Positions 1 through 64,000 of a DNA stretch of 64,000 bases are shown here, in pieces. The DNA lies in the NCBI GenBank assembly GCA_945878865.1, contig CAMCUD010000019.1, forward strand, positions 1-64,000, in the 5' to 3' direction. The notes beneath the pieces are model-generated. The model ran no database searches. It was not told where the DNA came from and saw only the letters and a list, made by a program, of their open reading frames with translations. How positions within the stretch are numbered: the stretch's first letter is position 1; every line of letters starts with the position of its first letter. The stretch comes from Bifidobacterium breve. GTDB taxonomy: Bacteria; Actinomycetota; Thermoleophilia; Solirubrobacterales; Solirubrobacteraceae. The position numbers and the translations under genes were made by a program.

Positions 1-31
1 TGTGCCGACGGCCCGCGCGGTCGTCGGCACA
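1..31. terminator. Strong hairpin at the left edge, probable terminator of an upstream gene
   Basis: TGTGCCGAC at 1-9 pairs perfectly with GTCGGCACA at 23-31, and the stem continues inward (one G-T pair) to about 13 bp around a short GC loop. No T-run follows, which is usual for terminators in high-GC actinobacteria. It probably ends transcription of a gene left of the window and isolates the signal peptidase gene that starts at 84. Confidence 0.5.
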
Positions 32-83
32 ACCACTTCCCGTTGCAGCACCCAGACCACACCGCCACACAGCCGCCACCACG

Positions 84-656
84 ATGCCCGCACTGAACTA
101 TGCGTTCCCCCTCGAAGAAGAACCCCGCATCCCGGGCCGCGCGCAGCGCGGCTTCTGGCGCGGTCTGAACTGGCTTCTCACGATCGCGCTCGTCGCGACT
201 TTCGCCGCGATCGGCTACTGCGGCCTCGAGCAGATCCGACCGACCATCAGCCGGTCGGACAGCATGCGTCCCCACAGCAAAGCCGGGGACCTCATCCTCA
301 CCCGCTACGTCCCGGTCAACACCGTCGAACCGGGCGACATCGTCACCTTCATCGACTCCACCCGCCACGGCGACCAGACCACGCACCGCCTGGTCTCCAA
401 GCGCCCCGTCAAGGTCGGCGACCTCGTCATCGCCTACGACATGGTCACCAAGGGCGACGCCAACCAGGACCGCGACAAGCAGTGGCGCATCGACGCCAAC
501 GGCAAGGTCGGCAACGAGGTCGTCGTCATCCCCAACGGCGGCCGCGTCGCGAACTGGCTCAGCTCCCCGATCGGCCGCGGAACCATCGGGGCGCTCATCC
601 TCATCATCCTCGCGGCGTCCTGGCTAATCGGACGGCAGCGCAGGAGCATCGCGTGA
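84..656 (+). CDS. SipW/ER-type signal peptidase I (190 aa)
   Basis: Membrane serine protease of family S26 that removes signal peptides from exported proteins. A hydrophobic segment lies at about residues 29-47 and a second at about 165-183. The box SDSMRP (58-63) carries the nucleophile Ser60 (family consensus SGSMEP). The general base appears to be His101 in the motif THRL, where bacterial LepB has lysine. A Ser-His dyad is the mark of the SipW/archaeal/ER subgroup. KGDAN (123-127) matches the conserved Asp box. The TGA stop overlaps the GTG start of the Kelch protein by four bases, so the two are probably translationally coupled and the neighbour is the likely substrate. SipW enzymes typically serve one or a few neighbouring substrates. 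Inferred: dedicated peptidase for the downstream surface protein. Confidence 0.85.
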   Translation: MPALNYAFPLEEEPRIPGRAQRGFWRGLNWLLTIALVATFAAIGYCGLEQIRPTISRSDSMRPHSKAGDLILTRYVPVNTVEPGDIVTFIDSTRHGDQTTHRLVSKRPVKVGDLVIAYDMVTKGDANQDRDKQWRIDANGKVGNEVVVIPNGGRVANWLSSPIGRGTIGALILIILAASWLIGRQRRSIA

Positions 657-3600
657 CCAAGTCGCCGTCCCGCCCGAGGCTGCTCGCGGCGCTCGCCATC
701 GTGGTCGCCCTCCCGGCGATCATCGGCGGTACCTGGGCGGGGCTTACCGGCACGACCCAGACGATCGACAACCGATGGGCGTCGATCACGATCCTGCCAC
801 CGCAGAACACCACGCCACCGCAGATCACCGCCGGCCCCGGTGCCGACACCGCCCAAGCCGACACCGGCGCCTGGGACGGCGACCCGACCGGCTTCACGTT
901 CCAGTGGCAGCGTTGCAACGCGACGGGCAGCTCCTGCCAGAACATCCCGGGCGCCACGACCGCCACGTACACACCAGCGGGCCTCGACGACATCGTCGCG
1001 GCCCGCCTCCGGGTGCAGGTCACCGCCAGCAACGCCGCCGGCCCCGCCACGGTCGCCTCGGCGCCGACCGTGCGGCCGTCCATCACTCCGACCACGCCGC
1101 CCGCGCTCACCGGCACACCCACCGCCGGGCAGACGCTCACCCTCACCAGCGGCACGTGGGCGATCGACGACACGCCAGGCGCCGTCACCTACCTGCGCTG
1201 GGAGCGCTGCGACAGCAACGGCGAGAACTGCGTGCCGCGGCCGCCGAGCACCGAGGGCGTGTATACCACCGATCCCGCCCTCGCGCTGACCTCTGAGGAC
1301 ACCGGGCACCGCATCCGCGTCATCGCGCTGCGCGTCGCGCCGACCGGGCAAGGCATCCGCTACGCCGAGCAGGTCGCCAACGAACTCTCCGCGGCCATCG
1401 GGCTCGCGCCGGTGAACACCGGTCCGCCGGAGGTCCGCGACAGCCAGGACGCGCAGATCACGGGCTCACCGTTTGTCACCGACACGCTGCGCGCCAGCAC
1501 CGGCACCTGGGCGAACCAGCCGACCAATTACACGTACCAGTGGCAGCGGTGCGACATCGCGGCCAGCAGCTGCGCGCAGATCGACGGCGCGACCTCCGAG
1601 AACTACCAGCTGGTCAGCAGCGACTACGGGCACCGCATCCGCGTCGAGATCACCGCTAGCAACGCGTACGGGCAGACCAGCGAGATCAGCCCGCCGACGG
1701 CGATCGTCGCCGTCCGCGACCCGATCAACACCGACCCTCCGACGATCAGCGGCAGCACCGTCGTAGGGGGGACGCTCAGCGCCACCACCGGTACCTGGCT
1801 CGGCGCGAACCTGACCTACGCCTACCAGTGGCAGCGCTGCGATAGCGCTGGCGCGAACTGCACCACGATCGCGGGAGCCACCGGCAGCAGCTACACCACG
1901 GCGTCGCCGGACATTGGCAATCGCGTCCGCGTTCGCGTCATCGCGACCCAGAACGCGCGCTCAAGCCAGGCGACCTCGGCGGCGACCTCGACCATCACCA
2001 CGCCGCCCCCCGTCAACACGACCCCGCCCGACATCACCGGAGCCACGCAGACGGGGGCGACGCTCACCGCTACTCGAGGGGTCTGGCAGAACAGCCCCAC
2101 CGACTACGCGTACCAGTGGCAGCGCTGCGACACCAATGGGGCCAACTGCCAGGACATCGGCAGCGCCACGTCCCTGACGTACACGATCGCCGCCGCCGAC
2201 GTAGGCAAGCGCCTGCGGTTCAACGTCACGGCCACCAACTACGGCGGGTCGGCCACCGCGTCGGCGCTGACGGGCACGGTCATCGCCGCTTGGCAGCTGA
2301 CCGGGGCATTGACGTCAGCCCGCAGCGAGATGGCCAGCGCCCTGCTCCCCGACGGGCGCGTCCTGGCCATCGGCGGATCGAACGGCAGCACCGTGCTGTC
2401 GTCCACCGAGCTCTACAACCCGCAGACGAACACGTGGACCACATCGGGCACGATGGTCACCGGACGCTTCGACCCGACAGGCGACTTTCAGACACCCGTC
2501 CTTCCCGACGGCCGCGTCCTCGTCGCCGGCGGCTACACGCAGGGAAGCAGCGTCGCTACGACCTCCAGCGAGATCTACAACCCGACGACGGGCAACTGGA
2601 ATGCTGGCCCGCCGATGAGCCAACGCCGCGCCAGCTACGCGTGGATGATCCTGCCCGACGGACGTGTCCTGGTCGCTGGCGGCAGCGGCGACCCCGGCGG
2701 CACAAGCTCAACCGGGTCGGCGGAGATCTATGACCCGCAGTCCAACAGCTGGAGCGCGGCCGCCCCGATGAACGCGCCGCGATACAACGCGGCATTTGCC
2801 CGCCTCCGCGACGGCCGTCTGCTTGTCGCTGGCGGCGCGAACGGCTCCTCGTTCCTGGCTTCGGCGGAGATCTACGACCCCGAGACGAACACCTGGACGT
2901 CGACCGGCTCCCTGCCACAGCAGCGCGGGTTCATCGGCGGGTCGACCACCGTTCTCCCCAACGGCAAGGTCCTCGTCCACAGTGCAGCGACATCGAGCGG
3001 CGCCCCGACCAACGAGGTGTACGTCTATGACCCCGCCGCGGGCACCTGGTCGACCGCCCCGTCACTCGGCACGGCACGATGGCAGACAGGGCAGGCCATC
3101 GCGCCTGATGGACGGGTCATCGTTGTCGGTGGCATCGGCGCGTCAGTGACCGCGACGACAGAACAGCGCGACCCGACCAGCGGGGTGTGGACCGCCGCGA
3201 ACCCGCTGAACGTCGCGCGCCGGATCGCCGGTGTCCAACGACTCGCCGACGGGCAGATCCTCGCGTTCGGCGGCATCGCCGCGTCCGCGCGCACCGCCAC
3301 CTCAGAATCGCTCTCGCTCGGCGTCGGGCAGGCCCCCTCCAACGGTGCTGTCCCGACGATCGCCGGGACAGCCGCCTACGGCCAGGTGCTGCGCGTCAGC
3401 GGCGGCAGCTGGACGGACGCCCAGCGCTACGCCTACCAATGGCAACGCTGCGAGACCGGACCGACGAACTGCCAAGACATCGCCGCGGCAACCTGGGGCC
3501 GCTACACCGTCACGGAAGCCGACTTCGGCAAGGCGCTGCGCGTCAAGGTGACCGGCAGCAACCCGTTCGGCTCCACGACCGTTACCACGGCGACCACCAC

Positions 3601-5611
3601 CGCGATCTCCTCCGCGTGGTACCTCACCGGCGCGCTGTCGACCCCGCGGTCGCAAGCGCAGGCCGCTCGCCTCGACAGCGGCAAGATCGTGCTCGCTGGC
3701 GGGACCGACGGAACGACCGCACTTCGCAGCGTCGAGACGTACGACCCCGCCACGAAGACCTGGACGACGACCAACGGCGCGCTGACCGCAGACCACGTCG
3801 GCACGACACTCAACGGCGCCGCGCCGGTCACACCCGACGGGCGCGTCGTCATCGCCGGGGGCGCCAACCAGGCGCAGACCGCCGGAACCGCGGTCACCGA
3901 CGTGTACAACCCCAGCACCGGCACATGGTCGGCGGCAGCACCGATGGCGCAAGCGCGCACCTACTCCGCGCAGACCGTCATGGCCGACGGACGGGTCCTC
4001 GTCGCCGGCGGCAACACCGGGGGCGGCTCGACCAGCCTCGCCAGCGTCGAGGCGTACAACACGAAGACAAACACGTGGACGACCCTCGCTCCGATGGCCG
4101 CCGGACGCTCCGGCGCCGCAGCCGTGACCCTCGCCGACGGCAAGATCCTCGTCGCCGGAGGCACAACCACCCAGGGCGTCGCGCTGTCCAGCGCCGAGCT
4201 CTACAACCCGCAGACCAACACGTGGACCCCGACAGGCGCAATGACCGCGGCGATCTACATCCCGCAGATGACGCTCCTGTCCGACGGACGGGTCCTCATC
4301 GGCGGTGGCCGCGCGACGAACAACGCCGGAAGCGGCACCGCGACGGCGATGATCTACGACCCCGCCACGAACACGTGGACGGCCGCCGCCTCGATGACCA
4401 CCGGCCGCGCCGTCGGCTCGCTGCACACCCTGCCCGACGGGCGGGTGCTCGCAGTCGCCGGACACAGCGGCTCCGGCGGCTCACCCGTGCCCCTGACCAG
4501 CGTCGAGATCTACAACCCGACCTCGAACAGCTGGAGCGCGTACGACGGCCTCAACAACGCGCGCTGGCACCAGGCCGGCGTCGACCTCGCCGACGGCTCG
4601 ATCATGACCATCGGGGGCCTGAACGCCTCCGGGGCACGGATGGCCAGCGTCGAGCTGCACACCGTCAACGTCACGTCAGCACCGGCCGACACCGTCGCGC
4701 CGAGCCTCTCGACCACCAGCCCCACCGTCGGGAGTCCCATCACCGTGAGCGCGGGGGCATGGTCCGGCGCGCCGCGGTTGAGCTACCAGTGGCGCCGCTG
4801 CGACATCACCGGCGCGAACTGCGTCGACATTCAGGACGCCGCCTGGCCGCGCTACACGCCGATCGCCGCGGACTCCGGCAGCCGCCTGCGGGCGATCGTC
4901 ACTGCGACCAACGCCGCGGGCGCCGCGACCGTCGCCTCGTCGACCACCACCGCTGTCGCCTCCACGCCCCCATCGTTCCTGCTCAACAGCGGCGCCGACA
5001 GTTCGGCGGACCTGACCGAGCACGGCGTGCTCTCCTCAGAGCCCGGTCGTTTGGCCGCTTCGACGGCGCTAACACTCAATGCGTCGACTGACACCTTCGC
5101 CACGGCGCCGTCCTACGGCTTCACCGGAGCCTCGTTCACCGTCGAGGCCGACGTGCGCTTCGCGGGCAACGGCCAGAACAGCACGATTCTCGCGCAGGGC
5201 ACGGCAGCTATTGACTCGACGGTGTTCTTCGGAACCTCGGGCAGCAACATGTACTGCTCCTTCTATGGCGATGACGCGGCCGTTGCCCTGGCGGCTGATG
5301 ACCTCGGCGGCAACTGGCATCGCTGGTCGTGCACCTTCAATGCGTCGACGAAGCAGCAGACGCTCTATCGCGACGGCGTCGTCAAGGCGCAGCGCACCGC
5401 CACAGCAGCTCCGACGACCGCAGGCCTCCTGCACATCGGCATCGATCCTTGGTCGGCAAAATCGGCCGCCCGCCCCTTCAATGGCCGCATCGACGATGTC
5501 GCCATCTACAACAGCGTGCTCCCGACGTCGCGCGTCGCCGCACATGTGGGGTCGCCGACGGAGATCTCTGCCGACGCGCCGCGCCGGTGGTATCGCTTCG
5601 GCGACGGCTGA
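653..5611 (+). CDS. Giant secreted surface protein: Ig-like repeats, two seven-bladed Kelch propellers, LamG-like C-terminus (1652 aa)
   Basis: The frame is open from base 2, but the start is placed at GTG 653, which overlaps the signal peptidase stop by four bases and gives an immediate export signal (residues 8-30). After it comes a TasA/camelysin-like stretch. Five Ig-like repeats follow (about 50-545), each with the motif YQWQRCD or a close variant. The first Kelch block (about 546-890) contains seven LPDGRVLVAGG-type blade motifs. One more YQWQRC repeat separates it from a second block (about 986-1337), again with seven motifs. A last repeat (YQWRRCD) and a LamG/concanavalin-like domain (about 1473-1652) close the protein. 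Such domains bind carbohydrate or protein ligands; the function here is inferred as adhesion. Base composition looks less GC-rich than the core genes to the right. Confidence 0.88.
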   Translation: MTKSPSRPRLLAALAIVVALPAIIGGTWAGLTGTTQTIDNRWASITILPPQNTTPPQITAGPGADTAQADTGAWDGDPTGFTFQWQRCNATGSSCQNIPGATTATYTPAGLDDIVAARLRVQVTASNAAGPATVASAPTVRPSITPTTPPALTGTPTAGQTLTLTSGTWAIDDTPGAVTYLRWERCDSNGENCVPRPPSTEGVYTTDPALALTSEDTGHRIRVIALRVAPTGQGIRYAEQVANELSAAIGLAPVNTGPPEVRDSQDAQITGSPFVTDTLRASTGTWANQPTNYTYQWQRCDIAASSCAQIDGATSENYQLVSSDYGHRIRVEITASNAYGQTSEISPPTAIVAVRDPINTDPPTISGSTVVGGTLSATTGTWLGANLTYAYQWQRCDSAGANCTTIAGATGSSYTTASPDIGNRVRVRVIATQNARSSQATSAATSTITTPPPVNTTPPDITGATQTGATLTATRGVWQNSPTDYAYQWQRCDTNGANCQDIGSATSLTYTIAAADVGKRLRFNVTATNYGGSATASALTGTVIAAWQLTGALTSARSEMASALLPDGRVLAIGGSNGSTVLSSTELYNPQTNTWTTSGTMVTGRFDPTGDFQTPVLPDGRVLVAGGYTQGSSVATTSSEIYNPTTGNWNAGPPMSQRRASYAWMILPDGRVLVAGGSGDPGGTSSTGSAEIYDPQSNSWSAAAPMNAPRYNAAFARLRDGRLLVAGGANGSSFLASAEIYDPETNTWTSTGSLPQQRGFIGGSTTVLPNGKVLVHSAATSSGAPTNEVYVYDPAAGTWSTAPSLGTARWQTGQAIAPDGRVIVVGGIGASVTATTEQRDPTSGVWTAANPLNVARRIAGVQRLADGQILAFGGIAASARTATSESLSLGVGQAPSNGAVPTIAGTAAYGQVLRVSGGSWTDAQRYAYQWQRCETGPTNCQDIAAATWGRYTVTEADFGKALRVKVTGSNPFGSTTVTTATTTAISSAWYLTGALSTPRSQAQAARLDSGKIVLAGGTDGTTALRSVETYDPATKTWTTTNGALTADHVGTTLNGAAPVTPDGRVVIAGGANQAQTAGTAVTDVYNPSTGTWSAAAPMAQARTYSAQTVMADGRVLVAGGNTGGGSTSLASVEAYNTKTNTWTTLAPMAAGRSGAAAVTLADGKILVAGGTTTQGVALSSAELYNPQTNTWTPTGAMTAAIYIPQMTLLSDGRVLIGGGRATNNAGSGTATAMIYDPATNTWTAAASMTTGRAVGSLHTLPDGRVLAVAGHSGSGGSPVPLTSVEIYNPTSNSWSAYDGLNNARWHQAGVDLADGSIMTIGGLNASGARMASVELHTVNVTSAPADTVAPSLSTTSPTVGSPITVSAGAWSGAPRLSYQWRRCDITGANCVDIQDAAWPRYTPIAADSGSRLRAIVTATNAAGAATVASSTTTAVASTPPSFLLNSGADSSADLTEHGVLSSEPGRLAASTALTLNASTDTFATAPSYGFTGASFTVEADVRFAGNGQNSTILAQGTAAIDSTVFFGTSGSNMYCSFYGDDAAVALAADDLGGNWHRWSCTFNASTKQQTLYRDGVVKAQRTATAAPTTAGLLHIGIDPWSAKSAARPFNGRIDDVAIYNSVLPTSRVAAHVGSPTEISADAPRRWYRFGDG

Positions 5612-5708
5612 ACCCCACGCTCTCGGGCAACACCTCAGCTTGTCCGAGCGAATCGGTCGCCTGCCGGGTAGATCGTCGCCGCGACCACCACTGCGGGCTC
5701 CGCGACCT

Positions 5709-5734
5709 GTGACCGTCGCCTCGTCGACGGTCAC
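5709..5734. terminator. Hairpin between convergent genes
   Basis: GTGACCGTCG (5709-5718) pairs perfectly with CGACGGTCAC (5725-5734) across a six-base loop. It lies between the convergent ends of the Kelch protein (stop 5611) and the subtilisin gene (stop 5743) and could serve both directions. Confidence 0.6.
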
Positions 5735-5742
5735 GTAACGGG

Positions 5743-7443
5743 CTAGCGCACGGTGACCCGGATTGTCTGGGTGCCCGACGGCAGCCCGAGCGACACGGTC
5801 CAGGAACCCGGCTTGAGTCGCGCGCCGAACAGGCGGCGTCCGACCGAGAACCGGTGCGTTCCCGCCGCCATGCCGACCGTTCTGCGGCTCGTCAGCGTTC
5901 GACAGCGCGCGGCGCACGCGCGGCCACGGAACGTGACGGGGACCTTCGCAGGCTTTTGAAGCGTCACCGTGACGGCCGCGGCACGAGCGCCTCGAGCCGC
6001 CGACACGGCGACCCGCTCACGTGAGGGCCCGTCGACCTTCGGTTGGGGCGAGCGCTTCGGCTGATCTGCGGGCGGCGCATCCGCCGCCGGAGGCAAAGGA
6101 CCGACAGGGGGACCCGGATCGACCGGCGCGGCCGGCGGGCCCGGGTCGACCGGAGGCGGCGGGTCCTCGGTTGGCGGCACCGGGGGCGCGGTGAACATCG
6201 CGTCGAGCTCGTCCATCGCCCCCGACGCGTCAAGCCGACCACCCGTCTTGGCAAGCCCTTGCAGTGCGGGCACCGGGTCGGCGCTCTGCAGGATCGCCGC
6301 CTTAACCTGCGCCACGGTCGCCGTCGGATGGCGGGAGAACAGCAGTGCGGCGACCCCGCTGACGTGCGGGGCAGCCATCGACGTGCCGCTCTTCGGGATC
6401 CCACCGACCTCGTAACTCGTCCCCGACGACGTCGCGGAGATGTTCACCCCCGGCGCGAACAGGTCCACCACCGTGGATGACCGGTTCGAGAAGGACGCGG
6501 GCTGGTCATGGATGTCTGACGCGCCGACGCAGATCACGTTCGGCTCGGGCGTGTTGCATGGGTAGTTGCCTGCGGCGTCGCCGCCGGCGTTCCCGGCGCT
6601 GAAGACGAACAGCACGTCCGGGTGGGCGCGGATCGCGTCGGTCTCAGCTTGCGACGGGGAGGACCCGCCGAAGCTGCCGTTGACCACCCGGGCGTGCGAC
6701 GCGGCGTAGTCCAGGCCGACCGCGGTGCTGCTACCCCCGGGCCACAGCGCCTTGACCGGCAGGCCCGTGGCGCGCGGTGCCATGCCGATCGTCCCGGAGC
6801 CCTCGCGGCTGATCATGATTCCCATCACGTGGCTGCCGTGCCCGCCGTTGACGTCAAGCCCCGCCGGGCCGCCGGTTTCCAGGTCGATGCCGGGCAGCAG
6901 CGCCTGCCCCAGGTCAGCCGGTGGGTCGTCCCAGTTCTCGTACCGCTGCGTGAGGTTGCCGGAGAACCCGACGTTCATGCGGCCGATCCCGGTGTCGACG
7001 GCCGCAACGGTCACGCCCTCGCCGAGCGACCGGCGCCACGCGCCTCGAATGTCGATCGTCGAGGCGTCCGGGACCGGCTCGTACGTCGAGATGTCCAGCG
7101 ACTGTCCCTCGCCGCTGAGCTCCCACTGCGATCGCCACCCCGCGCCGGGGAACGTCGGCCACCCGTCGGCCATGTCGATGCGCCGGCCGGGGGAGGGCTG
7201 CACCCACCGCACATCCGGGTCGGCTTGCAGCTCCTCGAGCGCGGATGCGTCGCCGTCGACGACGTCCACGTTCAGGCGGGCAGACCGGGCCTGCAGGGTC
7301 ACCGCGGCGTCCCGGCGGCTGTCCGCGCGCTCGGCGGCGCTCGTGTCGGGCTCGTAGCGCACGTCGAACTGCTCAGCAGCAGCTGAGGACGCGAAGGTCG
7401 CCATGGAGGCGAGCGATACAGCGGTCAGGAACACCCGACGCAT
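5743..7443 (-). CDS. Secreted subtilisin-like serine protease, family S8 (566 aa)
   Basis: Exported peptidase. The ATG at 7443 begins a clear signal peptide (MRRVFLTAV..., cleavage near SSAAA-E), so the 41 upstream in-frame codons were rejected. An inhibitor I9-like propeptide is likely at about 22-90. The catalytic triad is visible: Asp150 in VAAVDTGIG, His202 in GGHGSHVMG, Ser355 in GTSMAAPHVSG. The oxyanion Asn is probably in FSAGNAGGD. A Pro-rich linker near residues 430-475 leads to a C-terminal beta-type domain with a Cys pair (ACAARC). It faces the Kelch gene tail to tail and is divergent from the RHS gene. It may mature or shed neighbouring surface proteins; that is inference. Confidence 0.92.
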   Translation of the reverse strand: MRRVFLTAVSLASMATFASSAAAEQFDVRYEPDTSAAERADSRRDAAVTLQARSARLNVDVVDGDASALEELQADPDVRWVQPSPGRRIDMADGWPTFPGAGWRSQWELSGEGQSLDISTYEPVPDASTIDIRGAWRRSLGEGVTVAAVDTGIGRMNVGFSGNLTQRYENWDDPPADLGQALLPGIDLETGGPAGLDVNGGHGSHVMGIMISREGSGTIGMAPRATGLPVKALWPGGSSTAVGLDYAASHARVVNGSFGGSSPSQAETDAIRAHPDVLFVFSAGNAGGDAAGNYPCNTPEPNVICVGASDIHDQPASFSNRSSTVVDLFAPGVNISATSSGTSYEVGGIPKSGTSMAAPHVSGVAALLFSRHPTATVAQVKAAILQSADPVPALQGLAKTGGRLDASGAMDELDAMFTAPPVPPTEDPPPPVDPGPPAAPVDPGPPVGPLPPAADAPPADQPKRSPQPKVDGPSRERVAVSAARGARAAAVTVTLQKPAKVPVTFRGRACAARCRTLTSRRTVGMAAGTHRFSVGRRLFGARLKPGSWTVSLGLPSGTQTIRVTVR

Positions 7444-7785
7444 ACGGGGTGTGTCGGCCCCTGCAGGCGTGGGACCTTCGTGACGGACGGGAATCTGGAC
7501 AAGCCACTGAGCGCCCGGAGCGCGTTGCGTCAAGCGCCATCCGCATTGAAGTGCGGGCTGGCTCATCGGCTGCCGTCGTGAGATCGCCAGCTAGGGCCTC
7601 GTCCCCGCGGGCCAGGATGCGATCGAGGCGGCGAGGCCGCGTGCTTGACAGACGCCCTCGACACCGTGGCGAAAGCGCATGGGTCGGCCTTGTACAGGGT
7701 GTCGAATGCACAGCGCTCGGGGGAGCCCGACCATTAGCGGGGGTCTGGGCACCTGCCCCGGCGACGATTCGATCTCGGGAGCTTG
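7444..7785. other. 342-nt divergent intergenic region (subtilisin / RHS)
   Basis: No coding frame here looks real. It must hold promoters for the leftward subtilisin and the rightward RHS gene. TTGACA at 7645-7650 resembles a -35 box but no matching -10 box lies 16-18 bases downstream, so no promoter is called. GGGAG at 7777-7781 is a ribosome binding site four bases before the ATG at 7786. Confidence 0.5.
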
Positions 7786-10700
7786 ATGTCTAGGGCAACG
7801 CTGTGGGGCTGGCCGGGGCTGGCCCTTGCGGTCACGGTTTGGCTGTTCAGTGCTACTGGTGCCGCGGGGCAGGCTCCACTGGGCGGAGCGGCCCTAAGCC
7901 TGGCTCCCAATGACCAGGCGGCGAGCCCGCGGCCCTCCAGTGAAGCCGTAAGCAAGGTGACCCAAGCGGCGCAGACGGAGATCCAGCGGCGCGAGGCCGA
8001 ACTGTCTAGCGCGGCGAAGCGGGCGGAGCGTCGGGAGTCGCGTGGACGTTTCAAAGGCCTTGGCGGTCGTGCGGCGGTTGATGTCGGGCGACGGTTCTTT
8101 CCGGTGCTTCAGCGGCCGTCGTGGGCACCAGTGGACGCCCGTGCGGGGGTGACGCCCCTGCGGTACCTCGACGACCACACGTTCGTGGCCGTAGATGGTG
8201 CGGGCGCGGATAGTCGCCGGGCGGTCGTCGTGTCCGACACGCCGTTCTGGGGCGAGAACCGAGAGGGACAAGTCGAGCGTCTCGACGTCTCGCTTGTACC
8301 TCAGGGAGAGGCCGTTGTAACGAAGAACGCGCCCGTCAACGTTCGGATCGGGCGCTCAGCGACCGACGGGGTTGAGTTCGAAGACGCCGCGGTCCGGTTG
8401 CGGCCGACCGTCGACGCGCCGGAGCCTCCGACGGCGGTCGTCACCGAGGACCGTGTGACCTATACGAATCTGGCGCGCGACACGGACCTTGCGATCTCGC
8501 CGCTGCCGAACGGCGTGCAGACCCACCACATCCTTCGCAGCGAGGCGGCACCTGAGATCTTGTCATTCGACGTCGCGTTGCCTGACGGCGCTCGAATCGA
8601 GCAGGGCGAGCACGGGACACTCAGCATCGTCGGCATGAAGGAGCAGATCGGGACGATCACTGCGCCGATCGCTGTCGACGCTCAGGGCCAGACGGTGCCG
8701 GCACGCCTCCGCCTGGACGGTCAGCGGGTGTCACTCGAGGTGGAACACCGCTCGGCGGATCTCGCGTATCCGATCATGGTCGACCCCAACTTCGTCCTCG
8801 ACCAGTACCAGGATGACGGTGCCGGTCTTCCGAACCAGGGGTGGGGCTTTCACAGTCCGTGGCCGACGAAGTTCTCGGGAGAGTTCCGGACGATCTCCCC
8901 GACGGTCACGGAGAAGTATGTGTACGCCAACGGTGGTGCGTACATCAACCACACGGAATGGGGGTGGCTGGAGTACGACGCCCCGCACCTGGCGGCTGGC
9001 GGCCAGGGGTTCGTCTACAAGACGCAGTTCTACAACGTCTCGCACAGCCCGCAGAACACCTGCATGACGCTGGGAATCTACGACCGCGAGGCACAGACCT
9101 GGCCCTCGACGGGCTCACATCACGCCTACAACATCGGTGCGAACACGGGGCCCTTGGTGCAGTGCGGCGCCCTGGCGGGATGGGTCGTCGACGTCTGCGG
9201 TGACGGCTACGCCGCGTCGGGGAACTGCTGGAACGCGCCCGCCCGCTCGCAAGCGAACATGCAGATCTGGGCATGGGGGAACGGCACACGCGCCAACGAC
9301 GCGTGGGTCGGCGTCGGCAGCACCGCCGTCTTCCTCCGAGACAACGACAACCCGGTCATCACGACGACATCGGTGCCCGGCGGCGGGCAATGGCACAACC
9401 CCGGCCCTCTCGAGCAGCAACTGAACTTCACGATGAGCGCGTACGACCCCGGACTCGGGATGAAGAGCACCTCGGTCCGCGTCGACACCACGGATCTCCC
9501 CAGCACCCTCGGCTGCACTGGAACCGTCGACAATCCCTGCCCACGCGACCAGCCACTCGCAAAGACCCACCAGCTCGCCGACGGCGAGCATGACGTCACC
9601 TTCTCGGCCACGGACATCCTCATGAACACGACCACCGGCACGACGCAGAAGGTCCGGATCGACCGCGGCGCGCCCCAGGTCAAGTTGAGCGGGCCCCTCT
9701 CAGCACGCATCGGTGACTCCGCCACGTCCAGCGCGACTCGCGCGGTCCGGGATGCCACAAAGCTGACAATCGACATCACCGACGGGACCGCGTCGGCACC
9801 AAGATCTGGGATCAAGACCGCCTCCTTCACCCTGACCCGCGACGGGACTACGCCCCCGAGTGGCGTCGTGCCGGCAGACATCCCGCAATCTGAGTGCCCA
9901 ACGCCCGGCGTGTGCACCGCCAAGCAACGGACCCTCACCACACCGTCACAAGCAGGCCTGTACCTCCTCACGATCAACGCCCAGGACTGGGCGGGAAACA
10001 GCATCGCCCCGAAGACCATCTACTTCCGGGTCGCCGCCGGCAAGATCACCTCGGTCGTCGAAGGGCAACGATCGAGCCGCTACGTCACGCTGAAGGCAAC
10101 CCCTCCGGCAGGGGCACAGAACGTGGTGTTCGAGTACCGCGCCAACGGCGGCGCGTGGGGGTCGCTACCCGAGAGCATGACCAAGCAGGGTCCCCTCGAT
10201 CCCGTCACCTGGCCCGTCGCGACCAGCAAGACACTGGTCTGGGACATCGTGCGCCAGTACACCGGCAACATCGGTACCTCAACGAACGGCGGGTCGACCG
10301 ACGCCACCGGTGTGGTCGGCCTGGTCAACGGCGGGATCGAGGCGTACAAGCCCTTTGAAGTCCGCGCGCGCTTCCCGAACGGCACAGCCGATCCGGTAGA
10401 TGACCCGACCAGTGATGAATTGCGGATGGAGTACGACCCGTCAGGCGACGGCACGAGCAACTCCCGGGAGACGGTGGGCCCCGGGAGCGTCGACCTTCAG
10501 ACCGGAGCATTCTCGTTGTCTTCGACCGATGTGTCCGTCGACGCGTACCTGACGAATCTGGAGCTCACACGGACGTACAACTCCCGTACGCGACTGCAAA
10601 CAGGCGCGGCTGTAGGCCCGCTGGGACCGGGATGGACGCTCGGGATCCCATCGATCGAGGGATCGGAGTACCAGAAGGTCCACTACGAACCGCCGGTGGT

Positions 10701-13700
10701 CGAGAACATCACGTGGGACGACGACTCAGGCGACACAGACACCGTCGTCGAACCCGGCTACGCCGTCGTGACCATGGGTGACGGGTCAGAAATCGTGTTC
10801 TCCCAGACCGGCGATGCCCCCGCCAACTTCACGCCCGAAGCCGGCCTGGAGGACCTGCGCCTCGAGCGGACCGCCGGGACTGCCGAGGCTCCGACCGAAT
10901 TCGCCCTCACCGACGAAGACGGACAAGAGGTCTTCACGTTCAAAGCCAACGGCACGCCGAAGACCTACGAGATCTCCGCCGTGAAGTCCCTGGGCACTAA
11001 CGCTCGAGAGCTCAAGTATCAGTGGGGGGTGTCCGGCGGAAAGCGGGTCTTGTACCGGATCGTCGCGCCTGCGGCAACCGGCGTGACCGGTTGCGACAAG
11101 CCGGTCAACCAGACGCCGCCGGTGTATCCGGAGAACGGGTGCCGCTGGCTGGACCTCGAGTACTCGAATGGGCTCTTGCAAGCGGTCAAGTTCCGCGCGT
11201 ACAACGCCGCGGGCTCAATGGAGACGCGGACGATGGCGTCGTACGCATATTGGCCCGACGGGCGCCTGAAGTCCATGACGGACGCCGCAGGTCTAACCAC
11301 CGAGTACGAGTACCAGACGGTCGCTGGCGCCGAGCCCAAGCCGACCCTGTTGAACAAGATCGACCCGCCAGGCCCCGACCTGCCATGGACGATCAACTAC
11401 CAAAGCGAGGCGACAGACAAGGACCCCGGCCGGCTCCTGAACGTCCAGCGCCCGACGCTCGCGCCCGCAACAGGAACGGCCACGACAAAGCTCGACTACG
11501 AGATCCCGCGCTCCAACCAAGCACCCGACAACGGGCCCTGGGACATGCGACCCGCCACGTTGCAGGACCTCGGACAGAACGACGTCCCGATCGACGGCAC
11601 CGCGATCTACACGGCCGACGTCTCGACCTCAACCAACCCGCAGGACGCCACGGTCCACTACCTCAACGGGCAGGGACGCACCGTGAACACCGTCAGCCGA
11701 GGCCCCGATGACGCATGGGCAAAGGTCTCGATAACGGAGTACGACGCGTACGGCAACATCACCCGGCAGATGACCCCGGAGAACCGGCGGGCAGCCAAGG
11801 AAGCGACGCTGACAGCCGGCGAAACACGCGCCGAACGAGCGCGGGCGCTCAGCACCCTCCGAGGGTATGAGACCAACGATGCAGGGTCGCGCATGGCCTG
11901 GGAGATGGGGCCACGCAAGGACGTTCGCATCTCCGGGCAGACCGGCACCGTTCCGGCCCGACGTCACACCGTGTACGTCTACGACGAGGGCCGCACGGTC
12001 GGAGACACCAAGAACTACAACTTCCCGACGACGACCACCGTCAGCGCCTTGAAGGGCACCGACTACAGCACGCCTGCGGCCTTGATCACCGACGATGTGG
12101 ATCGACGTGTCAGCAAAGCCACGTACGACTTCGCTAAGCGCGTCCGGCTCGAATCCGTCACGGACCCCGGCTCGAGTCCGAACCTGAACCTGCGAACAAC
12201 GACCGCCTACGACGACCAGGGCCTCGTCACCGAGGAGCGGATGCCTCGCAACCCCGGTGGGGGGGATGCTTCGGCACGGCGCACCGTGTACTACACCGGC
12301 GACAACAGCGCCTCTGTCACTGAGTGCAGAAACAAGAAGCACTGGGCCGGATTCATCTGCCAGCACCGGCCGGCAGCGCAGCCCGGCACCACCGGACTCC
12401 CCGAACTCCCCATCACGACCTACGAGTACAACGCGCTTGGGGAGGTCTCGAAGGAAACCGACATCGTCTCCGGCACACCGTCGGCGACCAGGACGACGAC
12501 AACGACCTTTGACACTCTCGATCGCCCGAAGCGCGTCGCGACCACCAGCTCAGGCACAAACCCAGGGGCGTCGCTCCAAGACATCGAGACCGTGTACGAC
12601 GCCGCGACCGGCCGAGTCACCGAGACACAGCAGAAGACCGGCACGACGACCGTACGTGCAATCAAGCGTGAGTACGACGCGCTCGGACGCATGTTCAAGT
12701 ACACCGACGCTGACGGCCTCGTCACGACAACGTCGTTCGACATCCTCGACCGTCCGGTCGCCATCAGCGACACTAAGAACGGTTCACCGCAGCAGGGAAC
12801 TCGGACGCTGCAGTACGACACTCGCACGGGTGCCGTCGCCGGAGTGACGGACCCTGCGCTCGGCCAGTCCAGTGGCTCATCATCGATCGTGGGCGTGTAT
12901 GACCTTGACGGCCGGCTGACCTCCCAGACGTTCACCAAGTCCGGGGTCAAGATGGGCCTCGCCTATGACGCCGAGGGCGCGGTACGTGCGAGGGAGTACA
13001 CCAGCGGGGCAACGCAGCTCCACCGCTCGGAGGCGGTCCGCTCGATCCACGGAGAGATCCTCGAACAGACGTCCCGCAAGACCGGGCAGGTCCAGACGAA
13101 CTCGGCGTACGCCTACGATGCGGCCGGGCGTCTCGTCAAGTCTGATGGGACGGTTGACGGGCAGTGCACCGTTCGTCTGTACGCCTACGGGCACTCGACG
13201 GAGACCACGCCGGCGGGTGCCGACAGCAACCGCACTCGGCTCACGACACGGGCGCCGGCAGGTGGCGGCGCGTGCGCAACCAGCGGTGGGACCGCGACCG
13301 ACTACACGCATGACATCGCGGACCGGATTACCGGCTCCGGCATCGCCTACGACGCGTTCGGACGGATCACCTCGCTGCCTGCATCGTCGGCAGGCGGCGC
13401 CCAACTGACAACGAGCTACTACGTCAACGATCTCGCCCGCACGATCACACAGTCGGGGAAGACCACGACCATCGCACTCGACCCCGCCGACCGCGTAAGG
13501 ACCCGCGACATCAGCGGCACCGACAGCTACACCGAGACGGTGCACTACGCCGCCGACGGCGACGAACCCGCGTTCACTCTTCGCGGGACCGCGATGACGC
13601 GCGAGATCAGCGGACTCGACGGCGACCTGGCCGCGATCAGCACACCCAACGACGACGTCAAACTGCAGCTCACCGACGTCCACGGCGATCTCGCCGGAGA

Positions 13701-15036
13701 AGCGGACAACACCCCAACCCCGGCACCACCGGCCTTCCTGGTCGGAGGAGACGAATTCGGCGTCCCGAGGCCGATCCCCGGCGGCCCACCAATCATCAAG
13801 ACCGGCGTCACGTCAGCCGCCACCGGCCCGCCCGTCGCTTCGTCGCTGTCCGTCACACGTCCCGCAGTGCAGAACGGCGACCTGCTGCTAGCCAGCATCA
13901 TCGCCGGAGAGAACGGCACCATCACGCCACCTTCAGGCTGGACCGCCGTCACCGGATCAGAAACCGGAGCCCACGATGCGCGTCTGAAGCTCTACTACCG
14001 CTACGCGACCGCAAGCGAACCCTCGAGCTACACCTTCTCGTTCTCAACCTCCTCGCAGCACATCGCCAGCATCACCACGCTGCGCAACACGGCTTCCTCG
14101 AATCCGATCGACGTCATCGCGACCGCAAGCGGGACAAGCAACTACGCACCGTCACCGTCCGTCACCCCAACCAAGCACAACGCCGCAATCCTCAGACTCG
14201 CCGCGAGCTCAAGCCCGTGGCCAACGGTCGAGACGGGCAGCGAAAGCGGCCAGTACCTCGGCGGCCTTGAATCGTGGGCGTTCGGAACGCCGCCTATCCT
14301 CGACTGGGACGAATACGCATACGACGAGAGCTGGGGCTTCGAGCTCAGCGCGGCCGGTTCTCTCACCATCCGCGTGGCCGGCAAGAACAGCCCGAGCGGC
14401 GCCCTCAACGTTGTAAGCCAGCCTGCAGACATGGGAGCGCCGACCGACTCCGTTACTGCCGCAATCGCCGCCAGCAATACGAACGCGCTCAGTCGCTCGA
14501 GCTACCGCTACCTCGCCGGCAAGCAACGCCACACGACCACCGACACCGGAGTCATCGAGATGGGAGCACGGATCTACGTCCCACAACTCGGACGATTCCT
14601 CCAGCCCGATCCCGTCTACGGCGGATCCGCAAACCGGTACGACTACGCGTCCCAAGATCCCGTCGGTAACAACGACCTCGACGGCCGCGCCTGCCGCTCT
14701 CGCGACAAGATGTGCAAGCGGGCCAAGGCGGTGCACGCCCGCAACATGAGACTCGCGCGACAGATCGCCAACAACGCTGCGCGAATCGCGAAGCGGATCC
14801 AGCGCTCGCAGGCATCAAAGGACTCGAAGCGTGCCGCGCGCGCCGCGGCCAGAATCGCCAAACGCAGCGTGCGGCAGATTGCGCGGGCAATCACGGAAGG
14901 AATGAAAGTGAGTCCGGTCGGATACCTCGGGTGCAACACGGTGCATGCGTGGTTGGACAAGGACAACTCCGTAAGCGACTCAGTGAAAGACGCGTTGATC
15001 GAATGCACCGGCCTCGGCATGTTCGTGGACCCATGA
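7786..15036 (+). CDS. Giant RHS/YD-repeat polymorphic-toxin-like secreted protein (2416 aa)
   Basis: RHS/YD proteins build a hollow beta-cocoon that encloses a C-terminal effector. ATG 7786 was chosen over TTG 7783 because GGGAG lies just upstream. A signal peptide covers residues 1-28. The N-terminal half (about 30-880) has adhesin-like beta regions. A DUF6531-like start of the RHS region (VDLQTGAFSLSSTDV) lies near residue 900, followed by many YD repeats (YDALGR, YDAAGRL, YDAFGRI). The RHS core signature (ARIYVPQLGRFLQPDP, ending YDYASQDPVGNNDLDGR) is at about 2260-2300. A 230-residue beta-rich domain (about 2003-2235) interrupts the core. The tail (about 2300-2416) is a Lys/Arg/Ala-rich helical region ending in a hydrophilic 40-residue stretch with two Cys. 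The stop overlaps the next gene by four bases. The effector activity is unknown. Confidence 0.9.
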   Translation: MSRATLWGWPGLALAVTVWLFSATGAAGQAPLGGAALSLAPNDQAASPRPSSEAVSKVTQAAQTEIQRREAELSSAAKRAERRESRGRFKGLGGRAAVDVGRRFFPVLQRPSWAPVDARAGVTPLRYLDDHTFVAVDGAGADSRRAVVVSDTPFWGENREGQVERLDVSLVPQGEAVVTKNAPVNVRIGRSATDGVEFEDAAVRLRPTVDAPEPPTAVVTEDRVTYTNLARDTDLAISPLPNGVQTHHILRSEAAPEILSFDVALPDGARIEQGEHGTLSIVGMKEQIGTITAPIAVDAQGQTVPARLRLDGQRVSLEVEHRSADLAYPIMVDPNFVLDQYQDDGAGLPNQGWGFHSPWPTKFSGEFRTISPTVTEKYVYANGGAYINHTEWGWLEYDAPHLAAGGQGFVYKTQFYNVSHSPQNTCMTLGIYDREAQTWPSTGSHHAYNIGANTGPLVQCGALAGWVVDVCGDGYAASGNCWNAPARSQANMQIWAWGNGTRANDAWVGVGSTAVFLRDNDNPVITTTSVPGGGQWHNPGPLEQQLNFTMSAYDPGLGMKSTSVRVDTTDLPSTLGCTGTVDNPCPRDQPLAKTHQLADGEHDVTFSATDILMNTTTGTTQKVRIDRGAPQVKLSGPLSARIGDSATSSATRAVRDATKLTIDITDGTASAPRSGIKTASFTLTRDGTTPPSGVVPADIPQSECPTPGVCTAKQRTLTTPSQAGLYLLTINAQDWAGNSIAPKTIYFRVAAGKITSVVEGQRSSRYVTLKATPPAGAQNVVFEYRANGGAWGSLPESMTKQGPLDPVTWPVATSKTLVWDIVRQYTGNIGTSTNGGSTDATGVVGLVNGGIEAYKPFEVRARFPNGTADPVDDPTSDELRMEYDPSGDGTSNSRETVGPGSVDLQTGAFSLSSTDVSVDAYLTNLELTRTYNSRTRLQTGAAVGPLGPGWTLGIPSIEGSEYQKVHYEPPVVENITWDDDSGDTDTVVEPGYAVVTMGDGSEIVFSQTGDAPANFTPEAGLEDLRLERTAGTAEAPTEFALTDEDGQEVFTFKANGTPKTYEISAVKSLGTNARELKYQWGVSGGKRVLYRIVAPAATGVTGCDKPVNQTPPVYPENGCRWLDLEYSNGLLQAVKFRAYNAAGSMETRTMASYAYWPDGRLKSMTDAAGLTTEYEYQTVAGAEPKPTLLNKIDPPGPDLPWTINYQSEATDKDPGRLLNVQRPTLAPATGTATTKLDYEIPRSNQAPDNGPWDMRPATLQDLGQNDVPIDGTAIYTADVSTSTNPQDATVHYLNGQGRTVNTVSRGPDDAWAKVSITEYDAYGNITRQMTPENRRAAKEATLTAGETRAERARALSTLRGYETNDAGSRMAWEMGPRKDVRISGQTGTVPARRHTVYVYDEGRTVGDTKNYNFPTTTTVSALKGTDYSTPAALITDDVDRRVSKATYDFAKRVRLESVTDPGSSPNLNLRTTTAYDDQGLVTEERMPRNPGGGDASARRTVYYTGDNSASVTECRNKKHWAGFICQHRPAAQPGTTGLPELPITTYEYNALGEVSKETDIVSGTPSATRTTTTTFDTLDRPKRVATTSSGTNPGASLQDIETVYDAATGRVTETQQKTGTTTVRAIKREYDALGRMFKYTDADGLVTTTSFDILDRPVAISDTKNGSPQQGTRTLQYDTRTGAVAGVTDPALGQSSGSSSIVGVYDLDGRLTSQTFTKSGVKMGLAYDAEGAVRAREYTSGATQLHRSEAVRSIHGEILEQTSRKTGQVQTNSAYAYDAAGRLVKSDGTVDGQCTVRLYAYGHSTETTPAGADSNRTRLTTRAPAGGGACATSGGTATDYTHDIADRITGSGIAYDAFGRITSLPASSAGGAQLTTSYYVNDLARTITQSGKTTTIALDPADRVRTRDISGTDSYTETVHYAADGDEPAFTLRGTAMTREISGLDGDLAAISTPNDDVKLQLTDVHGDLAGEADNTPTPAPPAFLVGGDEFGVPRPIPGGPPIIKTGVTSAATGPPVASSLSVTRPAVQNGDLLLASIIAGENGTITPPSGWTAVTGSETGAHDARLKLYYRYATASEPSSYTFSFSTSSQHIASITTLRNTASSNPIDVIATASGTSNYAPSPSVTPTKHNAAILRLAASSSPWPTVETGSESGQYLGGLESWAFGTPPILDWDEYAYDESWGFELSAAGSLTIRVAGKNSPSGALNVVSQPADMGAPTDSVTAAIAASNTNALSRSSYRYLAGKQRHTTTDTGVIEMGARIYVPQLGRFLQPDPVYGGSANRYDYASQDPVGNNDLDGRACRSRDKMCKRAKAVHARNMRLARQIANNAARIAKRIQRSQASKDSKRAARAAARIAKRSVRQIARAITEGMKVSPVGYLGCNTVHAWLDKDNSVSDSVKDALIECTGLGMFVDP

Positions 15037-15290
15037 CCCAGGCCCTGCGCGTAACGTCCCTCGTTACCAAGGGACTGGTCCTAGCCTTCTTCCTAAGTCT
15101 CGGCGTGTCAGCGCCGAGATGGGTAAGCCTTTCACTACTGGCCGCGGGCGCTGTCGTCGTCGTATGCGGAGGAATCGTCAGCGCCGTTGCTTCGGAACGG
15201 CGCGGACGACCAACGAGTGGCGATGGAGCCCACACGGAGGTTGCTAACCCACCCAGCGACCAGAACACCGATCGGGAAGAGCTCCGGTGA
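15033..15290 (+). CDS. Small two-helix membrane protein, putative immunity partner of the RHS protein (85 aa)
   Basis: The ATG at 15033 overlaps the RHS stop codon (ATGA), which implies translational coupling. Two hydrophobic helices (about residues 10-27 and 30-51) are followed by a polar tail of about 30 residues. Polymorphic toxins are regularly followed by a small immunity gene, and membrane immunity proteins are typical for effectors that act on membranes or are neutralised at the membrane. No family is recognised; the immunity role rests on position, size and coupling only. It could instead be an export or anchoring helper. Confidence 0.65.
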   Translation: MTQALRVTSLVTKGLVLAFFLSLGVSAPRWVSLSLLAAGAVVVVCGGIVSAVASERRGRPTSGDGAHTEVANPPSDQNTDREELR

Positions 15291-15621
15291 GGCCGATCGA
15301 GTTGGCTCGAGGCCACCGATACACCGGCCGAGGCTAGGCGCCCACACAGCGGTTCTTCCTCGTCGTGGGATCGCCTGCGCGCAAACTCCAAGCCGGCTTC
15401 GCGTTGTGGTGTGGGGCGGCTAGGAGGCCGTTACTCGCTACGTGGTACGCGACGTCATTGCCGCGCAAGTACTGCCCTCGTGGGTCCTGGAGGTCTCATC
15501 GTCGCGGATGCGTCCTCGGCGGGGTGACGGCACCGTGGGCGTCCGTCAACCGGCAGACGCACGGATCCCCGGCCCGAACGTCGTGGAGACTCCCGCACGA
15601 CTACGTCGCGGCTGGTCGTCG
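15291..15621. other. 331-nt intergenic region without a recognisable gene
   Basis: Short frames exist on both strands (for example 15365-15625 plus), but none has a domain, signal peptide or good ribosome site, and they overlap each other. I see nothing recognisable; it could be a decayed gene of the island. The leftward secreted protein ends at 15622, so its terminator should be here, but no clean hairpin was found. Confidence 0.4.
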
Positions 15622-16044
15622 CTAGCAGATCCGGACCGCTTCGACATTCGCTGACCGAGCGCCGGGGAAGTTCCAGCGGACCCGGCTGTACGCAGGCTGG
15701 TCAGACTCATCGCCGCAGGCCATGTTCTGGATACGTGATAGGACGACGGTGCCATGCTTCGTCCGACACGGCTTGTACTCGAGCACGCAGAACGTGATTC
15801 TCCCCTTGCCTACGGCGCGGCTGGTGCCCCAGCCGGTCCATTTCAACTTCCGGGCGCCGTAGATCGTCTCGTCGTAGGGCGCGCCGCCGGTGCTCGTCAG
15901 GATCTTCTCGCTGAGCACGTTGCGGGGTTTGACGGTCGGCTTCTCGTCGTGCCACAGCACTGGCTGACCGGCGCCGCTCGCAGCGGATGGCATAATCAGA
16001 GCGGCGGCGAGAGCGGTACCGCGGAGTGTGGCGCTGACGATCAT
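15622..16044 (-). CDS. Small secreted protein of unknown function (140 aa)
   Basis: ATG 16044 is preferred because it begins directly with a signal peptide (MIVSATLRGTALAAALIMP, cleavage near SAASGA). The mature part is a compact beta-type domain with an invariant-looking core LKWTGWG, two Cys in FCVLEYKPC, a third in the middle (NMACGD), and a final Cys. Secreted proteins with a W-x-x-W-G segment, spaced cysteines and a YxRVRW strand are familiar in actinobacteria but have no assigned function. It stands alone, leftward, divergent from the gene at 16249. Confidence 0.65.
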   Translation of the reverse strand: MIVSATLRGTALAAALIMPSAASGAGQPVLWHDEKPTVKPRNVLSEKILTSTGGAPYDETIYGARKLKWTGWGTSRAVGKGRITFCVLEYKPCRTKHGTVVLSRIQNMACGDESDQPAYSRVRWNFPGARSANVEAVRIC

Positions 16045-16248
16045 GGGTCCCTGACTGGTCGTACTGAGCTGGCCAACCGGAGTGTATGGGACGGCGGGCG
16101 GCGCGATGCGGCTAGGACTCCGCCTCGGCCAGGCCCAATCAGGGTGCATGGAGCGCCGAGGGCATCACGCCGGCCACCTTCCGGTCAGAGCGGGTGGCAT
16201 GCCGGGGGTGAAGTTCCCCGCCCCCCGGCCGGCGGGAACGTGCGCCCC

Positions 16249-16608
16249 ATGCGCACGAGCACCTACCGCGTCGGAGAGCACGAGGTCGCCGTCTCCGCGA
16301 TCGTCCTCGAGGACGCCGACGCCGAACGCGAGGCCATGCGACGCGCCACCAACGAGGGCGGGATCAGCGTGTACACCGCCGAGCGCGCCTGGTCGGAGAG
16401 CGTTCTCATCATCGTCGGCCCCGAAGAACCCGTCACAAGAGCGACGGAGAGTGTCCGTGATCTCGGGCCATCCCTGAGCCTCGGCGATCTTCAGGCCACC
16501 GCGATCGCCGACCGCTGGCTGCAGACCCTGCACACCGCGCGCGAGCGCGGCGACCGCTCCGTCACGCAACGCGTCCGGTGGCCCCGCCGCCACGGCGGCG
16601 ACCAGTGA
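16249..16608 (+). CDS. Hypothetical cytoplasmic protein (119 aa), first gene of a coupled pair
   Basis: No family recognised. The protein has no signal peptide or membrane segment. The first 65 residues alternate beta and charged helix (EDADAEREAMRRA), and the tail is Arg-rich. GTG 16240 in the same frame is an alternative start three codons upstream. Its TGA overlaps the GTG of the next gene by four bases, so the pair is probably co-translated and works together with the PilZ-like protein. Confidence 0.5.
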   Translation: MRTSTYRVGEHEVAVSAIVLEDADAEREAMRRATNEGGISVYTAERAWSESVLIIVGPEEPVTRATESVRDLGPSLSLGDLQATAIADRWLQTLHTARERGDRSVTQRVRWPRRHGGDQ

Positions 16609-16928
16609 CACCGCCGGCGCGCCGGCGCGCCCCGCGCCGCGCGGCCGGGTGCCCGGTCACCGTCACCACCCGCGACACCGTGGCGATCACGACGGTCACC
16701 ATCGACGTCAGCGCCCGCGGCACGCGCATCCACGCCCCCGACAGCCACGAGCTCATCGTCGGCGCCCGAGTGAGGGTCGACCTCGGCACCGACACGCACC
16801 CCGTCGTCCTCGACGGCCAGATCATCAGGATCACCACCGAAGTCATCGCGATCGAGTGGCCGCCTCCTGCGCTCGCGGTCGCCCAGCAGATCGCCGCGCT
16901 CACCGACGTCCACGCGTCCACGCGCTGA
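16605..16928 (+). CDS. PilZ-like small beta-barrel protein (107 aa)
   Basis: GTG 16605 is chosen over an ATG at 16578 because it overlaps the previous stop (GTGA). After an Arg-rich leader (residues 1-14) the sequence TIDVSARGTRI (about 32-42) matches the D-x-S-x-x-G core of PilZ domains. It is followed by strands like those of PilZ (RVRVDL..., GQIIRI..., AIEW). PilZ domains bind cyclic di-GMP through an RxxxR plus D/NxSxxG pair; arginines upstream could supply the first part, but the spacing is not classical, so binding is uncertain. An HD-GYP phosphodiesterase-type gene lies 3 kb away, and GGDEF genes lie near 41-44 kb. Function inferred: c-di-GMP effector or degenerate relative. Confidence 0.5.
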   Translation: MTPPARRRAPRRAAGCPVTVTTRDTVAITTVTIDVSARGTRIHAPDSHELIVGARVRVDLGTDTHPVVLDGQIIRITTEVIAIEWPPPALAVAQQIAALTDVHASTR

Positions 16929-16937
16929 CCGTCGGCC

Positions 16938-17321
16938 TCAGGCGAGTGGGCGTACCCGCCGCGCGCGGTCGGCTTCGTGCCGCCGTAACGCGTCTGCGAC
17001 GTCGCGGCGCTCGAACCGCATCGCGAACTCCGCCAGCGCCTGGCAGCCGGCCTCTACGTCCTGACCGAGATCCAGCAGCGCGGACACGGCGCCGTCGACG
17101 AACTCGAGTCCGGCACCCGCGTCCCGGGCCGCCATGGTCACCCAGCGCGTCGCCAGCCGCGAGTACATCGGGTCGCCGACGTCGGCGTGCATCAACACGA
17201 TCCGCAGCGCATCGGTGACCGAGAGGTTCTCGCACTCCCGTGCAGCCATGCGGACGGCGGACGCATCGCGGCCACGGAGCGCTCGGTCAAAGCGGGTGTA
17301 TGGGCGACCCTGAGACGTCAT
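16938..17321 (-). CDS. Hypothetical helical protein (127 aa)
   Basis: The start is placed at ATG 17321 (MTSQGRPYTRF...); a further in-frame ATG lies six codons upstream. It is all-helical, soluble and charged, with a repeating pattern of Ala/Arg/Glu helices and segments such as CENLSVTDALRIVLMHA and QALAEFAMRFERRDVADALR. No domain is recognised. It is convergent with the PilZ-like gene and lies 32 bases downstream of the end of the repeat-protein gene's coding strand. Kept as a real gene because of its length, codon pattern and lack of a better frame opposite. Confidence 0.5.
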   Translation of the reverse strand: MTSQGRPYTRFDRALRGRDASAVRMAARECENLSVTDALRIVLMHADVGDPMYSRLATRWVTMAARDAGAGLEFVDGAVSALLDLGQDVEAGCQALAEFAMRFERRDVADALRRHEADRARRVRPLA

Positions 17322-17353
17322 GCGAACGCATGTTCGCACACGCTGCTAGGGGT

Positions 17354-19666
17354 CTAGATGTAGTACCAGCCGTAGGGGAGGACGCAGATCAGCGATGAGC
17401 TGCCGTCTTGCCACGTCCACCGGCGCGGCGTTCCGCCGACGTTGCGGCAGTTCTGGATCCGGCGCTGCAGATCACGGCGCACCGCCGCGCGCTGGCGGCG
17501 CAGCCTCGCCGCGGCACGTCGGTCGCGAGCGCGGCTCTCTGCTCGACGAAGGCGCTGGCACTGCGCCTTGGAGATTGTCCGGATGCTGCCGCGGCGGGTG
17601 TACTCGTTGCCGTCGTCGTCGGAGGCGGTGAGGGTGAAGCGGTAGCGGCCGCCGCCGTACTTGCAGGTCCAGTCGAACGTGATGGACCCGTCGGTTTGTG
17701 GTCCCCATCGGAAGTTGCGGACCTGCTCGCGGCCGCCGCGGCGAAGTGACAGCCGGAGGTACGCGTAGGCGTTGGTCTTGACGATGAGCTTCGAGTATCC
17801 GGGGGTGCGACTGCTGCGGATCCGATACGACCGCGTTCTGACCTTCAGACCGTCGACGGGCGGGCCCTTGATGCGGAACCGGACGGGGTCGCTCTCTGTC
17901 GAACGGCCGTCCGGAAGGCGACGCACGACCGACCACTGGTAGCTGCCAGGCCATAGCGGGTCGTTGAACTGTGCGCGCGCGATGCCGTCTTTGATCTTGA
18001 ACTGCGCCTTCTGGTCGGCCGGCTCGTATCCCTTACGCGTGCTCGAGGGTTCGTCCGCGGTGTCGTCGTAGTAGTCGTCGGCGCTGTCGACGTCGGCCTG
18101 TTCGTCGGTCGTGGGCACCCACGTCCCGTCTGCGGCGACCAGTGCAAGGACCTTGCCTTCACGGTCGCTGAGGTGCAGCTCGTCGGTGTAGCGCTGAGAA
18201 GTGGGCCACGCGAAGACCGGACGCCGTCCCTCCAGCCAGCCCGATGCCGCGCCGAACGCCGGGAAGGGCGACACGAGGGGCAGCAGGGGCATACGGACCT
18301 GTGCTGTCGTGACCACCCTTCCGACGCTGTTGCGCACGGCAGCGCAGAGCGTCGCCTCGGGCGATTCGGGCATCTCGAACCGGTAGACCTTGGAGTAGGG
18401 CCCACCGGGGAGATCGTCGCTGGCCACGGACGCCTCACGATCGAGGCTGGGGCATGTCGTGCCGCTCACCACGTCCACGGCCAGAGCAGCAGCCTCCTCG
18501 GTGGTTCCCTGAACCGTGAACGCGCGGGCTTCCCTGCGCAGGTACGGCGAGGTGTCACCGGAGAACACGATCGTTGCGTTCATCGACCGGATGCCAACCG
18601 TTGTCTCGCTGCGCGCCGATGCGCTCGCCGACTCGGACTTAGCGACGTACGCGCATACTCGGTAGGTCCCTGCCGTGCTCGGGATGAACGCGGTCTTCAA
18701 CGAGAATGCCCCCTCGATGTAGCGGCCGTAGGCGGTCAACGCGTCTGCCCCTGGCGGTCGCCCGCCGAACGACGGGGCACAGCCGTCGGCCGTCGTGGCA
18801 TAGGCGTACAGGTAGCGCGGGACCTCGGTGGTCCCCGAGATCGTCACGTCGACGGCGCGCTGGTCAACCCGGTTTGCGCCAAAGTCCACTGCCAGTGTCG
18901 CGGTGCTCGCGCGCGCCACGAGGAGGGCTTCTGAGATGCCGTCGGGGGAGCCATCCTCGCTGTCAGCGATGTAGACGCAGACTCGGTAGGCGCCCGCGTC
19001 CGGTGGGAAGAACGCCGAAGCTTCGGAGAACGCGCCGGCATCGATATAGCGGCCGCTGGAGTACCACAGCTGCGGGGCGCCTAGCGGCCGGTCGGCGTAG
19101 CGCGCAGTGCATGTCCCGGAGGTGACGAAGCCGTAGAGATACCGCGACACCTCGGTGTTGCCGGTGATCGTCACCGGAATGCTGCGGTTCTCCGTCGGGT
19201 CAGCTCCGAACGTGATGGCAGCAGAGGCGGCGTTCCCGCGTGCCGTGAACGTGGCTTGCCCGGTCGCAGCTGGAGTAGATGTCTCGCTGGATGCTAGGTA
19301 GGCGCAGACGCGATACAGCCCGGTCTTCGACGGTGTGAACGCGGTGGCTTGCGAGTAGGTCCCGCTGGAGACGTAGCGGCCGCCGCCGTACCAGAGCTGC
19401 GGCTCGCCGGGGGCGCGGTCCGCGTACCGGCTGGCGCAGCTTCCTGCCCGCGTCACGTAGCCGAAGAGATACCGGGCGGACTCAGTCGTTCCTCCGACCG
19501 TCATCGACACGCTGCGGTCCTCGACGGGGTCAGCGGCCACTGAGATCGAGACGGTCGCCGCCCGAGCGGGCCCGGCGGCCATGAGCAGGGCGACGAGGGC
19601 CAGCAGGCAGGAAAGCGAGGCAAAGCCCGGAGCGGTCCGAGATCCCGAGGAGCGAGGAAGGGACAT
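17354..19666 (-). CDS. Secreted repeat protein with four Ig-like units and a basic coiled C-terminal region (770 aa)
   Basis: ATG 19666 gives a clear signal peptide (about residues 14-37, ending GPARA-A). Three close repeats of about 108 residues follow, marked by GTTESARYLFGYVT, YADRxxGxPQLWY, GRY and YRVCAYxAxSE, and then a fourth, diverged copy. Each close unit has Cys pairs that could form a disulfide. After about residue 440 comes an Fn3-like beta region with an acidic loop (SADDYYDDTADE). A second beta domain follows, then a basic helical segment of about 45 residues rich in Arg/Ala, and a Cys-containing end (LICVLPYGWYYI). No enzyme signature. Likely an exported structural or adhesive protein; role unknown. 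Confidence 0.8.
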   Translation of the reverse strand: MSLPRSSGSRTAPGFASLSCLLALVALLMAAGPARAATVSISVAADPVEDRSVSMTVGGTTESARYLFGYVTRAGSCASRYADRAPGEPQLWYGGGRYVSSGTYSQATAFTPSKTGLYRVCAYLASSETSTPAATGQATFTARGNAASAAITFGADPTENRSIPVTITGNTEVSRYLYGFVTSGTCTARYADRPLGAPQLWYSSGRYIDAGAFSEASAFFPPDAGAYRVCVYIADSEDGSPDGISEALLVARASTATLAVDFGANRVDQRAVDVTISGTTEVPRYLYAYATTADGCAPSFGGRPPGADALTAYGRYIEGAFSLKTAFIPSTAGTYRVCAYVAKSESASASARSETTVGIRSMNATIVFSGDTSPYLRREARAFTVQGTTEEAAALAVDVVSGTTCPSLDREASVASDDLPGGPYSKVYRFEMPESPEATLCAAVRNSVGRVVTTAQVRMPLLPLVSPFPAFGAASGWLEGRRPVFAWPTSQRYTDELHLSDREGKVLALVAADGTWVPTTDEQADVDSADDYYDDTADEPSSTRKGYEPADQKAQFKIKDGIARAQFNDPLWPGSYQWSVVRRLPDGRSTESDPVRFRIKGPPVDGLKVRTRSYRIRSSRTPGYSKLIVKTNAYAYLRLSLRRGGREQVRNFRWGPQTDGSITFDWTCKYGGGRYRFTLTASDDDGNEYTRRGSIRTISKAQCQRLRRAESRARDRRAAARLRRQRAAVRRDLQRRIQNCRNVGGTPRRWTWQDGSSSLICVLPYGWYYI

Positions 19667-19796
19667 GGTGTGAGCGAGGCCGCGATGCGGCGACACGGGG
19701 ATTGAACCAGAGTGCTTGAGCGCTTGCGTGCCGTGGCGCAGATCCCTGTCCCACGGCGGCTGCGCCCGCCCCCCGGGGTGTCGGAGTGTGGGCGCC

Positions 19797-21176
19797 ATGC
19801 CCGTCACGCGTCACATCCACACCACATCACGGGTGGCGATCGCCAACATCATCGTCACCGTCGCGCTGCTCGCCGCCAGCGCGCTGGCCAGCGCGACGAT
19901 CGCCCACCCGGTTCCCGCCGCGCTCCTGCTCGCGTTCGCGGCGATCAGCGAACTGATCTCGGTCCCGCTCTCGAAGGGGCGGCTCAGCGGATGCTTCGGC
20001 GCCGTGCTGGTCATCGCCTGGATGTCCGGTCCGCTCGCCGGCGCGATCGCCGCGATCCTCGTCACCCTCATCGACGCCGTGAAGCACCGGTCCGACCTCG
20101 CGCGCGCGGCGGTGAACACCACCGGCCTCGCGCTTGCCGCGACCGCGGCCGGCGCGATGAGCACGATCGCCGTCAAGAACGGGGTCGGCCTCGACGACGG
20201 CTGGTTCGCCGTCGTGTGCTTCGGCTCGTACCTCGTCGCGATCTGCCTGGAGTTCTGGTGGGTCTACAGCTTCGACCTCGGCGACGGTGTCGACCGCCTC
20301 ACGAAGATGACCCGGGAGGTCCTCCTGCCGCTGATGCCGCAGTTCGCGTGCATGGCATGCGTGACCGCGGCCGTCCCGCTGCTCTACGCACAGCTCGGCG
20401 CGCTCGCGCTGCTGCTGGTGTTCATCGTCCTGCTGAGCTTCCAGAGCCTCGTGCGCGAACTGCTCATCTCCCGTCGGCGCGCAGAGCGCCTGGACGAGAG
20501 CGTCCGCGAGATCGCCGAGCGCGAAGCGGCGTTCGAGAAGCTGAGCTTCGGCGCGCTGCGCGCCCTGGTGCAGTCGATCAACCTCCGCGACCGCATGACC
20601 GCCCGGCACTCCGGTGCCGTGGCGAAGTACGCCCGCGAGATCGCCCGCGAACTGGGGTGCAGCGAGCAGGACCTCGAGCTCGTGCACATGGCGGGCCTGC
20701 TGCACGACGTCGGCAAGCTGATCTTCGACGACGCGATCCTGACCGGCACCCAGCGGCTGACCGACGAGCAGTTCGAGATCGTCAAGCGCCACCCCGGTGT
20801 CGGCGCCGAGCTCGTGCGGGGCATGCCCGGCTACGAGCAGGTCAGCGACATCATCCGCCACCACCACGAGCGCATCGACGGGCGCGGGTACCCCGACGGT
20901 CTCGCGGGCGATGACATCCCGCTGCTGAGCCGGTGCATCAGCGTCGCGGACACCTACGACGTCATGACCGCGCGGGACTCCTACCGCAAGCCCGTCCCGC
21001 GGGCGGAGGCGATCGCCGAACTGCGCCGCGTCTCCGGCGCCCAGCTCGACGGCACCGTGGTGGAGGCCTTCGTCGACGTTCTCGCACGGACGGACCTGTC
21101 CTTCGACCATGCGAGCTCCACCGACTTCGCGCGCCAGCTGGAGATGCAGCCCAGCCGCACGCGGGCCGCGGCGTGA
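19797..21176 (+). CDS. Membrane HD-GYP domain protein (459 aa)
   Basis: ATG 19797 is preferred to 19716 because upstream codons overlap the divergent promoter region and lack a ribosome site. Residues 12-220 form about six to seven membrane helices (a MASE-like sensor). A short coiled linker (225-248) leads to an HD-GYP domain: HD at 303-304, HHHE at 355-358 and DGRGYP at 361-366, all intact. HD-GYP proteins hydrolyse cyclic di-GMP or related cyclic dinucleotides to GMP or pGpG. The signal sensed by the membrane part is unknown. A terminator-like hairpin follows, so it is probably monocistronic. Confidence 0.93.
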   Translation: MPVTRHIHTTSRVAIANIIVTVALLAASALASATIAHPVPAALLLAFAAISELISVPLSKGRLSGCFGAVLVIAWMSGPLAGAIAAILVTLIDAVKHRSDLARAAVNTTGLALAATAAGAMSTIAVKNGVGLDDGWFAVVCFGSYLVAICLEFWWVYSFDLGDGVDRLTKMTREVLLPLMPQFACMACVTAAVPLLYAQLGALALLLVFIVLLSFQSLVRELLISRRRAERLDESVREIAEREAAFEKLSFGALRALVQSINLRDRMTARHSGAVAKYAREIARELGCSEQDLELVHMAGLLHDVGKLIFDDAILTGTQRLTDEQFEIVKRHPGVGAELVRGMPGYEQVSDIIRHHHERIDGRGYPDGLAGDDIPLLSRCISVADTYDVMTARDSYRKPVPRAEAIAELRRVSGAQLDGTVVEAFVDVLARTDLSFDHASSTDFARQLEMQPSRTRAAA

Positions 21177-21188
21177 CCCGTCTCGCAG

Positions 21189-21215
21189 AACCGGCCCGCA
21201 CAGGGCGGGCCGGTT
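21189..21215 (+). terminator. Hairpin downstream of the HD-GYP gene
   Basis: AACCGGCCCGC (21189-21199) pairs perfectly with GCGGGCCGGTT (21205-21215) over a five-base loop: an 11-bp stem starting 13 bases after the stop codon. No T-run follows. Confidence 0.7.
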
Positions 21216-21357
21216 CCGGTGAAACGTGGCGGCATAGCAGTGGTGTGACTAGCGACGGAAAGCCATCGCGAGCCCCCTCTCTGCTCGGGGATATGCCGAC
21301 GGCCACGTGGACGGGCCGAGCACCGGATTCTGGCGTGCCGCGCGGACGGGTCAAGCG

Positions 21358-22527
21358 ATGACCCGCGGCCCGCTGCGACTCGCCGTATTCCGCAGGCTGC
21401 TCGGCGTCTACACCGCCGACCAGATCATCGACTGGATCGCGTCGATCGCGCTCATGATCCTCGTCTACGACCGGACCAGCAGCGCGCTGGCTACCGCGGC
21501 GCTCCTGCTGTGCAAGACGTTCGCTCCAGCGCTGCTCGTCCCGCTCCTCGCAGCGCGAACCGACCGGGCCAGCGTCCGCACCGTCGTCGCGGCCAGCAGC
21601 GCGCTCGCCGCCGTCGCCCTGGCCATCCTGGCGGCAGGGCCGCCTCACGCGCTGTGGCCCGCGACGCTCCTGCTCGGTACCGCGGCGCTGCTGGGCCGCT
21701 CGACGATCCGCGCCACGGTCCCGCTCACCCTCGCGCCGGACGACCTCAAGCTCGGCAACGGCGCCCTCAACGTCGCCAGCGCCGCGCTCACCGCCACAGG
21801 GCCGCTCGCCGGCGCCGCGGCCGTCGTGACGCTCGGGGCGGAGAGCACCCTGCTGCTCGCCTGCGCGATCGCAGCCGCCGCGGCGGTCATCACGGCCGCG
21901 ACGTTCCCCGACATCCGCGCCGACCACGACCCCGACCAGCCGGGGGAGACCATCACCGAGCCCACCCGGGGGATGTGGGTGCTGCTCGCAGGCGCGGCCG
22001 CGCTGATCCTTCTGTTCAGCATGGACGAGCCCGCGCTCGTCGCCTACACCCGCGAGAGCCTGGACGCGGGTGACGTCGCGTACGGGATCCTCGTCTCCGC
22101 ATGGGGTGTCGGCCTGCTCATCGGCAGCGCCGCGTACTTCCGCCTTCGCCACGTCCCGTCCGTCGCGCTCGTGACCCGATCGGCTGTCGTGATCGCCGCC
22201 GGCTACCTGACCGTCGGCCTCGCGCCGACCACGGCGATCGCCGCGGTGGCGTGCGTCGTGTGCGGCGCGGGCAACGGCACCATGCAGGTCGCGCTCATCA
22301 CCGCCGTCCAAGAAGCCGTGCCTGCCCAGCTGCAGGTCCGCGCCGCCGCATGGATCGAGGCGATTGGCGCTGCCGCGGCGGGTCTCGGGTACCTGGCCGG
22401 CGGAGCGCTCGCCGCCGGGATCTCACCGCGCGCCCCGTTCATCGTCGGCGGCCTCCTCGCCCTCGCCGTCACCACCACCATGCTCGTCGCCCTGGTCGCC
22501 GGAGCGCGGCCGCGCACCGCCCGCTGA
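21358..22527 (+). CDS. Major facilitator superfamily transporter (389 aa)
   Basis: ATG 21358 begins with the usual MFS start (PLRLAVFRRLLGVYTADQI); an earlier in-frame ATG at 21307 adds only 17 polar residues. About ten to twelve hydrophobic helices are visible, with a central polar break near residue 190-200 (DIRADHDPDQPGETITEP). A cytoplasmic basic loop (ARTDRASVRT) corresponds to the loop between helices 2 and 3 found in MFS exporters. The MFS_1/enterobactin-exporter-like group without known substrate fits best. It stands alone between two hairpins. Confidence 0.85.
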   Translation: MTRGPLRLAVFRRLLGVYTADQIIDWIASIALMILVYDRTSSALATAALLLCKTFAPALLVPLLAARTDRASVRTVVAASSALAAVALAILAAGPPHALWPATLLLGTAALLGRSTIRATVPLTLAPDDLKLGNGALNVASAALTATGPLAGAAAVVTLGAESTLLLACAIAAAAAVITAATFPDIRADHDPDQPGETITEPTRGMWVLLAGAAALILLFSMDEPALVAYTRESLDAGDVAYGILVSAWGVGLLIGSAAYFRLRHVPSVALVTRSAVVIAAGYLTVGLAPTTAIAAVACVVCGAGNGTMQVALITAVQEAVPAQLQVRAAAWIEAIGAAAAGLGYLAGGALAAGISPRAPFIVGGLLALAVTTTMLVALVAGARPRTAR

Positions 22528-22568
22528 CCGGGCCGCGAAAGAAGAGGGGGGGTCCACAGGGCGGCCGT

Positions 22569-22585
22569 GACGACTACCAGTCGTC
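22569..22585 (+). promoter_or_regulatory. Perfect 7-bp hairpin before the excision-control operon
   Basis: GACGACT (22569-22575) and AGTCGTC (22579-22585) flank a three-base loop. AGGAG follows at once and could serve an ATG at 22602. It may be a terminator of the MFS gene or a leader element of the next operon. Confidence 0.35.
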
Positions 22586-22721
22586 AGGAGCCAGACCCGA
22601 GATGAGATCAGCCCCCAACACAACTCCCGAAGCCGCATCCCTGGCGGCCGGCGGCACGGTCTCCGCGTCTTGTGAGAGGGACGCGCTCCAGCCTGGTCCC
22701 GAGCCCGGAGGGCCTGACACC

Positions 22722-23009
22722 GTGACGGGCTCGCCTCCCATGAACACGCGCCCGCTCCCCGCCCGGCATGGCGGGGAGCGCAGCGCGCCCACCGGACGCG
22801 TCCTGCGCCGCGAACACCCCCGCATCGTCGCCTACGACACCGACCTCGACCTGTCACCGGCCGGACGGATCGGCGGCTGGTTCACCAACCTCATCGACGC
22901 GCAGATCCACGCCGAGCTCGGCCAACGCGACGTCGCGATCCTGCGCACCGACGACCGGCTCTGGCTCGCCGCGCTCGAACTCGCCGACCCCACCGAGGCC
23001 GCGAGATGA
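22722..23009 (+). CDS. Hypothetical protein (95 aa), first gene of a three-gene coupled operon
   Basis: Start chosen at GTG 22722 because GGAGGG (22707-22712) lies nine bases upstream; ATG 22740 (89 aa) and ATG 22602 (135 aa, AGGAG eleven bases upstream) are alternatives. The conserved-looking part is RIVAYDTDLDLSPAGRIGGW followed by a helix and an alpha/beta segment (DVAILRTDDRLWLAALELAD). No family known. Its stop overlaps the next ATG (ATGA). The operon ends in an excisionase-like gene beside the attachment site, so a role in element maintenance is possible. Confidence 0.5.
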   Translation: MTGSPPMNTRPLPARHGGERSAPTGRVLRREHPRIVAYDTDLDLSPAGRIGGWFTNLIDAQIHAELGQRDVAILRTDDRLWLAALELADPTEAAR

Positions 23010-23512
23010 CCTGCAGCGTGCGCACCCTGCTCGCCGAACCGCGGCCGCGCACCCCGCACGTCTGCCACGGCCACCACGACGAAGACGCCGTCGCCGAGTG
23101 GCACCGCGGACTTGCGATCCTCGTCAGACGCCTTGACGGCGCCGAACGTGCCCTGCAGCGCACGCTCGAGCGCCCCCGTGACGGGCTGCTGCATCCCGAG
23201 GAATGCATGCGCCACCTGCGCCGCGCCACGTCGCAGATCACGCAGCTCACCACGTGCGCCTGTGCGATCGACGAGCCCGGCACACTGCTCGCCGCCGGAG
23301 CATCGCTCGCGCGCGTACGCGCGGGAGCGGTCATGTGCAGCGGCAAGGCCATGGGCGCCGAGTCCCGGCAGGCGCTCATGATCGAGGCGTCCGTGATCAC
23401 GTCCGACGCCCTCACGGCACTCTGGACCGTCCTGGACGAGCCCGATCTGTCACGCGCCGTTCCGGCCCGAGATGAGCGCCCCCCGGCGCGCGCGACGCTG
23501 TGCCGAGCATGA
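23006..23512 (+). CDS. Hypothetical helical protein (168 aa), second gene of the coupled operon
   Basis: No recognised family. Largely helical and soluble, with a His/Cys-containing N-terminus (CHGHHDEDAVAEWHRGL) that could bind metal and further Cys in LTTCACAIDE. ATG 23006 overlaps the preceding stop, and its own stop overlaps the ATG of the excisionase-like gene (23509). Such tight coupling of three short genes suggests one functional unit. Confidence 0.5.
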   Translation: MTCSVRTLLAEPRPRTPHVCHGHHDEDAVAEWHRGLAILVRRLDGAERALQRTLERPRDGLLHPEECMRHLRRATSQITQLTTCACAIDEPGTLLAAGASLARVRAGAVMCSGKAMGAESRQALMIEASVITSDALTALWTVLDEPDLSRAVPARDERPPARATLCRA

Positions 23513-23727
23513 GTACCGATGTGAACATGCCGGACGACCTCGACTTCCCGCTCTTGGATGCAGAGCAGGTGAGCGAGCTGCTTGGCGGCGTCCCGCCCAA
23601 GACGATCCGCAACATGGGTCGTGAGGGCCGTCTGCCCTCAGTCGTGATCGGCCGCCGGCGGATGTACAGCCGCCGGCAGATCGAACGCGTTGTGGCCGAA
23701 GCCGCACGGCGCGGCCGCCCCATCTGA
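23509..23727 (+). CDS. Excisionase-like helix-turn-helix protein (72 aa)
   Basis: The fold is a MerR/Xis-type winged helix: LLDAEQVSELLGG (DNA-recognition helix-turn-helix), VPPKTIRNMGREGRLPS (turn and second helix), VIGRRRMYSRRQIERVV (wing and tail). Size and layout are those of excisionases that bend DNA at att sites and steer integrase. ATG 23509 overlaps the upstream stop; the in-frame GTG at 23500 is less likely. It lies 270 bases from the tRNA-Asn fragment with four direct heptamers between them. No integrase is visible on this side. It could also be a simple repressor of the same fold. Confidence 0.75.
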   Translation: MSTDVNMPDDLDFPLLDAEQVSELLGGVPPKTIRNMGREGRLPSVVIGRRRMYSRRQIERVVAEAARRGRPI

Positions 23728-23857
23728 GACAAGGCCTCGTCGCAGAAGCCGACGCTGCTCGCGAAGCGCCAGTCGGCGCGGGGCGCGGCGCGCCTGCCAC
23801 CGGGGCCTGCCACTGTCTCCTATGCCCGTCGTCGAGGCGACTCGTCGCGACGCGCGC

Positions 23858-23906
23858 TTGTGCTCTGGCTTGTGCTCCAGATGTCTCGTTGTGCTTCGCT
23901 TGTGCT
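23858..23906 (+). repeat. Four direct TTGTGCT heptamers, possible integrase/excisionase arm sites
   Basis: TTGTGCT occurs at 23858, 23870, 23889 and 23900, all in the same orientation, with start-to-start distances of 12, 19 and 11 bases. The first two extend to CTTGTGCTC. They lie in non-coding DNA between the excisionase-like gene and the tRNA-Asn fragment, where tyrosine-recombinase elements keep direct-repeat arm-binding sites. Confidence 0.55.
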
Positions 23907-23993
23907 GGATTCGGTGGCGCCGGTGGGCCGAAATCGTCCGCAAAATGCGGGCTCCGGGACTAGCTGGCCCCCACGGGCCGTTCGACCACTTAG

Positions 23994-24035
23994 CTGTTAA
24001 CCGAAGGGTTGTGGGTTCGAGTCCCACCCCCGGAG
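23994..24035 (+). pseudogene. 3' half of a tRNA-Asn(GTT) gene, probable att site
   Basis: From the anticodon loop CTGTTAA (23994-24000) to the discriminator G (24035) the sequence is a normal tRNA-Asn: anticodon-stem 3' strand CCGAA, variable GGGTT, T-stem GTGGG / CCCAC with loop TTCGAGT, acceptor strand CCCCGGA. The 5' half does not fold: the bases before the loop (CTTAG) cannot pair with CCGAA and no D-arm is present. TCCGGGA at 23953-23959 looks like a 5' acceptor but is too far away (83 nt in total) and has one mismatch. A 3' tRNA fragment beside an excisionase-like gene is the usual mark left by an element integrated in that tRNA. Confidence 0.75.
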
Positions 24036-24041
24036 TCCCAC

Positions 24042-24067
24042 GTGAAGCCCGCTCCGGCGGGCTTCAC
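24042..24067 (+). terminator. Hairpin following the tRNA-Asn 3' end
   Basis: GTGAAGCCCGC (24042-24052) pairs perfectly with GCGGGCTTCAC (24057-24067) around a TCCG loop; a T-rich TGCTTCTC follows. Six bases after the tRNA end, it is most simply the original tRNA-Asn terminator, which places the chromosome side to the right. It can also end the leftward pseudokinase gene whose stop is at 24088. Confidence 0.75.
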
Positions 24068-24087
24068 TGCTTCTCGCCCGTGCTCGG

Positions 24088-25206
24088 TCAGGCCACGACG
24101 TAGCCGACGCGCTCCAGGCCCTGGATCCGCCGCTGCAGGAACGCCTCTCGGCGGCGGACCAACTCCCGCCCTCGTGCGAAGGCCCCGGCATCGCCGTCGC
24201 GCGCCCCGGCGGCAAGCGTGCGGTAGGCGGCCTCGACGTCGCGCATCATCGCCGCGATGCCTCGCTTTGTCAGCAGGGCGCGTTCAGGCGAACGCGTGGC
24301 GGCGACGGAACGCGCCGCAAGGCCATAGGCGTCGCCGAGGGATGTCGCGGCGCGCGCCTGGCCCGTGGAGGTCCGCGCGCGGGCCAGACGGGTCCGCCGC
24401 GCGATCCGCCGCGTGTTGAGCTTGCGCATGGTCTCGCGCATCGAGGTCGCGAACGCGACCTGCTGACCCGTGGCGATCGCGGCGCTGTCGATCTGCGGCA
24501 GCGCGCGGATCGGATCAGGCGCGGCCGGGGTCGCCGTCCCGCCGGAGGCGACGGCCACGATGATCCCGACCACGAACGCCGCGAGGGCGCCGAGTCCGAC
24601 GAGGACGGCGCGGGGCTGACGCAGCGCCGCGGCGGCTGCGCCGCCGCCGGCCGATGGGCTGGGGGCTGAGGTCTGCGGTCGCGCGGCGTCACCGGCGACG
24701 GCCTCCTGGGCCCGCGCGAGGAGCTCGGACGGGGTCACGGGCCGCTGCATCGGGTCGTCGGCGAGGGCATCCCAGAGGAGCGCACTCAGCCGGGGACCGA
24801 GCGCTCGGGCCCCGTCGGCCGGGGGAAGCGTCGACAGCGTCCACGGCGGGGGAGACTGGCCGGTGACGGCGGTGCGCAGGAGCCCGGCGATCGCGTACAC
24901 GTCCGATCGCGCGGAGGGGCGCGAGCCGGGCGTGAGCTCGGGCGCGCGAAACGGCGCTGGGCCGGCGGCAGGGGTGACATCGGCGCCCAGGCCGAGCGCC
25001 GCGAGCACCGCGCCGTCGTCGCCACCTGCCCGCGGCGCGGACACACCGGCGACTCGTGCACTGTCCAGCGCGTCCGGCAGCGGCGTGAGAAGCTCGACGG
25101 CGTCCTCGGGCGACAGCCCGCCGCGCGCCTCGAGCGCAGCGCGCACGATGTCGGCGACCGTGGTCGCGGCGTCACGTGAGGTGTCGCGGTCCATCGCTCG
25201 CGCCAT
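24088..25206 (-). CDS. Membrane pseudokinase, short form (372 aa), cassette copy A
   Basis: Only a kinase C-lobe remnant remains: FRAPELTPGSRPSARSDVYA (86-105; the APE and SDVYA boxes) and a closing WDALADDPMQRPVTPSELL (145-163). There is no glycine loop, VAIK lysine, HRD or DFG, so it cannot phosphorylate. A membrane helix lies at about 200-221. The outer part (255-372) is a basic helical domain containing RRTRLARARTSTGQAR and VRRREAFLQRR, closely matching the tail of the larger pseudokinase at 29649-31967. It starts two bases after the stop of the small membrane protein gene, within a PKD protein / single-helix protein / pseudokinase cassette. ATG 25194 is an alternative start. Inferred role: scaffold or sensor across the membrane. 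Confidence 0.75.
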   Translation of the reverse strand: MARAMDRDTSRDAATTVADIVRAALEARGGLSPEDAVELLTPLPDALDSARVAGVSAPRAGGDDGAVLAALGLGADVTPAAGPAPFRAPELTPGSRPSARSDVYAIAGLLRTAVTGQSPPPWTLSTLPPADGARALGPRLSALLWDALADDPMQRPVTPSELLARAQEAVAGDAARPQTSAPSPSAGGGAAAAALRQPRAVLVGLGALAAFVVGIIVAVASGGTATPAAPDPIRALPQIDSAAIATGQQVAFATSMRETMRKLNTRRIARRTRLARARTSTGQARAATSLGDAYGLAARSVAATRSPERALLTKRGIAAMMRDVEAAYRTLAAGARDGDAGAFARGRELVRRREAFLQRRIQGLERVGYVVA

Positions 25207-25208
25207 GG

Positions 25209-25439
25209 TCAGGGAGCGAGTTCACCAGGGAGGGCGGGCGCGCGACGCAGATCGGGGATCGTCAACGCGTCGCGGTCGGCCGCGGGGCGCGGGGCGCTCA
25301 CCGCGGCGATCTTCGCGACCTGCTTGGGCTTCTCGCCGCTGAAGAGGTCGCCGAGCAGCAGCGGCAGCATGAACGCGCCGGCCAGGATCGCCACGATTGC
25401 CCAGGGGCGGGAGAGGATGTCGTCAACGCTGCTCGGCAT
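25209..25439 (-). CDS. Small single-helix membrane protein (76 aa), cassette copy A
   Basis: ATG 25439 gives one membrane helix (about residues 10-30, WAIVAILAGAFMLPLLLG) with a short cytoplasmic N-terminus and a basic, proline-containing outside tail (KQVAKIAAVS, TIPDLRRAPALPG). The same plan occurs in the gene at 31972-32400: an N-terminal helix followed by a Val/Ala/Arg-Pro tail. Stop and next start are separated by two bases, so it is co-translated with the pseudokinase. Function unknown; likely a subunit linking the secreted PKD protein and the pseudokinase. Confidence 0.6.
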   Translation of the reverse strand: MPSSVDDILSRPWAIVAILAGAFMLPLLLGDLFSGEKPKQVAKIAAVSAPRPAADRDALTIPDLRRAPALPGELAP

Positions 25440-25508
25440 GGAGGCGGCGGTCGCCAGACACCGCTCCGATCGTAGACCCCGCGGCGGCGGGGCCGAGCCG
25501 GTCACCGC

Positions 25509-26777
25509 TTACCGCGGGCATGCCGTCGGCAGCCGTCCGCCGGGCCGCAGGCACCGGTCGGTGCGCTGCGGGGCGCGCCCGCGCCTGATCACGATCCGGG
25601 TGTACTTGCCGATCGACCCGGCCCGCGTGACGTGGACCACTAGGCGGACGCCGGGCCGCAGGAGACGGTGCTCCAGGGCCCGCACACGTCCGGGTGCGAC
25701 GGTCCGAGCCTTCCAGGGACACCCGCGCCCTGCGCAGCTGATCCGGGCCCGGTCGCCCGCGGGTGCGCGGATCTCGAACCGCGTGAACCGTGTGCCACGC
25801 CGCCCGGCGCGCCCGGCGATGCGCACGATCGGACGTGGCGACATCGTCCGCGTGGGGCGGACGGTGGTCGCCGGCGGCGGCGAGGCGGCCGAAGCGGATG
25901 TGCCCTGCGCCGGCGGCGCGCCGGGGAGCGCGACGACGTCGCGAAAGACGCTGCGCTCCAGCCCGTCCGCGTCCCGCACCCGCAGGCCGACCACGTGGGC
26001 GCCCGGCGTCGTGAACGCGGTCTGCGCCGCCGGGCCGGTCGCGTCGTCGTACGCGCCGTCACCGTCGAGATCCCAGGTCACGTCCGCGTCGGCAAGCTGC
26101 CCGTCCGGATCGCTCGACGTCGATGTGAGCGTTGCGGGAGCGCCGACGGTCGGCGTGGCGGGCTCGACGGTGAACGCCGCGACCGGCGCTGCGAGGACGC
26201 GGAGGGTCTGCTGCGCGACCCCGGACCCGCCGAACGGATCGATCGCGGCCACCCGCACGGTGAGCGGTCCAGCGGAGGGCGCGACGATCGTGGCGGTGGC
26301 GCCGAGCGCGTCAGCCGTGCCGTCGGCATCGAGGTCCCAGGCGAAGACGACGCTGTCGCCGTCCGGGTCTGTCGCCGTGGCGCGCAGGGCGAGCGGCACG
26401 CCGGCCAGCGGCACGGCCGGGTCGGCGGCGAGCGTCACGGATGGCGCGCGGTTGGCGGTGACGCGCACCGTGGCGCTCTCGCGCCGCACGTCGCGCGGGT
26501 CGGATGCGGGTGTGGGATCCGCCGCCAGCGTGACGGTGTAGGTGCCCACGGCGCTGAACGTGCGCGTGAACGTCGCACCGGTCGCCGCGCCCGTGTCGCT
26601 CGATGTCCACGTGCACCGCACCGGCGCCGCGCAGGTGCTTCCGCGGGCCGTGAACGTCACGGACTGGCCCGGGCGGATCGGCCCGGTCGGCACGGTGAAG
26701 AGCGTCGCGGCCTGCGCGGGTGCGCACAGGCCCAGCGCGAGCACGACGACGACGGCGATGCGAACCGGCGGCGGCAC
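25509..26777 (-). CDS. Secreted PKD-repeat protein (422 aa), cassette copy A
   Basis: GTG 26777 starts a signal peptide (residues 5-24, VVVVLALGLCAPAQA). Three PKD-type domains follow, with the markers TWTSSD, FAWDLDADG and VTWDLDGDG. After a Ser/Thr/Pro linker comes a C-terminal domain (about 315-422) with two Cys pairs and the strongly basic end IGKYTRIVIRRGRAP, which recurs almost unchanged in the larger PKD protein of copy B (IGKYTKIVVRKGRAP). PKD domains are surface spacers that mediate binding. AGGAGG lies too far upstream (about 26812) to be certain of this start. It may be transcribed with the glycosyltransferase, 44 bases away. Confidence 0.8.
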   Translation of the reverse strand: MPPPVRIAVVVVLALGLCAPAQAATLFTVPTGPIRPGQSVTFTARGSTCAAPVRCTWTSSDTGAATGATFTRTFSAVGTYTVTLAADPTPASDPRDVRRESATVRVTANRAPSVTLAADPAVPLAGVPLALRATATDPDGDSVVFAWDLDADGTADALGATATIVAPSAGPLTVRVAAIDPFGGSGVAQQTLRVLAAPVAAFTVEPATPTVGAPATLTSTSSDPDGQLADADVTWDLDGDGAYDDATGPAAQTAFTTPGAHVVGLRVRDADGLERSVFRDVVALPGAPPAQGTSASAASPPPATTVRPTRTMSPRPIVRIAGRAGRRGTRFTRFEIRAPAGDRARISCAGRGCPWKARTVAPGRVRALEHRLLRPGVRLVVHVTRAGSIGKYTRIVIRRGRAPQRTDRCLRPGGRLPTACPR

Positions 26778-26821
26778 TCCGCCCAGGGTGGCCCGGTCAG
26801 GACCTCCTGAAACCTCGGTGC

Positions 26822-28036
26822 TTACACCGCGGGCGCCATGCTGCCGGCACGCCGGCGCTCGAGGTGCTCCTCGAGCACGTCGACCGCCCGCTCGCCGCCC
26901 TCGTGCGCGGCGACCCACGCCTGCGCCTCGGCGACGCGGCGGCCGATGTCGTCCCGCGCCAGCGCCCGCCCGACGGCCAGGCCGACAGAGCGCGGCGTGG
27001 TGGCCCGGCGCGGCAGGCGCACGCCGACGCCGGCCCAGTCGATCCGGGCGGCGTTCTCGTTCATGTCGCCTCCGGCGGGAACCGCGACGAGGCGGCATCC
27101 CGAGGCCAGCGCGCGCACGACCGTTCCGTGCCCGGCGTGGCAGACGACGACATCGCACTCGGGCATGGTCCGCGCGTAGGACACCCATTCGACTAAGCGG
27201 GTGTTGTCGGGGATCTCCAGCGGGTCCTTCAGCGGCCGCCGGTTCCACGTGGCGAGGACGCGGACCGGGAGCTCGCCGAGGCCTTCCACAGCGGCGCGCA
27301 GCAGGCGGTGGCGCGGATCCTGCGACGTCGACGGGGCGACGAGCACAAGCGGCGCGTCGCCGGGCGGAAGCTCGACCTCCTCGGCGGGTGGCTCCCACAG
27401 CAGCGGGCCGATGACCTTGACGTGGTCACGCCACGTCCGCGGGTACTCGAGCTGCGGCATGGTCGCCACGAGCACGAGTTCGTCGCTCTGGCCGTTGTGG
27501 ACCCACATCCGCGGCGGCAGCCCCACGAGCTCGCGCGTCTCGTTGCACTCGCGCATCCCGCGGGCCAGACCGGCGTCGAGGGTGGGGCGGGTGCCGCGCC
27601 ACAGGGCGCGGCCCAGCCCCGTGCGCGGCAGCCGCGCCCCCAGGGAGTACGGGGGCCAGCCGTCCAGGGGGGCGGGGTAGACGTGGGGGACGAGCGTGGC
27701 GACCGGCAGCCCCGCGAGCTCACCGGCGAGCGCCGGGGCCAGCGTGAGGATGTCGGCGACCACGAACTCCGCGTCGGACGCCTCCACGACCTCCTGCGCC
27801 TGCCCGGTCGCCGCCGCCACCGCCTGGTAGGGCTTCAGCGGCACGCCGTTGGTCATCTCCGGCGTGTACTCGGGCGCCGCGAAGAACCGGAAGCCCTCCC
27901 GCTCGGCGTGCGCCCGCCACTTCTCCGCGGTGTGCATCGAGACGTCGTGGCCTCGGCGGCGCAGCGCACCGCCGAGGGCCATGAGCGGGAAGACGTGTCC
28001 GGGGTCGCCGAACGCGCCGAGCAGGAACCGCGCCAT
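26822..28036 (-). CDS. UDP-glycosyltransferase-like enzyme, GT1 family (404 aa)
   Basis: GT-B fold enzyme that moves a sugar from a nucleotide donor to a small acceptor such as a lipid, terpenoid or polyketide. The N-terminal Rossmann half starts FLLGAFGDPGHVFPLMALG, the typical GT1 opening with the catalytic His in GHVFPL. The donor-binding C-terminal half shows VVCHAGHGTVVRAL and VAVPAGGDMNENAARI, which match the HxGxGT and P..DQ..NA boxes of macrolide-type glycosyltransferases. It starts seven bases after the stop of the LLM oxidoreductase gene, so the two form an operon. Substrate unknown. Confidence 0.9.
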   Translation of the reverse strand: MARFLLGAFGDPGHVFPLMALGGALRRRGHDVSMHTAEKWRAHAEREGFRFFAAPEYTPEMTNGVPLKPYQAVAAATGQAQEVVEASDAEFVVADILTLAPALAGELAGLPVATLVPHVYPAPLDGWPPYSLGARLPRTGLGRALWRGTRPTLDAGLARGMRECNETRELVGLPPRMWVHNGQSDELVLVATMPQLEYPRTWRDHVKVIGPLLWEPPAEEVELPPGDAPLVLVAPSTSQDPRHRLLRAAVEGLGELPVRVLATWNRRPLKDPLEIPDNTRLVEWVSYARTMPECDVVVCHAGHGTVVRALASGCRLVAVPAGGDMNENAARIDWAGVGVRLPRRATTPRSVGLAVGRALARDDIGRRVAEAQAWVAAHEGGERAVDVLEEHLERRRAGSMAPAV

Positions 28037-28043
28037 GCGGCGC

Positions 28044-29084
28044 CTACGCCTCCTCGGCCAGCCGCGCGACGATCTGCAGCTGGCGGATGCGCTCGGCCTT
28101 GTCGAAGGCCATCGGGCTGAGGTTGAGCGTGTGGACCCCAGCGTCGCGGTAGACCCGCAGGCGCTCGCGCACGACGTCCTCCGGGCCGCACAGCGTCACG
28201 AGGTCGAGGAGCTCGCCGGGGATGGCGGCGCACGCCTCTTCCTTCTTGCCGTCGAGGTAGAGGTCCTGGATCTCCTTCGCGGCGGCCTCGAAGCCGTAGC
28301 GCTGCATGAGCTGGTTGTAGAAGTTCTTGTCGCGGGAGCCCATCCCGCCGACGTACAGGCCGACGATCGGGCGCATGGCGTCGCGGGCGGCGTCGAGGTC
28401 GTCGCTGACGAGGACCTGGACGTTCGGCGTGATGCGGAAGCCCTCCAGTGAGCGGCCGGCCTTTGCCGCGCCCTCTTCGAGGCTCTCCCGCTGCATCGGC
28501 AGGTGCTCGGGGGAGAGCAGCATCGGCAGCCACCCGTCGGCGATCTCGCCCGCCAGCGCGGTGTTCTTCGGCCCGATGGCCGCGAGCAGGATCGGGATCT
28601 GCTGCTGGACCGTGCCGATCGTGAGCTTCAGCGCCTTGCCGGGCCCGTCGGGCAGCGGCAGCTCGAGCGTGTCGCCGTGGTACTCGACCCGCTCGCGCGC
28701 GAGCGCCTTGCGGACGACGGCGACGTAGTCGCGGGTGCGGGCGAGCTGCCGGGCGAAACGCTGCCCGTGCCAGCCCTCGGCGACCTGCGGGCCAGACGAG
28801 CCGATGCCGAGCAGCATCCGCCCGTCGGAGAGCTGGTCGAGCGTCGCGGCCGTCATCGCCGTCATCGCCGCCGAGCGGGCGGGCATCTGGAAGATCGCCG
28901 ACCCGACCTTGATCGTCGACGTCTGCGCGGCGATCCACGCGAGCACGGTCGCGGCGTCGGAACCGTAGGCCTCCGCGGCCCACACGCTGTCGTAGCCGAG
29001 CCGCTCGGCCTCCTGGACGATCTCCAGCTGGTCGGCGCTGGTGAGCCCGAGCCCCCAGTAGCCGATGTTGACCCCGAGCTTCAT
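28044..29084 (-). CDS. F420-dependent LLM-class oxidoreductase (346 aa)
   Basis: ATG 29084 is chosen because AAAGGGA lies about nine bases upstream, dropping 13 codons of the open frame. It is a luciferase-like TIM barrel: MKLGVNIGYWGLG (first strand), DSVWAAEAYGSDAATVLAWI, IKVGSAIFQMPARSAAMTAM, LGIGSSGPQVAEGW and a C-terminal CGPEDVVRERL. These are the marks of the F420-dependent methylene-tetrahydromethanopterin-reductase-like group common in actinobacteria, which reduces or oxidises diverse small molecules with F420. Paired in an operon with the glycosyltransferase, it may modify the same metabolite. Confidence 0.88.
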   Translation of the reverse strand: MKLGVNIGYWGLGLTSADQLEIVQEAERLGYDSVWAAEAYGSDAATVLAWIAAQTSTIKVGSAIFQMPARSAAMTAMTAATLDQLSDGRMLLGIGSSGPQVAEGWHGQRFARQLARTRDYVAVVRKALARERVEYHGDTLELPLPDGPGKALKLTIGTVQQQIPILLAAIGPKNTALAGEIADGWLPMLLSPEHLPMQRESLEEGAAKAGRSLEGFRITPNVQVLVSDDLDAARDAMRPIVGLYVGGMGSRDKNFYNQLMQRYGFEAAAKEIQDLYLDGKKEEACAAIPGELLDLVTLCGPEDVVRERLRVYRDAGVHTLNLSPMAFDKAERIRQLQIVARLAEEA

Positions 29085-29173
29085 TGCAAGATCCCTTTCA
29101 CGCGCAGGGCCGGACTTGTCCATCGCGACGACGCGTCGTAGCGTCCGCCCGGCCCATGACCGGACGGAAGAGT

Positions 29174-29740
29174 ATGGGAAGGACCCGCACGGAGCGGCTG
29201 CGCTCTGCCGTCGACGCCCTGCCGCGCCACGCGCGCGCCGCCGTGCTCGAAGCGGTGCGCCAGGACACGATCATCGCCGGCGCGTACGTGGGCACCGGGG
29301 CGGGCGTGTGCCCCATGGTGGCGATCCACCGGCGTGGCGTCCGCACCGACGCCAACCGGTTCGCCCGCGCGTGGGACCAGTTCTGCGGGGTCGCCCAGGG
29401 CGAGTCCCGGCCCGCGACCGAGCGCGAGCTGACGACGCTCTTCTCGATGGTCGAGGCCAGCCTGCTCGCCGACGAGCATGTGGACATGCGCGCGGCGATC
29501 GCCGAGCACCGGTCGCTGCGTCGTGAGCGCCACGAGCGCGACGGCGTCGATCTCGCGGCCGCGCGCGCCGAGCATCAGGCGATGGCGCGCGAGCGCCGGG
29601 CCCGGGAGGCGTCGGAGACGGGCCGCGACTGGCTCGACCGCGAGCTCGTCAGCCGAGCTGGTAGCCCTCGTCGCGCAGCGCGCGAAGGCTCGCGTCGAGC
29701 TGCGCCTCGCGGCGGCGCACCTGTGCTCGCGCTTCGTTGA
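29174..29740 (+). CDS. Hypothetical protein with antisense overlap at its 3' end (188 aa)
   Basis: No known family. GGAAG four to eight bases before ATG 29174 favours this start over ATG 29156. A globular first half (RTERLRSAVDALPRHARAAV, VGTGAGVCPMVAIHRRGVRT, ARAWDQFCG) is followed by a long charged helix (about 110-165) and a basic tail. The last 92 bases overlap the end of the pseudokinase gene on the other strand, an unusually long tail-to-tail overlap; the natural end of the domain seems to lie before it, so the stop may have been lost. It is divergent from the LLM gene. Confidence 0.6.
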   Translation: MGRTRTERLRSAVDALPRHARAAVLEAVRQDTIIAGAYVGTGAGVCPMVAIHRRGVRTDANRFARAWDQFCGVAQGESRPATERELTTLFSMVEASLLADEHVDMRAAIAEHRSLRRERHERDGVDLAAARAEHQAMARERRAREASETGRDWLDRELVSRAGSPRRAAREGSRRAAPRGGAPVLALR

Positions 29741-31967
29741 ACGCCCTGCGGTTGTCCGCACGCGCGGCGCCGGCCAGCCGGTCGTAGCTGTTGGCCACCA
29801 GCCGCATGTCGCCGACGATGGCGTCACGCTCGTCCTTGACGGCGGCGGGCGGGAAGATGCTGGCCGTCGAGCCGGCCGCCTGGCGGTAGGTCCGAGCGAG
29901 CTGCGCGCTGATGCGCGCCTGGCCCTGCGGGGTCCGGGCGCGCGCGAGGCGGCGGCGCAGGACGGCGCGGTCGCGGGACAGCGTGACGATCGTCGCGCGC
30001 ATGGCCCGGCCGAAGGACGGGGACGGACCCAGGGCCGTGGGCTGGGCGCCTTCGACCTTCAGGCTGCCGGCGATCGCCGCGCACTGGCGCAGGTAGGCCC
30101 GGGTGACCTCCTCGCCGGCGAAGCAGCTGACGACGTACGTGCCCTGGCTCGTGCGGAAGACGTACAGGTCGTTGGAGCCGCCCTCTCCGGGCAGCGTGAG
30201 CCCGCGGTAGCGGTAGCCCTTGAGGTCACCGACCTGGATCGGCTCGGGCGTCGGCGTGCCCTCGAGCCGGTCCTTCAAGCCCGGGGGCAGCAGCGACGCG
30301 TCGGTGCTGGCGAACCGGCCGGCGACGAGCGTCGCTGAGCCGGGGACGAAGCCCGTGACCCCGCGGGGCTCGAGCGCGACGGGATCCTGGAGCGTCACGC
30401 CGAGGACCTGGGGGGCGGGGTCGACGGTCTGCCAGCGCGGCGGGTGGGTGAGCGTGACCGGGCCCTGCTGCGTCGTCTCGGCGGCGGGCGCCGGCGCCTG
30501 GCTGGGCTCGTCGTCGCCGCGCGCGAGGACGATGGCCGTTCCGGCGGCGAGGGCAGCAGCGGCCGCGACGCCGACGATGAGCCCGCGGCGGCGCCGGTCG
30601 CGCTCGGCGCGAAGGCGAACGGCTGGGTCCGTGGACGGCCACTCGTCAGCCTGCGGCTCGGCCGCGGCCTCGTCGTGCGGCTCGGCTGCCGGTTCGGCCA
30701 CCGGCACCGTTGTGTCCGGCGCCCCCGCGGTGCGACGAAGCCGCGCTGCCGCTTCGCCCAGCCGGGCGGCGGGATCGTCCACCGTGCCCGGGGACGCGGC
30801 GACCGCGGCGACGGGCTCCTGCGGGCGTGGCGCCCGGTAGGTCGGGGTGCGGGCCGGGTGAGGGTCGCCGTCGTCGCGCGCAGCATCGCGCTCGGCGGGC
30901 GGCGCGGCCGTCGATGACGCGGCCGTCTTCGCGCCTTCGCGACCGCCGGGCCGCAGGCGTCCGAACAGGCCGCTGATGCCGCCCCCGGCATCCCGGACCG
31001 CGCGCCCGGCAGAACCCGACCAGCCCGTGACCGTCGAACTCAGGCGGGTGGCGAAGCGCTGCGGGCCCCGGCCGGTGCTCGAGACAAGCCCAGGGCTGTT
31101 CCACCGGACAAGCTCCTTCGACGCCGACGGCGCGCCTGACACGGACGGCTGGGGCTGGCGGATGAATCGCTCGGGCGCCTCTCCGCCGAGGGCGCGGCGA
31201 GCCTGATGGAAGAACTCTCGCGGCGTCGCCGGGCGCTGGAGCGGGTCGGCGGCCAACGCGCGCCAGAGCACGAGGTCGAGCTCCTGCGGCACGGCGCCCT
31301 CGCGCTCGCGGTCGCGCAGCACCCGGGCGGCGTCCGAGCCGGGCGGCTGGCCGGTGACGGCGGTGAGCAGCAGCCCGCCCAGGAGGTGCACGTCGCTGCG
31401 GTCGTCAGGCGGTGACTGCTGCAGGCGCTCGGGCGGGATGTACGTCAGCAGCTGCGGACGGGCGTCGCGCGCGCCCGGCGCCGCGAGCGGGTCGAGGAAC
31501 GCGGGCTCGAGCAGGATCGCGCGATCGTCCACGGCGATGAGCACGTTCGCCGCGTCGAGGTCGCGGTGGCGCAGCCCGTAGTCCGAGGCGCTTCGCAACG
31601 CGCGCGAGAGCGGTTCGAGCAGGTCGATCGCCCGCCGCGCAGGCAGCGTGCCCTCGGCGAGGATCTCGGCGACCGTGCGGCCAGCGGGCGGGTCGGCGAC
31701 GACCCAGGCGCGACCGGCGGTCTCGCCGAGATCGCGGACGGGGACGATGCCGGGGTGATCGATGTGCCGCAGGCGCTCGACGACGGCGAGGAAGTAGTCG
31801 CGGAACCGGTCGTCAGCGCTCACCGCCGCGTCGAGGACGGTGATCGTCACCTCGGTGCCATCGTCGCTCCGCGCGCGCACGGCGCGGCCGAGCCCGGGAC
31901 GCTCCCCGGCGTCGGAGAGGAACGTGTAGCCGGGCGGCAGCGGCGGTGTCGTGTCGCTGGACGTCAT
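29649..31967 (-). CDS. Membrane Ser/Thr-kinase-like pseudokinase, long form (772 aa), cassette copy B
   Basis: Residues 10-265 are a bacterial STK fold, but key residues are missing: the VAIK lysine position reads VTITVLD, DFG is replaced by EPAFLDP (about 154-160), and only HRDLDAANVL (134-143) stays close to consensus, with Asp for Lys after HRDL. It is therefore probably inactive, or an unusual ATP binder. A long Ala/Pro linker precedes a membrane helix (about 458-480). Outside lies a beta domain (about 500-640) and a basic helical tail (652-772) with RRRLARARTPQGQAR and VRRREAQLDASL, shared with the pseudokinase at 24088-25206. ATG 31967 starts five bases after the stop of the small membrane gene. 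Confidence 0.8.
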   Translation of the reverse strand: MTSSDTTPPLPPGYTFLSDAGERPGLGRAVRARSDDGTEVTITVLDAAVSADDRFRDYFLAVVERLRHIDHPGIVPVRDLGETAGRAWVVADPPAGRTVAEILAEGTLPARRAIDLLEPLSRALRSASDYGLRHRDLDAANVLIAVDDRAILLEPAFLDPLAAPGARDARPQLLTYIPPERLQQSPPDDRSDVHLLGGLLLTAVTGQPPGSDAARVLRDREREGAVPQELDLVLWRALAADPLQRPATPREFFHQARRALGGEAPERFIRQPQPSVSGAPSASKELVRWNSPGLVSSTGRGPQRFATRLSSTVTGWSGSAGRAVRDAGGGISGLFGRLRPGGREGAKTAASSTAAPPAERDAARDDGDPHPARTPTYRAPRPQEPVAAVAASPGTVDDPAARLGEAAARLRRTAGAPDTTVPVAEPAAEPHDEAAAEPQADEWPSTDPAVRLRAERDRRRRGLIVGVAAAAALAAGTAIVLARGDDEPSQAPAPAAETTQQGPVTLTHPPRWQTVDPAPQVLGVTLQDPVALEPRGVTGFVPGSATLVAGRFASTDASLLPPGLKDRLEGTPTPEPIQVGDLKGYRYRGLTLPGEGGSNDLYVFRTSQGTYVVSCFAGEEVTRAYLRQCAAIAGSLKVEGAQPTALGPSPSFGRAMRATIVTLSRDRAVLRRRLARARTPQGQARISAQLARTYRQAAGSTASIFPPAAVKDERDAIVGDMRLVANSYDRLAGAARADNRRAFNEARAQVRRREAQLDASLRALRDEGYQLG

Positions 31968-31971
31968 GAGG

Positions 31972-32400
31972 TCAACCGGTGGAGTCAAAGCTGTCGGATC
32001 CGCCGTTGCCGGAGCCGGACGAATCGAACCCGCTGCCGCTGTTCGAGCCCCCGCCGCCGTTCCCTCCGGAGCTCGACCCGCCGCCGCCCGACGAGGATGG
32101 CGCCGGCGTCGGGGCGGGCGAGGGGGTCACGGCGGTGGCGGGCGCGGTCGTTGTCGGCGTCGCCGTCGCGGCGGGAGCGGCGGCGGGCTCTGGCTCGGAT
32201 CGCAGGCGCGGCAGTCGCGGCACGCGGGTCAGGGTCGCCACCCGGACCGCCGGAGCCGTCTCATCGAGGACCTCCACGGCAGGCTGCGCCTTCGCGCCGG
32301 GCTGCGGCGCGGGCCCATCGTCGACGAGCGCCGCCACGCCGAATGGCAGGGCGAAGCAGATCGCGACGAGGACGGCGGCGGCGAAGGGGCTGACCGGCAC
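31972..32400 (-). CDS. Small single-helix membrane protein with Gly/Ser tail (142 aa), cassette copy B
   Basis: One hydrophobic helix (about residues 5-25, FAAAVLVAICFALPFGVAAL) is followed by a Val/Ala/Arg/Pro-rich segment (VRVATLTRVPRLPRLRSEP) and then a low-complexity Ala/Thr/Pro and Gly/Ser/Asn tail ending SFDSTG. The helix-plus-tail plan equals that of the 76-residue protein at 25209-25439; the Gly/Ser extension is extra. It starts six bases after the PKD gene stop and ends four bases before the pseudokinase start, so the three are clearly one operon. Function unknown. Confidence 0.65.
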   Translation of the reverse strand: MPVSPFAAAVLVAICFALPFGVAALVDDGPAPQPGAKAQPAVEVLDETAPAVRVATLTRVPRLPRLRSEPEPAAAPAATATPTTTAPATAVTPSPAPTPAPSSSGGGGSSSGGNGGGGSNSGSGFDSSGSGNGGSDSFDSTG

Positions 32401-32406
32401 AGTGGA

Positions 32407-35400
32407 TCAGTTTGCCGGACAGCGGCTCGGAGCGGTCGCCGACGGCTTCAAACACCGGTCCTCGCGCGCGGGCGCCCGGCCCTTGCGCACGACGATCTTC
32501 GTGTACTTGCCGATCGCGCCGTCCCGGGTCACGCGGAAGACGATCGTCGTGCCGGCCCGGTAGGTGCCGAGCAGCTTCGCCAGTCGGACGCTGCCCGAGC
32601 GGCCGACGGTCGCCGTGGTCGAGCCGAACGGACAGCCGCCGCCGCTGCATCTGACGGCGACCTTCGTCTGCGCGGGGCCGGTGACGGTGACCCGGGTGAA
32701 GCGGGCGCCGCGGCGGGTCAGCCGCCCCTGGATCCGCACCCGCGGGAACGGGCGCAGCAGCCGCAACGGCGTGGCGACGGGCGGGTTCGGCGTCGCGGTT
32801 GTCACCGGCGGCGCCGGGGTCGCTGCGGCCACCGGGACGTCGGAGGTGAACGGCGTTCCCGCGTCGCCGGCGGGCGTGATCGTCCCGGGATCGGACGCCG
32901 GGGCGGCGCCCTCGACGCGGAGTTCGGGCGAGTCGGTGGCGCCTCCGTCAGCGTCGGTCGCCCGGACCCGCGCGAGGAGATCGCCTGTGAGCGGGAACGT
33001 CGTGGTGACGCTGGCACCGGTGGCGTCGTCGAACGCGCCGTCTGCGTCGAGATCCCAGGCGTAGACGAGGTCCGTGCCCTCAGGGTCGGTCGCGGTGGCG
33101 CGGAGCTCGAGCGGTGCTCCCGGGGATGGCGTGAGTGGGAGCGGCTCCACGGAGGGCACGCTCGGCACGCGGTTGCGGACGGTGATCGTCACGGTGCGCT
33201 CAGTCGTGGACGTCGCCGGGTCGGCGTCGTCGTCGGTGACCCGAACACGGACGGTCTTGCTGCCGGAACGCGGCCACGACCGTGCGGGAGGCGAGGCGGC
33301 GGTGCTGTCGCCGAACGTGCCGTTGCCGTCGAGGTCCCAGGAGTACGTCACCGGCCCGCCGTCCGGGTCGGTGCCGGTGACGGAGAACGTCACCGGGGTG
33401 CCGGTGTCCACCGTCGTCGCCGAGGCCGTGAGCGTCGCGGTGGGAGCCACGTTGCCCACCGTTACCGTTCTCGTCGCCACCGCCTGGGCTCCGGACGCGT
33501 CGCGGACCTCCAGGCGCACCGTCTTGGTCCCGCGGGTCGTGAACGTGCGCGTCGCGGTGGTCCCGGTGCCGTCGTCGAATGCGCCGTCGTTGTCGAGATC
33601 CCAGGCGCGCGTGATCGGGTCGCCGTCCGGGTCGCTTGACGTGTCGGTGAACGTGACCGCCTGGCCGATGACCGGAGCGCTCGGCGCGAAGGTGAACCCA
33701 GCCGTCGGCGTGCGGTTGTCGGCCGTCAGCGTGAACGTCCCCGAGACGGCCGACCCGCCGTCGGCGTCGCTTGCGCGGGTCTTCGCGTTCAGGACACCGG
33801 ACGACGGCATCGGCCGGGTCACGGTCGCCCCGGTCGCGTCCGTGTAGTCGCCGTCGTCGTTGAAGTCCCAGCCGTACGTGATCGCGGTGCCCTCGGGATC
33901 CGTCGCCGCGGCGGTGAGCTGGACGTTGCCGCCGCGCGGGACGGACGCTGGCGTGGCGGAGATCGTCGGCGCGGTGGGCGGCCGGTTCGTCACGGTGATC
34001 GTCACGGTGCGCTCAGTCGTGGACGTCGCCGGGTCGCCGTCGTCGTCGGCGACTCGAACACGTACGGTCTTGCTGCCGGAACGCGGCCACGACTGCGCGG
34101 GAGGCGAGGCGGCGGTGCTGTCGCCGAACGTGCCGTCGTCATCGAGGTCCCAGGAGTACGTCACCGGCCCGCCGTCCGGGTCGGCGCCGGTGACGGAGAA
34201 CGTCACCGGGGTGCCGGTATCCACGGTCGTCGCCGAGGCGGTGAGCGTCGCGGTGGGAGCCACGTTGCCCACTGTCACGGTGCGGGTCGCGACGGCCTGC
34301 GCCCCGGAGGTGTCGCGCACCTCCAGTCGCACGGTCTTGGCTCCACGCGTCGGATACGTCCAGGAGGCCGTGGAGCCGGTGCCGTCGTCGAATGCGCCGT
34401 CGTTGTCGAGATCCCAGGCGCGCGTGATCGGGTCGCCGTCGGGATCGCTCGACGTGTCGGTGAACGTCACCGCCTGGCCGATGACCGGAGCGCCCGGCGC
34501 GAAGGTGAACCCGGCCGTCGGGGCGCGGTTCTCGGCCGTCAGCGTGAACGTCCCCGAGACGGCCGACCCGCCGTCAGCGTCGGTCGCCCGCGCCTTGGCG
34601 GTCAGCACGCCGGACGACGGCATGGGCCGGGTGACGGTCGTGCCGGTCGCGTCGGTGTAGTCGCCGTCGCTGTTGAAGTCCCAGTCGTACGTGATCGCGG
34701 TGCCCTCGGGATCGGTCGCGGACGCGGTGAGCTGGACGTTGCCGCCGCGCGGGACGGACGCTGGCGTCGCGGAGATCGTCGGCGCGGTGGGCGGTCGGTT
34801 CGTCACCGTGATGACCTGCGAGCGCTGCACGGTCGAGTTGACCGGGTCGCCGTCGTCGTCGGTCACCCGCACGCCGATGGTGCGCGCGCCCGACCGCGGA
34901 TACGAGCGGGCGGGCGGGGAGGCCGCGCTCGAGTCGGTGAACACGCCGTCCCCGTCAAGGTCCCACGCGTAGGTGACCGTGCCGCCGTCGGGGTCCGCGC
35001 CGACGGCGGAGAACGCGACGGGCTCGCCGGTCTGGGCGGTCGTCGGCGTGACGTTGAGCGCGACGGTCGGCGACACGTTCGCCACGGTGACCGTCTGTGT
35101 GGCGATCGACTCGGCGCCGTACGTGTCTTGGACGCGCAGCCGCACCGTCTTCGTCCCGCGCGTCGAGAACGAGCGGCTGGCCGTCGTGCCGTCGCCGTCG
35201 TCGAAGAGGCCGTCGTTGTCGAGGTCCCAGGCGCGGGTGAGCCGGTCGCCCTCCGGGTCGGTGGAAGTGTCGGTGAACGTGACCGCCTGGCCGATGGTCG
35301 GGGAGGCGGGCGACGCGCTGAACTTCGCGGTGGGGCCGCGGTTGGCGACGACGGTGACCTGCTTGGTCACCGTGACGGTGCGCGGGATGAAGAACCGCGA

Positions 35401-35715
35401 CGCGACGTAGGAGAGCGTCACGGTGTACGTCGTCGCGGTCGCGAAGCCGTCCTCGAGCACCGACGGGATCGGCTCACCGAAACCGGCGGCGAACGGCGCC
35501 TGCGTTCCGACCTTGATGCTCCAGCTCACGCAGATGTCGTCGCACGTGCCGGTCGTCGAGAAGGTCACGGGCTCCCCGGGCCGCGGGCTGGCAGGCGACG
35601 CCGTGATCGACAGCGTCGCCTGAGCGGCCGATGGCACGCCCAGCAGGAGACCCAGGACCACCGCGACCGCCGCGCCGAGCCCCCGCCCGCGCGTGGTCAA
35701 TGCGTCCACGTTCAC
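32407..35715 (-). CDS. Large secreted PKD-repeat protein (1102 aa), cassette copy B
   Basis: The frame is open to 36057, but GTG 35715 gives the signal peptide (VVLGLLLGVPSAAQA) at once; GTG 35709 is equally possible and neither has a good ribosome site. About nine PKD domains follow in the order A-B-C: A with FTDTSSDPDGDPITRAWDLD, B with GADPDGGPVTYSWDLD, C with ATDPEGTAITYDWDF. This three-domain set is repeated with a period of 271 residues. After a Thr/Pro linker the C-terminal domain (about 990-1102) has a Cys pair (CSGGGC), then IGKYTKIVVRKGRAP, and ends with two further Cys; it is homologous to the end of the PKD protein in copy A. The repeated acidic WDxDxDGxxDD loops could bind calcium. 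Confidence 0.85.
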   Translation of the reverse strand: MNVDALTTRGRGLGAAVAVVLGLLLGVPSAAQATLSITASPASPRPGEPVTFSTTGTCDDICVSWSIKVGTQAPFAAGFGEPIPSVLEDGFATATTYTVTLSYVASRFFIPRTVTVTKQVTVVANRGPTAKFSASPASPTIGQAVTFTDTSTDPEGDRLTRAWDLDNDGLFDDGDGTTASRSFSTRGTKTVRLRVQDTYGAESIATQTVTVANVSPTVALNVTPTTAQTGEPVAFSAVGADPDGGTVTYAWDLDGDGVFTDSSAASPPARSYPRSGARTIGVRVTDDDGDPVNSTVQRSQVITVTNRPPTAPTISATPASVPRGGNVQLTASATDPEGTAITYDWDFNSDGDYTDATGTTVTRPMPSSGVLTAKARATDADGGSAVSGTFTLTAENRAPTAGFTFAPGAPVIGQAVTFTDTSSDPDGDPITRAWDLDNDGAFDDGTGSTASWTYPTRGAKTVRLEVRDTSGAQAVATRTVTVGNVAPTATLTASATTVDTGTPVTFSVTGADPDGGPVTYSWDLDDDGTFGDSTAASPPAQSWPRSGSKTVRVRVADDDGDPATSTTERTVTITVTNRPPTAPTISATPASVPRGGNVQLTAAATDPEGTAITYGWDFNDDGDYTDATGATVTRPMPSSGVLNAKTRASDADGGSAVSGTFTLTADNRTPTAGFTFAPSAPVIGQAVTFTDTSSDPDGDPITRAWDLDNDGAFDDGTGTTATRTFTTRGTKTVRLEVRDASGAQAVATRTVTVGNVAPTATLTASATTVDTGTPVTFSVTGTDPDGGPVTYSWDLDGNGTFGDSTAASPPARSWPRSGSKTVRVRVTDDDADPATSTTERTVTITVRNRVPSVPSVEPLPLTPSPGAPLELRATATDPEGTDLVYAWDLDADGAFDDATGASVTTTFPLTGDLLARVRATDADGGATDSPELRVEGAAPASDPGTITPAGDAGTPFTSDVPVAAATPAPPVTTATPNPPVATPLRLLRPFPRVRIQGRLTRRGARFTRVTVTGPAQTKVAVRCSGGGCPFGSTTATVGRSGSVRLAKLLGTYRAGTTIVFRVTRDGAIGKYTKIVVRKGRAPAREDRCLKPSATAPSRCPAN
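32910..35345 (-). repeat. 813-bp tandem repeat inside the PKD gene
   Basis: Equivalent sequence points recur exactly 813 bp apart: the motif around 33608 returns at 34421 and 35234, and that at 33941 returns at 34754. The two right-hand-coordinate neighbours (33.6-34.4 kb and 34.4-35.2 kb) are nearly identical over long stretches; the 35.2 kb copy and the last C-type unit are more diverged. The period is 271 codons, three PKD domains. Confidence 0.85.
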
Positions 35716-35768
35716 ACAGGCATCGTAAAGCGAAACACCTGCAGTTACCAGCCCGGAAAACCGGTGTG

Positions 35769-36509
35769 TCAGCCGGTGGGCTGGCCCGTCAGGCCGCCGC
35801 CGGGCTGCTGGAAGATGATCTCGGGGATCACGCAGCCGGGGGAGAGGCGCAGGAGCATCCGCACCCCCTCGGCGATGTCGTCCGGCCGGATCATCTGATC
35901 GGCGGGGACCGCGCCCTTGACGAAATCGGTCATCGGGGTGTCGACGAACCCGGGGCACAGCGCGCAGGACTTGATCCCGTCGGCCGCCAGCTCCTTGTTC
36001 ATCGCCTCGGTGAAGCCCACGACGCCGTGCTTCGTCGCGCTGTACACCGACAGCCACGGCTCGCCCTGCTTGCCGGAGATCGACGCGGTGTTGACGACCA
36101 GCGCGTTGCGGTGCTCGGCCCCGGCTTCGCGCAGCAGCTCGATGGACTCGCGGTAGAAGAGGATGAGCGACCGCAGGTTGAGGTCGAGCTGCAGGTCGAC
36201 GCGCTTGGCGGTGATCTCCGCGACGGCCTGTCCCGCGCCGACACCCGCGTTGTTGACGAGCACGTCGAGCCGGTCGTACTTCGCCTTGTGCGCGGCGACG
36301 ACCGACTGGATGACCTCCTCGTCGGCGAGGTTGCCCGCGATCTCCTGGACCTCAAGGCCCTCGTCGCGCAGCGTCTGCGCCGCCTCGGCGAGCTTCTCAG
36401 GCCGCCGCGCGGCGATCGTCAGGCCGTAGCCCTCCTGTCCCAGCATGCGGGCGATCGCCAGACCGATCCCGCTCGATGCACCCGTGACCACTGCGGCGCG
36501 CTGCGCCAT
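35769..36509 (-). CDS. Short-chain dehydrogenase/reductase (246 aa)
   Basis: Classical SDR: the NAD(P) motif TGASSGIG (9-16), NNAG (86-89), catalytic Ser in NTASISG (140-146), and YSATK (156-160) with Tyr and Lys. The basic AARRPEKL after the second strand suggests NADP(H). ATG 36509 follows GGGAGAGG; the 13 upstream codons were dropped. The substrate cannot be read from the sequence; the family includes 3-oxoacyl reductases and many alcohol dehydrogenases. Divergent from the lipoprotein gene at 36575. Confidence 0.92.
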   Translation of the reverse strand: MAQRAAVVTGASSGIGLAIARMLGQEGYGLTIAARRPEKLAEAAQTLRDEGLEVQEIAGNLADEEVIQSVVAAHKAKYDRLDVLVNNAGVGAGQAVAEITAKRVDLQLDLNLRSLILFYRESIELLREAGAEHRNALVVNTASISGKQGEPWLSVYSATKHGVVGFTEAMNKELAADGIKSCALCPGFVDTPMTDFVKGAVPADQMIRPDDIAEGVRMLLRLSPGCVIPEIIFQQPGGGLTGQPTG

Positions 36510-36561
36510 GAGCCTCTCCCTCGCCGTCGGACAACCGGCGGTATCCAATCACGTCAGCTCG

Positions 36562-36567
36562 TACACT
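36562..36567 (+). promoter_or_regulatory. TACACT -10 box, probable leaderless promoter
   Basis: TACACT ends seven bases before the GTG start at 36575, which would place the transcription start on the start codon. The same hexamer at the same distance precedes pdxS and yebC. There is no ribosome binding site. No clear -35 box. Confidence 0.5.
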
Positions 36568-36574
36568 CGCCGCC

Positions 36575-37555
36575 GTGTCGCGACTCGCATCGCTCGCCTG
36601 CCTCTTCGCGGCGGGCGCGCTCCTCACCGCCTGCGGCGGCTCCGACGACGGCGCCTCCGCGACCTCATCGACGAAGACCGCTACGGCCGTGGCCGCGGAC
36701 TTCCCTCGCGCTGCCGACGGCGCGACGCTCGACGCCGTCGCGGGCAAGCTGCCCGAAGGCCCGGTGTTCGCGCCGAGCACCTCGGTGATGCGCGTCGGCG
36801 ACAACCGCGTCGGCTTCGCCCTGTTCGACGAGGGCGGCAAGCGCGTTGACGCGTCGAGCGCGGCGGTGTACAGCGCCAAGCCGGACGGCACGGACCTCCG
36901 CGGCCCGTACGTCGCGGGCAAGCAGTCCATCGCGGTCAAGCCGCAGTACCAGAGCCAGCAGGCCGCGGCGGACCTGGCCGACGGCGACACGATCTGGGTC
37001 GCGACGGTCCCGTTCTTCAAGCCCGGCTCGCGCATCCTCTTCGCCGTCGCAGACGTCGACGGCGAGCTGCAGCGCACGTCGCCGTTCGAGTTCAAGGTCG
37101 GCCAGAAGGGCGGGCCGCCGGACATCGGCGACAAGGCGATCAAGATCACGACGCTCACCCCGGCCGACGTGGGCGGCGACTACTCCAAGCTCACGACCCG
37201 CGTGCCGCCTGCCAAGGAGCTCGTGTCGACGAACTTCGCCGACGTGCTCGGCAAGAAGCCGGTGGTGCTGCAGTTCGCCACGCCGCAGCTGTGCCAGACG
37301 CGGGTGTGCGGCCCCGTGGTCGACATCGCCGAACAGGTCCGCGCCGAGCAGGGCGACGGCGTGGTCTTCATCCAGCAGGAGATCTACAACGACAACCAGG
37401 TCTCCAAGGGCTTCCGCCCGCAGGTCTCTGACTGGCGCCTGCCGACGGAGCCGTGGGCGTTCGTGATCGACCGCAACGGGAAGATCGTCGACCGGTTCGA
37501 AGGCGCCTTCTCCGCCGAGGAGCTCGCGGCGGCGGTGAAGAAGGTCCAGCAGTAG
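36575..37555 (+). CDS. Lipoprotein with thioredoxin-like C-terminal domain (326 aa)
   Basis: A lipobox LTAC at residues 17-20 predicts lipid attachment at Cys20 and anchoring outside the membrane. Residues 45-175 form a beta domain (FALFDEGGKRVD, GPYVAGKQSIAVKPQY). Residues 205-326 look like a thioredoxin/AhpC fold: KPVVLQFATPQLCQTRVCGP with Cys240 and Cys245 in a CxxxxC arrangement, EPWAFVIDRNGKIVDRFEG, and a last helix. Redoxins normally have CxxC, so this may be a related non-standard site or a structural disulfide. The GTG start has a leaderless-type promoter. It ends 13 bases before tRNA-Met. Confidence 0.85.
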   Translation: MSRLASLACLFAAGALLTACGGSDDGASATSSTKTATAVAADFPRAADGATLDAVAGKLPEGPVFAPSTSVMRVGDNRVGFALFDEGGKRVDASSAAVYSAKPDGTDLRGPYVAGKQSIAVKPQYQSQQAAADLADGDTIWVATVPFFKPGSRILFAVADVDGELQRTSPFEFKVGQKGGPPDIGDKAIKITTLTPADVGGDYSKLTTRVPPAKELVSTNFADVLGKKPVVLQFATPQLCQTRVCGPVVDIAEQVRAEQGDGVVFIQQEIYNDNQVSKGFRPQVSDWRLPTEPWAFVIDRNGKIVDRFEGAFSAEELAAAVKKVQQ

Positions 37556-37568
37556 GTACCGTGGCCGC

Positions 37569-37641
37569 GGGCCGGTAGCTCAGCGGTCAGAGCAGCGGAC
37601 TCATAATCCGTCAGACCCGGGTTCGAATCCCGGCCGGCCTA
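37569..37641 (+). tRNA. tRNA-Met (anticodon CAT, elongator type)
   Basis: Complete cloverleaf of 73 nt. Acceptor GGGCCGG (37569-37575) pairs with CCGGCCT (37634-37640) with one terminal G-T; discriminator A. D-arm GCTC/GAGC, anticodon stem CGGAC... with loop CTCATAA, T-arm CCGGG TTCGAAT CCCGG. The GGACTCATAATCC anticodon arm is that of elongator tRNA-Met rather than initiator or tRNA-Ile2, but a CAU anticodon alone cannot fully exclude tRNA-Ile2. The 3' CCA is not encoded. Confidence 0.92.
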
Positions 37642-37776
37642 TTGATCTCAGCTCGCGGGCGGCGCGTCTTCGCGAACAGTTCGCCGACGAGCTCAGCTCT
37701 GAGGATCTTGAGCGAGAGCGCCGCGGTTGTCGAGCCTGAGTTGTCGTAATGGGGCGTTACCGCACGCGACTCGAGC

Positions 37777-38169
37777 TCACGCGAGAAGATCGACGATCTG
37801 CACGACGACCCCAATTGCGCAGATGGTGCCAGTGACCCCGAACATCATCGTCCACAGCACCCTGGTCGATCGCCGGTTCCTCGGGCGACCCCACAGGGCT
37901 TCGGTCGTGCCGAGGTCAAGGTCGTCAAGGAACCTGTCAACGCCCGGGCCGCCTCGAAGGAGGATCGTGGCGCCGGCAGCACCTGCCGCGGCACCCGGAA
38001 GGAACAGCAGGGGCGACAGCCAGATGTGCCCGCCAACCGCGGCCGCCGCACCGAGGAACAGCGACCCGACAACGATGAACCAGCACGTGATCACCCGAGC
38101 GTGTGGACTCAGTCGGCTCCACGCAGCACGGAGTTCGACGACCGCCCCAGTCACTCGCGGCCGCGCCAC
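37777..38169 (-). CDS. Small integral membrane protein (130 aa)
   Basis: Three to four hydrophobic helices: about 27-47, 49-69 and 103-127, with a polar loop between (VDRFLDDLDLGTTEALWGRPRNRR). GTG 38169 is the likely start; it overlaps the end of the upstream gene by 19 bases. No family recognised. Last gene of a leftward cluster of six small membrane proteins (40332 to 37777). The DNA of this cluster is visibly less GC-rich than its surroundings. Confidence 0.55.
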   Translation of the reverse strand: MARPRVTGAVVELRAAWSRLSPHARVITCWFIVVGSLFLGAAAAVGGHIWLSPLLFLPGAAAGAAGATILLRGGPGVDRFLDDLDLGTTEALWGRPRNRRSTRVLWTMMFGVTGTICAIGVVVQIVDLLA

Positions 38170-38441
38170 CGGTTGCCCCTCTCACTCGCGACAAACCGGC
38201 TGGGGATCGAGCCCACGATCAGGCCGATGACGGCTACGGCGAGCAAAGTGTTCTCGGGCGCACCGCCCGGCCATGCTCCGAGCAACAGCGCGCCGGTCAC
38301 CGCGAGCGTGCAGTTGTGGATACGTCGCCAGGGAGGGCGGTCGTAGACCCGGGCGAGACGCTCAGGATGCCGCATCCCCCACAGCAGCGTTCCGAGTGAC
38401 CCGGCGACCAGGGCGGTGAGCGCGATGAGGAAGCCGAACAT
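38151..38441 (-). CDS. Small integral membrane protein (96 aa)
   Basis: ATG 38441 begins directly with a membrane helix (FGFLIALTALVAGSLGTLLW); a longer frame to 38531 adds only a polar stretch. Two further helices at about 45-62 and 66-82 flank a basic loop (RHPERLARVYDRPPWRRIH). No family recognised. It overlaps the next gene by 19 bases. Confidence 0.55.
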   Translation of the reverse strand: MFGFLIALTALVAGSLGTLLWGMRHPERLARVYDRPPWRRIHNCTLAVTGALLLGAWPGGAPENTLLAVAVIGLIVGSIPSRFVASERGNRWRGRE

Positions 38442-38614
38442 CGAAGAGGAGTATCGGGCACCGGTCGGCAGGTGTTGACTGGAACTTCGCGCGCTGGGAC
38501 GCCTGTGCGAACAGGAGGTCTGTGCGCCCACCGCGCCGGGCCTGACGGCGAAGCGGCTCGACGCGAGGCCGTCTGATTCCGGGGGCGGCCCCTATCGAGA
38601 ACTGACGAGTCCAG

Positions 38615-38965
38615 TCAAGACAGGTCAACGAGGACCAACAGCAGAAGCACGATCCAGGCGAGGCCCACGACCCCGGTGACGAGCGCCAGCCCTCGGCGTA
38701 CACGACGCCAGGGAGCGATGACGGCAAAGATCGCTACCGCCGATCCGACCAGGGGAACGTAGAACGCGATGTCGCCGATGTCCTGTCGGTAGTCCTGGCG
38801 GAACTCGCCAACGAGCATCGCCACCAAGAGGAACACCGACGCGACGAACCACGCGGCGCCTGCGAGGGCGACCCCCATGAGTGTGGCCCCACGCTTCCAG
38901 GTGAAGTACCGCTGATCGCCATGCGACGTCGTTTGGTCGGTGTTCGCTCCAGGCAACCGGTTCAT
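38615..38965 (-). CDS. Small 3-TM protein, YxTWRR family, copy 1 (116 aa)
   Basis: After a polar N-terminus comes RYFTWKRG, then a membrane helix, a short acidic loop (EFRQDYRQDIGDI), a second helix starting AFYVPLVG, a basic loop (PWRRVRRG) and a third helix. The genes at 39410 and 39976 have the same plan and key residues (YLTWRR / YVTWRR; AYLTPLV / MYAPLVI). ATG 38965 overlaps the stop of the preceding gene (ATGA). Unknown function; a tandem paralogous family. Confidence 0.6.
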   Translation of the reverse strand: MNRLPGANTDQTTSHGDQRYFTWKRGATLMGVALAGAAWFVASVFLLVAMLVGEFRQDYRQDIGDIAFYVPLVGSAVAIFAVIAPWRRVRRGLALVTGVVGLAWIVLLLLVLVDLS

Positions 38966-39417
38966 CGAGTCGGTCGGGCCCCGGAGACGATCCATTCGAC
39001 GGCGACGCCGAGCATCAGCGCGAGAGGCCCAGTGGTGAGCAGCCATTCGCCCTCGTTGAAGATCCAGCTCTCCGGGCAGCCCGAGTCGCAGAGGGTCGCC
39101 AGGAAGTAGGCGCTCCAACAGAGGCCGAGAAGCGGGAGGCACGCAAGGAGTGCGACGAGTCGGGGGATCCACCAGGCGATGGGGGACGCTTGACTCGGGT
39201 CGCGCAGGAACGACCACGCGTACATCGCCGCGACGAGGCCGAGCGGTGCGGTCACGCACGCGAGAGCGAGGGTTGGGTCCAACGGCTCGAAGAAGCCCAT
39301 CGCGATCGCGACGGTGGGCGCGGCCAAGGTCGTCAGCACGACGAGGAGCCATACGACGGTTCGGCGGCGCGCGACACCGTTGGTGTCGCGAAGTTCAACG
39401 TCAACGGTCCTACGCAC
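38962..39417 (-). CDS. Small 4-TM membrane protein (151 aa)
   Basis: GTG 39417 is chosen because it overlaps the stop of the upstream gene by eight bases and drops a non-hydrophobic 54-codon leader. Four helices: about 20-42, 52-74, 84-109 and 126-146. A loop with two Cys (CDSGCPESW) lies between helices 3 and 4, probably outside. Not clearly related to the three YxTWRR proteins next to it, but in the same operon. No family recognised. Confidence 0.55.
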   Translation of the reverse strand: MRRTVDVELRDTNGVARRRTVVWLLVVLTTLAAPTVAIAMGFFEPLDPTLALACVTAPLGLVAAMYAWSFLRDPSQASPIAWWIPRLVALLACLPLLGLCWSAYFLATLCDSGCPESWIFNEGEWLLTTGPLALMLGVAVEWIVSGARPTR

Positions 39418-39739
39418 TGGCAAGAGCCGCAATCCAGGAAATCGCCCAGAGGCCCGTCGAGACCAGCGCCGCGAGCCAGAGCCGATGAGACCATCGCCGC
39501 GAAGGCAGAAGCGCTCCGATGACGGCGCACACGGTGGCGACGAGTGGGGTGAGGTACGCGACGCACGTAGCGGAATCAACCCAGTCGGGGTGTGCGCTGT
39601 CGATGAGGGATCCGATCAGCACGAGCAACGAGCCATAGGACCATGCCAAGCCGCCCGCGACGAGGACGAGGAGCAGTGTCACCCGCCGCCACGTGAGGTA
39701 GCGGTCTGGCGGCGAAGACGTCGGCGGCTGGTCGGTCAT
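39410..39739 (-). CDS. Small 3-TM protein, YxTWRR family, copy 2 (109 aa)
   Basis: ATG 39739 is preferred over 39760 because AAGGA lies seven bases upstream. The layout is PPDRYLTWRRV, helix, SAHPDWVDSATC loop, helix with AYLTPLVATV, basic loop PSRRWSHRLW, helix GLWAISWIAAL. It aligns well over its whole length with the proteins at 38615 and 39976. Unknown function. Confidence 0.6.
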   Translation of the reverse strand: MTDQPPTSSPPDRYLTWRRVTLLLVLVAGGLAWSYGSLLVLIGSLIDSAHPDWVDSATCVAYLTPLVATVCAVIGALLPSRRWSHRLWLAALVSTGLWAISWIAALASA

Positions 39740-39975
39740 TCGTGCGTCCTTGCGGGTCATGTCGCGATCACCCGTCGGCGTCGTGCCGAGTGCGGTGCGG
39801 GTGTCGTCGAAGGTACGTCCGGATCCGGCGATCGTTACGCGAGATGCTCAAGGGATCCAGACTGTGCACCTCGCCGCAGGACGTCTGCGGACGACGTCCG
39901 GAACTTGCACCAGATCGTCAGCGTCCGGCTCAAGCGCAATCACGCCCTATTCGTTGCAGGCATCTACTGGGCGAC

Positions 39976-40332
39976 TTACGTTCCCGCGAGGACGACGAGC
40001 CAGCAGATCGCCCAGAGGCCCGCCGGCAACAGCGCTGTGCGCGTGAATCGGCGAGACCACCCGTGTGAAGGGGAGAGCGCGGCTCCAAGGAGACACACCA
40101 GGATCACGAGGGGGGCGTACATGGCCACGTTGCATGCGACGGCCTCGACGCCCTCGTACGGGACCTCGAGGAACATGACTGCGAGCGCGAAGGCGTTCGC
40201 CAGGGCCGAGAGCCACCCGGCGAGCAGCGTCGCCGCGACGATCACGACCCGTCGCCACGTGACGTAGTGTGCCGGTGCGTCGCGGTGGCGACGGCTCGGG
40301 CGCTGCCCTGCAGGGATGCTCGTCGAGATCAC
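39976..40332 (-). CDS. Small 3-TM protein, YxTWRR family, copy 3 (118 aa)
   Basis: GTG 40332 is chosen because AAGGA lies six bases upstream, the same signal as in copy 2. The layout is AHYVTWRRVV, helix, acidic loop (EVPYEGVEA), helix with MYAPLVILV, basic loop SPSHGWSRRF, helix AGLWAICWLVVL. It is the first gene of the leftward cluster; 236 bases without a gene separate it from copy 2. Confidence 0.6.
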   Translation of the reverse strand: MISTSIPAGQRPSRRHRDAPAHYVTWRRVVIVAATLLAGWLSALANAFALAVMFLEVPYEGVEAVACNVAMYAPLVILVCLLGAALSPSHGWSRRFTRTALLPAGLWAICWLVVLAGT

Positions 40333-40449
40333 GGTCCGTCCTTGTCGCAGCGAGGCCAGCAGTGGGACGCCAGCGGTGGGATGGTGCGCCACGGTGACGC
40401 GAGCGTGTCGTGTGTCATGCGTGCGTTTATGCCGCTGAGACCTGATCCC

Positions 40450-40470
40450 CCCGCGGCGATGTGCCGCGGG
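40450..40470. terminator. Hairpin in the divergent region before the PDZ-like lipoprotein
   Basis: CCCGCGGC (40450-40457) pairs with GCCGCGGG (40463-40470) around GATGT. In a divergent region its role is unclear: a regulatory stem or a relic terminator. Confidence 0.35.
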
Positions 40471-40547
40471 CTGCTCGAGGTACTCCTGGGCACGTCGACG
40501 GTTACGAAACTGCTCAGGTCACTCAGACCGCGACATCCCCAGCCGGG

Positions 40548-40553
40548 TACGAT
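40548..40553 (+). promoter_or_regulatory. TACGAT -10 box, probable leaderless promoter
   Basis: TACGAT ends eight bases before the ATG at 40562; no ribosome site lies in between. Fits the TAnnnT pattern of actinobacterial -10 boxes and resembles the promoters of pdxS, yebC and the lipoprotein at 36575. Confidence 0.45.
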
Positions 40554-40561
40554 CACCGCCG

Positions 40562-41023
40562 ATGCGCCTCGCCTGCCTCGTGGCCCTCTTCCTCGTCGCC
40601 CTGCTCGCCGGCTGCGGCGGCTCGTCCGAGGAAGGCGGCGGCGGTTCCCGGCCCGCCCAGGGGCAGCTCGGCATCGAGGCCCTCGCCATCACGCCCGCCG
40701 ATCACGACGTCGCCAAGACCGTCGGGCGCAAACTGCCCGACGACGGGGTGCTCGTCCTTCGCTTCAAGACCGGGTCGCCGGCGAAGGCCGCCGGCATCAC
40801 CGACTACAGCGCGAACCGCAACTCGGTCACCGACAGCGACGCGATCGAGACCGTCGACGGCAAGCCGGCGACACCCGAGCTCGTCGCGGGGCCGATGCCG
40901 GGCCGCAAAGCGGGGGACACCGTGACGCTGCACGTCTGGGCGCCGGACGGCACCGAGCGCGACGTGCGCGTGAAGTTGGCGGAGGTCAAGCAGCCCGACG
41001 TCGGCCCGTTCGTCGGGGGATGA
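40562..41023 (+). CDS. Lipoprotein with PDZ-like domain (153 aa)
   Basis: Lipobox LAGC at residues 15-18, so Cys18 is probably lipidated and the protein sits outside the membrane. A Gly/Ser linker leads to a PDZ-like fold: LRFKTGSPAKAAGITDYSAN, DAIETVDGKPATPELVAG, KAGDTVTLHVWAPDGTERDV, which is the typical GSPA..AG...D.I..VDG...... order. No protease part is present. PDZ domains bind C-terminal peptides. An unusual insert (DYSANRNSVTDS) sits where the usual G-D-x-I turn would be. Monocistronic. Confidence 0.75.
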   Translation: MRLACLVALFLVALLAGCGGSSEEGGGGSRPAQGQLGIEALAITPADHDVAKTVGRKLPDDGVLVLRFKTGSPAKAAGITDYSANRNSVTDSDAIETVDGKPATPELVAGPMPGRKAGDTVTLHVWAPDGTERDVRVKLAEVKQPDVGPFVGG

Positions 41024-41049
41024 TCGGCCTCGCCCGTTCGTCCAGAAAG

Positions 41050-41268
41050 ATGGCCGACGCGGGGAACGTCCCCGATACTGGTCACGTGGACTCCGTCACG
41101 ATGACGCAGATGCTCCAGATGGCGCAGATCATGCAGCAGCTGCCCGCGGCCGGCGAGAACGTGCCGGTGGCCCAGGTCGTCCAGGCCCGCGAGGCCCTCG
41201 ACGCCGTGCAGGCTGCGCCCGCGCCCGCGCTGGCCACACCGGCCCAGCACGTCGACACGTACGCCTGA
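41050..41268 (+). CDS. Possible small Gln/Ala-rich protein (72 aa)
   Basis: Open frame with a plausible helical core (MLQMAQIMQQLPAAGENVPV) and an Ala/Pro-rich tail. Starts at ATG 41050, GTG 41086 or ATG 41101 are all possible and none has a good ribosome site. It overlaps no better gene. Similar short Gln-rich helical proteins exist, but no family is claimed. Confidence 0.35.
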   Translation: MADAGNVPDTGHVDSVTMTQMLQMAQIMQQLPAAGENVPVAQVVQAREALDAVQAAPAPALATPAQHVDTYA

Positions 41269-41327
41269 GCGCGGCAGCTGTCGCGCGCCGCCGGGTACGT
41301 CACTACGCTGCGGTTTCCAATCTGCCG

Positions 41328-41852
41328 ATGGATGGAGACATGGAGTCCCAACCGGCCGACGAGCTGCTGCGCGATGACTTGACGGGCCTGCCGAACGGGG
41401 TGCTCCTCCGCGATCGGCTGCGCCTCGCGCTGGTCCGCCGCCGGCGTCCCCGCGATGACAGCCTCGCCGTCCTGTCGGTCGACCTCGACGGGATGACCGA
41501 CTTCAACCGCCGGTTCGGCCGCGGTGCCGGTGACGCGCTGCTGCAGGCGGCCGCGGTCAGGTTGTCGGAGCTCGTGCGCGCCGGGGACACCGTCGCCCGC
41601 GCCGAGGACGACGAGTTCGTCATGGTCTGCGAGGAGCTCAGCGGGGAGGAGGAGGCGCTCGTCGTCGCCGAGCGCGTCATCGAGGGCTTCGACCATCCGC
41701 TGCGGGTCGGTGACGACGAGGTCGCGGTGAGCGTCAGCGTCGGCCTGGTCGTCGTCGCCGGCGGCGAGCTCGAGCCAGACCGCGTGCTCGGTGAGGCGCA
41801 CCGCGCGATGCTTCGCGCCCGCGGCGAGGGCCCCGGCCGCTTCGACGCCTGA
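41328..41852 (+). CDS. Degenerate GGDEF-domain protein (174 aa)
   Basis: The whole protein is a GGDEF fold: DDLTGLPNGVLLRDRL (16-31), LSVDLDGMTDFNRRFG, AVRLSELVRAGDTVARAEDDEF and SVSVGLVVV. The signature is EDDEF (93-97) instead of GG(D/E)EF, so both glycines are lost and diguanylate cyclase activity is unlikely. It has no sensor domain or membrane anchor. It may bind GTP or cyclic di-GMP or act as a partner; an intact cyclase lies 1 kb away. Confidence 0.85.
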   Translation: MDGDMESQPADELLRDDLTGLPNGVLLRDRLRLALVRRRRPRDDSLAVLSVDLDGMTDFNRRFGRGAGDALLQAAAVRLSELVRAGDTVARAEDDEFVMVCEELSGEEEALVVAERVIEGFDHPLRVGDDEVAVSVSVGLVVVAGGELEPDRVLGEAHRAMLRARGEGPGRFDA

Positions 41853-41937
41853 CGCGCGCCGCGGACCGCCGCGCGGCGGTGACTTGGCGCTCTCGTGAAG
41901 GAAGCCGTGGCCGACCTGTCGAATCAGGGTGCCGCCC

Positions 41938-42816
41938 ATGAAGAGAGCCGCCACCGTTTCGACCCCAGCCCCCGCCGGCGCCACGGCGCCCGAATCGCTG
42001 TCCGCCTACATCCAGGCGCGCTTCGACGACTTCTCGCGGTCCCAGAAGGACGTCGCCCAGTACATCGTCGATCACCTCGACGAGGTGGCCTTCCAGACCG
42101 CGGAGGAGCTCGCCCGCCGCGCGAACACGTCCAGCTCCACGGTCGTCCGGTTCTCGCAGGCACTCGGGTTCGAGGGCTATCCCGAGCTGCAGCAGTCCGC
42201 GCGGGAGGAGTACCGCCGCCGGCATGCAACGCCGACCGCGGGCATGGGGTCGGGCGAGCCGCTCTTCGCGCTCGATCGCAACGAGTTCGAGACGTCGCTG
42301 GCCGCCGATCACGCGAACGTCGAGGAGACCGCGCGGCGCGTGTCGCGCTCGGAGGTCGAGCAGGCGATCGACGCGATCGCCGGGGCCCAGAAGCTCATCG
42401 TCGCCGGCACCGACCAGATGGCGTTCTTCGCTTCGTACTTCCGCCACCTGCTCATGCTGCTCGACCTTCGTGCTGAAGTCGTCGCGAGCCCGTCCCAGGA
42501 GGCGCTCTCCAAGCTCAGTCGCATCGACGACCAGACGCTCGTCATCGCCCTTTCGGCCGGCCGGCCGCACCCGCTCGTCGTGCGCGCGATGAAGCTCGCC
42601 CGCCACCGCAAGGCGCGGACGATGGCCATCGTCGACGCGACCCTCTCCGACGTCGCCAAGCTCTCACAGACGACGCTCTACTACTCCTCTGACAGCCCGG
42701 CGTACGTGCGCTCGCACACCGCGCTGCTCGCGCTGATCCAGGCGCTGGCCTACGGCGTCTACTCGCGCGACGCCGAGGAGTACGAAGACCGCATCAAGGC
42801 CTACCGCCTGAAGTAG
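41938..42816 (+). CDS. RpiR/MurR-family transcriptional regulator with SIS domain (292 aa)
   Basis: N-terminal HTH_6 domain (about 20-95): RSQKDVAQYIVDHLDEVAFQ, ELARRANTSSSTVVRFSQAL. C-terminal SIS phosphosugar-binding domain (about 130-290): QKLIVAGTDQMAFFASYF, LVIALSAGRPHPLVVRAM, KARTMAIVDATLSDVAKL. RpiR regulators respond to phosphosugars such as MurNAc-6-P or ribose-5-P. ATG 41938 was preferred to GTG 41929. Its targets are not evident; an RpiB-like protein and pdxS-pdxT (which uses ribose-5-phosphate) lie 2-4 kb downstream. It ends one base before the convergent cyclase gene. Confidence 0.9.
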   Translation: MKRAATVSTPAPAGATAPESLSAYIQARFDDFSRSQKDVAQYIVDHLDEVAFQTAEELARRANTSSSTVVRFSQALGFEGYPELQQSAREEYRRRHATPTAGMGSGEPLFALDRNEFETSLAADHANVEETARRVSRSEVEQAIDAIAGAQKLIVAGTDQMAFFASYFRHLLMLLDLRAEVVASPSQEALSKLSRIDDQTLVIALSAGRPHPLVVRAMKLARHRKARTMAIVDATLSDVAKLSQTTLYYSSDSPAYVRSHTALLALIQALAYGVYSRDAEEYEDRIKAYRLK

Positions 42817-42817
42817 C

Positions 42818-43894
42818 TCAGGCGGCGGCCCGCGCCGGGACAATGTCCGGCGCGACGTAGACGCGGCGGCGGCCCGCGGCCTTCGCCGCATAGAGCGCGT
42901 GGTCGGCGGCGGCCATGAGGGCATCGGCGTCCCGGCGGCCTGGCCCGCACGTCGCCACTCCCGCGCTCGTCGACATCGCGATCGGCGTCTCGCTCGAACG
43001 CTCCTCGATGGTCGACGCGACACGCTGCGCGATTGCCGAGGCGTCGCGGAGCCCCCGGCCGGGGAGGACGAGAACGAACTCCTCGCCGCCGTGCCGCCCG
43101 ACAGCGTCCAGCTCGCCCGCCGTCCCACGCAGGACCTCGGCGACGAGCCGCAGGGCGTCGTCCCCGCCGGCGTGGCCGTGCTGGTCGTTGATCTGCTTGA
43201 AGTGGTCGAGGTCGAACAGGACGAGGCTCACCGGCGTGCCCGTCTCCTGCGCCCGGCGCAGCTCCCGGTCGAGCGCCGCGGTCAGCGCACGGCGGTTGAG
43301 CAGCCCGGTGAGATCGTCGTGGGTCGCTGCCGACTCGAGCTCTTCCATCAGCCGCTCGGTCCGCCGCGTGAGGATGTAGAGGACCACGGTGGCGAGGAGC
43401 ATCACGTCCATCGTCACGACGTACGTGATGAGCGGAACCTGCCAGTCGCCCAGGTGCAGGGCCACGGCCAGCGAGATCGCGAAGACCCCCAGGCACACGC
43501 GGGCCTCGCGGCGCGAACCGAAGTAGCCGACCTGCAGCGCCGGCCAGAGGTAGAAGAGCAGGACGACCTCGGCGGGCTTGGCGACCGCGACGGCGACGCT
43601 TGTGAACACGACAGCGCCGGGAAGGCAGATGGCCCGGATGACCGCGTCGGGCAACCCGCCTCCGAAGACCAGGACGCCCGCGATGGCGACCTCGAGGACC
43701 GCGAGGATAAGCAGCGCGCGGTGGTCGCTCGGATCCGGGTCCGGCGTGACGATCGAGAGGAACGCCGTGCTGGCGCCGATCAGGTACCCGAGCGCGGTGA
43801 GCCGCCGCAGGACGTCGGTGTCGCGGGTCCAGCGAAATCCTCCGTCAGGCGTCGTGGGAACGACGCGCAGATGCGGCAAACGAGAGCGCAGCAT
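42818..43894 (-). CDS. Membrane-bound diguanylate cyclase (358 aa)
   Basis: Five to six membrane helices fill residues 30-175; a short linker leads to the GGDEF domain (about 188-350): THDDLTGLLNRRALTAALDR, VLFDLDHFKQINDQHGH and the active-site GGEEF at 269-273 in GRHGGEEFVLV. All metal and GTP residues look intact, so it should make cyclic di-GMP from two GTP. ATG 43894 leaves 110 bases of promoter against divergent pdxS; the frame extends to 43996. No RxxD inhibitory site is obvious before GGEEF. Confidence 0.92.
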   Translation of the reverse strand: MLRSRLPHLRVVPTTPDGGFRWTRDTDVLRRLTALGYLIGASTAFLSIVTPDPDPSDHRALLILAVLEVAIAGVLVFGGGLPDAVIRAICLPGAVVFTSVAVAVAKPAEVVLLFYLWPALQVGYFGSRREARVCLGVFAISLAVALHLGDWQVPLITYVVTMDVMLLATVVLYILTRRTERLMEELESAATHDDLTGLLNRRALTAALDRELRRAQETGTPVSLVLFDLDHFKQINDQHGHAGGDDALRLVAEVLRGTAGELDAVGRHGGEEFVLVLPGRGLRDASAIAQRVASTIEERSSETPIAMSTSAGVATCGPGRRDADALMAAADHALYAAKAAGRRRVYVAPDIVPARAAA

Positions 43895-43940
43895 GTTTCT
43901 CGACGTGTCGGTTCCCGGTAGATCGATCTTGACGCGGCGC

Positions 43941-43957
43941 CTTGTCAGCTGGACAAG
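43941..43957. promoter_or_regulatory. Inverted repeat between the cyclase and pdxS, possible operator
   Basis: CTTGTC (43941-43946) and GACAAG (43952-43957) are perfect arms around AGCTG, about 47 bases upstream of the start of pdxS and inside the divergent promoter region. It could be a regulator site or a short hairpin. Confidence 0.35.
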
Positions 43958-43991
43958 AGGCGCGGGCTGGGCCGGAACCCGTCGGCTTTCG

Positions 43992-43997
43992 TACACT
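43992..43997 (+). promoter_or_regulatory. TACACT -10 box of pdxS, probable leaderless promoter
   Basis: TACACT ends seven bases before the ATG at 44005; no ribosome site lies in between. Identical in sequence and spacing to the boxes before yebC and the lipoprotein at 36575. Confidence 0.55.
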
Positions 43998-44004
43998 CAG
44001 CGTG

Positions 44005-44889
44005 ATGCGAGACGAAGCGACGTTCCGGGTCAAGGTCGGCCTGGCCGAGATGCTCAAGGGCGGCGTCATCATGGACGTCGTCACCCCCGAAGAGGCGAAG
44101 ATCGCCGAGGACGCGGGTGCGGCTGCGGTCATGGCCCTGGAGCGGGTTCCCGCGGACATCCGCCGAGACGGCGGCGTCGCGCGCATGAGCGATCCCGTGA
44201 TGATCAAGGGGATCCAGGAGGCCGTCTCCATCCCGGTCATGGCCAAGGCCCGCATCGGCCACTTCGCCGAGGCGCAGGTCCTGGAGTCGCTGCAGGTCGA
44301 CTTCATCGACGAGTCGGAGGTGCTGACGCCCGCCGACCACGCCCATCACATCGACAAGTGGCCGTTCAAGGTCCCGTTCGTGTGCGGCGCGACGAACCTG
44401 GGCGAGGCGCTGCGGCGCATCGGCGAGGGCGCGGCGATGATCCGTTCCAAGGGCGAGGCCGGCACGGGCGACATCGTCGAGGCCGTCCGCCACCTGCGCG
44501 AGATCACCGGCGAGATCCGCAAGCTGACCATGCTCGACGAGGCGGAGCTGTTCGTGGCCGCCAAGGAGCTGCGGGCGCCCTACGACCTCGTGCGTAAGAC
44601 GGCACAGGACGGGACGCTCCCCGTGCCGATGTTCTGCGCCGGCGGCATCGCCACGCCCGCGGACGCGTCGCTCGTCATGCAGCTGGGCGCGCAGGCCGTC
44701 TTCGTCGGATCGGGCATCTTCAAGAGCGAGGATCCGGCCCCCCGGGCGCGCGCGATCGTTGAGGCGACGACGCACTACGCCGATCCGGCGCGCGTCGCCG
44801 CTGCGTCGGAGGGGCTCGGCCAGCCGATGCAGAGCCTCGAGACGCGCAAGCTCGAGGAGTCCGAGCTGCTCGCCGGCCGCGGCTGGTGA
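44005..44889 (+). CDS. pdxS: Pyridoxal 5'-phosphate synthase, synthase subunit (294 aa)
   Basis: PdxS makes PLP from ribose-5-phosphate (or ribulose-5-P), glyceraldehyde-3-phosphate and ammonia supplied by PdxT. The length is normal. The two catalytic lysines are in place: Lys81 in MAKARIGH and Lys149 in [10 protein letters not shown]. The opening [20 protein letters not shown] and the end [17 protein letters not shown] are family hallmarks. ATG 44005 is used rather than GTG 44002 because of the leaderless promoter spacing and family length. The stop overlaps the pdxT GTG by four bases. Confidence 0.98.
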
Positions 44890-45437
44890 TCGTCGGCGTC
44901 CTCGCCCTGCAGGGCGACTTCGAGGCGCACGCCCGCGTCCTGACAGAGCTCGGGGCTGAGGTCCGTGAGGTCCGCGTCCCGGCGGACCTCGAAGGCCTTG
45001 ACGGGCTCGTCATGCCCGGGGGCGAGTCGACGACCATGACGCTCGGCATCGAGCGCGAGGGCCTGGGCGACCCGCTGCGCGCGTTCGCGGCGACGGGCGC
45101 GCCGATCTTCGGCACGTGCGCCGGGCTCATCATGCTCGACCGCGAGCACCTGGGGATCATGGACATCACCGCCCGGCGCAACGCGTTCGGGCGGCAGGTG
45201 CGGTCGTTCGAGGCCGACCTTGACTTCCCCGACATCGACGGCCCGCCGGTGCGCGCGGTGTTCATCCGCGCGCCGTGGATCGATGACGCGGGACCGGAGG
45301 TGGAGATCCTGGCCGAGGTCGACGGTCATCCCGTCGCCGCGCGGCAGGGCTCGCTGTTCGTCATCTCGTTCCACCCCGAGCTCGGGGACGACACGCGGCT
45401 GCACGCGCGGTTCCTCGAGGACGTGCGGGCGCGGTAA
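44886..45437 (+). CDS. pdxT: Pyridoxal 5'-phosphate synthase, glutaminase subunit (183 aa)
   Basis: Class I glutaminase that releases ammonia from glutamine for PdxS. The catalytic triad is visible: Cys78 in FGTCAGL, His163 and Glu165 in SFHPEL. The GGES oxyanion box (45-48) and the opening [13 protein letters not shown] are typical. The GTG start overlaps the pdxS stop (GTGA), ensuring balanced synthesis. A pair of strong palindromes follows the gene. Confidence 0.98.
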
Positions 45438-45444
45438 GGGCGCC

Positions 45445-45549
45445 GAGCGTCCGTCCTGCGGGCCCCCAGCCCCGCACGACGAACGCTCGCCCGGGGTGGT
45501 GCGGTGAGCGTCTGTCGTGCGGGGCTCTGACCCCGCAGGACGTACGTTC
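45445..45549. repeat. Two tandem copies of a 44-bp imperfect palindrome
   Basis: Copy 1 (45445-45488) starts GAGCGTCCGTC and ends GACGAACGCTC, with CTGCGGG facing CCCCGCA; copy 2 (45506-45549) starts GAGCGTCTGTC and ends GGACGTACGTTC, with TGCGGGG facing CCCCGCA. The copies lie 61 bp apart in the same order and each is followed by a GGGGTGG. The hairpins could end pdxST transcription, or be a REP/BIME-like intergenic element. Confidence 0.7.
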
Positions 45550-45580
45550 GGCGGGGGTGGTCGCGCGTACCATGGGCGGC

Positions 45581-46018
45581 ATGCGCATCGCGATCGCCGC
45601 CGACGAGGACACCGGCGTCGCTCCAGCCCTCGCCGAAGCGCTCCGCGACCGCAGCCACGACATCGTCGCCACCCACGGCGCCCTGAACCCCGACGAGCGG
45701 GACGACTGGGCGTGGGCGTCGGAGGCCGCTGCGCGTGATGTGGCGGAAGGGCGCGCCGACCAGGCCGTCATCTGCTGCTGGACGGGCACCGGGGCCTCCA
45801 TCGCCGCGAACAAGGTGCCTGGCATCCGCGCCGCGCTCTGCACCGACGCGAAGACCGCCGCCGGCGCCCGGGAGTGGAACGACGCGAACGTCCTGGCGCT
45901 CAGCCTCCGCCTCACCTCCCGCGCCGCCCTCGACGAGATCCTCGACGCCTGGTTCGCCACCGAGCCGAGCACCGACGACGACGATCGCGCGAACATCGCG
46001 CACCTCGACGAGATCTGA
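45581..46018 (+). CDS. RpiB/LacAB-family sugar-phosphate isomerase-like protein (145 aa)
   Basis: RpiB interconverts ribose-5-phosphate and ribulose-5-phosphate. Features: start MRIAIAADED (family: MRIAIGSDHAG), helix DVAEGRADQAVICCWTGTGASIAANKVPGIRAAL, matching the family box CGTGIGMSIAANK, and NVLALSLRL. The catalytic Cys of RpiB is followed by GTGIG; here the row is C-C-W-T-G-T-G, so the pocket is shifted by one residue and the substrate may differ. The His after SD in RpiB is not obvious. ATG 45572 is an alternative start. Ribose-5-phosphate is also the PdxS substrate. Confidence 0.75.
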   Translation: MRIAIAADEDTGVAPALAEALRDRSHDIVATHGALNPDERDDWAWASEAAARDVAEGRADQAVICCWTGTGASIAANKVPGIRAALCTDAKTAAGAREWNDANVLALSLRLTSRAALDEILDAWFATEPSTDDDDRANIAHLDEI

Positions 46019-46092
46019 GTCCGTATCCGGCCGCACGACGGTCGCGGGAGCGGACGGATGACAGAGCGGCGCCGACGCGTTGGGATGACGAC

Positions 46093-46734
46093 ATGAGGCC
46101 CCTCGTCGTCACCGGCGCCGCCGCGGCGCTCGCCGTGTGGTCGCGCCGCGCGCTGCGAGCTTGGGGGGCGACGCCGGAGGAGCAGCGGGCGCCCATGCCG
46201 GGCGACGACGTCGTGGCCGACGCGTCTGACCACGGGACCATGGCGACGACGATCGACGCGCCACCTAAGGCGATCTGGCCCTGGCTGGCCCAGATGGGGT
46301 GCGACCGTGCCGGCTTCTACAGCTGGGACCGCCTCGACAACGGCGGTCGCCCCAGCGCTGACCGGATTCACGACGCGTGGCAGGACATCCGGGTCGGCTC
46401 CCGGATCGTGTCGCGCCCCGGCGCGAAGGCGTGGTTCGACGTCGTCGCATGTGATCCGCCGAACGCGCTCGTGCTCCGCGCGTCTCTCGCGGGCAACGGC
46501 GAGCCGTTTGATCCGGCCGGCCCTTGGCCGCGGGTGGCCAGCGACACCACATGGGCGTTTCAGCTGCGCGGGCTGCCGGGCGGACGGACCCGACTACTCG
46601 TGCGCAGTCGCGGCCGCACGACCTCGCCGATCCTCGACCTCGCGGGCGTCGTGTTCTGGGAACCCGCCCACTGGGTCATGCAGACCAAGCAGTTCCGCGA
46701 GCTCGAGCGCCGCGTCGCCTACGCCACGCGGTAG
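46093..46734 (+). CDS. SRPBCC (START-like) domain protein with N-terminal helix (213 aa)
   Basis: A short hydrophobic N-terminus (residues 1-18) suggests a membrane anchor or signal sequence. Residues 45-205 form a polyketide-cyclase/START-like fold: TMATTIDAPPKAIWPWLAQM, GFYSWDRLDN, VVACDPPNALVLRAS, TWAFQLRGLPGGRTRLLVRS, and the long last helix. Members bind hydrophobic ligands in a cavity; no enzyme function can be assigned. The last 16 bases overlap the convergent MBL gene. Confidence 0.75.
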   Translation: MRPLVVTGAAAALAVWSRRALRAWGATPEEQRAPMPGDDVVADASDHGTMATTIDAPPKAIWPWLAQMGCDRAGFYSWDRLDNGGRPSADRIHDAWQDIRVGSRIVSRPGAKAWFDVVACDPPNALVLRASLAGNGEPFDPAGPWPRVASDTTWAFQLRGLPGGRTRLLVRSRGRTTSPILDLAGVVFWEPAHWVMQTKQFRELERRVAYATR

Positions 46735-47741
46735 CGCACGATCGCCCCGTCGTCCTCCTCGACGACCCGCCCGTCACGCAGCAGCAAATCGACGTGCCCG
46801 AGGACCTCGGACAGCGTGAGGAACGCCTGGGTCACGGCGACGTTGCCCCACATCATCTGCGCGAGGTCGTACGCGGTCTGCGGCTCGCCGGCCTTCTCCA
46901 AGAGGCGGAACACCTTCCCCGCGCGCTTGTCGTACATCCGGAACCGCTCGTCGATGATCGCGACATAGTCGCTGATCGGATCGCCGTGTCCGGTGAGCAC
47001 GACGTCGACGTCCGTCATCGCCCGCGTCTCAGCGAGCGATTCCATGTACTGGATGAGCGGCTTGGGGCGTTCGGCCGGATCGAGGTCGTCGAGCGGCGGC
47101 GTCAGCAGCGCGATCGAGGAGATGCGCTCGATGAGGTGATCGGCGGACAGCAGGATCTTGCGCGCGCGGTCGTGGAAGATCGTGTCCGACGGCGAGTGCC
47201 CGGGCCGGTGGCTGATCTCCAGCGACCGGTCGCGCAGGTCGAGGGTCTCGCCCGGCGTCAACGGCACGGTCACCGTCGCGGACCCGCCCCAACCGCGGAA
47301 CACCGTGGAGAGCGCGCGCAGCGCGTAGCGCAGCTCGTCGGGAATGCCATGGCGCGCCATGAGCCGCTCGGCGTAGTCGTCTTCGGCTTCCATCGACGCG
47401 ACGTAGTCCGCCGCCCACGGCCCCAGCGCGCCCAATGCCGCAACGTCCGCGCCCGAGCGGCGCTGGAGGATGTCGGTGAGGCCCAGGTGGTCGAGGTGCT
47501 GGTGAGTGATCACCAGCAGCTCGAGATCCTCGACCCGGCGCCCGCGCGCGGCCAGCAGCTGCTCGAGCTCGTCGAGCGCCTTGCCCGAGTTCGGGCCGGC
47601 GTCGACGAGCGTCAGCGGGTCGTCCTCGATGAGGTACGTGTTGATCCGGCCGACGGCGAACGGCGTGGGCAGCGCGAGGCGATGGATCCCCGCCTCGGCC
47701 GCCCGGTCGAGCAGCGCCTGCGCGTCGGCCGGGTCGCTCAC
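46719..47741 (-). CDS. Metallo-beta-lactamase-fold hydrolase (340 aa)
   Basis: The metal motif THQHLDHLG gives His80, His82, Asp84 and His85; further ligands are expected in SHRPGHSPSD, LSADHLIE and LTGHGDPI. A C-terminal helical/winged part (about 265-340; KVFRLLEKAGEPQTAYDLAQ) is typical of the LACTB2/GloB-like group with a DNA-binding-like C-terminal domain. Substrates range from thioesters to RNA; none is evident. GTG 47741 overlaps the stop of the phosphomannomutase gene by four bases, so they form an operon. Confidence 0.9.
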   Translation of the reverse strand: MSDPADAQALLDRAAEAGIHRLALPTPFAVGRINTYLIEDDPLTLVDAGPNSGKALDELEQLLAARGRRVEDLELLVITHQHLDHLGLTDILQRRSGADVAALGALGPWAADYVASMEAEDDYAERLMARHGIPDELRYALRALSTVFRGWGGSATVTVPLTPGETLDLRDRSLEISHRPGHSPSDTIFHDRARKILLSADHLIERISSIALLTPPLDDLDPAERPKPLIQYMESLAETRAMTDVDVVLTGHGDPISDYVAIIDERFRMYDKRAGKVFRLLEKAGEPQTAYDLAQMMWGNVAVTQAFLTLSEVLGHVDLLLRDGRVVEEDDGAIVRYRVA

Positions 47742-49111
47742 GAGCGGATCAACCCGAGCACCTCATCGCGGCGGCGCTCCATGTCCTCCTGCGACACGAG
47801 CGACTCCAGCGTGAGACGCAGCAGCGGCTCGGTGTTGGACTTGCGCACGTTGAAGTGCCAGTCGTCGTAGTCGACCGAGACGCCGTCGACGTGGGTGATC
47901 GTCGCGTCGGCGTACGTCTTCTCGATCTCGGCGATCTTCGCGTCCGCGTCGGAGACCTCGCTGTTGATCTCGCCGCTGATGAAGTACGTCGAGCGCAGGG
48001 GCGCGAGCAGCTCGGAGAGCTTCTTGCCCTCGACCGAGAGCAGCTCCAGGATCAGCAGCGCGGGGATCGTGCCGCTGTCCGCGCAGTAGAAGTCCCGGAA
48101 GTAGTAGTGGCCGGAGACCTCGCCGCCGAACAGCGAGCCCTCCTTCTGCATGCGCGTCTTGAAGAACGCGTGGCCGACCCGGTTGATCTCCGCCGTGCCG
48201 CCCGCGGCGGTCACGATGTCGGCGACCGCGCGGCTGGCGCGCGCGTCGTAGAGGATCGTGGCGCCCGGGTTGCGCTTGAGCAGCGACTGGGCGAGCAGCG
48301 CGGTGAGGAAGTCACCGTCGACGAACGCCCCGGTGTCGTCGATGAAGAAGCAGCGGTCCGCGTCGCCGTCCCAGGCGATGCCGAGCTCGGCGTGCTCCTC
48401 GACGACCTTCTTCATGATGAACTCGCGGTTCTCCGGCAGGAGCGGGTTGGGCTCGTGGTCGGGGAACGTGCCGTCGGGCGTCCAGTAGTGGGCGCTGATG
48501 TCGAGGCCGAGCTGCTCGAGCAGCGGGCCGACCATCGGGCCGCCCATGCCGTTGCCGCCGTCGACGACGACCTTCATGCCGGCGCGCACGTTCGCCGGGT
48601 CGATGAACTTCAGGGCCGCCGCGCGGAACTCCTCGGCGATCTCGACCTCTTCGACGCTGCCGCCGCCCACGGGATCACCGAGGTCGGACTCGGCGATGCG
48701 GCGGACCTCCTGGATGCCGGAGTCGCCGCTCAGCGCGATGGCGCCCTGCTTGACCAGCTTCGCGCCCGTGTACTTCGCCGGGTTATGCGAGGCGGTGCAC
48801 ATCAGGCCGCCGTCCAGCCCGCGCGAGCCGACGAGGAAATAGAGCATCTCCGTGCCGACCTGGCCGGCGTCGACGACCGAGGCGCCCTCGCTCGTCATGC
48901 CGTCGCGGTAGCGCGCGGCCAGCTCGGGAGCGGAGAGGCGCATGTCGCGGCCGAGGCCGATCGTCGTCTCGCTCACGGGCTTGCCCGCGAGGTCGGCGAT
49001 CACGCGGGCGAACGCGCGGCCGATGCGTTCGGCGACGTCGCCGTCGATCTGGTCGGGATAGACGCCCCGGACGTCGTAGGCCTTGAAGATCTCAGCAGGG
49101 ACAGAAGTCAT
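47738..49111 (-). CDS. Phosphomannomutase/phosphoglucomutase (457 aa)
   Basis: Alpha-D-phosphohexomutase converting hexose-6-phosphate to hexose-1-phosphate for nucleotide-sugar and envelope synthesis. The phosphoserine loop TASHNP (106-111, Ser108), the metal loop DGDADR (248-253), the sugar loop GGEVSGHYYF and the phosphate loop SNTEPLLRL are all intact. Length fits the PMM/PGM (AlgC/ManB) group. ATG 49111 lies eight bases after TACCAT, a leaderless-type promoter. Divergent from an epimerase gene, coupled to the MBL hydrolase. Confidence 0.94.
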   Translation of the reverse strand: MTSVPAEIFKAYDVRGVYPDQIDGDVAERIGRAFARVIADLAGKPVSETTIGLGRDMRLSAPELAARYRDGMTSEGASVVDAGQVGTEMLYFLVGSRGLDGGLMCTASHNPAKYTGAKLVKQGAIALSGDSGIQEVRRIAESDLGDPVGGGSVEEVEIAEEFRAAALKFIDPANVRAGMKVVVDGGNGMGGPMVGPLLEQLGLDISAHYWTPDGTFPDHEPNPLLPENREFIMKKVVEEHAELGIAWDGDADRCFFIDDTGAFVDGDFLTALLAQSLLKRNPGATILYDARASRAVADIVTAAGGTAEINRVGHAFFKTRMQKEGSLFGGEVSGHYYFRDFYCADSGTIPALLILELLSVEGKKLSELLAPLRSTYFISGEINSEVSDADAKIAEIEKTYADATITHVDGVSVDYDDWHFNVRKSNTEPLLRLTLESLVSQEDMERRRDEVLGLIRS

Positions 49112-49119
49112 CGCGCGGG

Positions 49120-49125
49120 ATGGTA
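49120..49125 (-). promoter_or_regulatory. TACCAT -10 box of the phosphomannomutase gene
   Basis: On the minus strand TACCAT ends eight bases before the ATG at 49111; no ribosome site is present. Fits the leaderless pattern seen at pdxS, yebC and the two lipoprotein genes. Confidence 0.45.
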
Positions 49126-49188
49126 TGTGAGGACGCCGCAACGCGGATCGCGGCGGGACGGGGGAGCCGCTGCGATGATCAGCGGGCG

Positions 49189-50310
49189 GTGACACGGACC
49201 GTCTTCATCACCGGCGCCTACGGGGCCGTCGGCTCCTGGCTGGCGCGGGCGTGCGTCGAGCGCGGCGACCACGTCGTCGTCCTGCGCCGGGACGAGGTTC
49301 CGGGAAGCGCCCTGGTGCTCGACGGCACCCAGGAGCGCTGCACCGTCGTGCACGGGGACATGCTCACGCCCGGGCTGCTCGAGCGGGTCCTCGCCGAGCA
49401 CGCCGTCGACACCGTCTTCCATCTCGCGGCGCATTCCGTGGTCGGTACGGCCCAGCGGTCGCCGCTGTCGACGTTCGAGACGAACGTCCGGGGGACGTGG
49501 ATCGTCATGGAGGCATGCCGGCTGGTCGGCGTCCCGCGGGTCGTCGCCGCGTCGTCGATCAAGGCCTACGGCGAACGGGCCGCGGCTGACCGTCCGCTCG
49601 TGGAATCCGACGCGCTGCACGGACGCCACGTCTACGCGGTCTCCAAGGCGGCGGCCGACGCGATCGCGCGCTCCTACTGGGACGGATACGGCGTGCGTGT
49701 CGCCACCACCCGTCTGGCGAACGTCTACGGCGGCGGCGACCTCAACCGGTCCCGGCTGGTGCCCGACGTCATGGCCGCGGTCCTGGGCGGCAACCCGCCG
49801 ATCGTCCGCTCCGACGGGACGCCGCAGCGCGACTTCCTCCACGTCGACGACGCCGTCACCGCGTATCTCGCCGTGGCCGACCTGCTCGATCGCGACGACG
49901 ACATCGCCTGCGGCGCGGCGTTCAACGCGGGCGGTGAGCCGCACTCCGTGATCGAGATCGTCGAGACGATCCTGCGCCTGGCGGGCAGTGACGCCGAGCC
50001 GGAGATCCACGGCGCGCCGCTCCCGCCCGGCGTCAGCGACCGCCTGTCCCTCGACTCGTCGCTGCTGCGCGACCTGACGGGGTGGCGCCCGGAGGTCGGC
50101 CTCGAGGAGGGGCTGCGGCGCACGCTGTCGTGGTATCGGGCGCACCCGTCCGCCCTGGATCTCTCCTACACTCGGTCGCATGGCAGGTCACTCCAAGTGG
50201 GCGGGGATCAAGCACAAGAAGGCGATCGTCGACGCCCGCCGCGGCAAGCTCTTCACCAAGCTCGGACGCGCGATCACGGTCGCCGCGAAGGAGGGCGGGG
50301 GCGACCCTGA
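49189..50310 (+). CDS. NAD-dependent sugar epimerase/dehydratase (373 aa) reading into yebC
   Basis: Extended SDR of the nucleotide-sugar epimerase type: Rossmann motif TGAYGAVG after the GTG 49189 start, HLAAHSVV, catalytic SSIKAYG and YAVSK with Tyr and Lys, RLANVYGGGD, RDFLHVDDAV. The family normally ends near residue 310 (LSWYRAHPSA), but here the frame continues through 131 bases of the yebC coding region in another frame, adding about 45 Arg/Gln/Gly-rich residues without domain character. A lost stop codon is the simplest explanation. Works with nucleotide sugars and fits the divergent phosphomannomutase. Confidence 0.85.
   Translation: MTRTVFITGAYGAVGSWLARACVERGDHVVVLRRDEVPGSALVLDGTQERCTVVHGDMLTPGLLERVLAEHAVDTVFHLAAHSVVGTAQRSPLSTFETNVRGTWIVMEACRLVGVPRVVAASSIKAYGERAAADRPLVESDALHGRHVYAVSKAAADAIARSYWDGYGVRVATTRLANVYGGGDLNRSRLVPDVMAAVLGGNPPIVRSDGTPQRDFLHVDDAVTAYLAVADLLDRDDDIACGAAFNAGGEPHSVIEIVETILRLAGSDAEPEIHGAPLPPGVSDRLSLDSSLLRDLTGWRPEVGLEEGLRRTLSWYRAHPSALDLSYTRSHGRSLQVGGDQAQEGDRRRPPRQALHQARTRDHGRREGGRGRP
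50167..50172 (+). promoter_or_regulatory. TACACT -10 box of yebC, inside the end of the epimerase frame
   Basis: TACACT ends seven bases before the yebC ATG (50180), as at pdxS. It lies inside the C-terminal extension of the epimerase gene, so yebC can be transcribed on its own. Confidence 0.5.
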
Positions 50311-50935
50311 CGGCAACCCGTCGCTCGCCTTGGCCATCCAGAAGGCCAAGGACGCCTCGATGCCGAAGGACAACATCGAGCGCGCGATCGCGAAGGGCAC
50401 GGGCGAGGGCGGCGACGCCGACGCGCTCGAGGCGGTCCTCTACGAGGGCTACGGCTCCGGCGGCGTCGCGGTGCTCGTCGAGGCCGTGACCGACAACCGC
50501 AACCGGACGGGCTCCGAGGTGCGGCACATCTTCAGCAAGCACGGCGGGAGCCTCGGTGAGCCGGGCTCCGTCGCGTACCTCTTCGACAAGCGCGGCCTCA
50601 TCGTCGTGGACGCCGAGCGCTACGACGAGGACGACCTCATGCCCGCCATCGAGGCGGGTGCCGAGGACGTCTCGATCGACGAGAACGTCTTCGAGGTGAT
50701 CACCCAGCCGTCGGACCTCACCGCCGTGCGCACCGCGCTCGCCGAGGCCGGCGTCGAGATCCAGAACGCCGAGGTCGCGTGGCTGCCGAAGTCGCGCGTG
50801 CCCCTCGATGAGGACGGCGCGACGAAGGTCCTGAAGCTCATCGACGCGCTCGAGGACAACGACGACGTCGACGCGGTCCACGCGAACTTCGACGTGGACG
50901 CCGAGGTCCTCGAGCGGGTGATGAACGAGGCCTGA
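50180..50935 (+). CDS. yebC: YebC/PmpR family protein (251 aa)
   Basis: The start MAGHSKWAGIKHKKAIVDAR is the universal YebC opening. The domain order is normal: basic N-terminal helical domain, then EAVLYEGYGSGGVAVLVEAV and TDNRNRT, GGSLGEPGSVAYLFDKRG, and the acidic last domain. YebC proteins act as translation or transcription factors; some relieve ribosome stalling at proline runs. In actinobacteria the gene often lies near ruvC, as here (about 7 kb, with an insertion of lipid genes). Ends tail to tail with the ligase gene. Confidence 0.97.
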   Translation: MAGHSKWAGIKHKKAIVDARRGKLFTKLGRAITVAAKEGGGDPDGNPSLALAIQKAKDASMPKDNIERAIAKGTGEGGDADALEAVLYEGYGSGGVAVLVEAVTDNRNRTGSEVRHIFSKHGGSLGEPGSVAYLFDKRGLIVVDAERYDEDDLMPAIEAGAEDVSIDENVFEVITQPSDLTAVRTALAEAGVEIQNAEVAWLPKSRVPLDEDGATKVLKLIDALEDNDDVDAVHANFDVDAEVLERVMNEA

Positions 50936-50945
50936 TCAGGCCTCG
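50926..50945. terminator. 20-bp perfect palindrome carrying both convergent stop codons
   Basis: CGAGGCCTGATCAGGCCTCG is its own reverse complement. The TGA of yebC and the TGA of the acyl-CoA ligase (TCA on this strand) sit back to back in its centre with no intergenic base. It could form a hairpin with a small loop in both transcripts and act as a bidirectional terminator. Confidence 0.45.
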
Positions 50946-52543
50946 AGCGGCAGGTTCTCCTTGAGCTTGCGCTTCAGCACCTTGCCCGTCGGGTTGCGCG
51001 GCAGGGCGTCCAGGAAGATCACCTCGCGCGGCACCTTGTAGCGCGCAAGGTGCTCGCGCACGTACTCGCGGCACGTCTCCGCATCGAGGTCGCTGCCCTC
51101 CACGCACACGACGAACGCCACGAGGCGCTGGCCGAACTCAGGGTCGGGGACGCCGATCACCGACGCCTCGTGCACGTCGTCGCGCGACGACAGGAGGTCC
51201 TCGACCTCGCGGGGGAAGACGTTCTCGCCGCCTGAGACGATCATGTCGTCGTCGCGGCCGTCGACGAAGAGCCGGCCGTGATCGTCGAGGTGGCCGACGT
51301 CGCCGGTGGACATGCGCCCAGCGATGATCTCCTTGCTGACGTCCTTCGCGGTGTAGCCGTCCATCCGCAGCTTGGAGTCGACGAAGATGCGGCCGGTCGC
51401 GCCGGTCGGGACCTCGTTTCCGTCCTCGTCGAGGAGCGCGAGCGTCGTGCCCATCGGCGGGGTTCCCGCGGTGCCGGGGGCCGCGCGAAGGTCCTTCGGG
51501 GTCGCGATCGAGGCCCAGCCGGTCTCGGTCGAGCCGTAGAAGTTGTAGACCACCTCACCGAAGGCATCCATCGCGCGGATCGCGAGGTCGCCCGGGATCG
51601 CCGAGCCCGAGAGCGGGATCGCCTCGAGGGCCGAGGTGTCGTACTTCGACAGCACGTCGGGGCCGAGGGCCAGGACGCGCTGGAGCATCGTCGGCACCAT
51701 CGCGGCGGACTGCACGCGGTGGTCCTGGATGACCCGCAGCGTCTCCTCCGGGTCGAACCGGCGTCGCAGCACGACGGTGACCGGGAGCGCGAGGCCGAGC
51801 GTGAAGTTCAGCAGGCCCCAGCCGTGGAAGAGCGGCGCGACGACGTGGTGGATCTGGCCGCCGCGGAAGGGCAGGCGGTCGAGGATGCCGATGATCGCGC
51901 TGATCGGCGCGCCCTCGCGCGAGGCGCCCTTCGGCGTGCCCGTGGTGCCCGACGTGAGGATGACGAGCTTGCCGACGCCCTTGGGCGCGGGCGGGCGCGG
52001 CCCGGCGTGCTCGGCCACGGACGCGAGGGTGGGCCGCGACGGCGTGCCCTCGGTGTAGCCGATCCAGCGCCGGCCGACGTACGCGTCGTCGGGCAGCAGG
52101 ACGTCGAACTCCTCGTCCATGACGACGCCCTTCGCGCCCTCGCGCTCGAGGACGTCGGCGAGCTGCGGGCCGGCGAAGTCGGTGTTGCAGAAGAGGAGCT
52201 TCAGGCCGAGCTTTGACGCGGCGATCGTGCCCTCGACGAACGCGCGGCCGTTGCGGCACAGGAGCCCGACGGCGTCACCCTCGCGCAGCCCGGCGCCGCG
52301 GAAGGCGCGAGCGATCGCGTCCGTGCGGCGGTCGACCTCGCTGAAGGTCAGCGTGCCTTCCTCGTCGATGATGAACGGCCGGTCGGGGAAGTTCGCGGCC
52401 GCGCCGCTCAACCCGGCGGCCGGGCCGGGCCCGAAGCGCTTGAGCGCGATCGCCTGGCGGACCGTGCGGTCCACGCGAGGCTGGAGGATGCCCGCGTCGG
52501 ACAGGACACGGACGGACTGCACAACGGTCTCCATCTGGTTCAT
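50936..52543 (-). CDS. Acyl-CoA synthetase, AMP-forming (535 aa)
   Basis: ANL-family ligase that activates a carboxylic acid through an acyl-AMP to acyl-CoA. The P-loop LTSGTTGTPKG (near residue 200), YGSTETG-type box (NFYGSTETGW), STGDVGHLDDHGRLFVDGR and the C-terminal lysine region PRNPTGKVLKRKL are all present. It is the last gene of a four-gene leftward operon (TetR, thiolase-like, enoyl-CoA hydratase, ligase) in which every junction is a four-base ATGA overlap. Likely a fatty or branched acid; the exact substrate is unknown. Confidence 0.93.
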   Translation of the reverse strand: MNQMETVVQSVRVLSDAGILQPRVDRTVRQAIALKRFGPGPAAGLSGAAANFPDRPFIIDEEGTLTFSEVDRRTDAIARAFRGAGLREGDAVGLLCRNGRAFVEGTIAASKLGLKLLFCNTDFAGPQLADVLEREGAKGVVMDEEFDVLLPDDAYVGRRWIGYTEGTPSRPTLASVAEHAGPRPPAPKGVGKLVILTSGTTGTPKGASREGAPISAIIGILDRLPFRGGQIHHVVAPLFHGWGLLNFTLGLALPVTVVLRRRFDPEETLRVIQDHRVQSAAMVPTMLQRVLALGPDVLSKYDTSALEAIPLSGSAIPGDLAIRAMDAFGEVVYNFYGSTETGWASIATPKDLRAAPGTAGTPPMGTTLALLDEDGNEVPTGATGRIFVDSKLRMDGYTAKDVSKEIIAGRMSTGDVGHLDDHGRLFVDGRDDDMIVSGGENVFPREVEDLLSSRDDVHEASVIGVPDPEFGQRLVAFVVCVEGSDLDAETCREYVREHLARYKVPREVIFLDALPRNPTGKVLKRKLKENLPLEA

Positions 52544-53310
52544 CGGCCCTCCCAGACCGGTTCGCGCTTCTCGGCGAACGCACGCGCCCCCTCTTGGGCG
52601 TCACGGCTGATGATGACGGGTCCTGCAAGTTCTCCCTGCTTGGCCCAGAAGTCGTCGCCGTGCCAGGCGTCCTGCTGATCGATCACCTGCTTCGTCGCCG
52701 CGACGGCCAGCGGCGCGTTCGCGGCGATCTCCTCGGCGAGCTCGAGGGCCGCCTCGAGCGCGCTGCCCTTCGGCGTCACGCGGGCGACCAGACCCAGGTC
52801 GTACGCGCGCTGCGCGTCGATCGGCCGCCCGGTCAGCGCGATCTCCTTGACGACCCCGCGCGGCAGGCGCGCGGGCAGCTGCTTGAGCGCCCCCGCGACG
52901 GCAACGAGGCCTCGCTTGACCTCGGGCAGCCCGAAGACGGAGTCCTCCGCGCAGACGAGCAGGTCGCAGGCGACCGCGAGCTCGAGGCCGCCGGCGAGCG
53001 CGGGGCCTTCGACGGCCGCGATCACCGGCTTCTTCGACGTGTACTGCGTCATCCCGGCGAATCCGCGGACGGGCACGCCCGGGAACTCGCCGCGGGCGAA
53101 CGCCTTGAGGTCCATGCCGGAGGAGAAGTACCCGCCGGCGCCGGTGACGACGGCGACGCTGAGGTCGCCGTCCTCGTCGAGCTCGTCGAGCGCGGCGGCA
53201 ACGCGCTCGGACATCTCGCGGTTGATCGCGTTGCGGATCTCCGGCCGGTTGAACGTGATGAGCTGGACGCGGCCGCGCCGCTCCACCAGCACCGGGGGCT
53301 GCTCGGTCAT
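52540..53310 (-). CDS. Enoyl-CoA hydratase/isomerase family protein (256 aa)
   Basis: Crotonase fold. ATG 53310 (MTEQPPVLVERRGRV) gives the family length and overlaps the thiolase-like gene stop (ATGA). Key parts: FNRPEIRNAIN, the oxyanion-hole GAGGYFSSGMDLKAF, AALAGGLELAVACD-type helix (ALAGGLELAVACD with Glu), and FGLPEVKRGL with the second acid, so both catalytic glutamates of hydratases seem kept. The end EGARAFAEKREPVWEGR is typical. Hydrates or isomerises enoyl-CoA made by the ligase and a dehydrogenase not encoded here. Confidence 0.93.
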   Translation of the reverse strand: MTEQPPVLVERRGRVQLITFNRPEIRNAINREMSERVAAALDELDEDGDLSVAVVTGAGGYFSSGMDLKAFARGEFPGVPVRGFAGMTQYTSKKPVIAAVEGPALAGGLELAVACDLLVCAEDSVFGLPEVKRGLVAVAGALKQLPARLPRGVVKEIALTGRPIDAQRAYDLGLVARVTPKGSALEAALELAEEIAANAPLAVAATKQVIDQQDAWHGDDFWAKQGELAGPVIISRDAQEGARAFAEKREPVWEGR

Positions 53311-54830
53311 CGGGACGCTCCTGTCAGGCACTCGGGGGTGAAGCTGCGGTCGGCGCGCAGTTCGACGGGCTGGCCGAGGATGTCCTGCGCAGCCATCGCG
53401 GCCATGACCTCGGGGTCGTTGGTGTGGCCCAGCGCGCGGCGCCCGTCGTCCAGGATCGCGAAGAGGATCCCGTAGCTCGGCTCGCCACCGCGGTCGTAGA
53501 TCAGCGTGCACGTCTCGGCCGTGCCGCGGTAGTTGCCGGGCTCGGCGACCTCCCGCGGCTCGGGGGTGTCCGGCTCGGCCGCGAAGAGGGCGAACGGCCG
53601 GACGGGCGGCTCGTTGCCGTAGATCCCCAGGGCGTGCTTGGTGGCGTACCAGCCCAGGGCCGTCGACAGGCCCGTGGTGCCGGCCGGCGCGTCGCGCAGC
53701 TGGCGGACGACGGCGGCGATGCCGTGGGTCGCGTAGTTGTTGCCCGGGCCGCCGAAGAACGTCAGGCCGCCGGTGCACGTCAGCGGCCGGCCGGGGTCGT
53801 CGACGGGGAGGCCGAGCTCGCGGGCGGCGAGCTGCACGGCCGAGGGGAAGCAGGAGTACAGGTCGACGGGGCCGAGGTCATCAGCCGTGACGCCGGCGTG
53901 CGCGAACGCGGCCTCGCCGCAGGCGCGGATCGCCGGGGAGCGGTGCAGCTCCCGCCGGTGTGAGAGGAACCACTCGTCGGTGGCGTACGCGGCGGCGTGC
54001 ACGAACACCCAGCGATCCCGGGGGATCCCCAGCTCCTGCGCCGCGCCCGCCGAGCAGATGAGGACGGCGGCGGCCTGGTCGACCTGGATGTTCGAGTTCA
54101 GGAGCTTGGTGTACGGCAGCGTGACCTGGCGGTTGGCGGGGGAGACCGTGCGGATCTCCTCGGCGCTGTGCGTCTCCCGCGACCACGCCGCCGGGTTGGC
54201 GGCGGCGACGTCGGCGAACCGCGACCACAGCCCCGAGATGAGGTCGACCTGCTCCTCGGGCGTCCGGCCGGCGTCCACGCGGATCGCCTGCTCGAGCAGC
54301 GGGTAGGCCATGATCGGCGCGATGAGGCCGACCGCGGTCTCGTCGTCGGTGTTGGCGGGAGAGTCGGGCTCGAGGACCTCTCCGGGCTCGCGTGCCGGGT
54401 CCGCGCCGGGCCAGTCCGGCATCTCGCCCCGCTTCATAGCCTCGGCGAGCGTCTTGAGCGCCTCGGCGCCGCAGACGATGCCCGCCTCCAGCGTGCCGTC
54501 CTGGATGCGCTGCGCGATCGTGCCGACGAGGACGCCGGGCCCGTTGCCGCCCTGATTGCTCGTGCGGATCGTGGGCGCGTCGATGCCGAGCAGCTCGCCG
54601 ACGCGGCGGCCGGGGTCGCCGTCGCCCCACGACGCCGTGGGCACCGCGGCGACCAGACCGACACGGGCCAGCAGCGCGTCGCCGGCGCCCGCGTCCTCGA
54701 GCGCCGCGCGCGTGGCGAGCTCCATGAGCCGGGCCGGTTCGGTCGGCAGGTCGTCGTGCTCGCCGGGCCGGCGCACGAGCTCGCCGACGCCGACGATCAC
54801 CGGCAGCCTGGGGTCTTCAGGGGTGGTCAT
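53307..54830 (-). CDS. Thiolase-like acetyl-CoA acetyltransferase family protein (507 aa)
   Basis: Thiolase fold with N- and C-halves and an extra C-terminal beta domain (about 425-507; NYRGTAETCTLIYDRGG). The place of the nucleophilic Cys reads SNQGGNGPGVLVG, with Gly instead of Cys, as in the actinobacterial SCPx-like/thiolase-like group, so normal thiolysis is doubtful. Later boxes are DLYSCFPSAVQLAA (with a Cys), TGGLTFFGGPGNNYATHGIA (with the His). It may make or break C-C bonds with another nucleophile or work as a subunit. Overlaps both neighbours by four bases. Confidence 0.85.
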   Translation of the reverse strand: MTTPEDPRLPVIVGVGELVRRPGEHDDLPTEPARLMELATRAALEDAGAGDALLARVGLVAAVPTASWGDGDPGRRVGELLGIDAPTIRTSNQGGNGPGVLVGTIAQRIQDGTLEAGIVCGAEALKTLAEAMKRGEMPDWPGADPAREPGEVLEPDSPANTDDETAVGLIAPIMAYPLLEQAIRVDAGRTPEEQVDLISGLWSRFADVAAANPAAWSRETHSAEEIRTVSPANRQVTLPYTKLLNSNIQVDQAAAVLICSAGAAQELGIPRDRWVFVHAAAYATDEWFLSHRRELHRSPAIRACGEAAFAHAGVTADDLGPVDLYSCFPSAVQLAARELGLPVDDPGRPLTCTGGLTFFGGPGNNYATHGIAAVVRQLRDAPAGTTGLSTALGWYATKHALGIYGNEPPVRPFALFAAEPDTPEPREVAEPGNYRGTAETCTLIYDRGGEPSYGILFAILDDGRRALGHTNDPEVMAAMAAQDILGQPVELRADRSFTPECLTGASR

Positions 54831-55465
54831 CGTTCTCCGTGGACGTCGAGGGTGGCTGCGGCGGTGTAGAGCCGCGTGAGGTGGGCGACGAGTTCGTCGC
54901 GGGGAAGGTCGGCGCCGGTCGCCGAGGCGCCGACGAGCAGCTCGGCGATCCCGCCTGAGAGCACCCGTGCGCTCAGCCCGATGCCGCGGGTGTCGGCGTG
55001 CTCGGGATCTGGATGGATGGAGCGCATGAGGCGCGCCGCGATGTCGGCGGACGCGCGGAGCAGCGCGGTCCGTGAGGCACGCAGCTCGGGCGTGGCCATG
55101 GACTCGACCAGGGAGACACGCACCCGGCGCGGATCCTCGGAGAAGTAGTCGGCCAGCGCGCCGAGGACGTCGCCGACGCGCTCGAGCGGCTCGCGTCCCG
55201 GGCTCGTCGCCGCCGCGCGGACGAGAGTCGCGGTCTCGGCGGCCACCTGCTCGCAGATCGCGCCGAACAGCTCCTGCTTGGAGGCGAAGTGGTCGTAGAA
55301 GTAGCGCTGCGACAGGCCGGCGGCGCGGCAGACGTCGCGGACGGTCGCGCCGTCCCAGCCCTGCGCGGCGAAGACCTCGAGGCCCGCCTCGAGCAGCTGG
55401 TCGCGGCGGCGCTGCTCGCGCTCGCCCGCGGTCAGCCCGCCGTAGACCCGGTCCGTCGTCGACAT
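54827..55465 (-). CDS. TetR-family regulator (212 aa), first gene of the acyl-CoA operon
   Basis: The HTH is typical: RRRDQLLEAGLEVFAAQGWD, GATVRDVCRAAGLSQRYFYD, HFASKQELFGAI. The ligand domain is helical, with VRVSLVESMATPELRASRTAL. It heads the operon and overlaps the thiolase-like gene by four bases, so it probably represses its own operon and is released by an acyl-CoA or fatty acid, as in FadR/PfmR-type TetR proteins; this is inference. Confidence 0.92.
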   Translation of the reverse strand: MSTTDRVYGGLTAGEREQRRRDQLLEAGLEVFAAQGWDGATVRDVCRAAGLSQRYFYDHFASKQELFGAICEQVAAETATLVRAAATSPGREPLERVGDVLGALADYFSEDPRRVRVSLVESMATPELRASRTALLRASADIAARLMRSIHPDPEHADTRGIGLSARVLSGGIAELLVGASATGADLPRDELVAHLTRLYTAAATLDVHGER

Positions 55466-55525
55466 CGCGGCGGCATCCTACGCATCAGGAACGCCGCATT
55501 TCAAGATGAATGGACGAGTTCCAGA

Positions 55526-56656
55526 TCAGGTGCGCTGCCGGCGTCCGTCGTCGCGCCGCGCCCGGAACAGGCGCATTTCGCCGCTCACGCCCTTCACGCG
55601 CCGCGGCGGAAGCGACGACCACCGCCACTGCGGGCCGGCGTGTTCGCGCGCCGACTCCGTCGCGAGGACCGTGCCGGGGCGGGCGAGCGCCGTGATCCGG
55701 CTGGCGCGGTTGACCGGGCGGCCGAACCAGTCGCCATGGCGGTTGAGCGCGTGGCCGTAGCCGATGCCGGCGCGCAGCTGCGGAAAGTCCTCACCTTCGG
55801 CATCGGCCGCGTCGACGAGGGTGAACGCCGCCTCGAGCAGATGGTCGACGGACGGCGAGACGAGCATCACGGCGTCGCCGATGGTCTTGACGAACCGCAC
55901 GTCGCCGCTGACGACGTGCTCGGCGATCTGCACGAGCCGGTCCGCCACCGCGCTCAGCTCGGTGGCCGGCAGCTCCTCGCCCAAGCGGGTGAAGCCGACG
56001 AGGTCGGCGAAGCACACGGCGGTCGGACGCGACTCCGGTAGCGCGCCGGCCTGGGTGTCGTCGGGCAGCAGCGCCTCGGTGGAGAAGACCTCGCGCAGGT
56101 GCAGCAGCAGCACCCGCTCGATGCTGTGCCCGGCGATCGGCAGCACGATCTCCGCGAGCGCCGCCCACCGCAGCGCGAGCTGCTCCTCATCATCGCCGGG
56201 TTCCAGCACGAGCTCGAGGCTGAGCTGACGCATGGATTCGGCGGTGTGGGCGAGGCCTCGCGCGAGCACGCGGATGACGTCGAGGAGGCGGTCGTCGGAC
56301 AGGCCGAGGTCGCGCAGGCGCTTGACGTCCTGCATCGACTCGAGGTCCTGGTCGAAGTACGCGATGTCATCGAGGTCGCGGACCGGGAGCCCGGACGCCC
56401 GGCGGACGGCGAGCACGAAGTCGAGGTTCATGTTCGTCATCCGCGAGATGTCCTCGGCGGTGTACTTCGCCTGGCCGCCGAGCACCTGCGCGGCGAGCAG
56501 CGCGGTCAGCGTGTCCGCAGCGGCCGCTTCGCGGATGGTCTCCGGCGGGATCCCGTCGTCGAGGAGGCGATCGAGAAGCCGGCGGCGCGACGCGCGACGG
56601 TCGTCGTCGAGCCCCTCGAGCAGATCGTCCAGCCGGTCGTCGTCGATGCCTCCCAC
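55526..56656 (-). CDS. Class III adenylate/guanylate cyclase with N-terminal regulatory domain (376 aa)
   Basis: Residues 1-195 are helical and resemble the adenylate-cyclase regulatory domain of mycobacterial Rv1264-type cyclases (TAEDISRMTNMNLDFVLAVRRASGLP). The cyclase homology domain (about 205-370) shows the metal-binding AVCFADLVGFTRLGEE, the second Asp in VKTIGDAVMLVS, and GHALNRHGDWFGRPVNRASRI. Both metal aspartates are present, so it should make cAMP. It is soluble, without membrane segment. GTG 56656 is the start; the TetR gene at 56746 is divergent. Confidence 0.92.
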   Translation of the reverse strand: MGGIDDDRLDDLLEGLDDDRRASRRRLLDRLLDDGIPPETIREAAAADTLTALLAAQVLGGQAKYTAEDISRMTNMNLDFVLAVRRASGLPVRDLDDIAYFDQDLESMQDVKRLRDLGLSDDRLLDVIRVLARGLAHTAESMRQLSLELVLEPGDDEEQLALRWAALAEIVLPIAGHSIERVLLLHLREVFSTEALLPDDTQAGALPESRPTAVCFADLVGFTRLGEELPATELSAVADRLVQIAEHVVSGDVRFVKTIGDAVMLVSPSVDHLLEAAFTLVDAADAEGEDFPQLRAGIGYGHALNRHGDWFGRPVNRASRITALARPGTVLATESAREHAGPQWRWSSLPPRRVKGVSGEMRLFRARRDDGRRQRT

Positions 56657-56745
56657 GGCGGCCAGACTACGACGCTCGCGGACACCCCGGACGCACGATC
56701 CGTACCCTGTGTGGCGCGTGATCCCGCTTCCTGGAGAGAGCCACC

Positions 56746-57426
56746 ATGGCTGACACCGTGTCAGGTGACCGTCCGCGTCGGCGGCGGCTGACGGGCGCGC
56801 AGCGCCGCAGGGAGATCCTCGCCGCGGCGATGGAGGTCCTCGCCGAGCAGGGCTACCACGCGGCGTCGATCGATGACATCGCGCAGGCCGCGGGCGTGTC
56901 GAAGGCGCTCATCTACGAGCACTTCGAGTCCAAGGCCGCGCTGAAGACGGCGCTGCTGGAGGAGCAGGGCGGTGAGCTGCTGCGCCGCGTCGCGCTGGCC
57001 GTCGACCGCACCGATCCCCCGGATCAGCAGCTGTACCAGGGGCTTGACGCGTTCTTCGGCTTCGTCCAGGAGCGCCAGGTCGCGTGGGCGATGCTCCATC
57101 GCGACGCCGTCGAACTCGGCATCGACGACACGCTGCGCTTCATGCAGGACGGCGCAACGCGGATGGTCGCGCAGATGTACGACGACGCGAACAGCGGCGC
57201 GCTGCCGCAGGAGCGCGCCGAGATGCTGGCGCGCATGCTCACCGGCGGCGCGCAGGCGCTGGCGACATGGTGGATCGAGCACCCCGAGGTCCCGCGACGC
57301 CAGGTCGTCGAGGCGGCGATGGAGTCGGCGTGGGTCGGGCTGTCCGAGCTGCGGCGCGGCGTGCGCTACCGCCGGCCGGGCAGCGGTCGTGCGGTGGAGC
57401 GCCGCGCGCACGTCGTGCGACTCTGA
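56746..57426 (+). CDS. TetR-family regulator (226 aa)
   Basis: HTH: RRREILAAAMEVLAEQGYHA, ASIDDIAQAAGVSKALIYEH, FESKAALKTALL. The C-terminal domain is helical with a long Arg-rich end. GGAGAGAG lies upstream of the ATG. It is 50 bases upstream of ruvC in the same direction and divergent from the adenylate cyclase; it might control the cyclase or itself. Target unknown. Confidence 0.92.
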   Translation: MADTVSGDRPRRRRLTGAQRRREILAAAMEVLAEQGYHAASIDDIAQAAGVSKALIYEHFESKAALKTALLEEQGGELLRRVALAVDRTDPPDQQLYQGLDAFFGFVQERQVAWAMLHRDAVELGIDDTLRFMQDGATRMVAQMYDDANSGALPQERAEMLARMLTGGAQALATWWIEHPEVPRRQVVEAAMESAWVGLSELRRGVRYRRPGSGRAVERRAHVVRL

Positions 57427-57476
57427 GTCTCCGCCCGCGGCGAAGGCATCCGGGGCGCTGCGCAGAATCCCGGGAG

Positions 57477-57974
57477 ATGGTCGTCCTCGGCATCGATCCC
57501 GGCACCGCGAACACGGGCTACGGCGTGGTGCGCCGCGGGAGGTCGCTGGCGGCGCTCGACGGCGGGGTCATCGTGACGTCCGCCTCGGACCCGGCCGAGC
57601 AGCGCCTCACGGAGATCCATGCGCGTGTCTGCGCGCTCATCGACGAGCACCGGCCGGACGCCGTTGCGCTCGAGGACCTCTACTTCGGGCAGAACGTGCG
57701 CAGCGCGTTCGCCGTCGGCCAGGCGCGCGGCGTCGTCATGCTCGCGGCCGGCCAGCACGGGCTGCCGTGCACGTCGTACACCCCGCAGCAGGTCAAGGGC
57801 GCCGTGTGCGGCAGCGGTCGCGCGGCCAAGGATCAGGTCACGCGCATGGTGCAATCGCTCCTACGGCTGCCCGAGCCGCCGCGGCCCGACCACGCCGCGG
57901 ATGCGCTCGCCGTCGCGATCTGCCACGTCAATCGCGCGCCGATGCAGGCCGCGATCCGGGGCGCGGCCGCATGA
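57477..57974 (+). CDS. ruvC: Holliday junction endodeoxyribonuclease RuvC (165 aa)
   Basis: Resolves Holliday junctions made during recombination repair, together with RuvAB. The catalytic acids are present: Asp7 in GIDPGTANTGYG, Glu66 in ALEDLYFG, and Asp138/Asp142 in PDHAADALA. The length is normal. GGGAG precedes the ATG. Its stop overlaps the ruvA ATG (ATGA). Confidence 0.97.
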   Translation: MVVLGIDPGTANTGYGVVRRGRSLAALDGGVIVTSASDPAEQRLTEIHARVCALIDEHRPDAVALEDLYFGQNVRSAFAVGQARGVVMLAAGQHGLPCTSYTPQQVKGAVCGSGRAAKDQVTRMVQSLLRLPEPPRPDHAADALAVAICHVNRAPMQAAIRGAAA

Positions 57975-58570
57975 TCGCCCTCGTTCGAGGCGAGGTCGCC
58001 GTCCGGCGGCCCGACCACGTCGTGATCGATGTCCAGGGCGTCGGCTACCTGCTGTCCGTCTCGTCGCACACGCTCAAGCAGGTCCCGGCCGTCGGGCGCG
58101 AGGTCACGCTGCTCACCCACATGGTGGTGCGCGAGGACGCCATGGCGCTCTACGGCTTCGCCACCGAGGAGGAGCGCGAGCTCTTCCTTCTCCTGCTCGG
58201 CGTGCAGTCCGTCGGGCCGAAGATGGCGCTGGCGGTGCTCTCAGGCGGCTCGCCGCGTGAGCTGGTCGCGACGCTCGCGGCGGGCGACGTCAAGCGACTG
58301 ACCACGGTGCCGGGGATCGGCAAGCGCACGGCGGAGCGCATCGTCGTCGAGCTGCGCGAGAAGGTCGTCCCCGATCACTCGCCGATCGAGCCCGGGGACC
58401 TCGGCGACATCGTCGTCAGCCGGGGCGGCGACGACCCGCGCTCGCTCGCCCGCGACGGCCTGCTCGAGCTCGGCTTCACCGCCGTCGAGGCCGAGAAGCT
58501 CCTGGCCGGCGCCAGCGGTGATCAGCCCGAGGACCTCATCGCCCACGCCCTGCGCGCCGCCCGCCCGTGA
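57971..58570 (+). CDS. ruvA: Holliday junction branch migration protein RuvA (199 aa)
   Basis: Tetrameric junction-binding protein that loads RuvB. The opening [20 protein letters not shown] and the two helix-hairpin-helix motifs ([33 protein letters not shown]) are typical, followed by a flexible linker and domain III that contacts RuvB ([20 protein letters not shown]). Overlaps both ruvC and ruvB by four bases. Confidence 0.97.
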
Positions 58571-59598
58571 CCGCCGTGGACCGCATCCAATCCCCGCACG
58601 CGTCCGACGAGGACGAGCTCGAGCTGTCCCTGCGGCCGCGCGGGTTCGACGACTTCGTCGGCCAGCGCGCCGTCAAGGAACAGCTCACCGTGGCGGTCGA
58701 GGCGGCGATCGCCCGCGGCGAGGCGCTCGACCACGTGCTGCTCGCCGGGCCGCCCGGCCTGGGCAAGACGTCGCTGGCGCAGATCCTGGCCGCGGAGCTC
58801 GACGCGCCGTTCGTGCAGACCGCTGGCCCCGCGCTGGAGCGCAAGGGCGACATCGCGGCGTTCCTGACGGCGCTGGAGCCGCGGAGCGTGTTCTTCGTCG
58901 ACGAGCTGCACCGGCTGCCGCGGGCGCTCGAGGAGACGTTCTACCCCGCGATGGAGGACCGGCAGCTGCCGATCACCGTCGGCCAGGGCGCCGGGGCGCG
59001 GGTGGTCACCCTCGACCTGCCGCCGTTCACCCTCGTGGGCGCGACCACGCGCACCGGCCTGCTGACGACGCCGTTGCGCGACCGCTTCGGCCTCCAGCAC
59101 CGGCTCGATCCGTACGACCACGACGATCTCGCGGCGATCGTGCGGCGCTCGGCCGCGATCCTGCGTGTGGAGATCGAGCCGGCGGGCGCGGAGGCCATCG
59201 CGTCGAGATCGCGCGGCACGCCGCGCGTGGCCAACCGGCTCCTGCGCCGGGTCCGGGACTTCGCCGAGGTGCGGATGGGTGGCGTGGTCACCGCGGAGGC
59301 GGCCGACGCCGCGCTGCGGATGCTCGAGGTCGACGACGAGGGGCTTGACCGGCTGGACCGGGAGATCCTGCGCAGCGTGTGCGTGACCTTCGCCGGTGGC
59401 CCGGTCGGCCTGTCGACCCTGGCGGCCGCCGTCGGCGAGGAGTCCGACACGATCGAGGACGTCTACGAGCCGTACCTGCTGCAGCGCGGCTTCCTCCAGC
59501 GGACCCCGCGGGGGCGGTGTGCCACGGCGCGCGCCTTCGCCCACCTCGGGCTGCCCGCGCCCGAGCCCGCTCAGGCGACGCTGCTCGGCGACGGCTGA
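58567..59598 (+). CDS. ruvB: Holliday junction branch migration ATPase RuvB (343 aa)
   Basis: Hexameric AAA+ motor driving branch migration. Walker [10 protein letters not shown] (61-69), Walker B FFVDELHR (DELH 112-115), sensor 1 [10 protein letters not shown], arginine-finger region [10 protein letters not shown], and a C-terminal winged helix ([38 protein letters not shown]). GTG start overlapping ruvA (GTGA). The last 28 bases overlap the convergent P-type ATPase gene. Confidence 0.98.
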
Positions 59599-62339
59599 TC
59601 GGCGCGGCGCCGGCGCGCCGTGTTGACCACGAGCTTCTCGAGCTCGATCACGGCGAAGTACGTCACCGCGATGCCGACGACGAGCGCCCAATGTGCGGGC
59701 GACAGCACCTCGAGGTCGAGGATGTCCCGCGTCCACGGCACGAGCACCAGCAGCACCTGGAGCACGAGCGTCAGCGCGACCGCGCCCACCAGGGCGCGGT
59801 TGGAGAAGAACCCGAGGGTGAACACGGAGACGCGCTCGGAGCGCATCGCAAAGCCCCCCGCCAGCTCCGCGAACGCGATCGAGGTGAAGAGGACCGTCTG
59901 CCAGGCGGCGTCGTCGCCGTTCCACAGGACGAACGCCGGGACGAACGTCAGCGCGAGCAGCAGGAGCCCGCGGGTGACGATCCTGCGGCCGCGGTCGCTG
60001 CCGAGGAGGCTCTCGCCGAGCGGCGTCGGCGGTCGTCGCATGACGCCGGGCTCCGCCGGCTCGACGGCGAAGGCCATCGCCGGGAGCCCGTCGGTGACGA
60101 GGTTGAGCCAGAGGATCTGCAGCGGGACGAGAGGGAGGGGCATCCCCGCGATGGGCGCGACGACCATGACCGCGACCTCGGCGAAGTTCCCGCTGAGGAT
60201 GTTGCGGATGAACTTGCGGATGTTGTCGAAGACGACCCGTCCCTCGGCGACGGCGCCGACGATCGTGGCGAAGTTGTCGTCGAGGAGCACCATGTCGGCG
60301 GCGTCCTTCGTCACGTCCGTGCCGGTGATGCCCATCGCCACGCCGATGTCGGCCTGCTTGAGCGCCGGCGCGTCGTTCACGCCGTCTCCCGTCATCGCCG
60401 CGACGTGGCCCTGCTCGCGCAGCGCCTGGACGATGGCGATCTTGTCCTCGGGCGCGACGCGGGCGAACACGGACGTCTCGCGGACAGCGCGATGCAGGCC
60501 GTCGCGGTCGAGCGCCTCGAGTTCGGCGCCGGTCATCGCCGCGTCGTCGGCGCCGATGAGGCCGAGGTCTCGGCCGATCGCCGCCGCGGTGAGCGGGTGG
60601 TCGCCGGTGATCATCACCGGGCGCACGCCGGCGGCGCGGCAGGTCGTGATCGCGTCGCGCACCTCCGGGCGGGCCGGGTCGACCATGCCCTCGAAGCCGA
60701 CGAAGACGAGATCGCGCTCGAGCTCGTCCTCGGTGGGCTGCTCGGCGGGATCCCAGAGGCGGTAGGCGACGCCGAGCACGCGGACCCCCTCGGCGGCGAG
60801 CCCCTCGGCCGCGCTGAGCGCCCGGGCACGCAGCTCGTCGGTGAACGGCACGGCCTCATCGCCGAGGCTCACCGACGAGCAGCGCGGAAGCAGTCCGTCG
60901 ACCGCGCCTTTCGTGAAGGCGACGCGCTCGGGCCGCCCGACGATCGCCCGGGCGGCATCGATGCGACGCAGCGCGTCCGGGAGGTCCGTGGTTGACGCCG
61001 GGAGCGCGTGCACCGTGGTCATCCGCTTGCGCACCGAGTCGAACGGCGCCTCGTCGACGCGCGGCATGGCCGCGTCGAGCTCGGCCTTGTCCAGCCCGTA
61101 GCGGTCGGCGACGGCGACGAGCGCGGTCTCCGTCGGATCGCCGAGCAGGTCGCCGTCGTCGCCGCGCTGCGAGTCGTTGCACAGCGCGCCGCCGGCGAGC
61201 AGGAGACGCAGCACGGGATCCTCGAGCGCCTCCGGCGCGGGCTCCTCGGCGTCCTCGCCGTCGGTCAGGGTGCGGCGGTCGCCGGCCATGTCGAGCACGA
61301 CGACCGTCATCCGGTTCTGCGTCAGCGTGCCTGTCTTGTCCGAGCAGATCGTCGTGACGGACCCCAGGGTCTCGACGGCGTACAGGCGGCGGATGAGCGC
61401 GTGGCGCTTGAGCATCCGCTGCGCCCCGAGGGCCAGCGTGATCGTGACCACCGCGGGCAGGCTCTCGGGGATCGCGGCGACGGCGAGGCTCACCGCGGTG
61501 AGCAGCAGGGTCTCGGTCGACTCGCCGCCAAGCCAACCGAGGACCATGACGAGCACGACGATCAGCCCGGCGGCGAGGGCCAGATTGCGCACGAGGACGT
61601 CGAGACGCTGCTGTAGCGGTGTCCGCCCGGCGTCTGCGCCGGAGAGCAGCTCGGCGACGCGGCCGAGCTCGGTGTCCATGCCGGTCGCGGTGATCACCTG
61701 GGCGCCGCGGCCTGCTGCGACGCTCGTGCCGGCGAACGCCATCGAACTGCGCTCGGCCAGCGGTGCGTCGGGTGCGACCGGGTCGGTGTGCTTGTCCGCA
61801 GGCACCGACTCGCCGGTGAGCGCGGATTCCTCGACCCGGAGACCGTGCGCCTCCACGAGCCGCCCGTCGGCGGGCACGCGCGAGCCGGCTTCGAGCAGGA
61901 TCACGTCGCCGGGCACGACCTCGGCGGCCGGCACGGTGACCGGCGCACCCGCCCGCACCGCGGTGACGACGGGCGCGGCCATCTCCTGCAGCGAGGCCAT
62001 CGCCCGCTCCGCGGAGTACTCCTGGCGGTAGCCGATCCAGGCGTTGAGGACGACGACGACCGCGATGACCACGGCCTCCGTCGTGTCGCCGAGCGCTGCG
62101 GAGAGGACGGCCGCGGCGACGAGGAGCAGGATCATGGGCGACCTGACCTGGGCGAGCAGGATCTCCCGCCGGGACACGCTCTGACCCTCGCGCAGGCGGT
62201 TGGGGCCGTGGTCGGCGAGCCGCGCGGCCGCCTCGCCGGAGGCCAGCCCCGCGCCGGGGTCGACGCCGGCGCGCCGGGCGACCTCGGAGGCCTCCTCGGC
62301 GTGGGGCGTGCGAGGCGCCGCAGCGCTGACGTCGGGCAC
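59571..62339 (-). CDS. P-type cation-transporting ATPase, Ca2+ (PMCA/SERCA-like) type (922 aa)
   Basis: P2-type pump, probably exporting Ca2+ or a related cation. An N-terminal cation-ATPase domain is followed by membrane helices, the actuator loop LTGES, the ion-binding PESLPA in helix 4, the phosphorylation site [10 protein letters not shown] (Asp334), KGAVDGLL and [22 protein letters not shown] in the ATP domain, and six C-terminal helices with [16 protein letters not shown]. All key residues are intact. GTG 62339 is the start. Its 3' end overlaps ruvB by 28 bases. Confidence 0.95.
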
Positions 62340-62426
62340 GCACGCGATGATGCCACGCCCCGGCTTCGGCGCCGCCGGCGCTTAACCGCCGTTCAGCATC
62401 CCTGCACTACCCTGCTCCACCGGGTC

Positions 62427-62876
62427 ATGGCTCACCTCTTCATCTGCCCCAACTGCGGCAATCGCAGCGCGGCCACCGAACGCAGCGCCGGGTTCCGGCG
62501 CCAGGCCAAGGGCTGCAACAAGTGCGGCTTCGGCTTCCTGTTCGAGCTGCTCGACGACTATTACCCGGCCCCGAACGCCGCGTTCTTCGTGTGCGACCAG
62601 GAGGGCCGGATCATCGGCTGCGGCCGCGGTGCGACCGAGCTGACCGGGCTGACGACCGAGCGCGTGATCGGCCGTCCGGTCAGCGAGGTGCTCGGTCTCG
62701 AGTTCGATGGAGGCGACGATCCCATCGCAACCGTGCTGGAATGGGGCGTGCGGGCCCTCAACAAGCCCGTCCGCGTCCACGCGGAGGGAGACCTGCCCGC
62801 TGACGCGACCGCTGATCTCTTCCCGGCGTACGATGACGATGGCGGCCTGCTGCTCGTCCTCACGCCACGCGGCTGA
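62427..62876 (+). CDS. Zinc-ribbon plus PAS domain protein (149 aa)
   Basis: ATG 62427 starts a four-Cys zinc ribbon: CPNC near the N-terminus and CNKC after the basic segment (GFRRQAKG). A PAS-like domain follows (about 45-115): DDYYPAPNAAFFVCDQEGRI, CGRGATELTGLTTERVIGRP, VSEVLGLEF, then a strand-rich end (GGLLLVLTPRG). PAS domains sense small ligands or redox state; a linked zinc ribbon suggests nucleic-acid or protein contact. It lies 33 bases before secD in the same direction, so the two are probably co-transcribed. Confidence 0.8.
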   Translation: MAHLFICPNCGNRSAATERSAGFRRQAKGCNKCGFGFLFELLDDYYPAPNAAFFVCDQEGRIIGCGRGATELTGLTTERVIGRPVSEVLGLEFDGGDDPIATVLEWGVRALNKPVRVHAEGDLPADATADLFPAYDDDGGLLLVLTPRG

Positions 62877-62909
62877 CCGCCGCCTGACCCTCACCCCAGC
62901 CATCACCGC

Positions 62910-64000
62910 ATGACCGATCGCCGTCGCAACATCTTCATCCTGCTCTTCGTCGCGGGACTCGTGATCGCATCTCTCGCGGTGATCGTGACGAAGCCCACGC
63001 GGCTCGGTCTCGACCTCCAGGGCGGCGTCGAGCTCGTCTACCAGGCCAAGCCGACCCCGCAGCAGCCGGTCGTCGACCAGCAGGCGCTCGATCGCGCGAT
63101 CGAGGTCATGCGCGAGCGCGTCGACAGCCTCGGTGTCGCCGAGCCCGAGATCCAGCGCTCCGGTGAGAACCAGATCTCCGTGGCACTGCCGGACGTGCAG
63201 GACGCCGACAAGGCGCAGCGTCAGGTCGGCCAGGTGGCCCAGCTCTTCTTCTACGACTGGGAGAAGAACGTCATCGGGCCGGAGGGCGAGCCGGCGCCGC
63301 AGGACGCCAGCGTCACGGGCGGCCCCAGCGCCGGCCAGGCCGGAGGCATCTCCTACTACGACGCGGTCGTGCGCGCCTCCGCGCAGCCCGCCGCGACCGG
63401 TGAGGCCGCGAAGAACGTCAGCCACGATGGCCTCTACTACCTGCTCAACCAGAAGACCGAGAAGGTCGTGGGCGGGCCCGAGGAAGAGCGGGCGGACCTC
63501 AACACCGACAACCCGAAGGCCGCCGACGCGCCGGACTGCAAGAAGGGCGGCGACTCGACGCTGTGCGTCAGCGAGGTCAAGCCCGGCACGGTGATCGTCC
63601 AGGCCGAGACCCCGAAGGGCCAGGCCGAGCCGAAGGACCCGAACAACGCGCAGTACTACGTCCTGCGCGACCGGGTCGCCCTCAAGGGCACGGACATCAA
63701 GAACCCGGAGCAGCAGTTCGACCAGGGCGCCGGGGGCTCGGGCCAGCCGATCGTCACCTTCGACTTCACCGACAAGGGTCGCAAGACCTGGCAGGACGTC
63801 ACGCGCGAGATCTCCCAGCGCGGCCTGGAGAACTTCGCCCCGGGCTCCAACCCGCAGGCGGCCGCCCAGCACTTCGCGATCGTGCTGGACAACAAGCTCA
63901 TCAGCGTCCCGTTCATCGACTTCCAGCAGAACCCGGACGGCATCGACGGGCGCAATGGCTCGCAGATCGAGGGCGGGTTCACGATCGACACCGCCCAGGA
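62910..64000 (+). CDS. secD: Protein-export membrane protein SecD, 5' part (cut by the window end)
   Basis: SecD works with SecF and YajC to drive late steps of Sec-dependent export using the proton gradient. ATG 62910 starts a membrane helix (residues 7-26, NIFILLFVAGLVIASLAVIV). The conserved TRLGLDLQGGVELVYQAKP (D1 region) follows at 30-48. Next come MRERVDSLGVAEPEIQRSGE and the P1 periplasmic domain with an insertion rich in Gly/Ala (FFYDWEKNV ... GGPSAGQAGG), then VTFDFTDKGRKTWQDVT. About 363 residues are visible. The six-helix C-terminal part lies beyond the window. Confidence 0.97.
   Translation, partial: MTDRRRNIFILLFVAGLVIASLAVIVTKPTRLGLDLQGGVELVYQAKPTPQQPVVDQQALDRAIEVMRERVDSLGVAEPEIQRSGENQISVALPDVQDADKAQRQVGQVAQLFFYDWEKNVIGPEGEPAPQDASVTGGPSAGQAGGISYYDAVVRASAQPAATGEAAKNVSHDGLYYLLNQKTEKVVGGPEEERADLNTDNPKAADAPDCKKGGDSTLCVSEVKPGTVIVQAETPKGQAEPKDPNNAQYYVLRDRVALKGTDIKNPEQQFDQGAGGSGQPIVTFDFTDKGRKTWQDVTREISQRGLENFAPGSNPQAAAQHFAIVLDNKLISVPFIDFQQNPDGIDGRNGSQIEGGFTIDTAQ

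What the first reader, a model, noticed from the sequence alone, without database searches (positions are those of the whole stretch)
84..5611. Dedicated SipW-type peptidase coupled to a giant double-propeller surface protein
Seen: the peptidase has Ser60 and His101 (THRL) instead of Ser-Lys and overlaps by four bases with a 1652-residue protein holding seven YQWQRC-type repeats, two blocks of exactly seven Kelch motifs and a LamG-like end. Known: SipW matures TasA/TapA, the neighbours it is coded with. Inference: a private maturation pathway for a large adhesin or fibre component, on a mobile island.
Basis: partly seen in the sequence, partly recalled or inferred. Interest (0 to 1): 0.65.

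Follow-up and report, generated by a model that had tools for sequence, protein, structure and literature searches.

The report
Export peptidase with giant propeller protein
A bacterium carries an export-cutting enzyme of the kind that makes biofilm fibres, and the gene joined to it codes for an unusually large propeller-shaped surface protein that probably uses that enzyme and may decorate such fibres.

Summary
Window 84-656 codes for an ER-type (SipW-like) signal peptidase with Ser60/His101/Asp125. It overlaps by four bases a 1652-residue protein with seven YxWxRC Ig-like repeats, two seven-bladed Kelch propellers and a LamG end. The Ser-His dyad is the rule for this family, not an oddity: 39 of 39 aligned relatives have it. 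Elsewhere in the class the peptidase nearly always (36 of 37 loci) sits beside proteins with a common SipW-type N-terminus, which the Kelch giant also carries (26.3 bits; best of 677 controls 5.0). So this is a TasA/camelysin-type fibre cassette whose variable extra-cargo slot holds a giant double propeller; other loci carry Ig- or LamG-type proteins of up to 537 residues there. 'Private' is doubtful: it is the only SipW found in the assembly, and a camelysin-like protein on another contig has the same N-terminus. 'Mobile island' has no support. The peptidase is a new member of a known kind; the cassette is a new variant. Whether the giant caps a camelysin fibre is open.

The parts
1..31 (+). 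GC-rich hairpin, 13-bp stem, in the 83 bases before the peptidase; in genome G039 a similar hairpin lies just after the camelysin stop codon
   Evidence: window:1-83 folds at -28.1; G039 gap at -46.2; no shuffle control done
84..656 (+). SipW-like (ER-type) signal peptidase I, 190 aa, Ser60/His101/Asp125
   Evidence: TIGR02228 55.8 bits, cut-off 51.85; 39 of 39 relatives keep the three residues
653..656 (+). four-base stop/start overlap (GTGA); ATGA at the same junction in G039
653..5611 (+). Kelch/Ig/LamG giant, 1652 aa
   Evidence: 42% identical to the G039 relative in the same place
653..739 (+). SipW-type signal, residues 1-29, ending TWA before GLTGTT; cleavage site inferred by alignment only
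   Evidence: 26.3 bits to the SipW-neighbour N-terminus model
803..2287 (+). five N-terminal Ig-like repeats with YxWxRC motifs (residues about 51-545)
2291..3322 (+). first seven-bladed Kelch propeller (residues 547-890)
3323..3616 (+). Ig-like repeat between the two propellers (YQWQRC at residue 928)
3617..4672 (+). second seven-bladed Kelch propeller (residues 989-1340)
4673..4972 (+). Ig-like repeat after the second propeller (YQWRRC at residue 1378)
5087..5536 (+). LamG/concanavalin-like domain (residues 1479-1628)

Best explanation
This is most of a camelysin/TasA-type extracellular-fibre cassette. An ER-type signal peptidase of the SipW group (Ser-His mechanism, by family) is coded in overlap with, and most likely removes the signal from, a giant Ig/Kelch/LamG protein. 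That protein fills the variable cargo slot of such operons and probably acts outside the cell as an adhesin or matrix component displayed with a camelysin-like filament. Shown here by computation: family membership of the peptidase, the three invariant catalytic-type residues, the conserved gene order with four-base overlap in a second genome, the SipW-type N-terminus of the giant, and the TasA-like fold of the neighbouring camelysin in G039. Inferred: actual cleavage by this peptidase, co-expression, and the adhesive or matrix role.
For: TIGR02228 match above cut-off. Ser, His and Asp kept in 39 of 39. G039 has camelysin - SipW - Kelch giant in this order with an ATGA overlap; SipW 43%, giant 42%, camelysin 60% identical to the G000 counterparts, the last on contig C51. 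The G039 camelysin passes Pfam Peptidase_M73 (25.0 bits, cut-off 22.5); the family profile's best solved relatives are TasA 5of1 and 8aur (E 0.0026 and 0.003), and the model's best folds are TasA (8aur Z 8.9, 3.2 A over 130 residues). 36 of 37 other SipW loci have a same-strand neighbour with a shared N-terminus. A model of 53 such N-termini, with both Kelch giants and both their camelysins held out, scores P0002 at 26.3 bits; the best of 677 control ORFs is 5.0 and the best of 400 shuffles 10.0. Left-out members score 12.3-94.5. Tryptophan sits before the aligned site, as in TasA, where it hinders LepB (PMC10269814, passages).
Against: The curated SipW-cargo model TIGR04088 finds neither giant and nothing in the genome. 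The G039 giant scores only 11.8 bits, little above the best shuffle (10.0). Split in halves, the model sees P0002 only through the part before the site (11.5 bits), not after it (-2.3 bits, rank 616). In G039 and C51 the residue aligned to P1 is Gln, unusual for any signal peptidase (recalled), so the exact site is unsure. The upstream gene of the window's own operon lies beyond the contig end. The tight cassette was found in two genomes only.
Confidence: 0.68

Rival explanations
1. The Kelch giant is an ordinary Sec substrate cut by the housekeeping LepB; its gene merely sits after the SipW gene, whose real substrate is a camelysin.
For: TWA before the site also fits the Ala-X-Ala rule of LepB; LepB is present (contig C15, L069:736-1347); the part after the site does not match the SipW-cargo model.
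Against: Other Ig-repeat proteins of the same genome have ordinary signals and score 5.0 bits or less on the same model; gene order and overlap are kept in G039; a second larger cargo after SipW occurs at other loci.
Confidence: 0.2
2. The peptidase serves a wider SipW regulon, with the camelysin-like protein of contig C51 as main substrate; the Kelch giant is one client of several. This is compatible with the main reading and differs from it in what the enzyme is chiefly for.
For: One full SipW in the assembly and one camelysin-like protein, on another contig, with the best SipW-type N-terminus of all four tested (38.2 bits).
Against: The true upstream neighbour on C19 is unread and could be a second camelysin lost at the contig end; only the giant is physically coupled to the peptidase gene.
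Confidence: 0.5
3. The Kelch blocks are catalytic radical copper oxidases (galactose oxidase/GlxA-like) exported by SipW.
For: Best folds are galactose oxidases (Z 31.9); weak match to GlxA, 143 bits against a cut-off of 800.
Against: No cysteine in either propeller and one or five histidines per block, so the Cys-Tyr cofactor (recalled) cannot form.
Confidence: 0.03

Closest known systems
tapA-sipW-tasA operon of Bacillus subtilis
   Same: SipW-type peptidase coded with its substrates, one a TasA-like fibre protein; TapA stop and SipW start codons overlap (PMC10151520, passages)
   Different: The overlapping partner here lies after SipW and is a 1652-residue Ig/Kelch/LamG protein; no TapA was looked for; the camelysin is read in G039 and on another contig, not in the window
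sipW-calY1-bc_1280-calY2 locus of Bacillus cereus
   Same: SipW with camelysins and an extra matrix protein, BC1280/CapP (PMC10151520 and PMC13082335, passages)
   Different: CapP is a chaperone-like protein with a DUF4047 motif and is transcribed apart from sipW; the giant here overlaps sipW and is made of propellers and Ig-like repeats
SipW loci with Ig-like or LamG cargo in the same class of bacteria (L042, L045, L094, L100 and others)
   Same: Peptidase beside a camelysin-like protein and, at some loci, a further SipW-type-signal protein after it, twice with the same four-base overlap
   Different: Their downstream cargo has 185-537 residues and no Kelch match among the nine tested
Kelch propellers of galactose oxidase and Keap1
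   Same: Propeller fold
   Different: Two propellers in one secreted chain, no copper-radical cysteine

Membership tests
ER-type signal peptidase I (TIGR02228, SipW/archaeal/SEC11 group) | score above the curated cut-off | tested here: met
   55.8 bits against 51.85
ER-type signal peptidase I (TIGR02228, SipW/archaeal/SEC11 group) | catalytic Ser and His, no catalytic Lys, conserved Asp | tested here: met
   39 of 39 Ser60, His101, Asp125; the genome's LepB differs at His and Asp
Bacillus SipW equivalog (NF046067) | score above the curated cut-off | tested here: not met
   31.9 bits against 190: SipW-like, not Bacillus SipW itself
SipW-cognate signal (TIGR04088) | match to the 34-position model | tested here: not met
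   No match for either giant, none in the genome
SipW-type N-terminus of this class (model made here) | score above all controls | tested here: met
   26.3 bits; best of 677 controls 5.0, best of 400 shuffles 10.0; the half after the site alone fails
Camelysin/TasA (PF12389), G039 neighbour | Pfam cut-off and TasA fold | tested here: met
   25.0 bits against 22.5; TasA ranks first by fold
Camelysin/TasA (PF12389), protein on contig C51 | Pfam cut-off | tested here: not met
   No Pfam match for the 419-aa form, though 60% identical to the G039 protein over the camelysin part
TasA-type operon | camelysin gene next to sipW in the window's own genome | tested here: inconclusive
   Contig ends 83 bases before sipW
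TasA-type operon | filament formation and SipW-dependent maturation | not testable with these tools
   needs experiments
Radical copper oxidase GlxA (NF052501) | curated score and Cys-Tyr cofactor | tested here: not met
   143 bits against 800; no Cys in the propellers

The most novel reading that the evidence does not exclude
The Kelch giant is the tip or base adhesin of a camelysin filament: after SipW cleavage its freed N-terminus acts as a donor strand that docks it on the filament, as the TapA N-terminus is proposed to do for TasA, so that camelysin operons in this class carry a swappable adhesin slot of which this is the largest form seen.
Probability: 0.2. Interest if true: 0.65.

Novelty: new variant of a known kind. 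Interest (0 to 1): 0.42.

Why it matters
TasA/camelysin fibres are known mainly from Bacillus (and, structurally, some archaea). If the third slot of these operons is a swappable SipW-dependent adhesin, the class would show how such fibres gain binding specificity, and the Kelch giant would be a large, distinctive client for testing what makes a protein SipW-dependent.

Tried and rejected
Radical copper oxidase: rejected for lack of cysteine in the propellers. Mobile island: six tyrosine-integrase hits (two in one frame of C53) lie on contigs C15, C17 and C53, none on C19; serine recombinases and transposases were not searched; among eight further window ORFs Pfam gave a subtilase, an RHS protein and a PLL-type domain only. 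Plasmid and phage collections: one weak hit each, a Natronorubrum signal peptidase and an unannotated phage record. Named genomes: only two Clostridia loci, not followed. PDB by sequence with the single peptidase: no peptidase among four hits.

A donor-strand role for the giant's N-terminus was tested through the half of the model after the cleavage site: P0002 -2.3 bits, rank 616; G039 giant 1.7 bits, rank 65. This counts against the novel case, although some true members also fail that half (left-out minimum -2.9).

A first automatic choice of training N-termini picked wrong stretches and was dropped. The 53 training N-termini come from a pattern plus 13 hand exclusions; left-out scoring shows that all 53 stand above the controls and shuffles. 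The 677 controls hold 571 distinct sequences, mostly mechanical ORFs, cut to 150 residues against 80-90 for the test proteins. Locus counts were 34 upstream and 13 downstream; one of the 13 (L105) is really upstream because its peptidase ORF was called too long, which gives 35 and 12, still 36 of 37 with either. The exception is L036.

Literature searches in the held library: SipW with Kelch, 0 papers; Thermoleophilia with signal peptidase, 0 papers (that class name is my guess for the organism, from no call); camelysin/Actinobacteria/SipW, two of three terms: 24 papers, 10 listed, none whose title or abstract start concerns this class; Kelch/surface protein/Solirubrobacter, two of three terms: 721 papers, 6 listed, not useful.

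Full report
What is there. The window is contig C19, bases 1-64000, of an unnamed 4.96-Mb assembly in 79 contigs. ORF 84-656 codes for 190 residues, ORF 653-5611 for 1652; they overlap by four bases. AlphaFold on the Kelch region (806 residues, two-row alignment) gave mean pLDDT 71 and a nearly all-beta model; block 1 matches galactose oxidase (Z 31.9, 2.9 A over 328 residues) and block 2 virginiamycin B lyase (Z 28.1, 2.5 A over 289). Foldseek's own top rows were six-bladed Kelch domains (designer proteins, Keap1) over about 290 columns (blade number recalled), so seven blades rests on the motif reading.

The peptidase. It passes the archaeal/SipW-type family model TIGR02228 (55.8 bits, cut-off 51.85) and falls far below the Bacillus SipW equivalog (31.9 against 190) and LepB-type (19.3 against 47) models. 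In an alignment of 39 ER-type sequences and the genome's LepB, Ser60, His101 and Asp125 are invariant in all 39. The Ser-His pair is therefore ordinary for this family. A whole-genome search found one such gene plus a weak second hit (20.8 bits, contig C15), which reads as LepB.

A second cassette. Of 121 family genomes, 21 hold a relative at E 1e-5, window genome included; of 399 genomes of the class, 18 at E 1e-15. Only G039 stands close (E 6e-49, 45% identity; the next is 1e-18). There the peptidase (L034:9102-9698) overlaps the following gene by ATGA. That gene codes for a Kelch/Ig/LamG giant of about 1,600 residues, 42% identical to P0002. Before the peptidase lies a 200-residue protein that passes Pfam Peptidase_M73, camelysin. 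Within the window's genus (3 genomes) only the window genome has the close form.

What the upstream protein is. A profile of 29 such proteins (14 of the 29 match Pfam Peptidase_M73 at E 0.01) finds TasA as best solved relative (5of1, E 0.0026; 8aur, E 0.003). The AlphaFold model (pLDDT 71, N-terminal part poor) has TasA first by Foldseek (8aur, E 1.5e-4, the only hit under 0.001) and by VIA-align (8aur Z 8.9, 5of2 8.1, 5of1 7.8); cannulae and archaeal bundling pili follow at Z 7.2 and 6.7, among viral capsid rows of similar Z. The window genome has one such protein, on contig C51, with a Gly/Ser-rich linker and a C-terminal extension, not beside a peptidase. In the window the contig ends 83 bases before the peptidase, inside which lies a 13-bp hairpin; G039 has a hairpin just after the camelysin stop. 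That the missing neighbour is a camelysin is inference.

Does the giant carry a SipW-type signal? I read the surroundings of 37 further SipW-type loci. 36 of 37 have a same-strand neighbour within 3.5 kb with a common N-terminus: a hydrophobic stretch, then a motif like FxAFSATTxNxGNxF, then GT-V. A model from 53 of them, with the window genome and L034 held out, scored the C51 camelysin 38.2, the G039 camelysin 34.5, P0002 26.3 and the G039 giant 11.8 bits; the best of 677 control ORFs had 5.0 and the best of 400 shuffles 10.0. Scoring each training member with its near relatives left out gave 12.3-94.5, median 67.4. Ig-repeat proteins of the same genome with ordinary signal peptides scored 5.0 or less or were not reported. 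Against this: the curated TIGR04088 model finds nothing, and when the model is cut at the presumed site P0002 scores 11.5 on the first half and -2.3 on the second. P0002 reads TWA-GL where TasA has a Trp before and a Phe after its site; both hinder LepB in TasA peptides (PMC10269814, passages). In the G039 and C51 proteins the matching stretch is VWQ-GL, so the exact cut is unsure.

The variable slot. About a dozen loci have a SipW-type-signal protein after the peptidase, 185-537 residues, two with the same four-base overlap (L042, L094). Of nine scanned, seven show Ig-like (six) or LamG (one) matches, several below the Pfam cut-off, two show none and none shows Kelch. The Kelch giant looks like an enlarged occupant of this slot.

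How it probably works. Signal cutting by SipW is the documented role of the Bacillus enzyme for TasA and TapA (PMC9674648, passages). TasA subunits join by an N-terminal donor strand, and the TapA N-terminus resembles it (same passages). By analogy the giant could dock on a camelysin filament through its N-terminus; the half-model test does not support this, so I keep it only as the novel case. Seven Ig-like repeats, two propellers (seven-bladed PLL lectins are among the fold matches, Z about 28) and a LamG end suit a binding or matrix role; this is inference.

Private or mobile? The peptidase is the only SipW found in the assembly and at least one more protein has the same kind of N-terminus, so 'private' is unlikely. 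No tyrosine integrase lies on contig C19.

Verdict. The peptidase itself is ordinary. The conserved coupling to a giant double propeller in two genomes, inside what looks like a TasA-type fibre cassette, is a new variant of a known kind; I found no paper joining SipW and Kelch in the held library.

Noticed in passing
L068:5480-6739 (contig C51 of the window's genome): Camelysin-like protein with a Gly/Ser-rich linker and a C-terminal extension of roughly 190 residues without Pfam match, on a contig that also codes for a probable single-strand-binding protein and an ATPase-like protein (names by eye).
   Followed up: partly
window 1-31: The assembly stops at a strong GC-rich hairpin just before sipW; strong hairpins also follow the camelysin gene at L034, L045, L048, L050 and L051 (no shuffle control), perhaps setting camelysin expression above that of the genes behind it.
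   Followed up: partly
window 5743-7566 and 7783-15036: A subtilase-family protease and a 2417-residue RHS-repeat protein lie next to the giant.
   Followed up: no
window 17354-19807: 817-residue protein with a weak PLL (PTX/LNS-like) domain match.
   Followed up: no
L036: The one SipW-type locus of 37 where no neighbour with the common N-terminus was seen.
   Followed up: no

What the first reader, a model, noticed from the sequence alone, without database searches (positions are those of the whole stretch)
23509..24067. Right end of an integrated element: excisionase-like gene, 3' half of tRNA-Asn and a tRNA-type terminator
Seen: only the 42 nt from the anticodon loop to the discriminator match a tRNA-Asn; the 5' half is unrelated. 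An 11-bp hairpin follows six bases later, and a Xis-like gene lies 270 bases to the left. Known: elements integrating in a tRNA 3' end leave a 3' fragment at one end and an intact tRNA at the other. Inference: the accessory genes to the left (RHS, Kelch, subtilisin, HD-GYP and others) may be one island whose integrase and intact tRNA-Asn lie beyond position 1.
Basis: partly seen in the sequence, partly recalled or inferred. Interest (0 to 1): 0.7.

Follow-up and report, generated by a model that had tools for sequence, protein, structure and literature searches.

The report
Right end of tRNA-Asn conjugative island
The tRNA fragment marks one end of an at least 80-kb piece of mobile DNA, apparently able to excise and to transfer itself by conjugation, that has inserted into the only tRNA-Asn gene found in a Svornostia-like bacterium; the mechanism is well known, but in this little-studied group it carries an unusual fused coupling-protein/relaxase gene.

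Summary
The window is the start of contig C19. An intact tRNA-Asn on another contig, C17, shares an 80-bp repeat (one mismatch) with window 23993-24072: 43 nt of tRNA from the anticodon loop onward, plus the 11-bp hairpin terminator. A tyrosine recombinase gene starts about 120 bp from that tRNA. Both element ends carry GCTTGTGCT-type arm sites, including one 19-bp exact repeat. In relatives the outer flanks are neighbours: dgt-dnaG-tRNA-Asn lies within 3 kb of the window's glycosyltransferase in 25 of 26 Solirubrobacterales loci, with no island between. C17:1-56.4 kb, C19:1-24.07 kb and an unsequenced gap therefore form one island of at least 80 kb. It encodes VirB4-like, M23 and coupling-protein genes, the last fused to a Replic_Relax (MOB_C-type) domain, so it is a putative T4SS-type ICE; RHS, Kelch, subtilisin and HD-GYP are cargo. 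xis and int sit at opposite ends and become neighbours across attP in the circle. Excision and transfer are inferred. The island is a new member of a known kind; the fused coupling-protein/relaxase, also seen in some relatives, is the only mildly unusual part.

The parts
23993..24072 (+). attR core: 80-bp direct repeat of C17:56439-56360 (attL), one mismatch at 24054
23993..24035 (+). displaced 3' fragment (43 nt, anticodon loop to discriminator) of the only tRNA-Asn(GTT) found in the genome
24042..24067 (+). 11-bp hairpin terminator of the tRNA, duplicated with the repeat
23856..23906 (+). element-side arm: three GCTTGTGCT sites (23856, 23868, 23898), presumed integrase/Xis arm-type sites
   Evidence: 5 of the 6 copies in 187 kb lie at the two element ends, 0.74 expected in all
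23868..23886 (+). 19-bp exact repeat GCTTGTGCTCCAGATGTCT, also at C17:56322-56304 between attL and int
23509..23727 (+). excisionase-like gene (72 aa, HTH_17/MerR-type helix-turn-helix)
23006..23512 (+). island gene of unknown function; relative at the end of a sister element in G002 (tRNA-Gly)
22740..23009 (+). island gene of unknown function; 62% identical relative in the G002 sister element
21358..22527 (+). MFS transporter, island cargo, relative in the G002 sister element
19797..21176 (+). HD-GYP-type HD domain protein, cargo
17354..19504 (-). PLL-domain protein, cargo
16605..16928 (+). PilZ-domain protein, cargo
8131..15036 (+). large RHS-repeat protein (2301 aa), cargo
5743..7443 (-). 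subtilisin-family (S8) protease, cargo
653..5611 (+). Kelch/laminin-G giant protein (1652 aa), cargo
24088..25194 (-). first chromosomal gene outside attR; relatives in G001 and G002 (about 50% identity)
26822..28036 (-). glycosyltransferase, chromosomal flank; neighbour of tRNA-Asn in relatives
28044..29084 (-). chromosomal flank gene (LLM-class oxidoreductase by recall), conserved next to the glycosyltransferase
37569..37641 (+). tRNA-Met, part of the conserved chromosomal order in relatives

Best explanation
Window 23993-24072 is attR of an integrative and conjugative element of at least 80 kb inserted at the 3' half of the host's tRNA-Asn gene. attL is C17:56439-56360, where the element's own copy of the 3' half restores the tRNA and its terminator. 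The element is C17:56396 down to C17:1, an unsequenced gap, then C19:1 to about 24,072. Inferred working: the tyrosine integrase (C17:54912-56279, minus) recombines attP with the tRNA-Asn attB at the anticodon-loop end of the repeat. The Xis-like protein (23509-23727), with Int bound at the GCTTGTGCT arm sites at both ends, directs excision. In the circle the order is xis-attP-int, so integration separates int from xis and places int behind tRNA-Asn and its terminator. A type IV secretion module (VirB4-like, M23 peptidase, coupling protein fused to a MOB_C-type Replic_Relax domain) would transfer the circle. Shown: repeat, intact tRNA, integrase, arm repeats, conjugation genes, empty sites in relatives. 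Inferred: excision, circle, transfer, and the C17-C19 join inside the element.
For: 80-bp direct repeat with intact tRNA-Asn on C17. Integrase with PF00589 at 87.9 bits (cut-off 27.1), the TGLRIGE / HDLRHTFG / MGH..Y motifs and PHROG integrase E 4e-54, about 120 bp inside attL. GCTTGTGCT motif: 5 of 6 copies in 187 kb at the two element ends, expected 0.74 in total, plus a 19-bp exact repeat. S. abyssi G001, a single contig, carries the C17 flank genes on one side of tRNA-Asn and the C19 flank genes on the other. In 25 of 26 Solirubrobacterales loci tRNA-Asn lies within 3 kb of the C19 glycosyltransferase orthologue, next to dnaG/dgt of C17. Island genes have lower GC3 (median 0.873 vs 0.932, p 6e-12) and lower GC (0.69 vs 0.72). 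VirB4-like, coupling-protein/Replic_Relax and M23 genes, collinear in G001, G013 and G031. Relatives of this integrase lie beside other tRNA genes (Arg, Gly, Met).
Against: The interior is not contiguous: C17:1 ends inside a subtilisin gene and shares no overlap with C19:1, so other contigs may lie between. A misjoin or two separate elements cannot be fully excluded. The first gene after attR has its G001 relative about 9 kb from tRNA-Asn, so the local flank has changed since the split. No excised circle, oriT or transfer was observed. The VirB4 match is far below NCBIfam's curated cut-off (105 vs 643 bits).
Confidence: 0.9

Rival explanations
1. A non-conjugative genomic island or degraded remnant: integrase and xis are real but the element is no longer self-transmissible, or the conjugation genes belong to a second, nested element in C17.
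For: The C17-C19 gap is not closed; attL and the conjugation module are about 25-37 kb apart on C17; no standard HUH relaxase family hit in 58 of 61 island ORFs scanned.
Against: All recognisable transfer and recombination genes are intact open frames; att repeats are nearly identical and arm sites match at both ends, suggesting a recent or maintained element; the conjugation module is collinear with those of other genomes; no second integrase within the C17 part of the island.
Confidence: 0.25
2. Integrated temperate prophage at tRNA-Asn.
For: Tyrosine integrase, Xis-like gene and tRNA 3' site are also the prophage pattern; the radical-SAM mobile pair gene next to int is mobile-element associated.
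Against: No capsid, portal, terminase or tail family in 58 of 61 island ORFs scanned with Pfam; VirB4-like and coupling-protein genes present instead.
Confidence: 0.03
3. The fragment is a tRNA pseudogene left by an unrelated duplication, with no island.
For: tRNA fragments can arise by duplication; the left and right copies differ by one base.
Against: Integrase next to the intact copy, matching arm repeats at the inner side of both copies, and the conserved empty-site order in relatives are not explained by duplication.
Confidence: 0.02

Closest known systems
tRNA-integrated genomic islands as catalogued in Islander (PMC4383910)
   Same: Intact regenerated tRNA at the integrase end, displaced 3' fragment at the other end, anticodon-type crossover site, tyrosine integrase.
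   Different: The repeat extends past the tRNA through the terminator; here the ends lie on two contigs.
T4SS-based ICEs of Actinobacteria (PMC3218068)
   Same: int + coupling protein + VirB4-like ATPase; tRNA 3' end integration (att repeats of similar length occur in the same study: 81 bp in the Frankia AICE Fean6303).
   Different: No MOB_F (TrwC) relaxase; the relaxase-like domain is Replic_Relax (MOB_C type) fused to the coupling protein; xis and int are at opposite ends; host is a Solirubrobacteraceae relative, outside the Actinomycetales.
AICEs such as pSAM2
   Same: Tyrosine integrase, Xis, tRNA 3' end site in Actinomycetota.
   Different: No FtsK/SpoIIIE-type translocase or RepSA/Prim-Pol replication gene was seen; far larger.
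IMEs with PF13814/MobC relaxase in streptococci (PMC5357655, PMC12479173)
   Same: Replic_Relax family protein used together with a VirD4-type coupling protein.
   Different: There described as separate relaxase and coupling protein, not one fused chain; here also a VirB4-like gene in the same element.

Membership tests
tRNA-integrated genomic island | Intact tRNA gene at one end and displaced fragment of the same tRNA at the other | tested here: met
tRNA-integrated genomic island | Site-specific integrase gene next to the intact tRNA | tested here: met
   C17:54912-56279, PF00589 87.9 bits; motifs
tRNA-integrated genomic island | Empty site in relatives joining the two outer flanks | tested here: met
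   25 of 26 loci with tRNA-Asn within 3 kb of the C19-side flank gene; G001 on one contig
tRNA-integrated genomic island | Both ends on one replicon with the element between them | tested here: inconclusive
   Ends lie on contigs C17 and C19; no overlap at C17:1/C19:1
T4SS-type ICE | VirB4-like ATPase | tested here: met
   C17:28410-31136, TraC/VirB4 E 5e-35 and 3e-30 but below curated cut-offs
T4SS-type ICE | VirD4-type coupling protein | tested here: met
   C17:18434-21580, PF10412 37.6 bits (cut-off 20.5), PF12696 27.5 (cut-off 22)
T4SS-type ICE | Relaxase | tested here: inconclusive
   Replic_Relax PF13814 35.3 bits (cut-off 25.3) fused to the coupling protein, with conserved PD..ExD..K residues; counted as MobC relaxase in PMC5357655; no HUH relaxase found; fold search only matched the winged helix
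T4SS-type ICE | Excision and conjugative transfer | not testable with these tools
   Needs circle PCR and mating
AICE (pSAM2 type) | FtsK/SpoIIIE translocase and RepSA/RepAM/Prim-Pol replication gene | tested here: not met
   No such Pfam hit in 58 of 61 island ORFs; gap not covered
Temperate prophage | Virion structural and packaging genes | tested here: not met
   None in 58 of 61 island ORFs (same calls); gap not covered
Excisionase (Xis/RDF) | Small HTH protein of HTH_17/excisionase type next to att | tested here: met
   HTH_17 35.5 bits above cut-off; TIGR01764 16.6 below its cut-off 28.8; excisionase PHROGs E 2e-6 and 1e-4

The most novel reading that the evidence does not exclude
The element represents an undescribed ICE lineage of Solirubrobacterales in which the coupling protein and a MOB_C-type (PD-(D/E)XK-like) relaxase are one polypeptide, and in which integration splits xis from int so that int expression can depend on whether the element is integrated or circular.
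Probability: 0.35. Interest if true: 0.5.

Novelty: new member of a known kind. Interest (0 to 1): 0.35.

Why it matters
It explains why a cluster of RHS, Kelch, subtilisin, c-di-GMP and restriction genes lies beside core genes: they ride on one mobile element. It also gives an exact attachment site, integrase and candidate arm sites for a group (Solirubrobacterales) for which the literature searches here found no described ICE. If the coupling-protein/relaxase fusion is functional, it would be a compact link between DNA processing and secretion and is easy to test.

Tried and rejected
1) That attR-left is a decayed tRNA-Asn 5' half: TCCGGGAC-TAGCT resembles it, but 8% of shuffles do as well, and the Rfam tRNA-Sec (14.8 bits) and istR hits are below gathering scores. 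2) Joining C17:1 to C19:1 by end overlap: none. Finding the rest of the cut subtilisin on another contig: no convincing contig-end match. 4) The 9-kb stretch next to tRNA-Asn in G001 as a second element: read by eye it encodes GGDEF/EAL, periplasmic-binding and chemoreceptor-like genes, with no integrase, and has only paralogue-level matches in G000. 5) G002 as a clean empty site: its contigs stop inside the tRNA (C217) and inside the first flank gene (C187), so it is uninformative. 6) Prophage and AICE readings (no virion or FtsK/Rep genes). 7) Fold search for the Replic_Relax domain returned almost only winged-helix matches to residues 18-111; the putative nuclease part was barely tested. 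8) Plasmid records hold only weak relatives of integrase and VirB4.

Full report
Observation. ARAGORN reports no tRNA-Asn in the window, only tRNA-Met at 37569. A search of the window's own genome (G000, 79 contigs; the window is C19:1-64000, so the contig starts at window base 1) with 23900-24067 gives one other match, C17:56365-56439, minus strand. That place holds an intact tRNA-Asn(GTT), C17:56397-56469. The two copies share 80 bp with one mismatch: window 23993-24072 = C17:56439-56360, from the anticodon loop through the discriminator and the whole hairpin terminator. The terminator is an 11-bp stem, -24.2 kcal/mol, z -6.0. The 5' side at 23930-23992 is not a tRNA half: a short resemblance exists but is not significant.

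The other end. The gene next to the intact tRNA, on the terminator side, is a tyrosine recombinase (C17:54912-56279, 456 aa from the second ATG; PF00589 at 87.9 bits against a cut-off of 27.1, PHROG integrase E 4e-54). The R..HxxR..H..Y motifs can be read in the translation. Relatives of this integrase in other genomes lie beside tRNA-Arg, tRNA-Gly and tRNA-Met genes, the pattern of a tRNA-targeting integrase family.

Arm sites. The 9-mer GCTTGTGCT occurs six times in the 187 kb of C17 and C19: twice between attL and int, three times between xis and attR, once elsewhere; 0.74 copies would be expected in all. One pair extends to 19 identical bases, GCTTGTGCTCCAGATGTCT, at window 23868-23886 and C17:56322-56304, where it covers a possible start codon of int. 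Matching repeats on the inner side of both att copies are what integrase arm-type sites look like; binding itself is inferred.

The outer flanks belong together. G001, identified through its public record as Svornostia abyssi J379, has in one contig the C17-side genes on the 5' side of its tRNA-Asn and the C19-side genes on the 3' side. It has no truncated tRNA-Asn copy there. Across the order, 32 retrieved loci with tRNA-Asn include 26 that also contain the orthologue of the window's glycosyltransferase (26822-28036). In 25 of these the two lie within 3 kb of each other, next to dnaG and dgt of the C17 side. The tRNA orientation differs in some of them. The ancestral order dgt-dnaG-tRNA-Asn-glycosyltransferase is therefore interrupted exactly at tRNA-Asn in this genome. 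One local difference remains: in G001 about 9 kb of other genes lie between the tRNA and the first C19 flank gene, with no integrase read in it and no orthologous copy in G000.

What the island is. Inside lie C17:1-56,396 and C19:1-23,992, at least 80 kb. Island genes have lower third-position GC than the flanks (median 0.873 against 0.932, p 6e-12; GC 0.69 against 0.72). Gene calls were made with a simple codon-score finder, so small genes and starts are approximate. The C17 part encodes a VirB4/TraC-like ATPase (28410-31136), an M23 peptidase (26346-28391), and a 1048-aa protein with coupling-protein domains PF10412/PF12696 followed by Replic_Relax PF13814 (18434-21580). It also has an MmeI-type IIG restriction-methylation enzyme (34825-37533), a RecD2-like helicase and, next to int, the radical-SAM mobile pair DUF5131/TcmP. 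The conjugation genes are collinear in G001, G013 and G031, and a VirB4 relative occurs in 7 of 61 genomes (this one included) at E 1e-40 or better. The published criteria for T4SS-type actinobacterial ICEs are int, coupling protein, VirB4-like protein and relaxase (PMC3218068). The first three are met; the fourth depends on whether the Replic_Relax domain acts as a relaxase.

The fused coupling protein/relaxase. PF13814 is classed as a MobC-type relaxase in streptococcal IMEs (PMC5357655), and MOB_C relaxases are related to PD-(D/E)XK nucleases (PMC12857230). Aligned with relatives, the domain keeps PD..ExD..K. The same two-domain layout was found by Pfam in G013, by alignment of both halves within one open frame in G031, G007 and G035, and many Solirubrobacteraceae genomes have PF13814 in frames of about 1200-1340 codons. 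In high-GC DNA long open frames alone are weak evidence, so how common the fusion is stays open. A structure model of the C-terminal 349 residues is confident (pLDDT 85.6), but its matches cover mainly the winged-helix part.

How it works, and what is inferred. Int would recombine attP with tRNA-Asn; the element's identical 3' half keeps the tRNA intact, which matters because only one tRNA-Asn was found. The Xis-like protein would direct excision. In the circle the order is xis-attP-int with both genes reading the same way, so integration separates them. A sister element in G002 carries relatives of the three genes at window 21358-23512 beside a different recombinase-like gene at tRNA-Gly, so the recombination module appears to be exchanged between elements; the arrangement there was read from sequence. 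No excision or transfer has been observed.

Limits. C17:1 breaks inside a subtilisin gene and C19:1 shares no overlap with it, so the interior join is inferred from the two att ends and the flanks; further contigs may lie between. 58 of 61 called island ORFs were scanned with Pfam. The verdict is a new member of a known kind: a tRNA-Asn ICE in a poorly sampled order.

Noticed in passing
C17:18434-21580 (L056:434-3580): Coupling protein fused to a Replic_Relax (MOB_C-type) domain with conserved PD..ExD..K residues; similar long open frames in other Solirubrobacteraceae genomes.
   Followed up: partly
L043:3500-7060 (G002:C75): Relatives of window genes 21358-23512 beside a different recombinase-like gene at a tRNA-Gly(GCC): a sister element with another integration module.
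   Followed up: partly
G000:C15:32863-34107 and C15:100898-101491: A second tyrosine integrase and a stand-alone Replic_Relax gene on the same contig: possibly another mobile element in this genome.
   Followed up: no
L005:12948-14717 (C17:52948-54717): Radical-SAM mobile pair-like DUF5131 protein and three-Cys-motif partner TcmP next to the integrase; both also match candidate defence families in PADLOC.
   Followed up: partly
window 24088 and L058:1740-10800: About 9 kb of GGDEF/EAL, periplasmic-binding and chemoreceptor-like genes lie between tRNA-Asn and the flank gene in Svornostia abyssi but not in the window genome: a small-scale hot spot or deletion.
   Followed up: partly
L042 end (G002:C217:96180): The G002 contig stops inside tRNA-Asn, within the anticodon-loop end of the repeat, as expected if that genome also has a repeated tRNA-Asn 3' half.
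   Followed up: partly
L110, L112, L137 (genome contigs): Three records titled Bifidobacterium breve MAGs encode Solirubrobacterales-like dnaG-dgt loci: likely mislabelled records.
   Followed up: no
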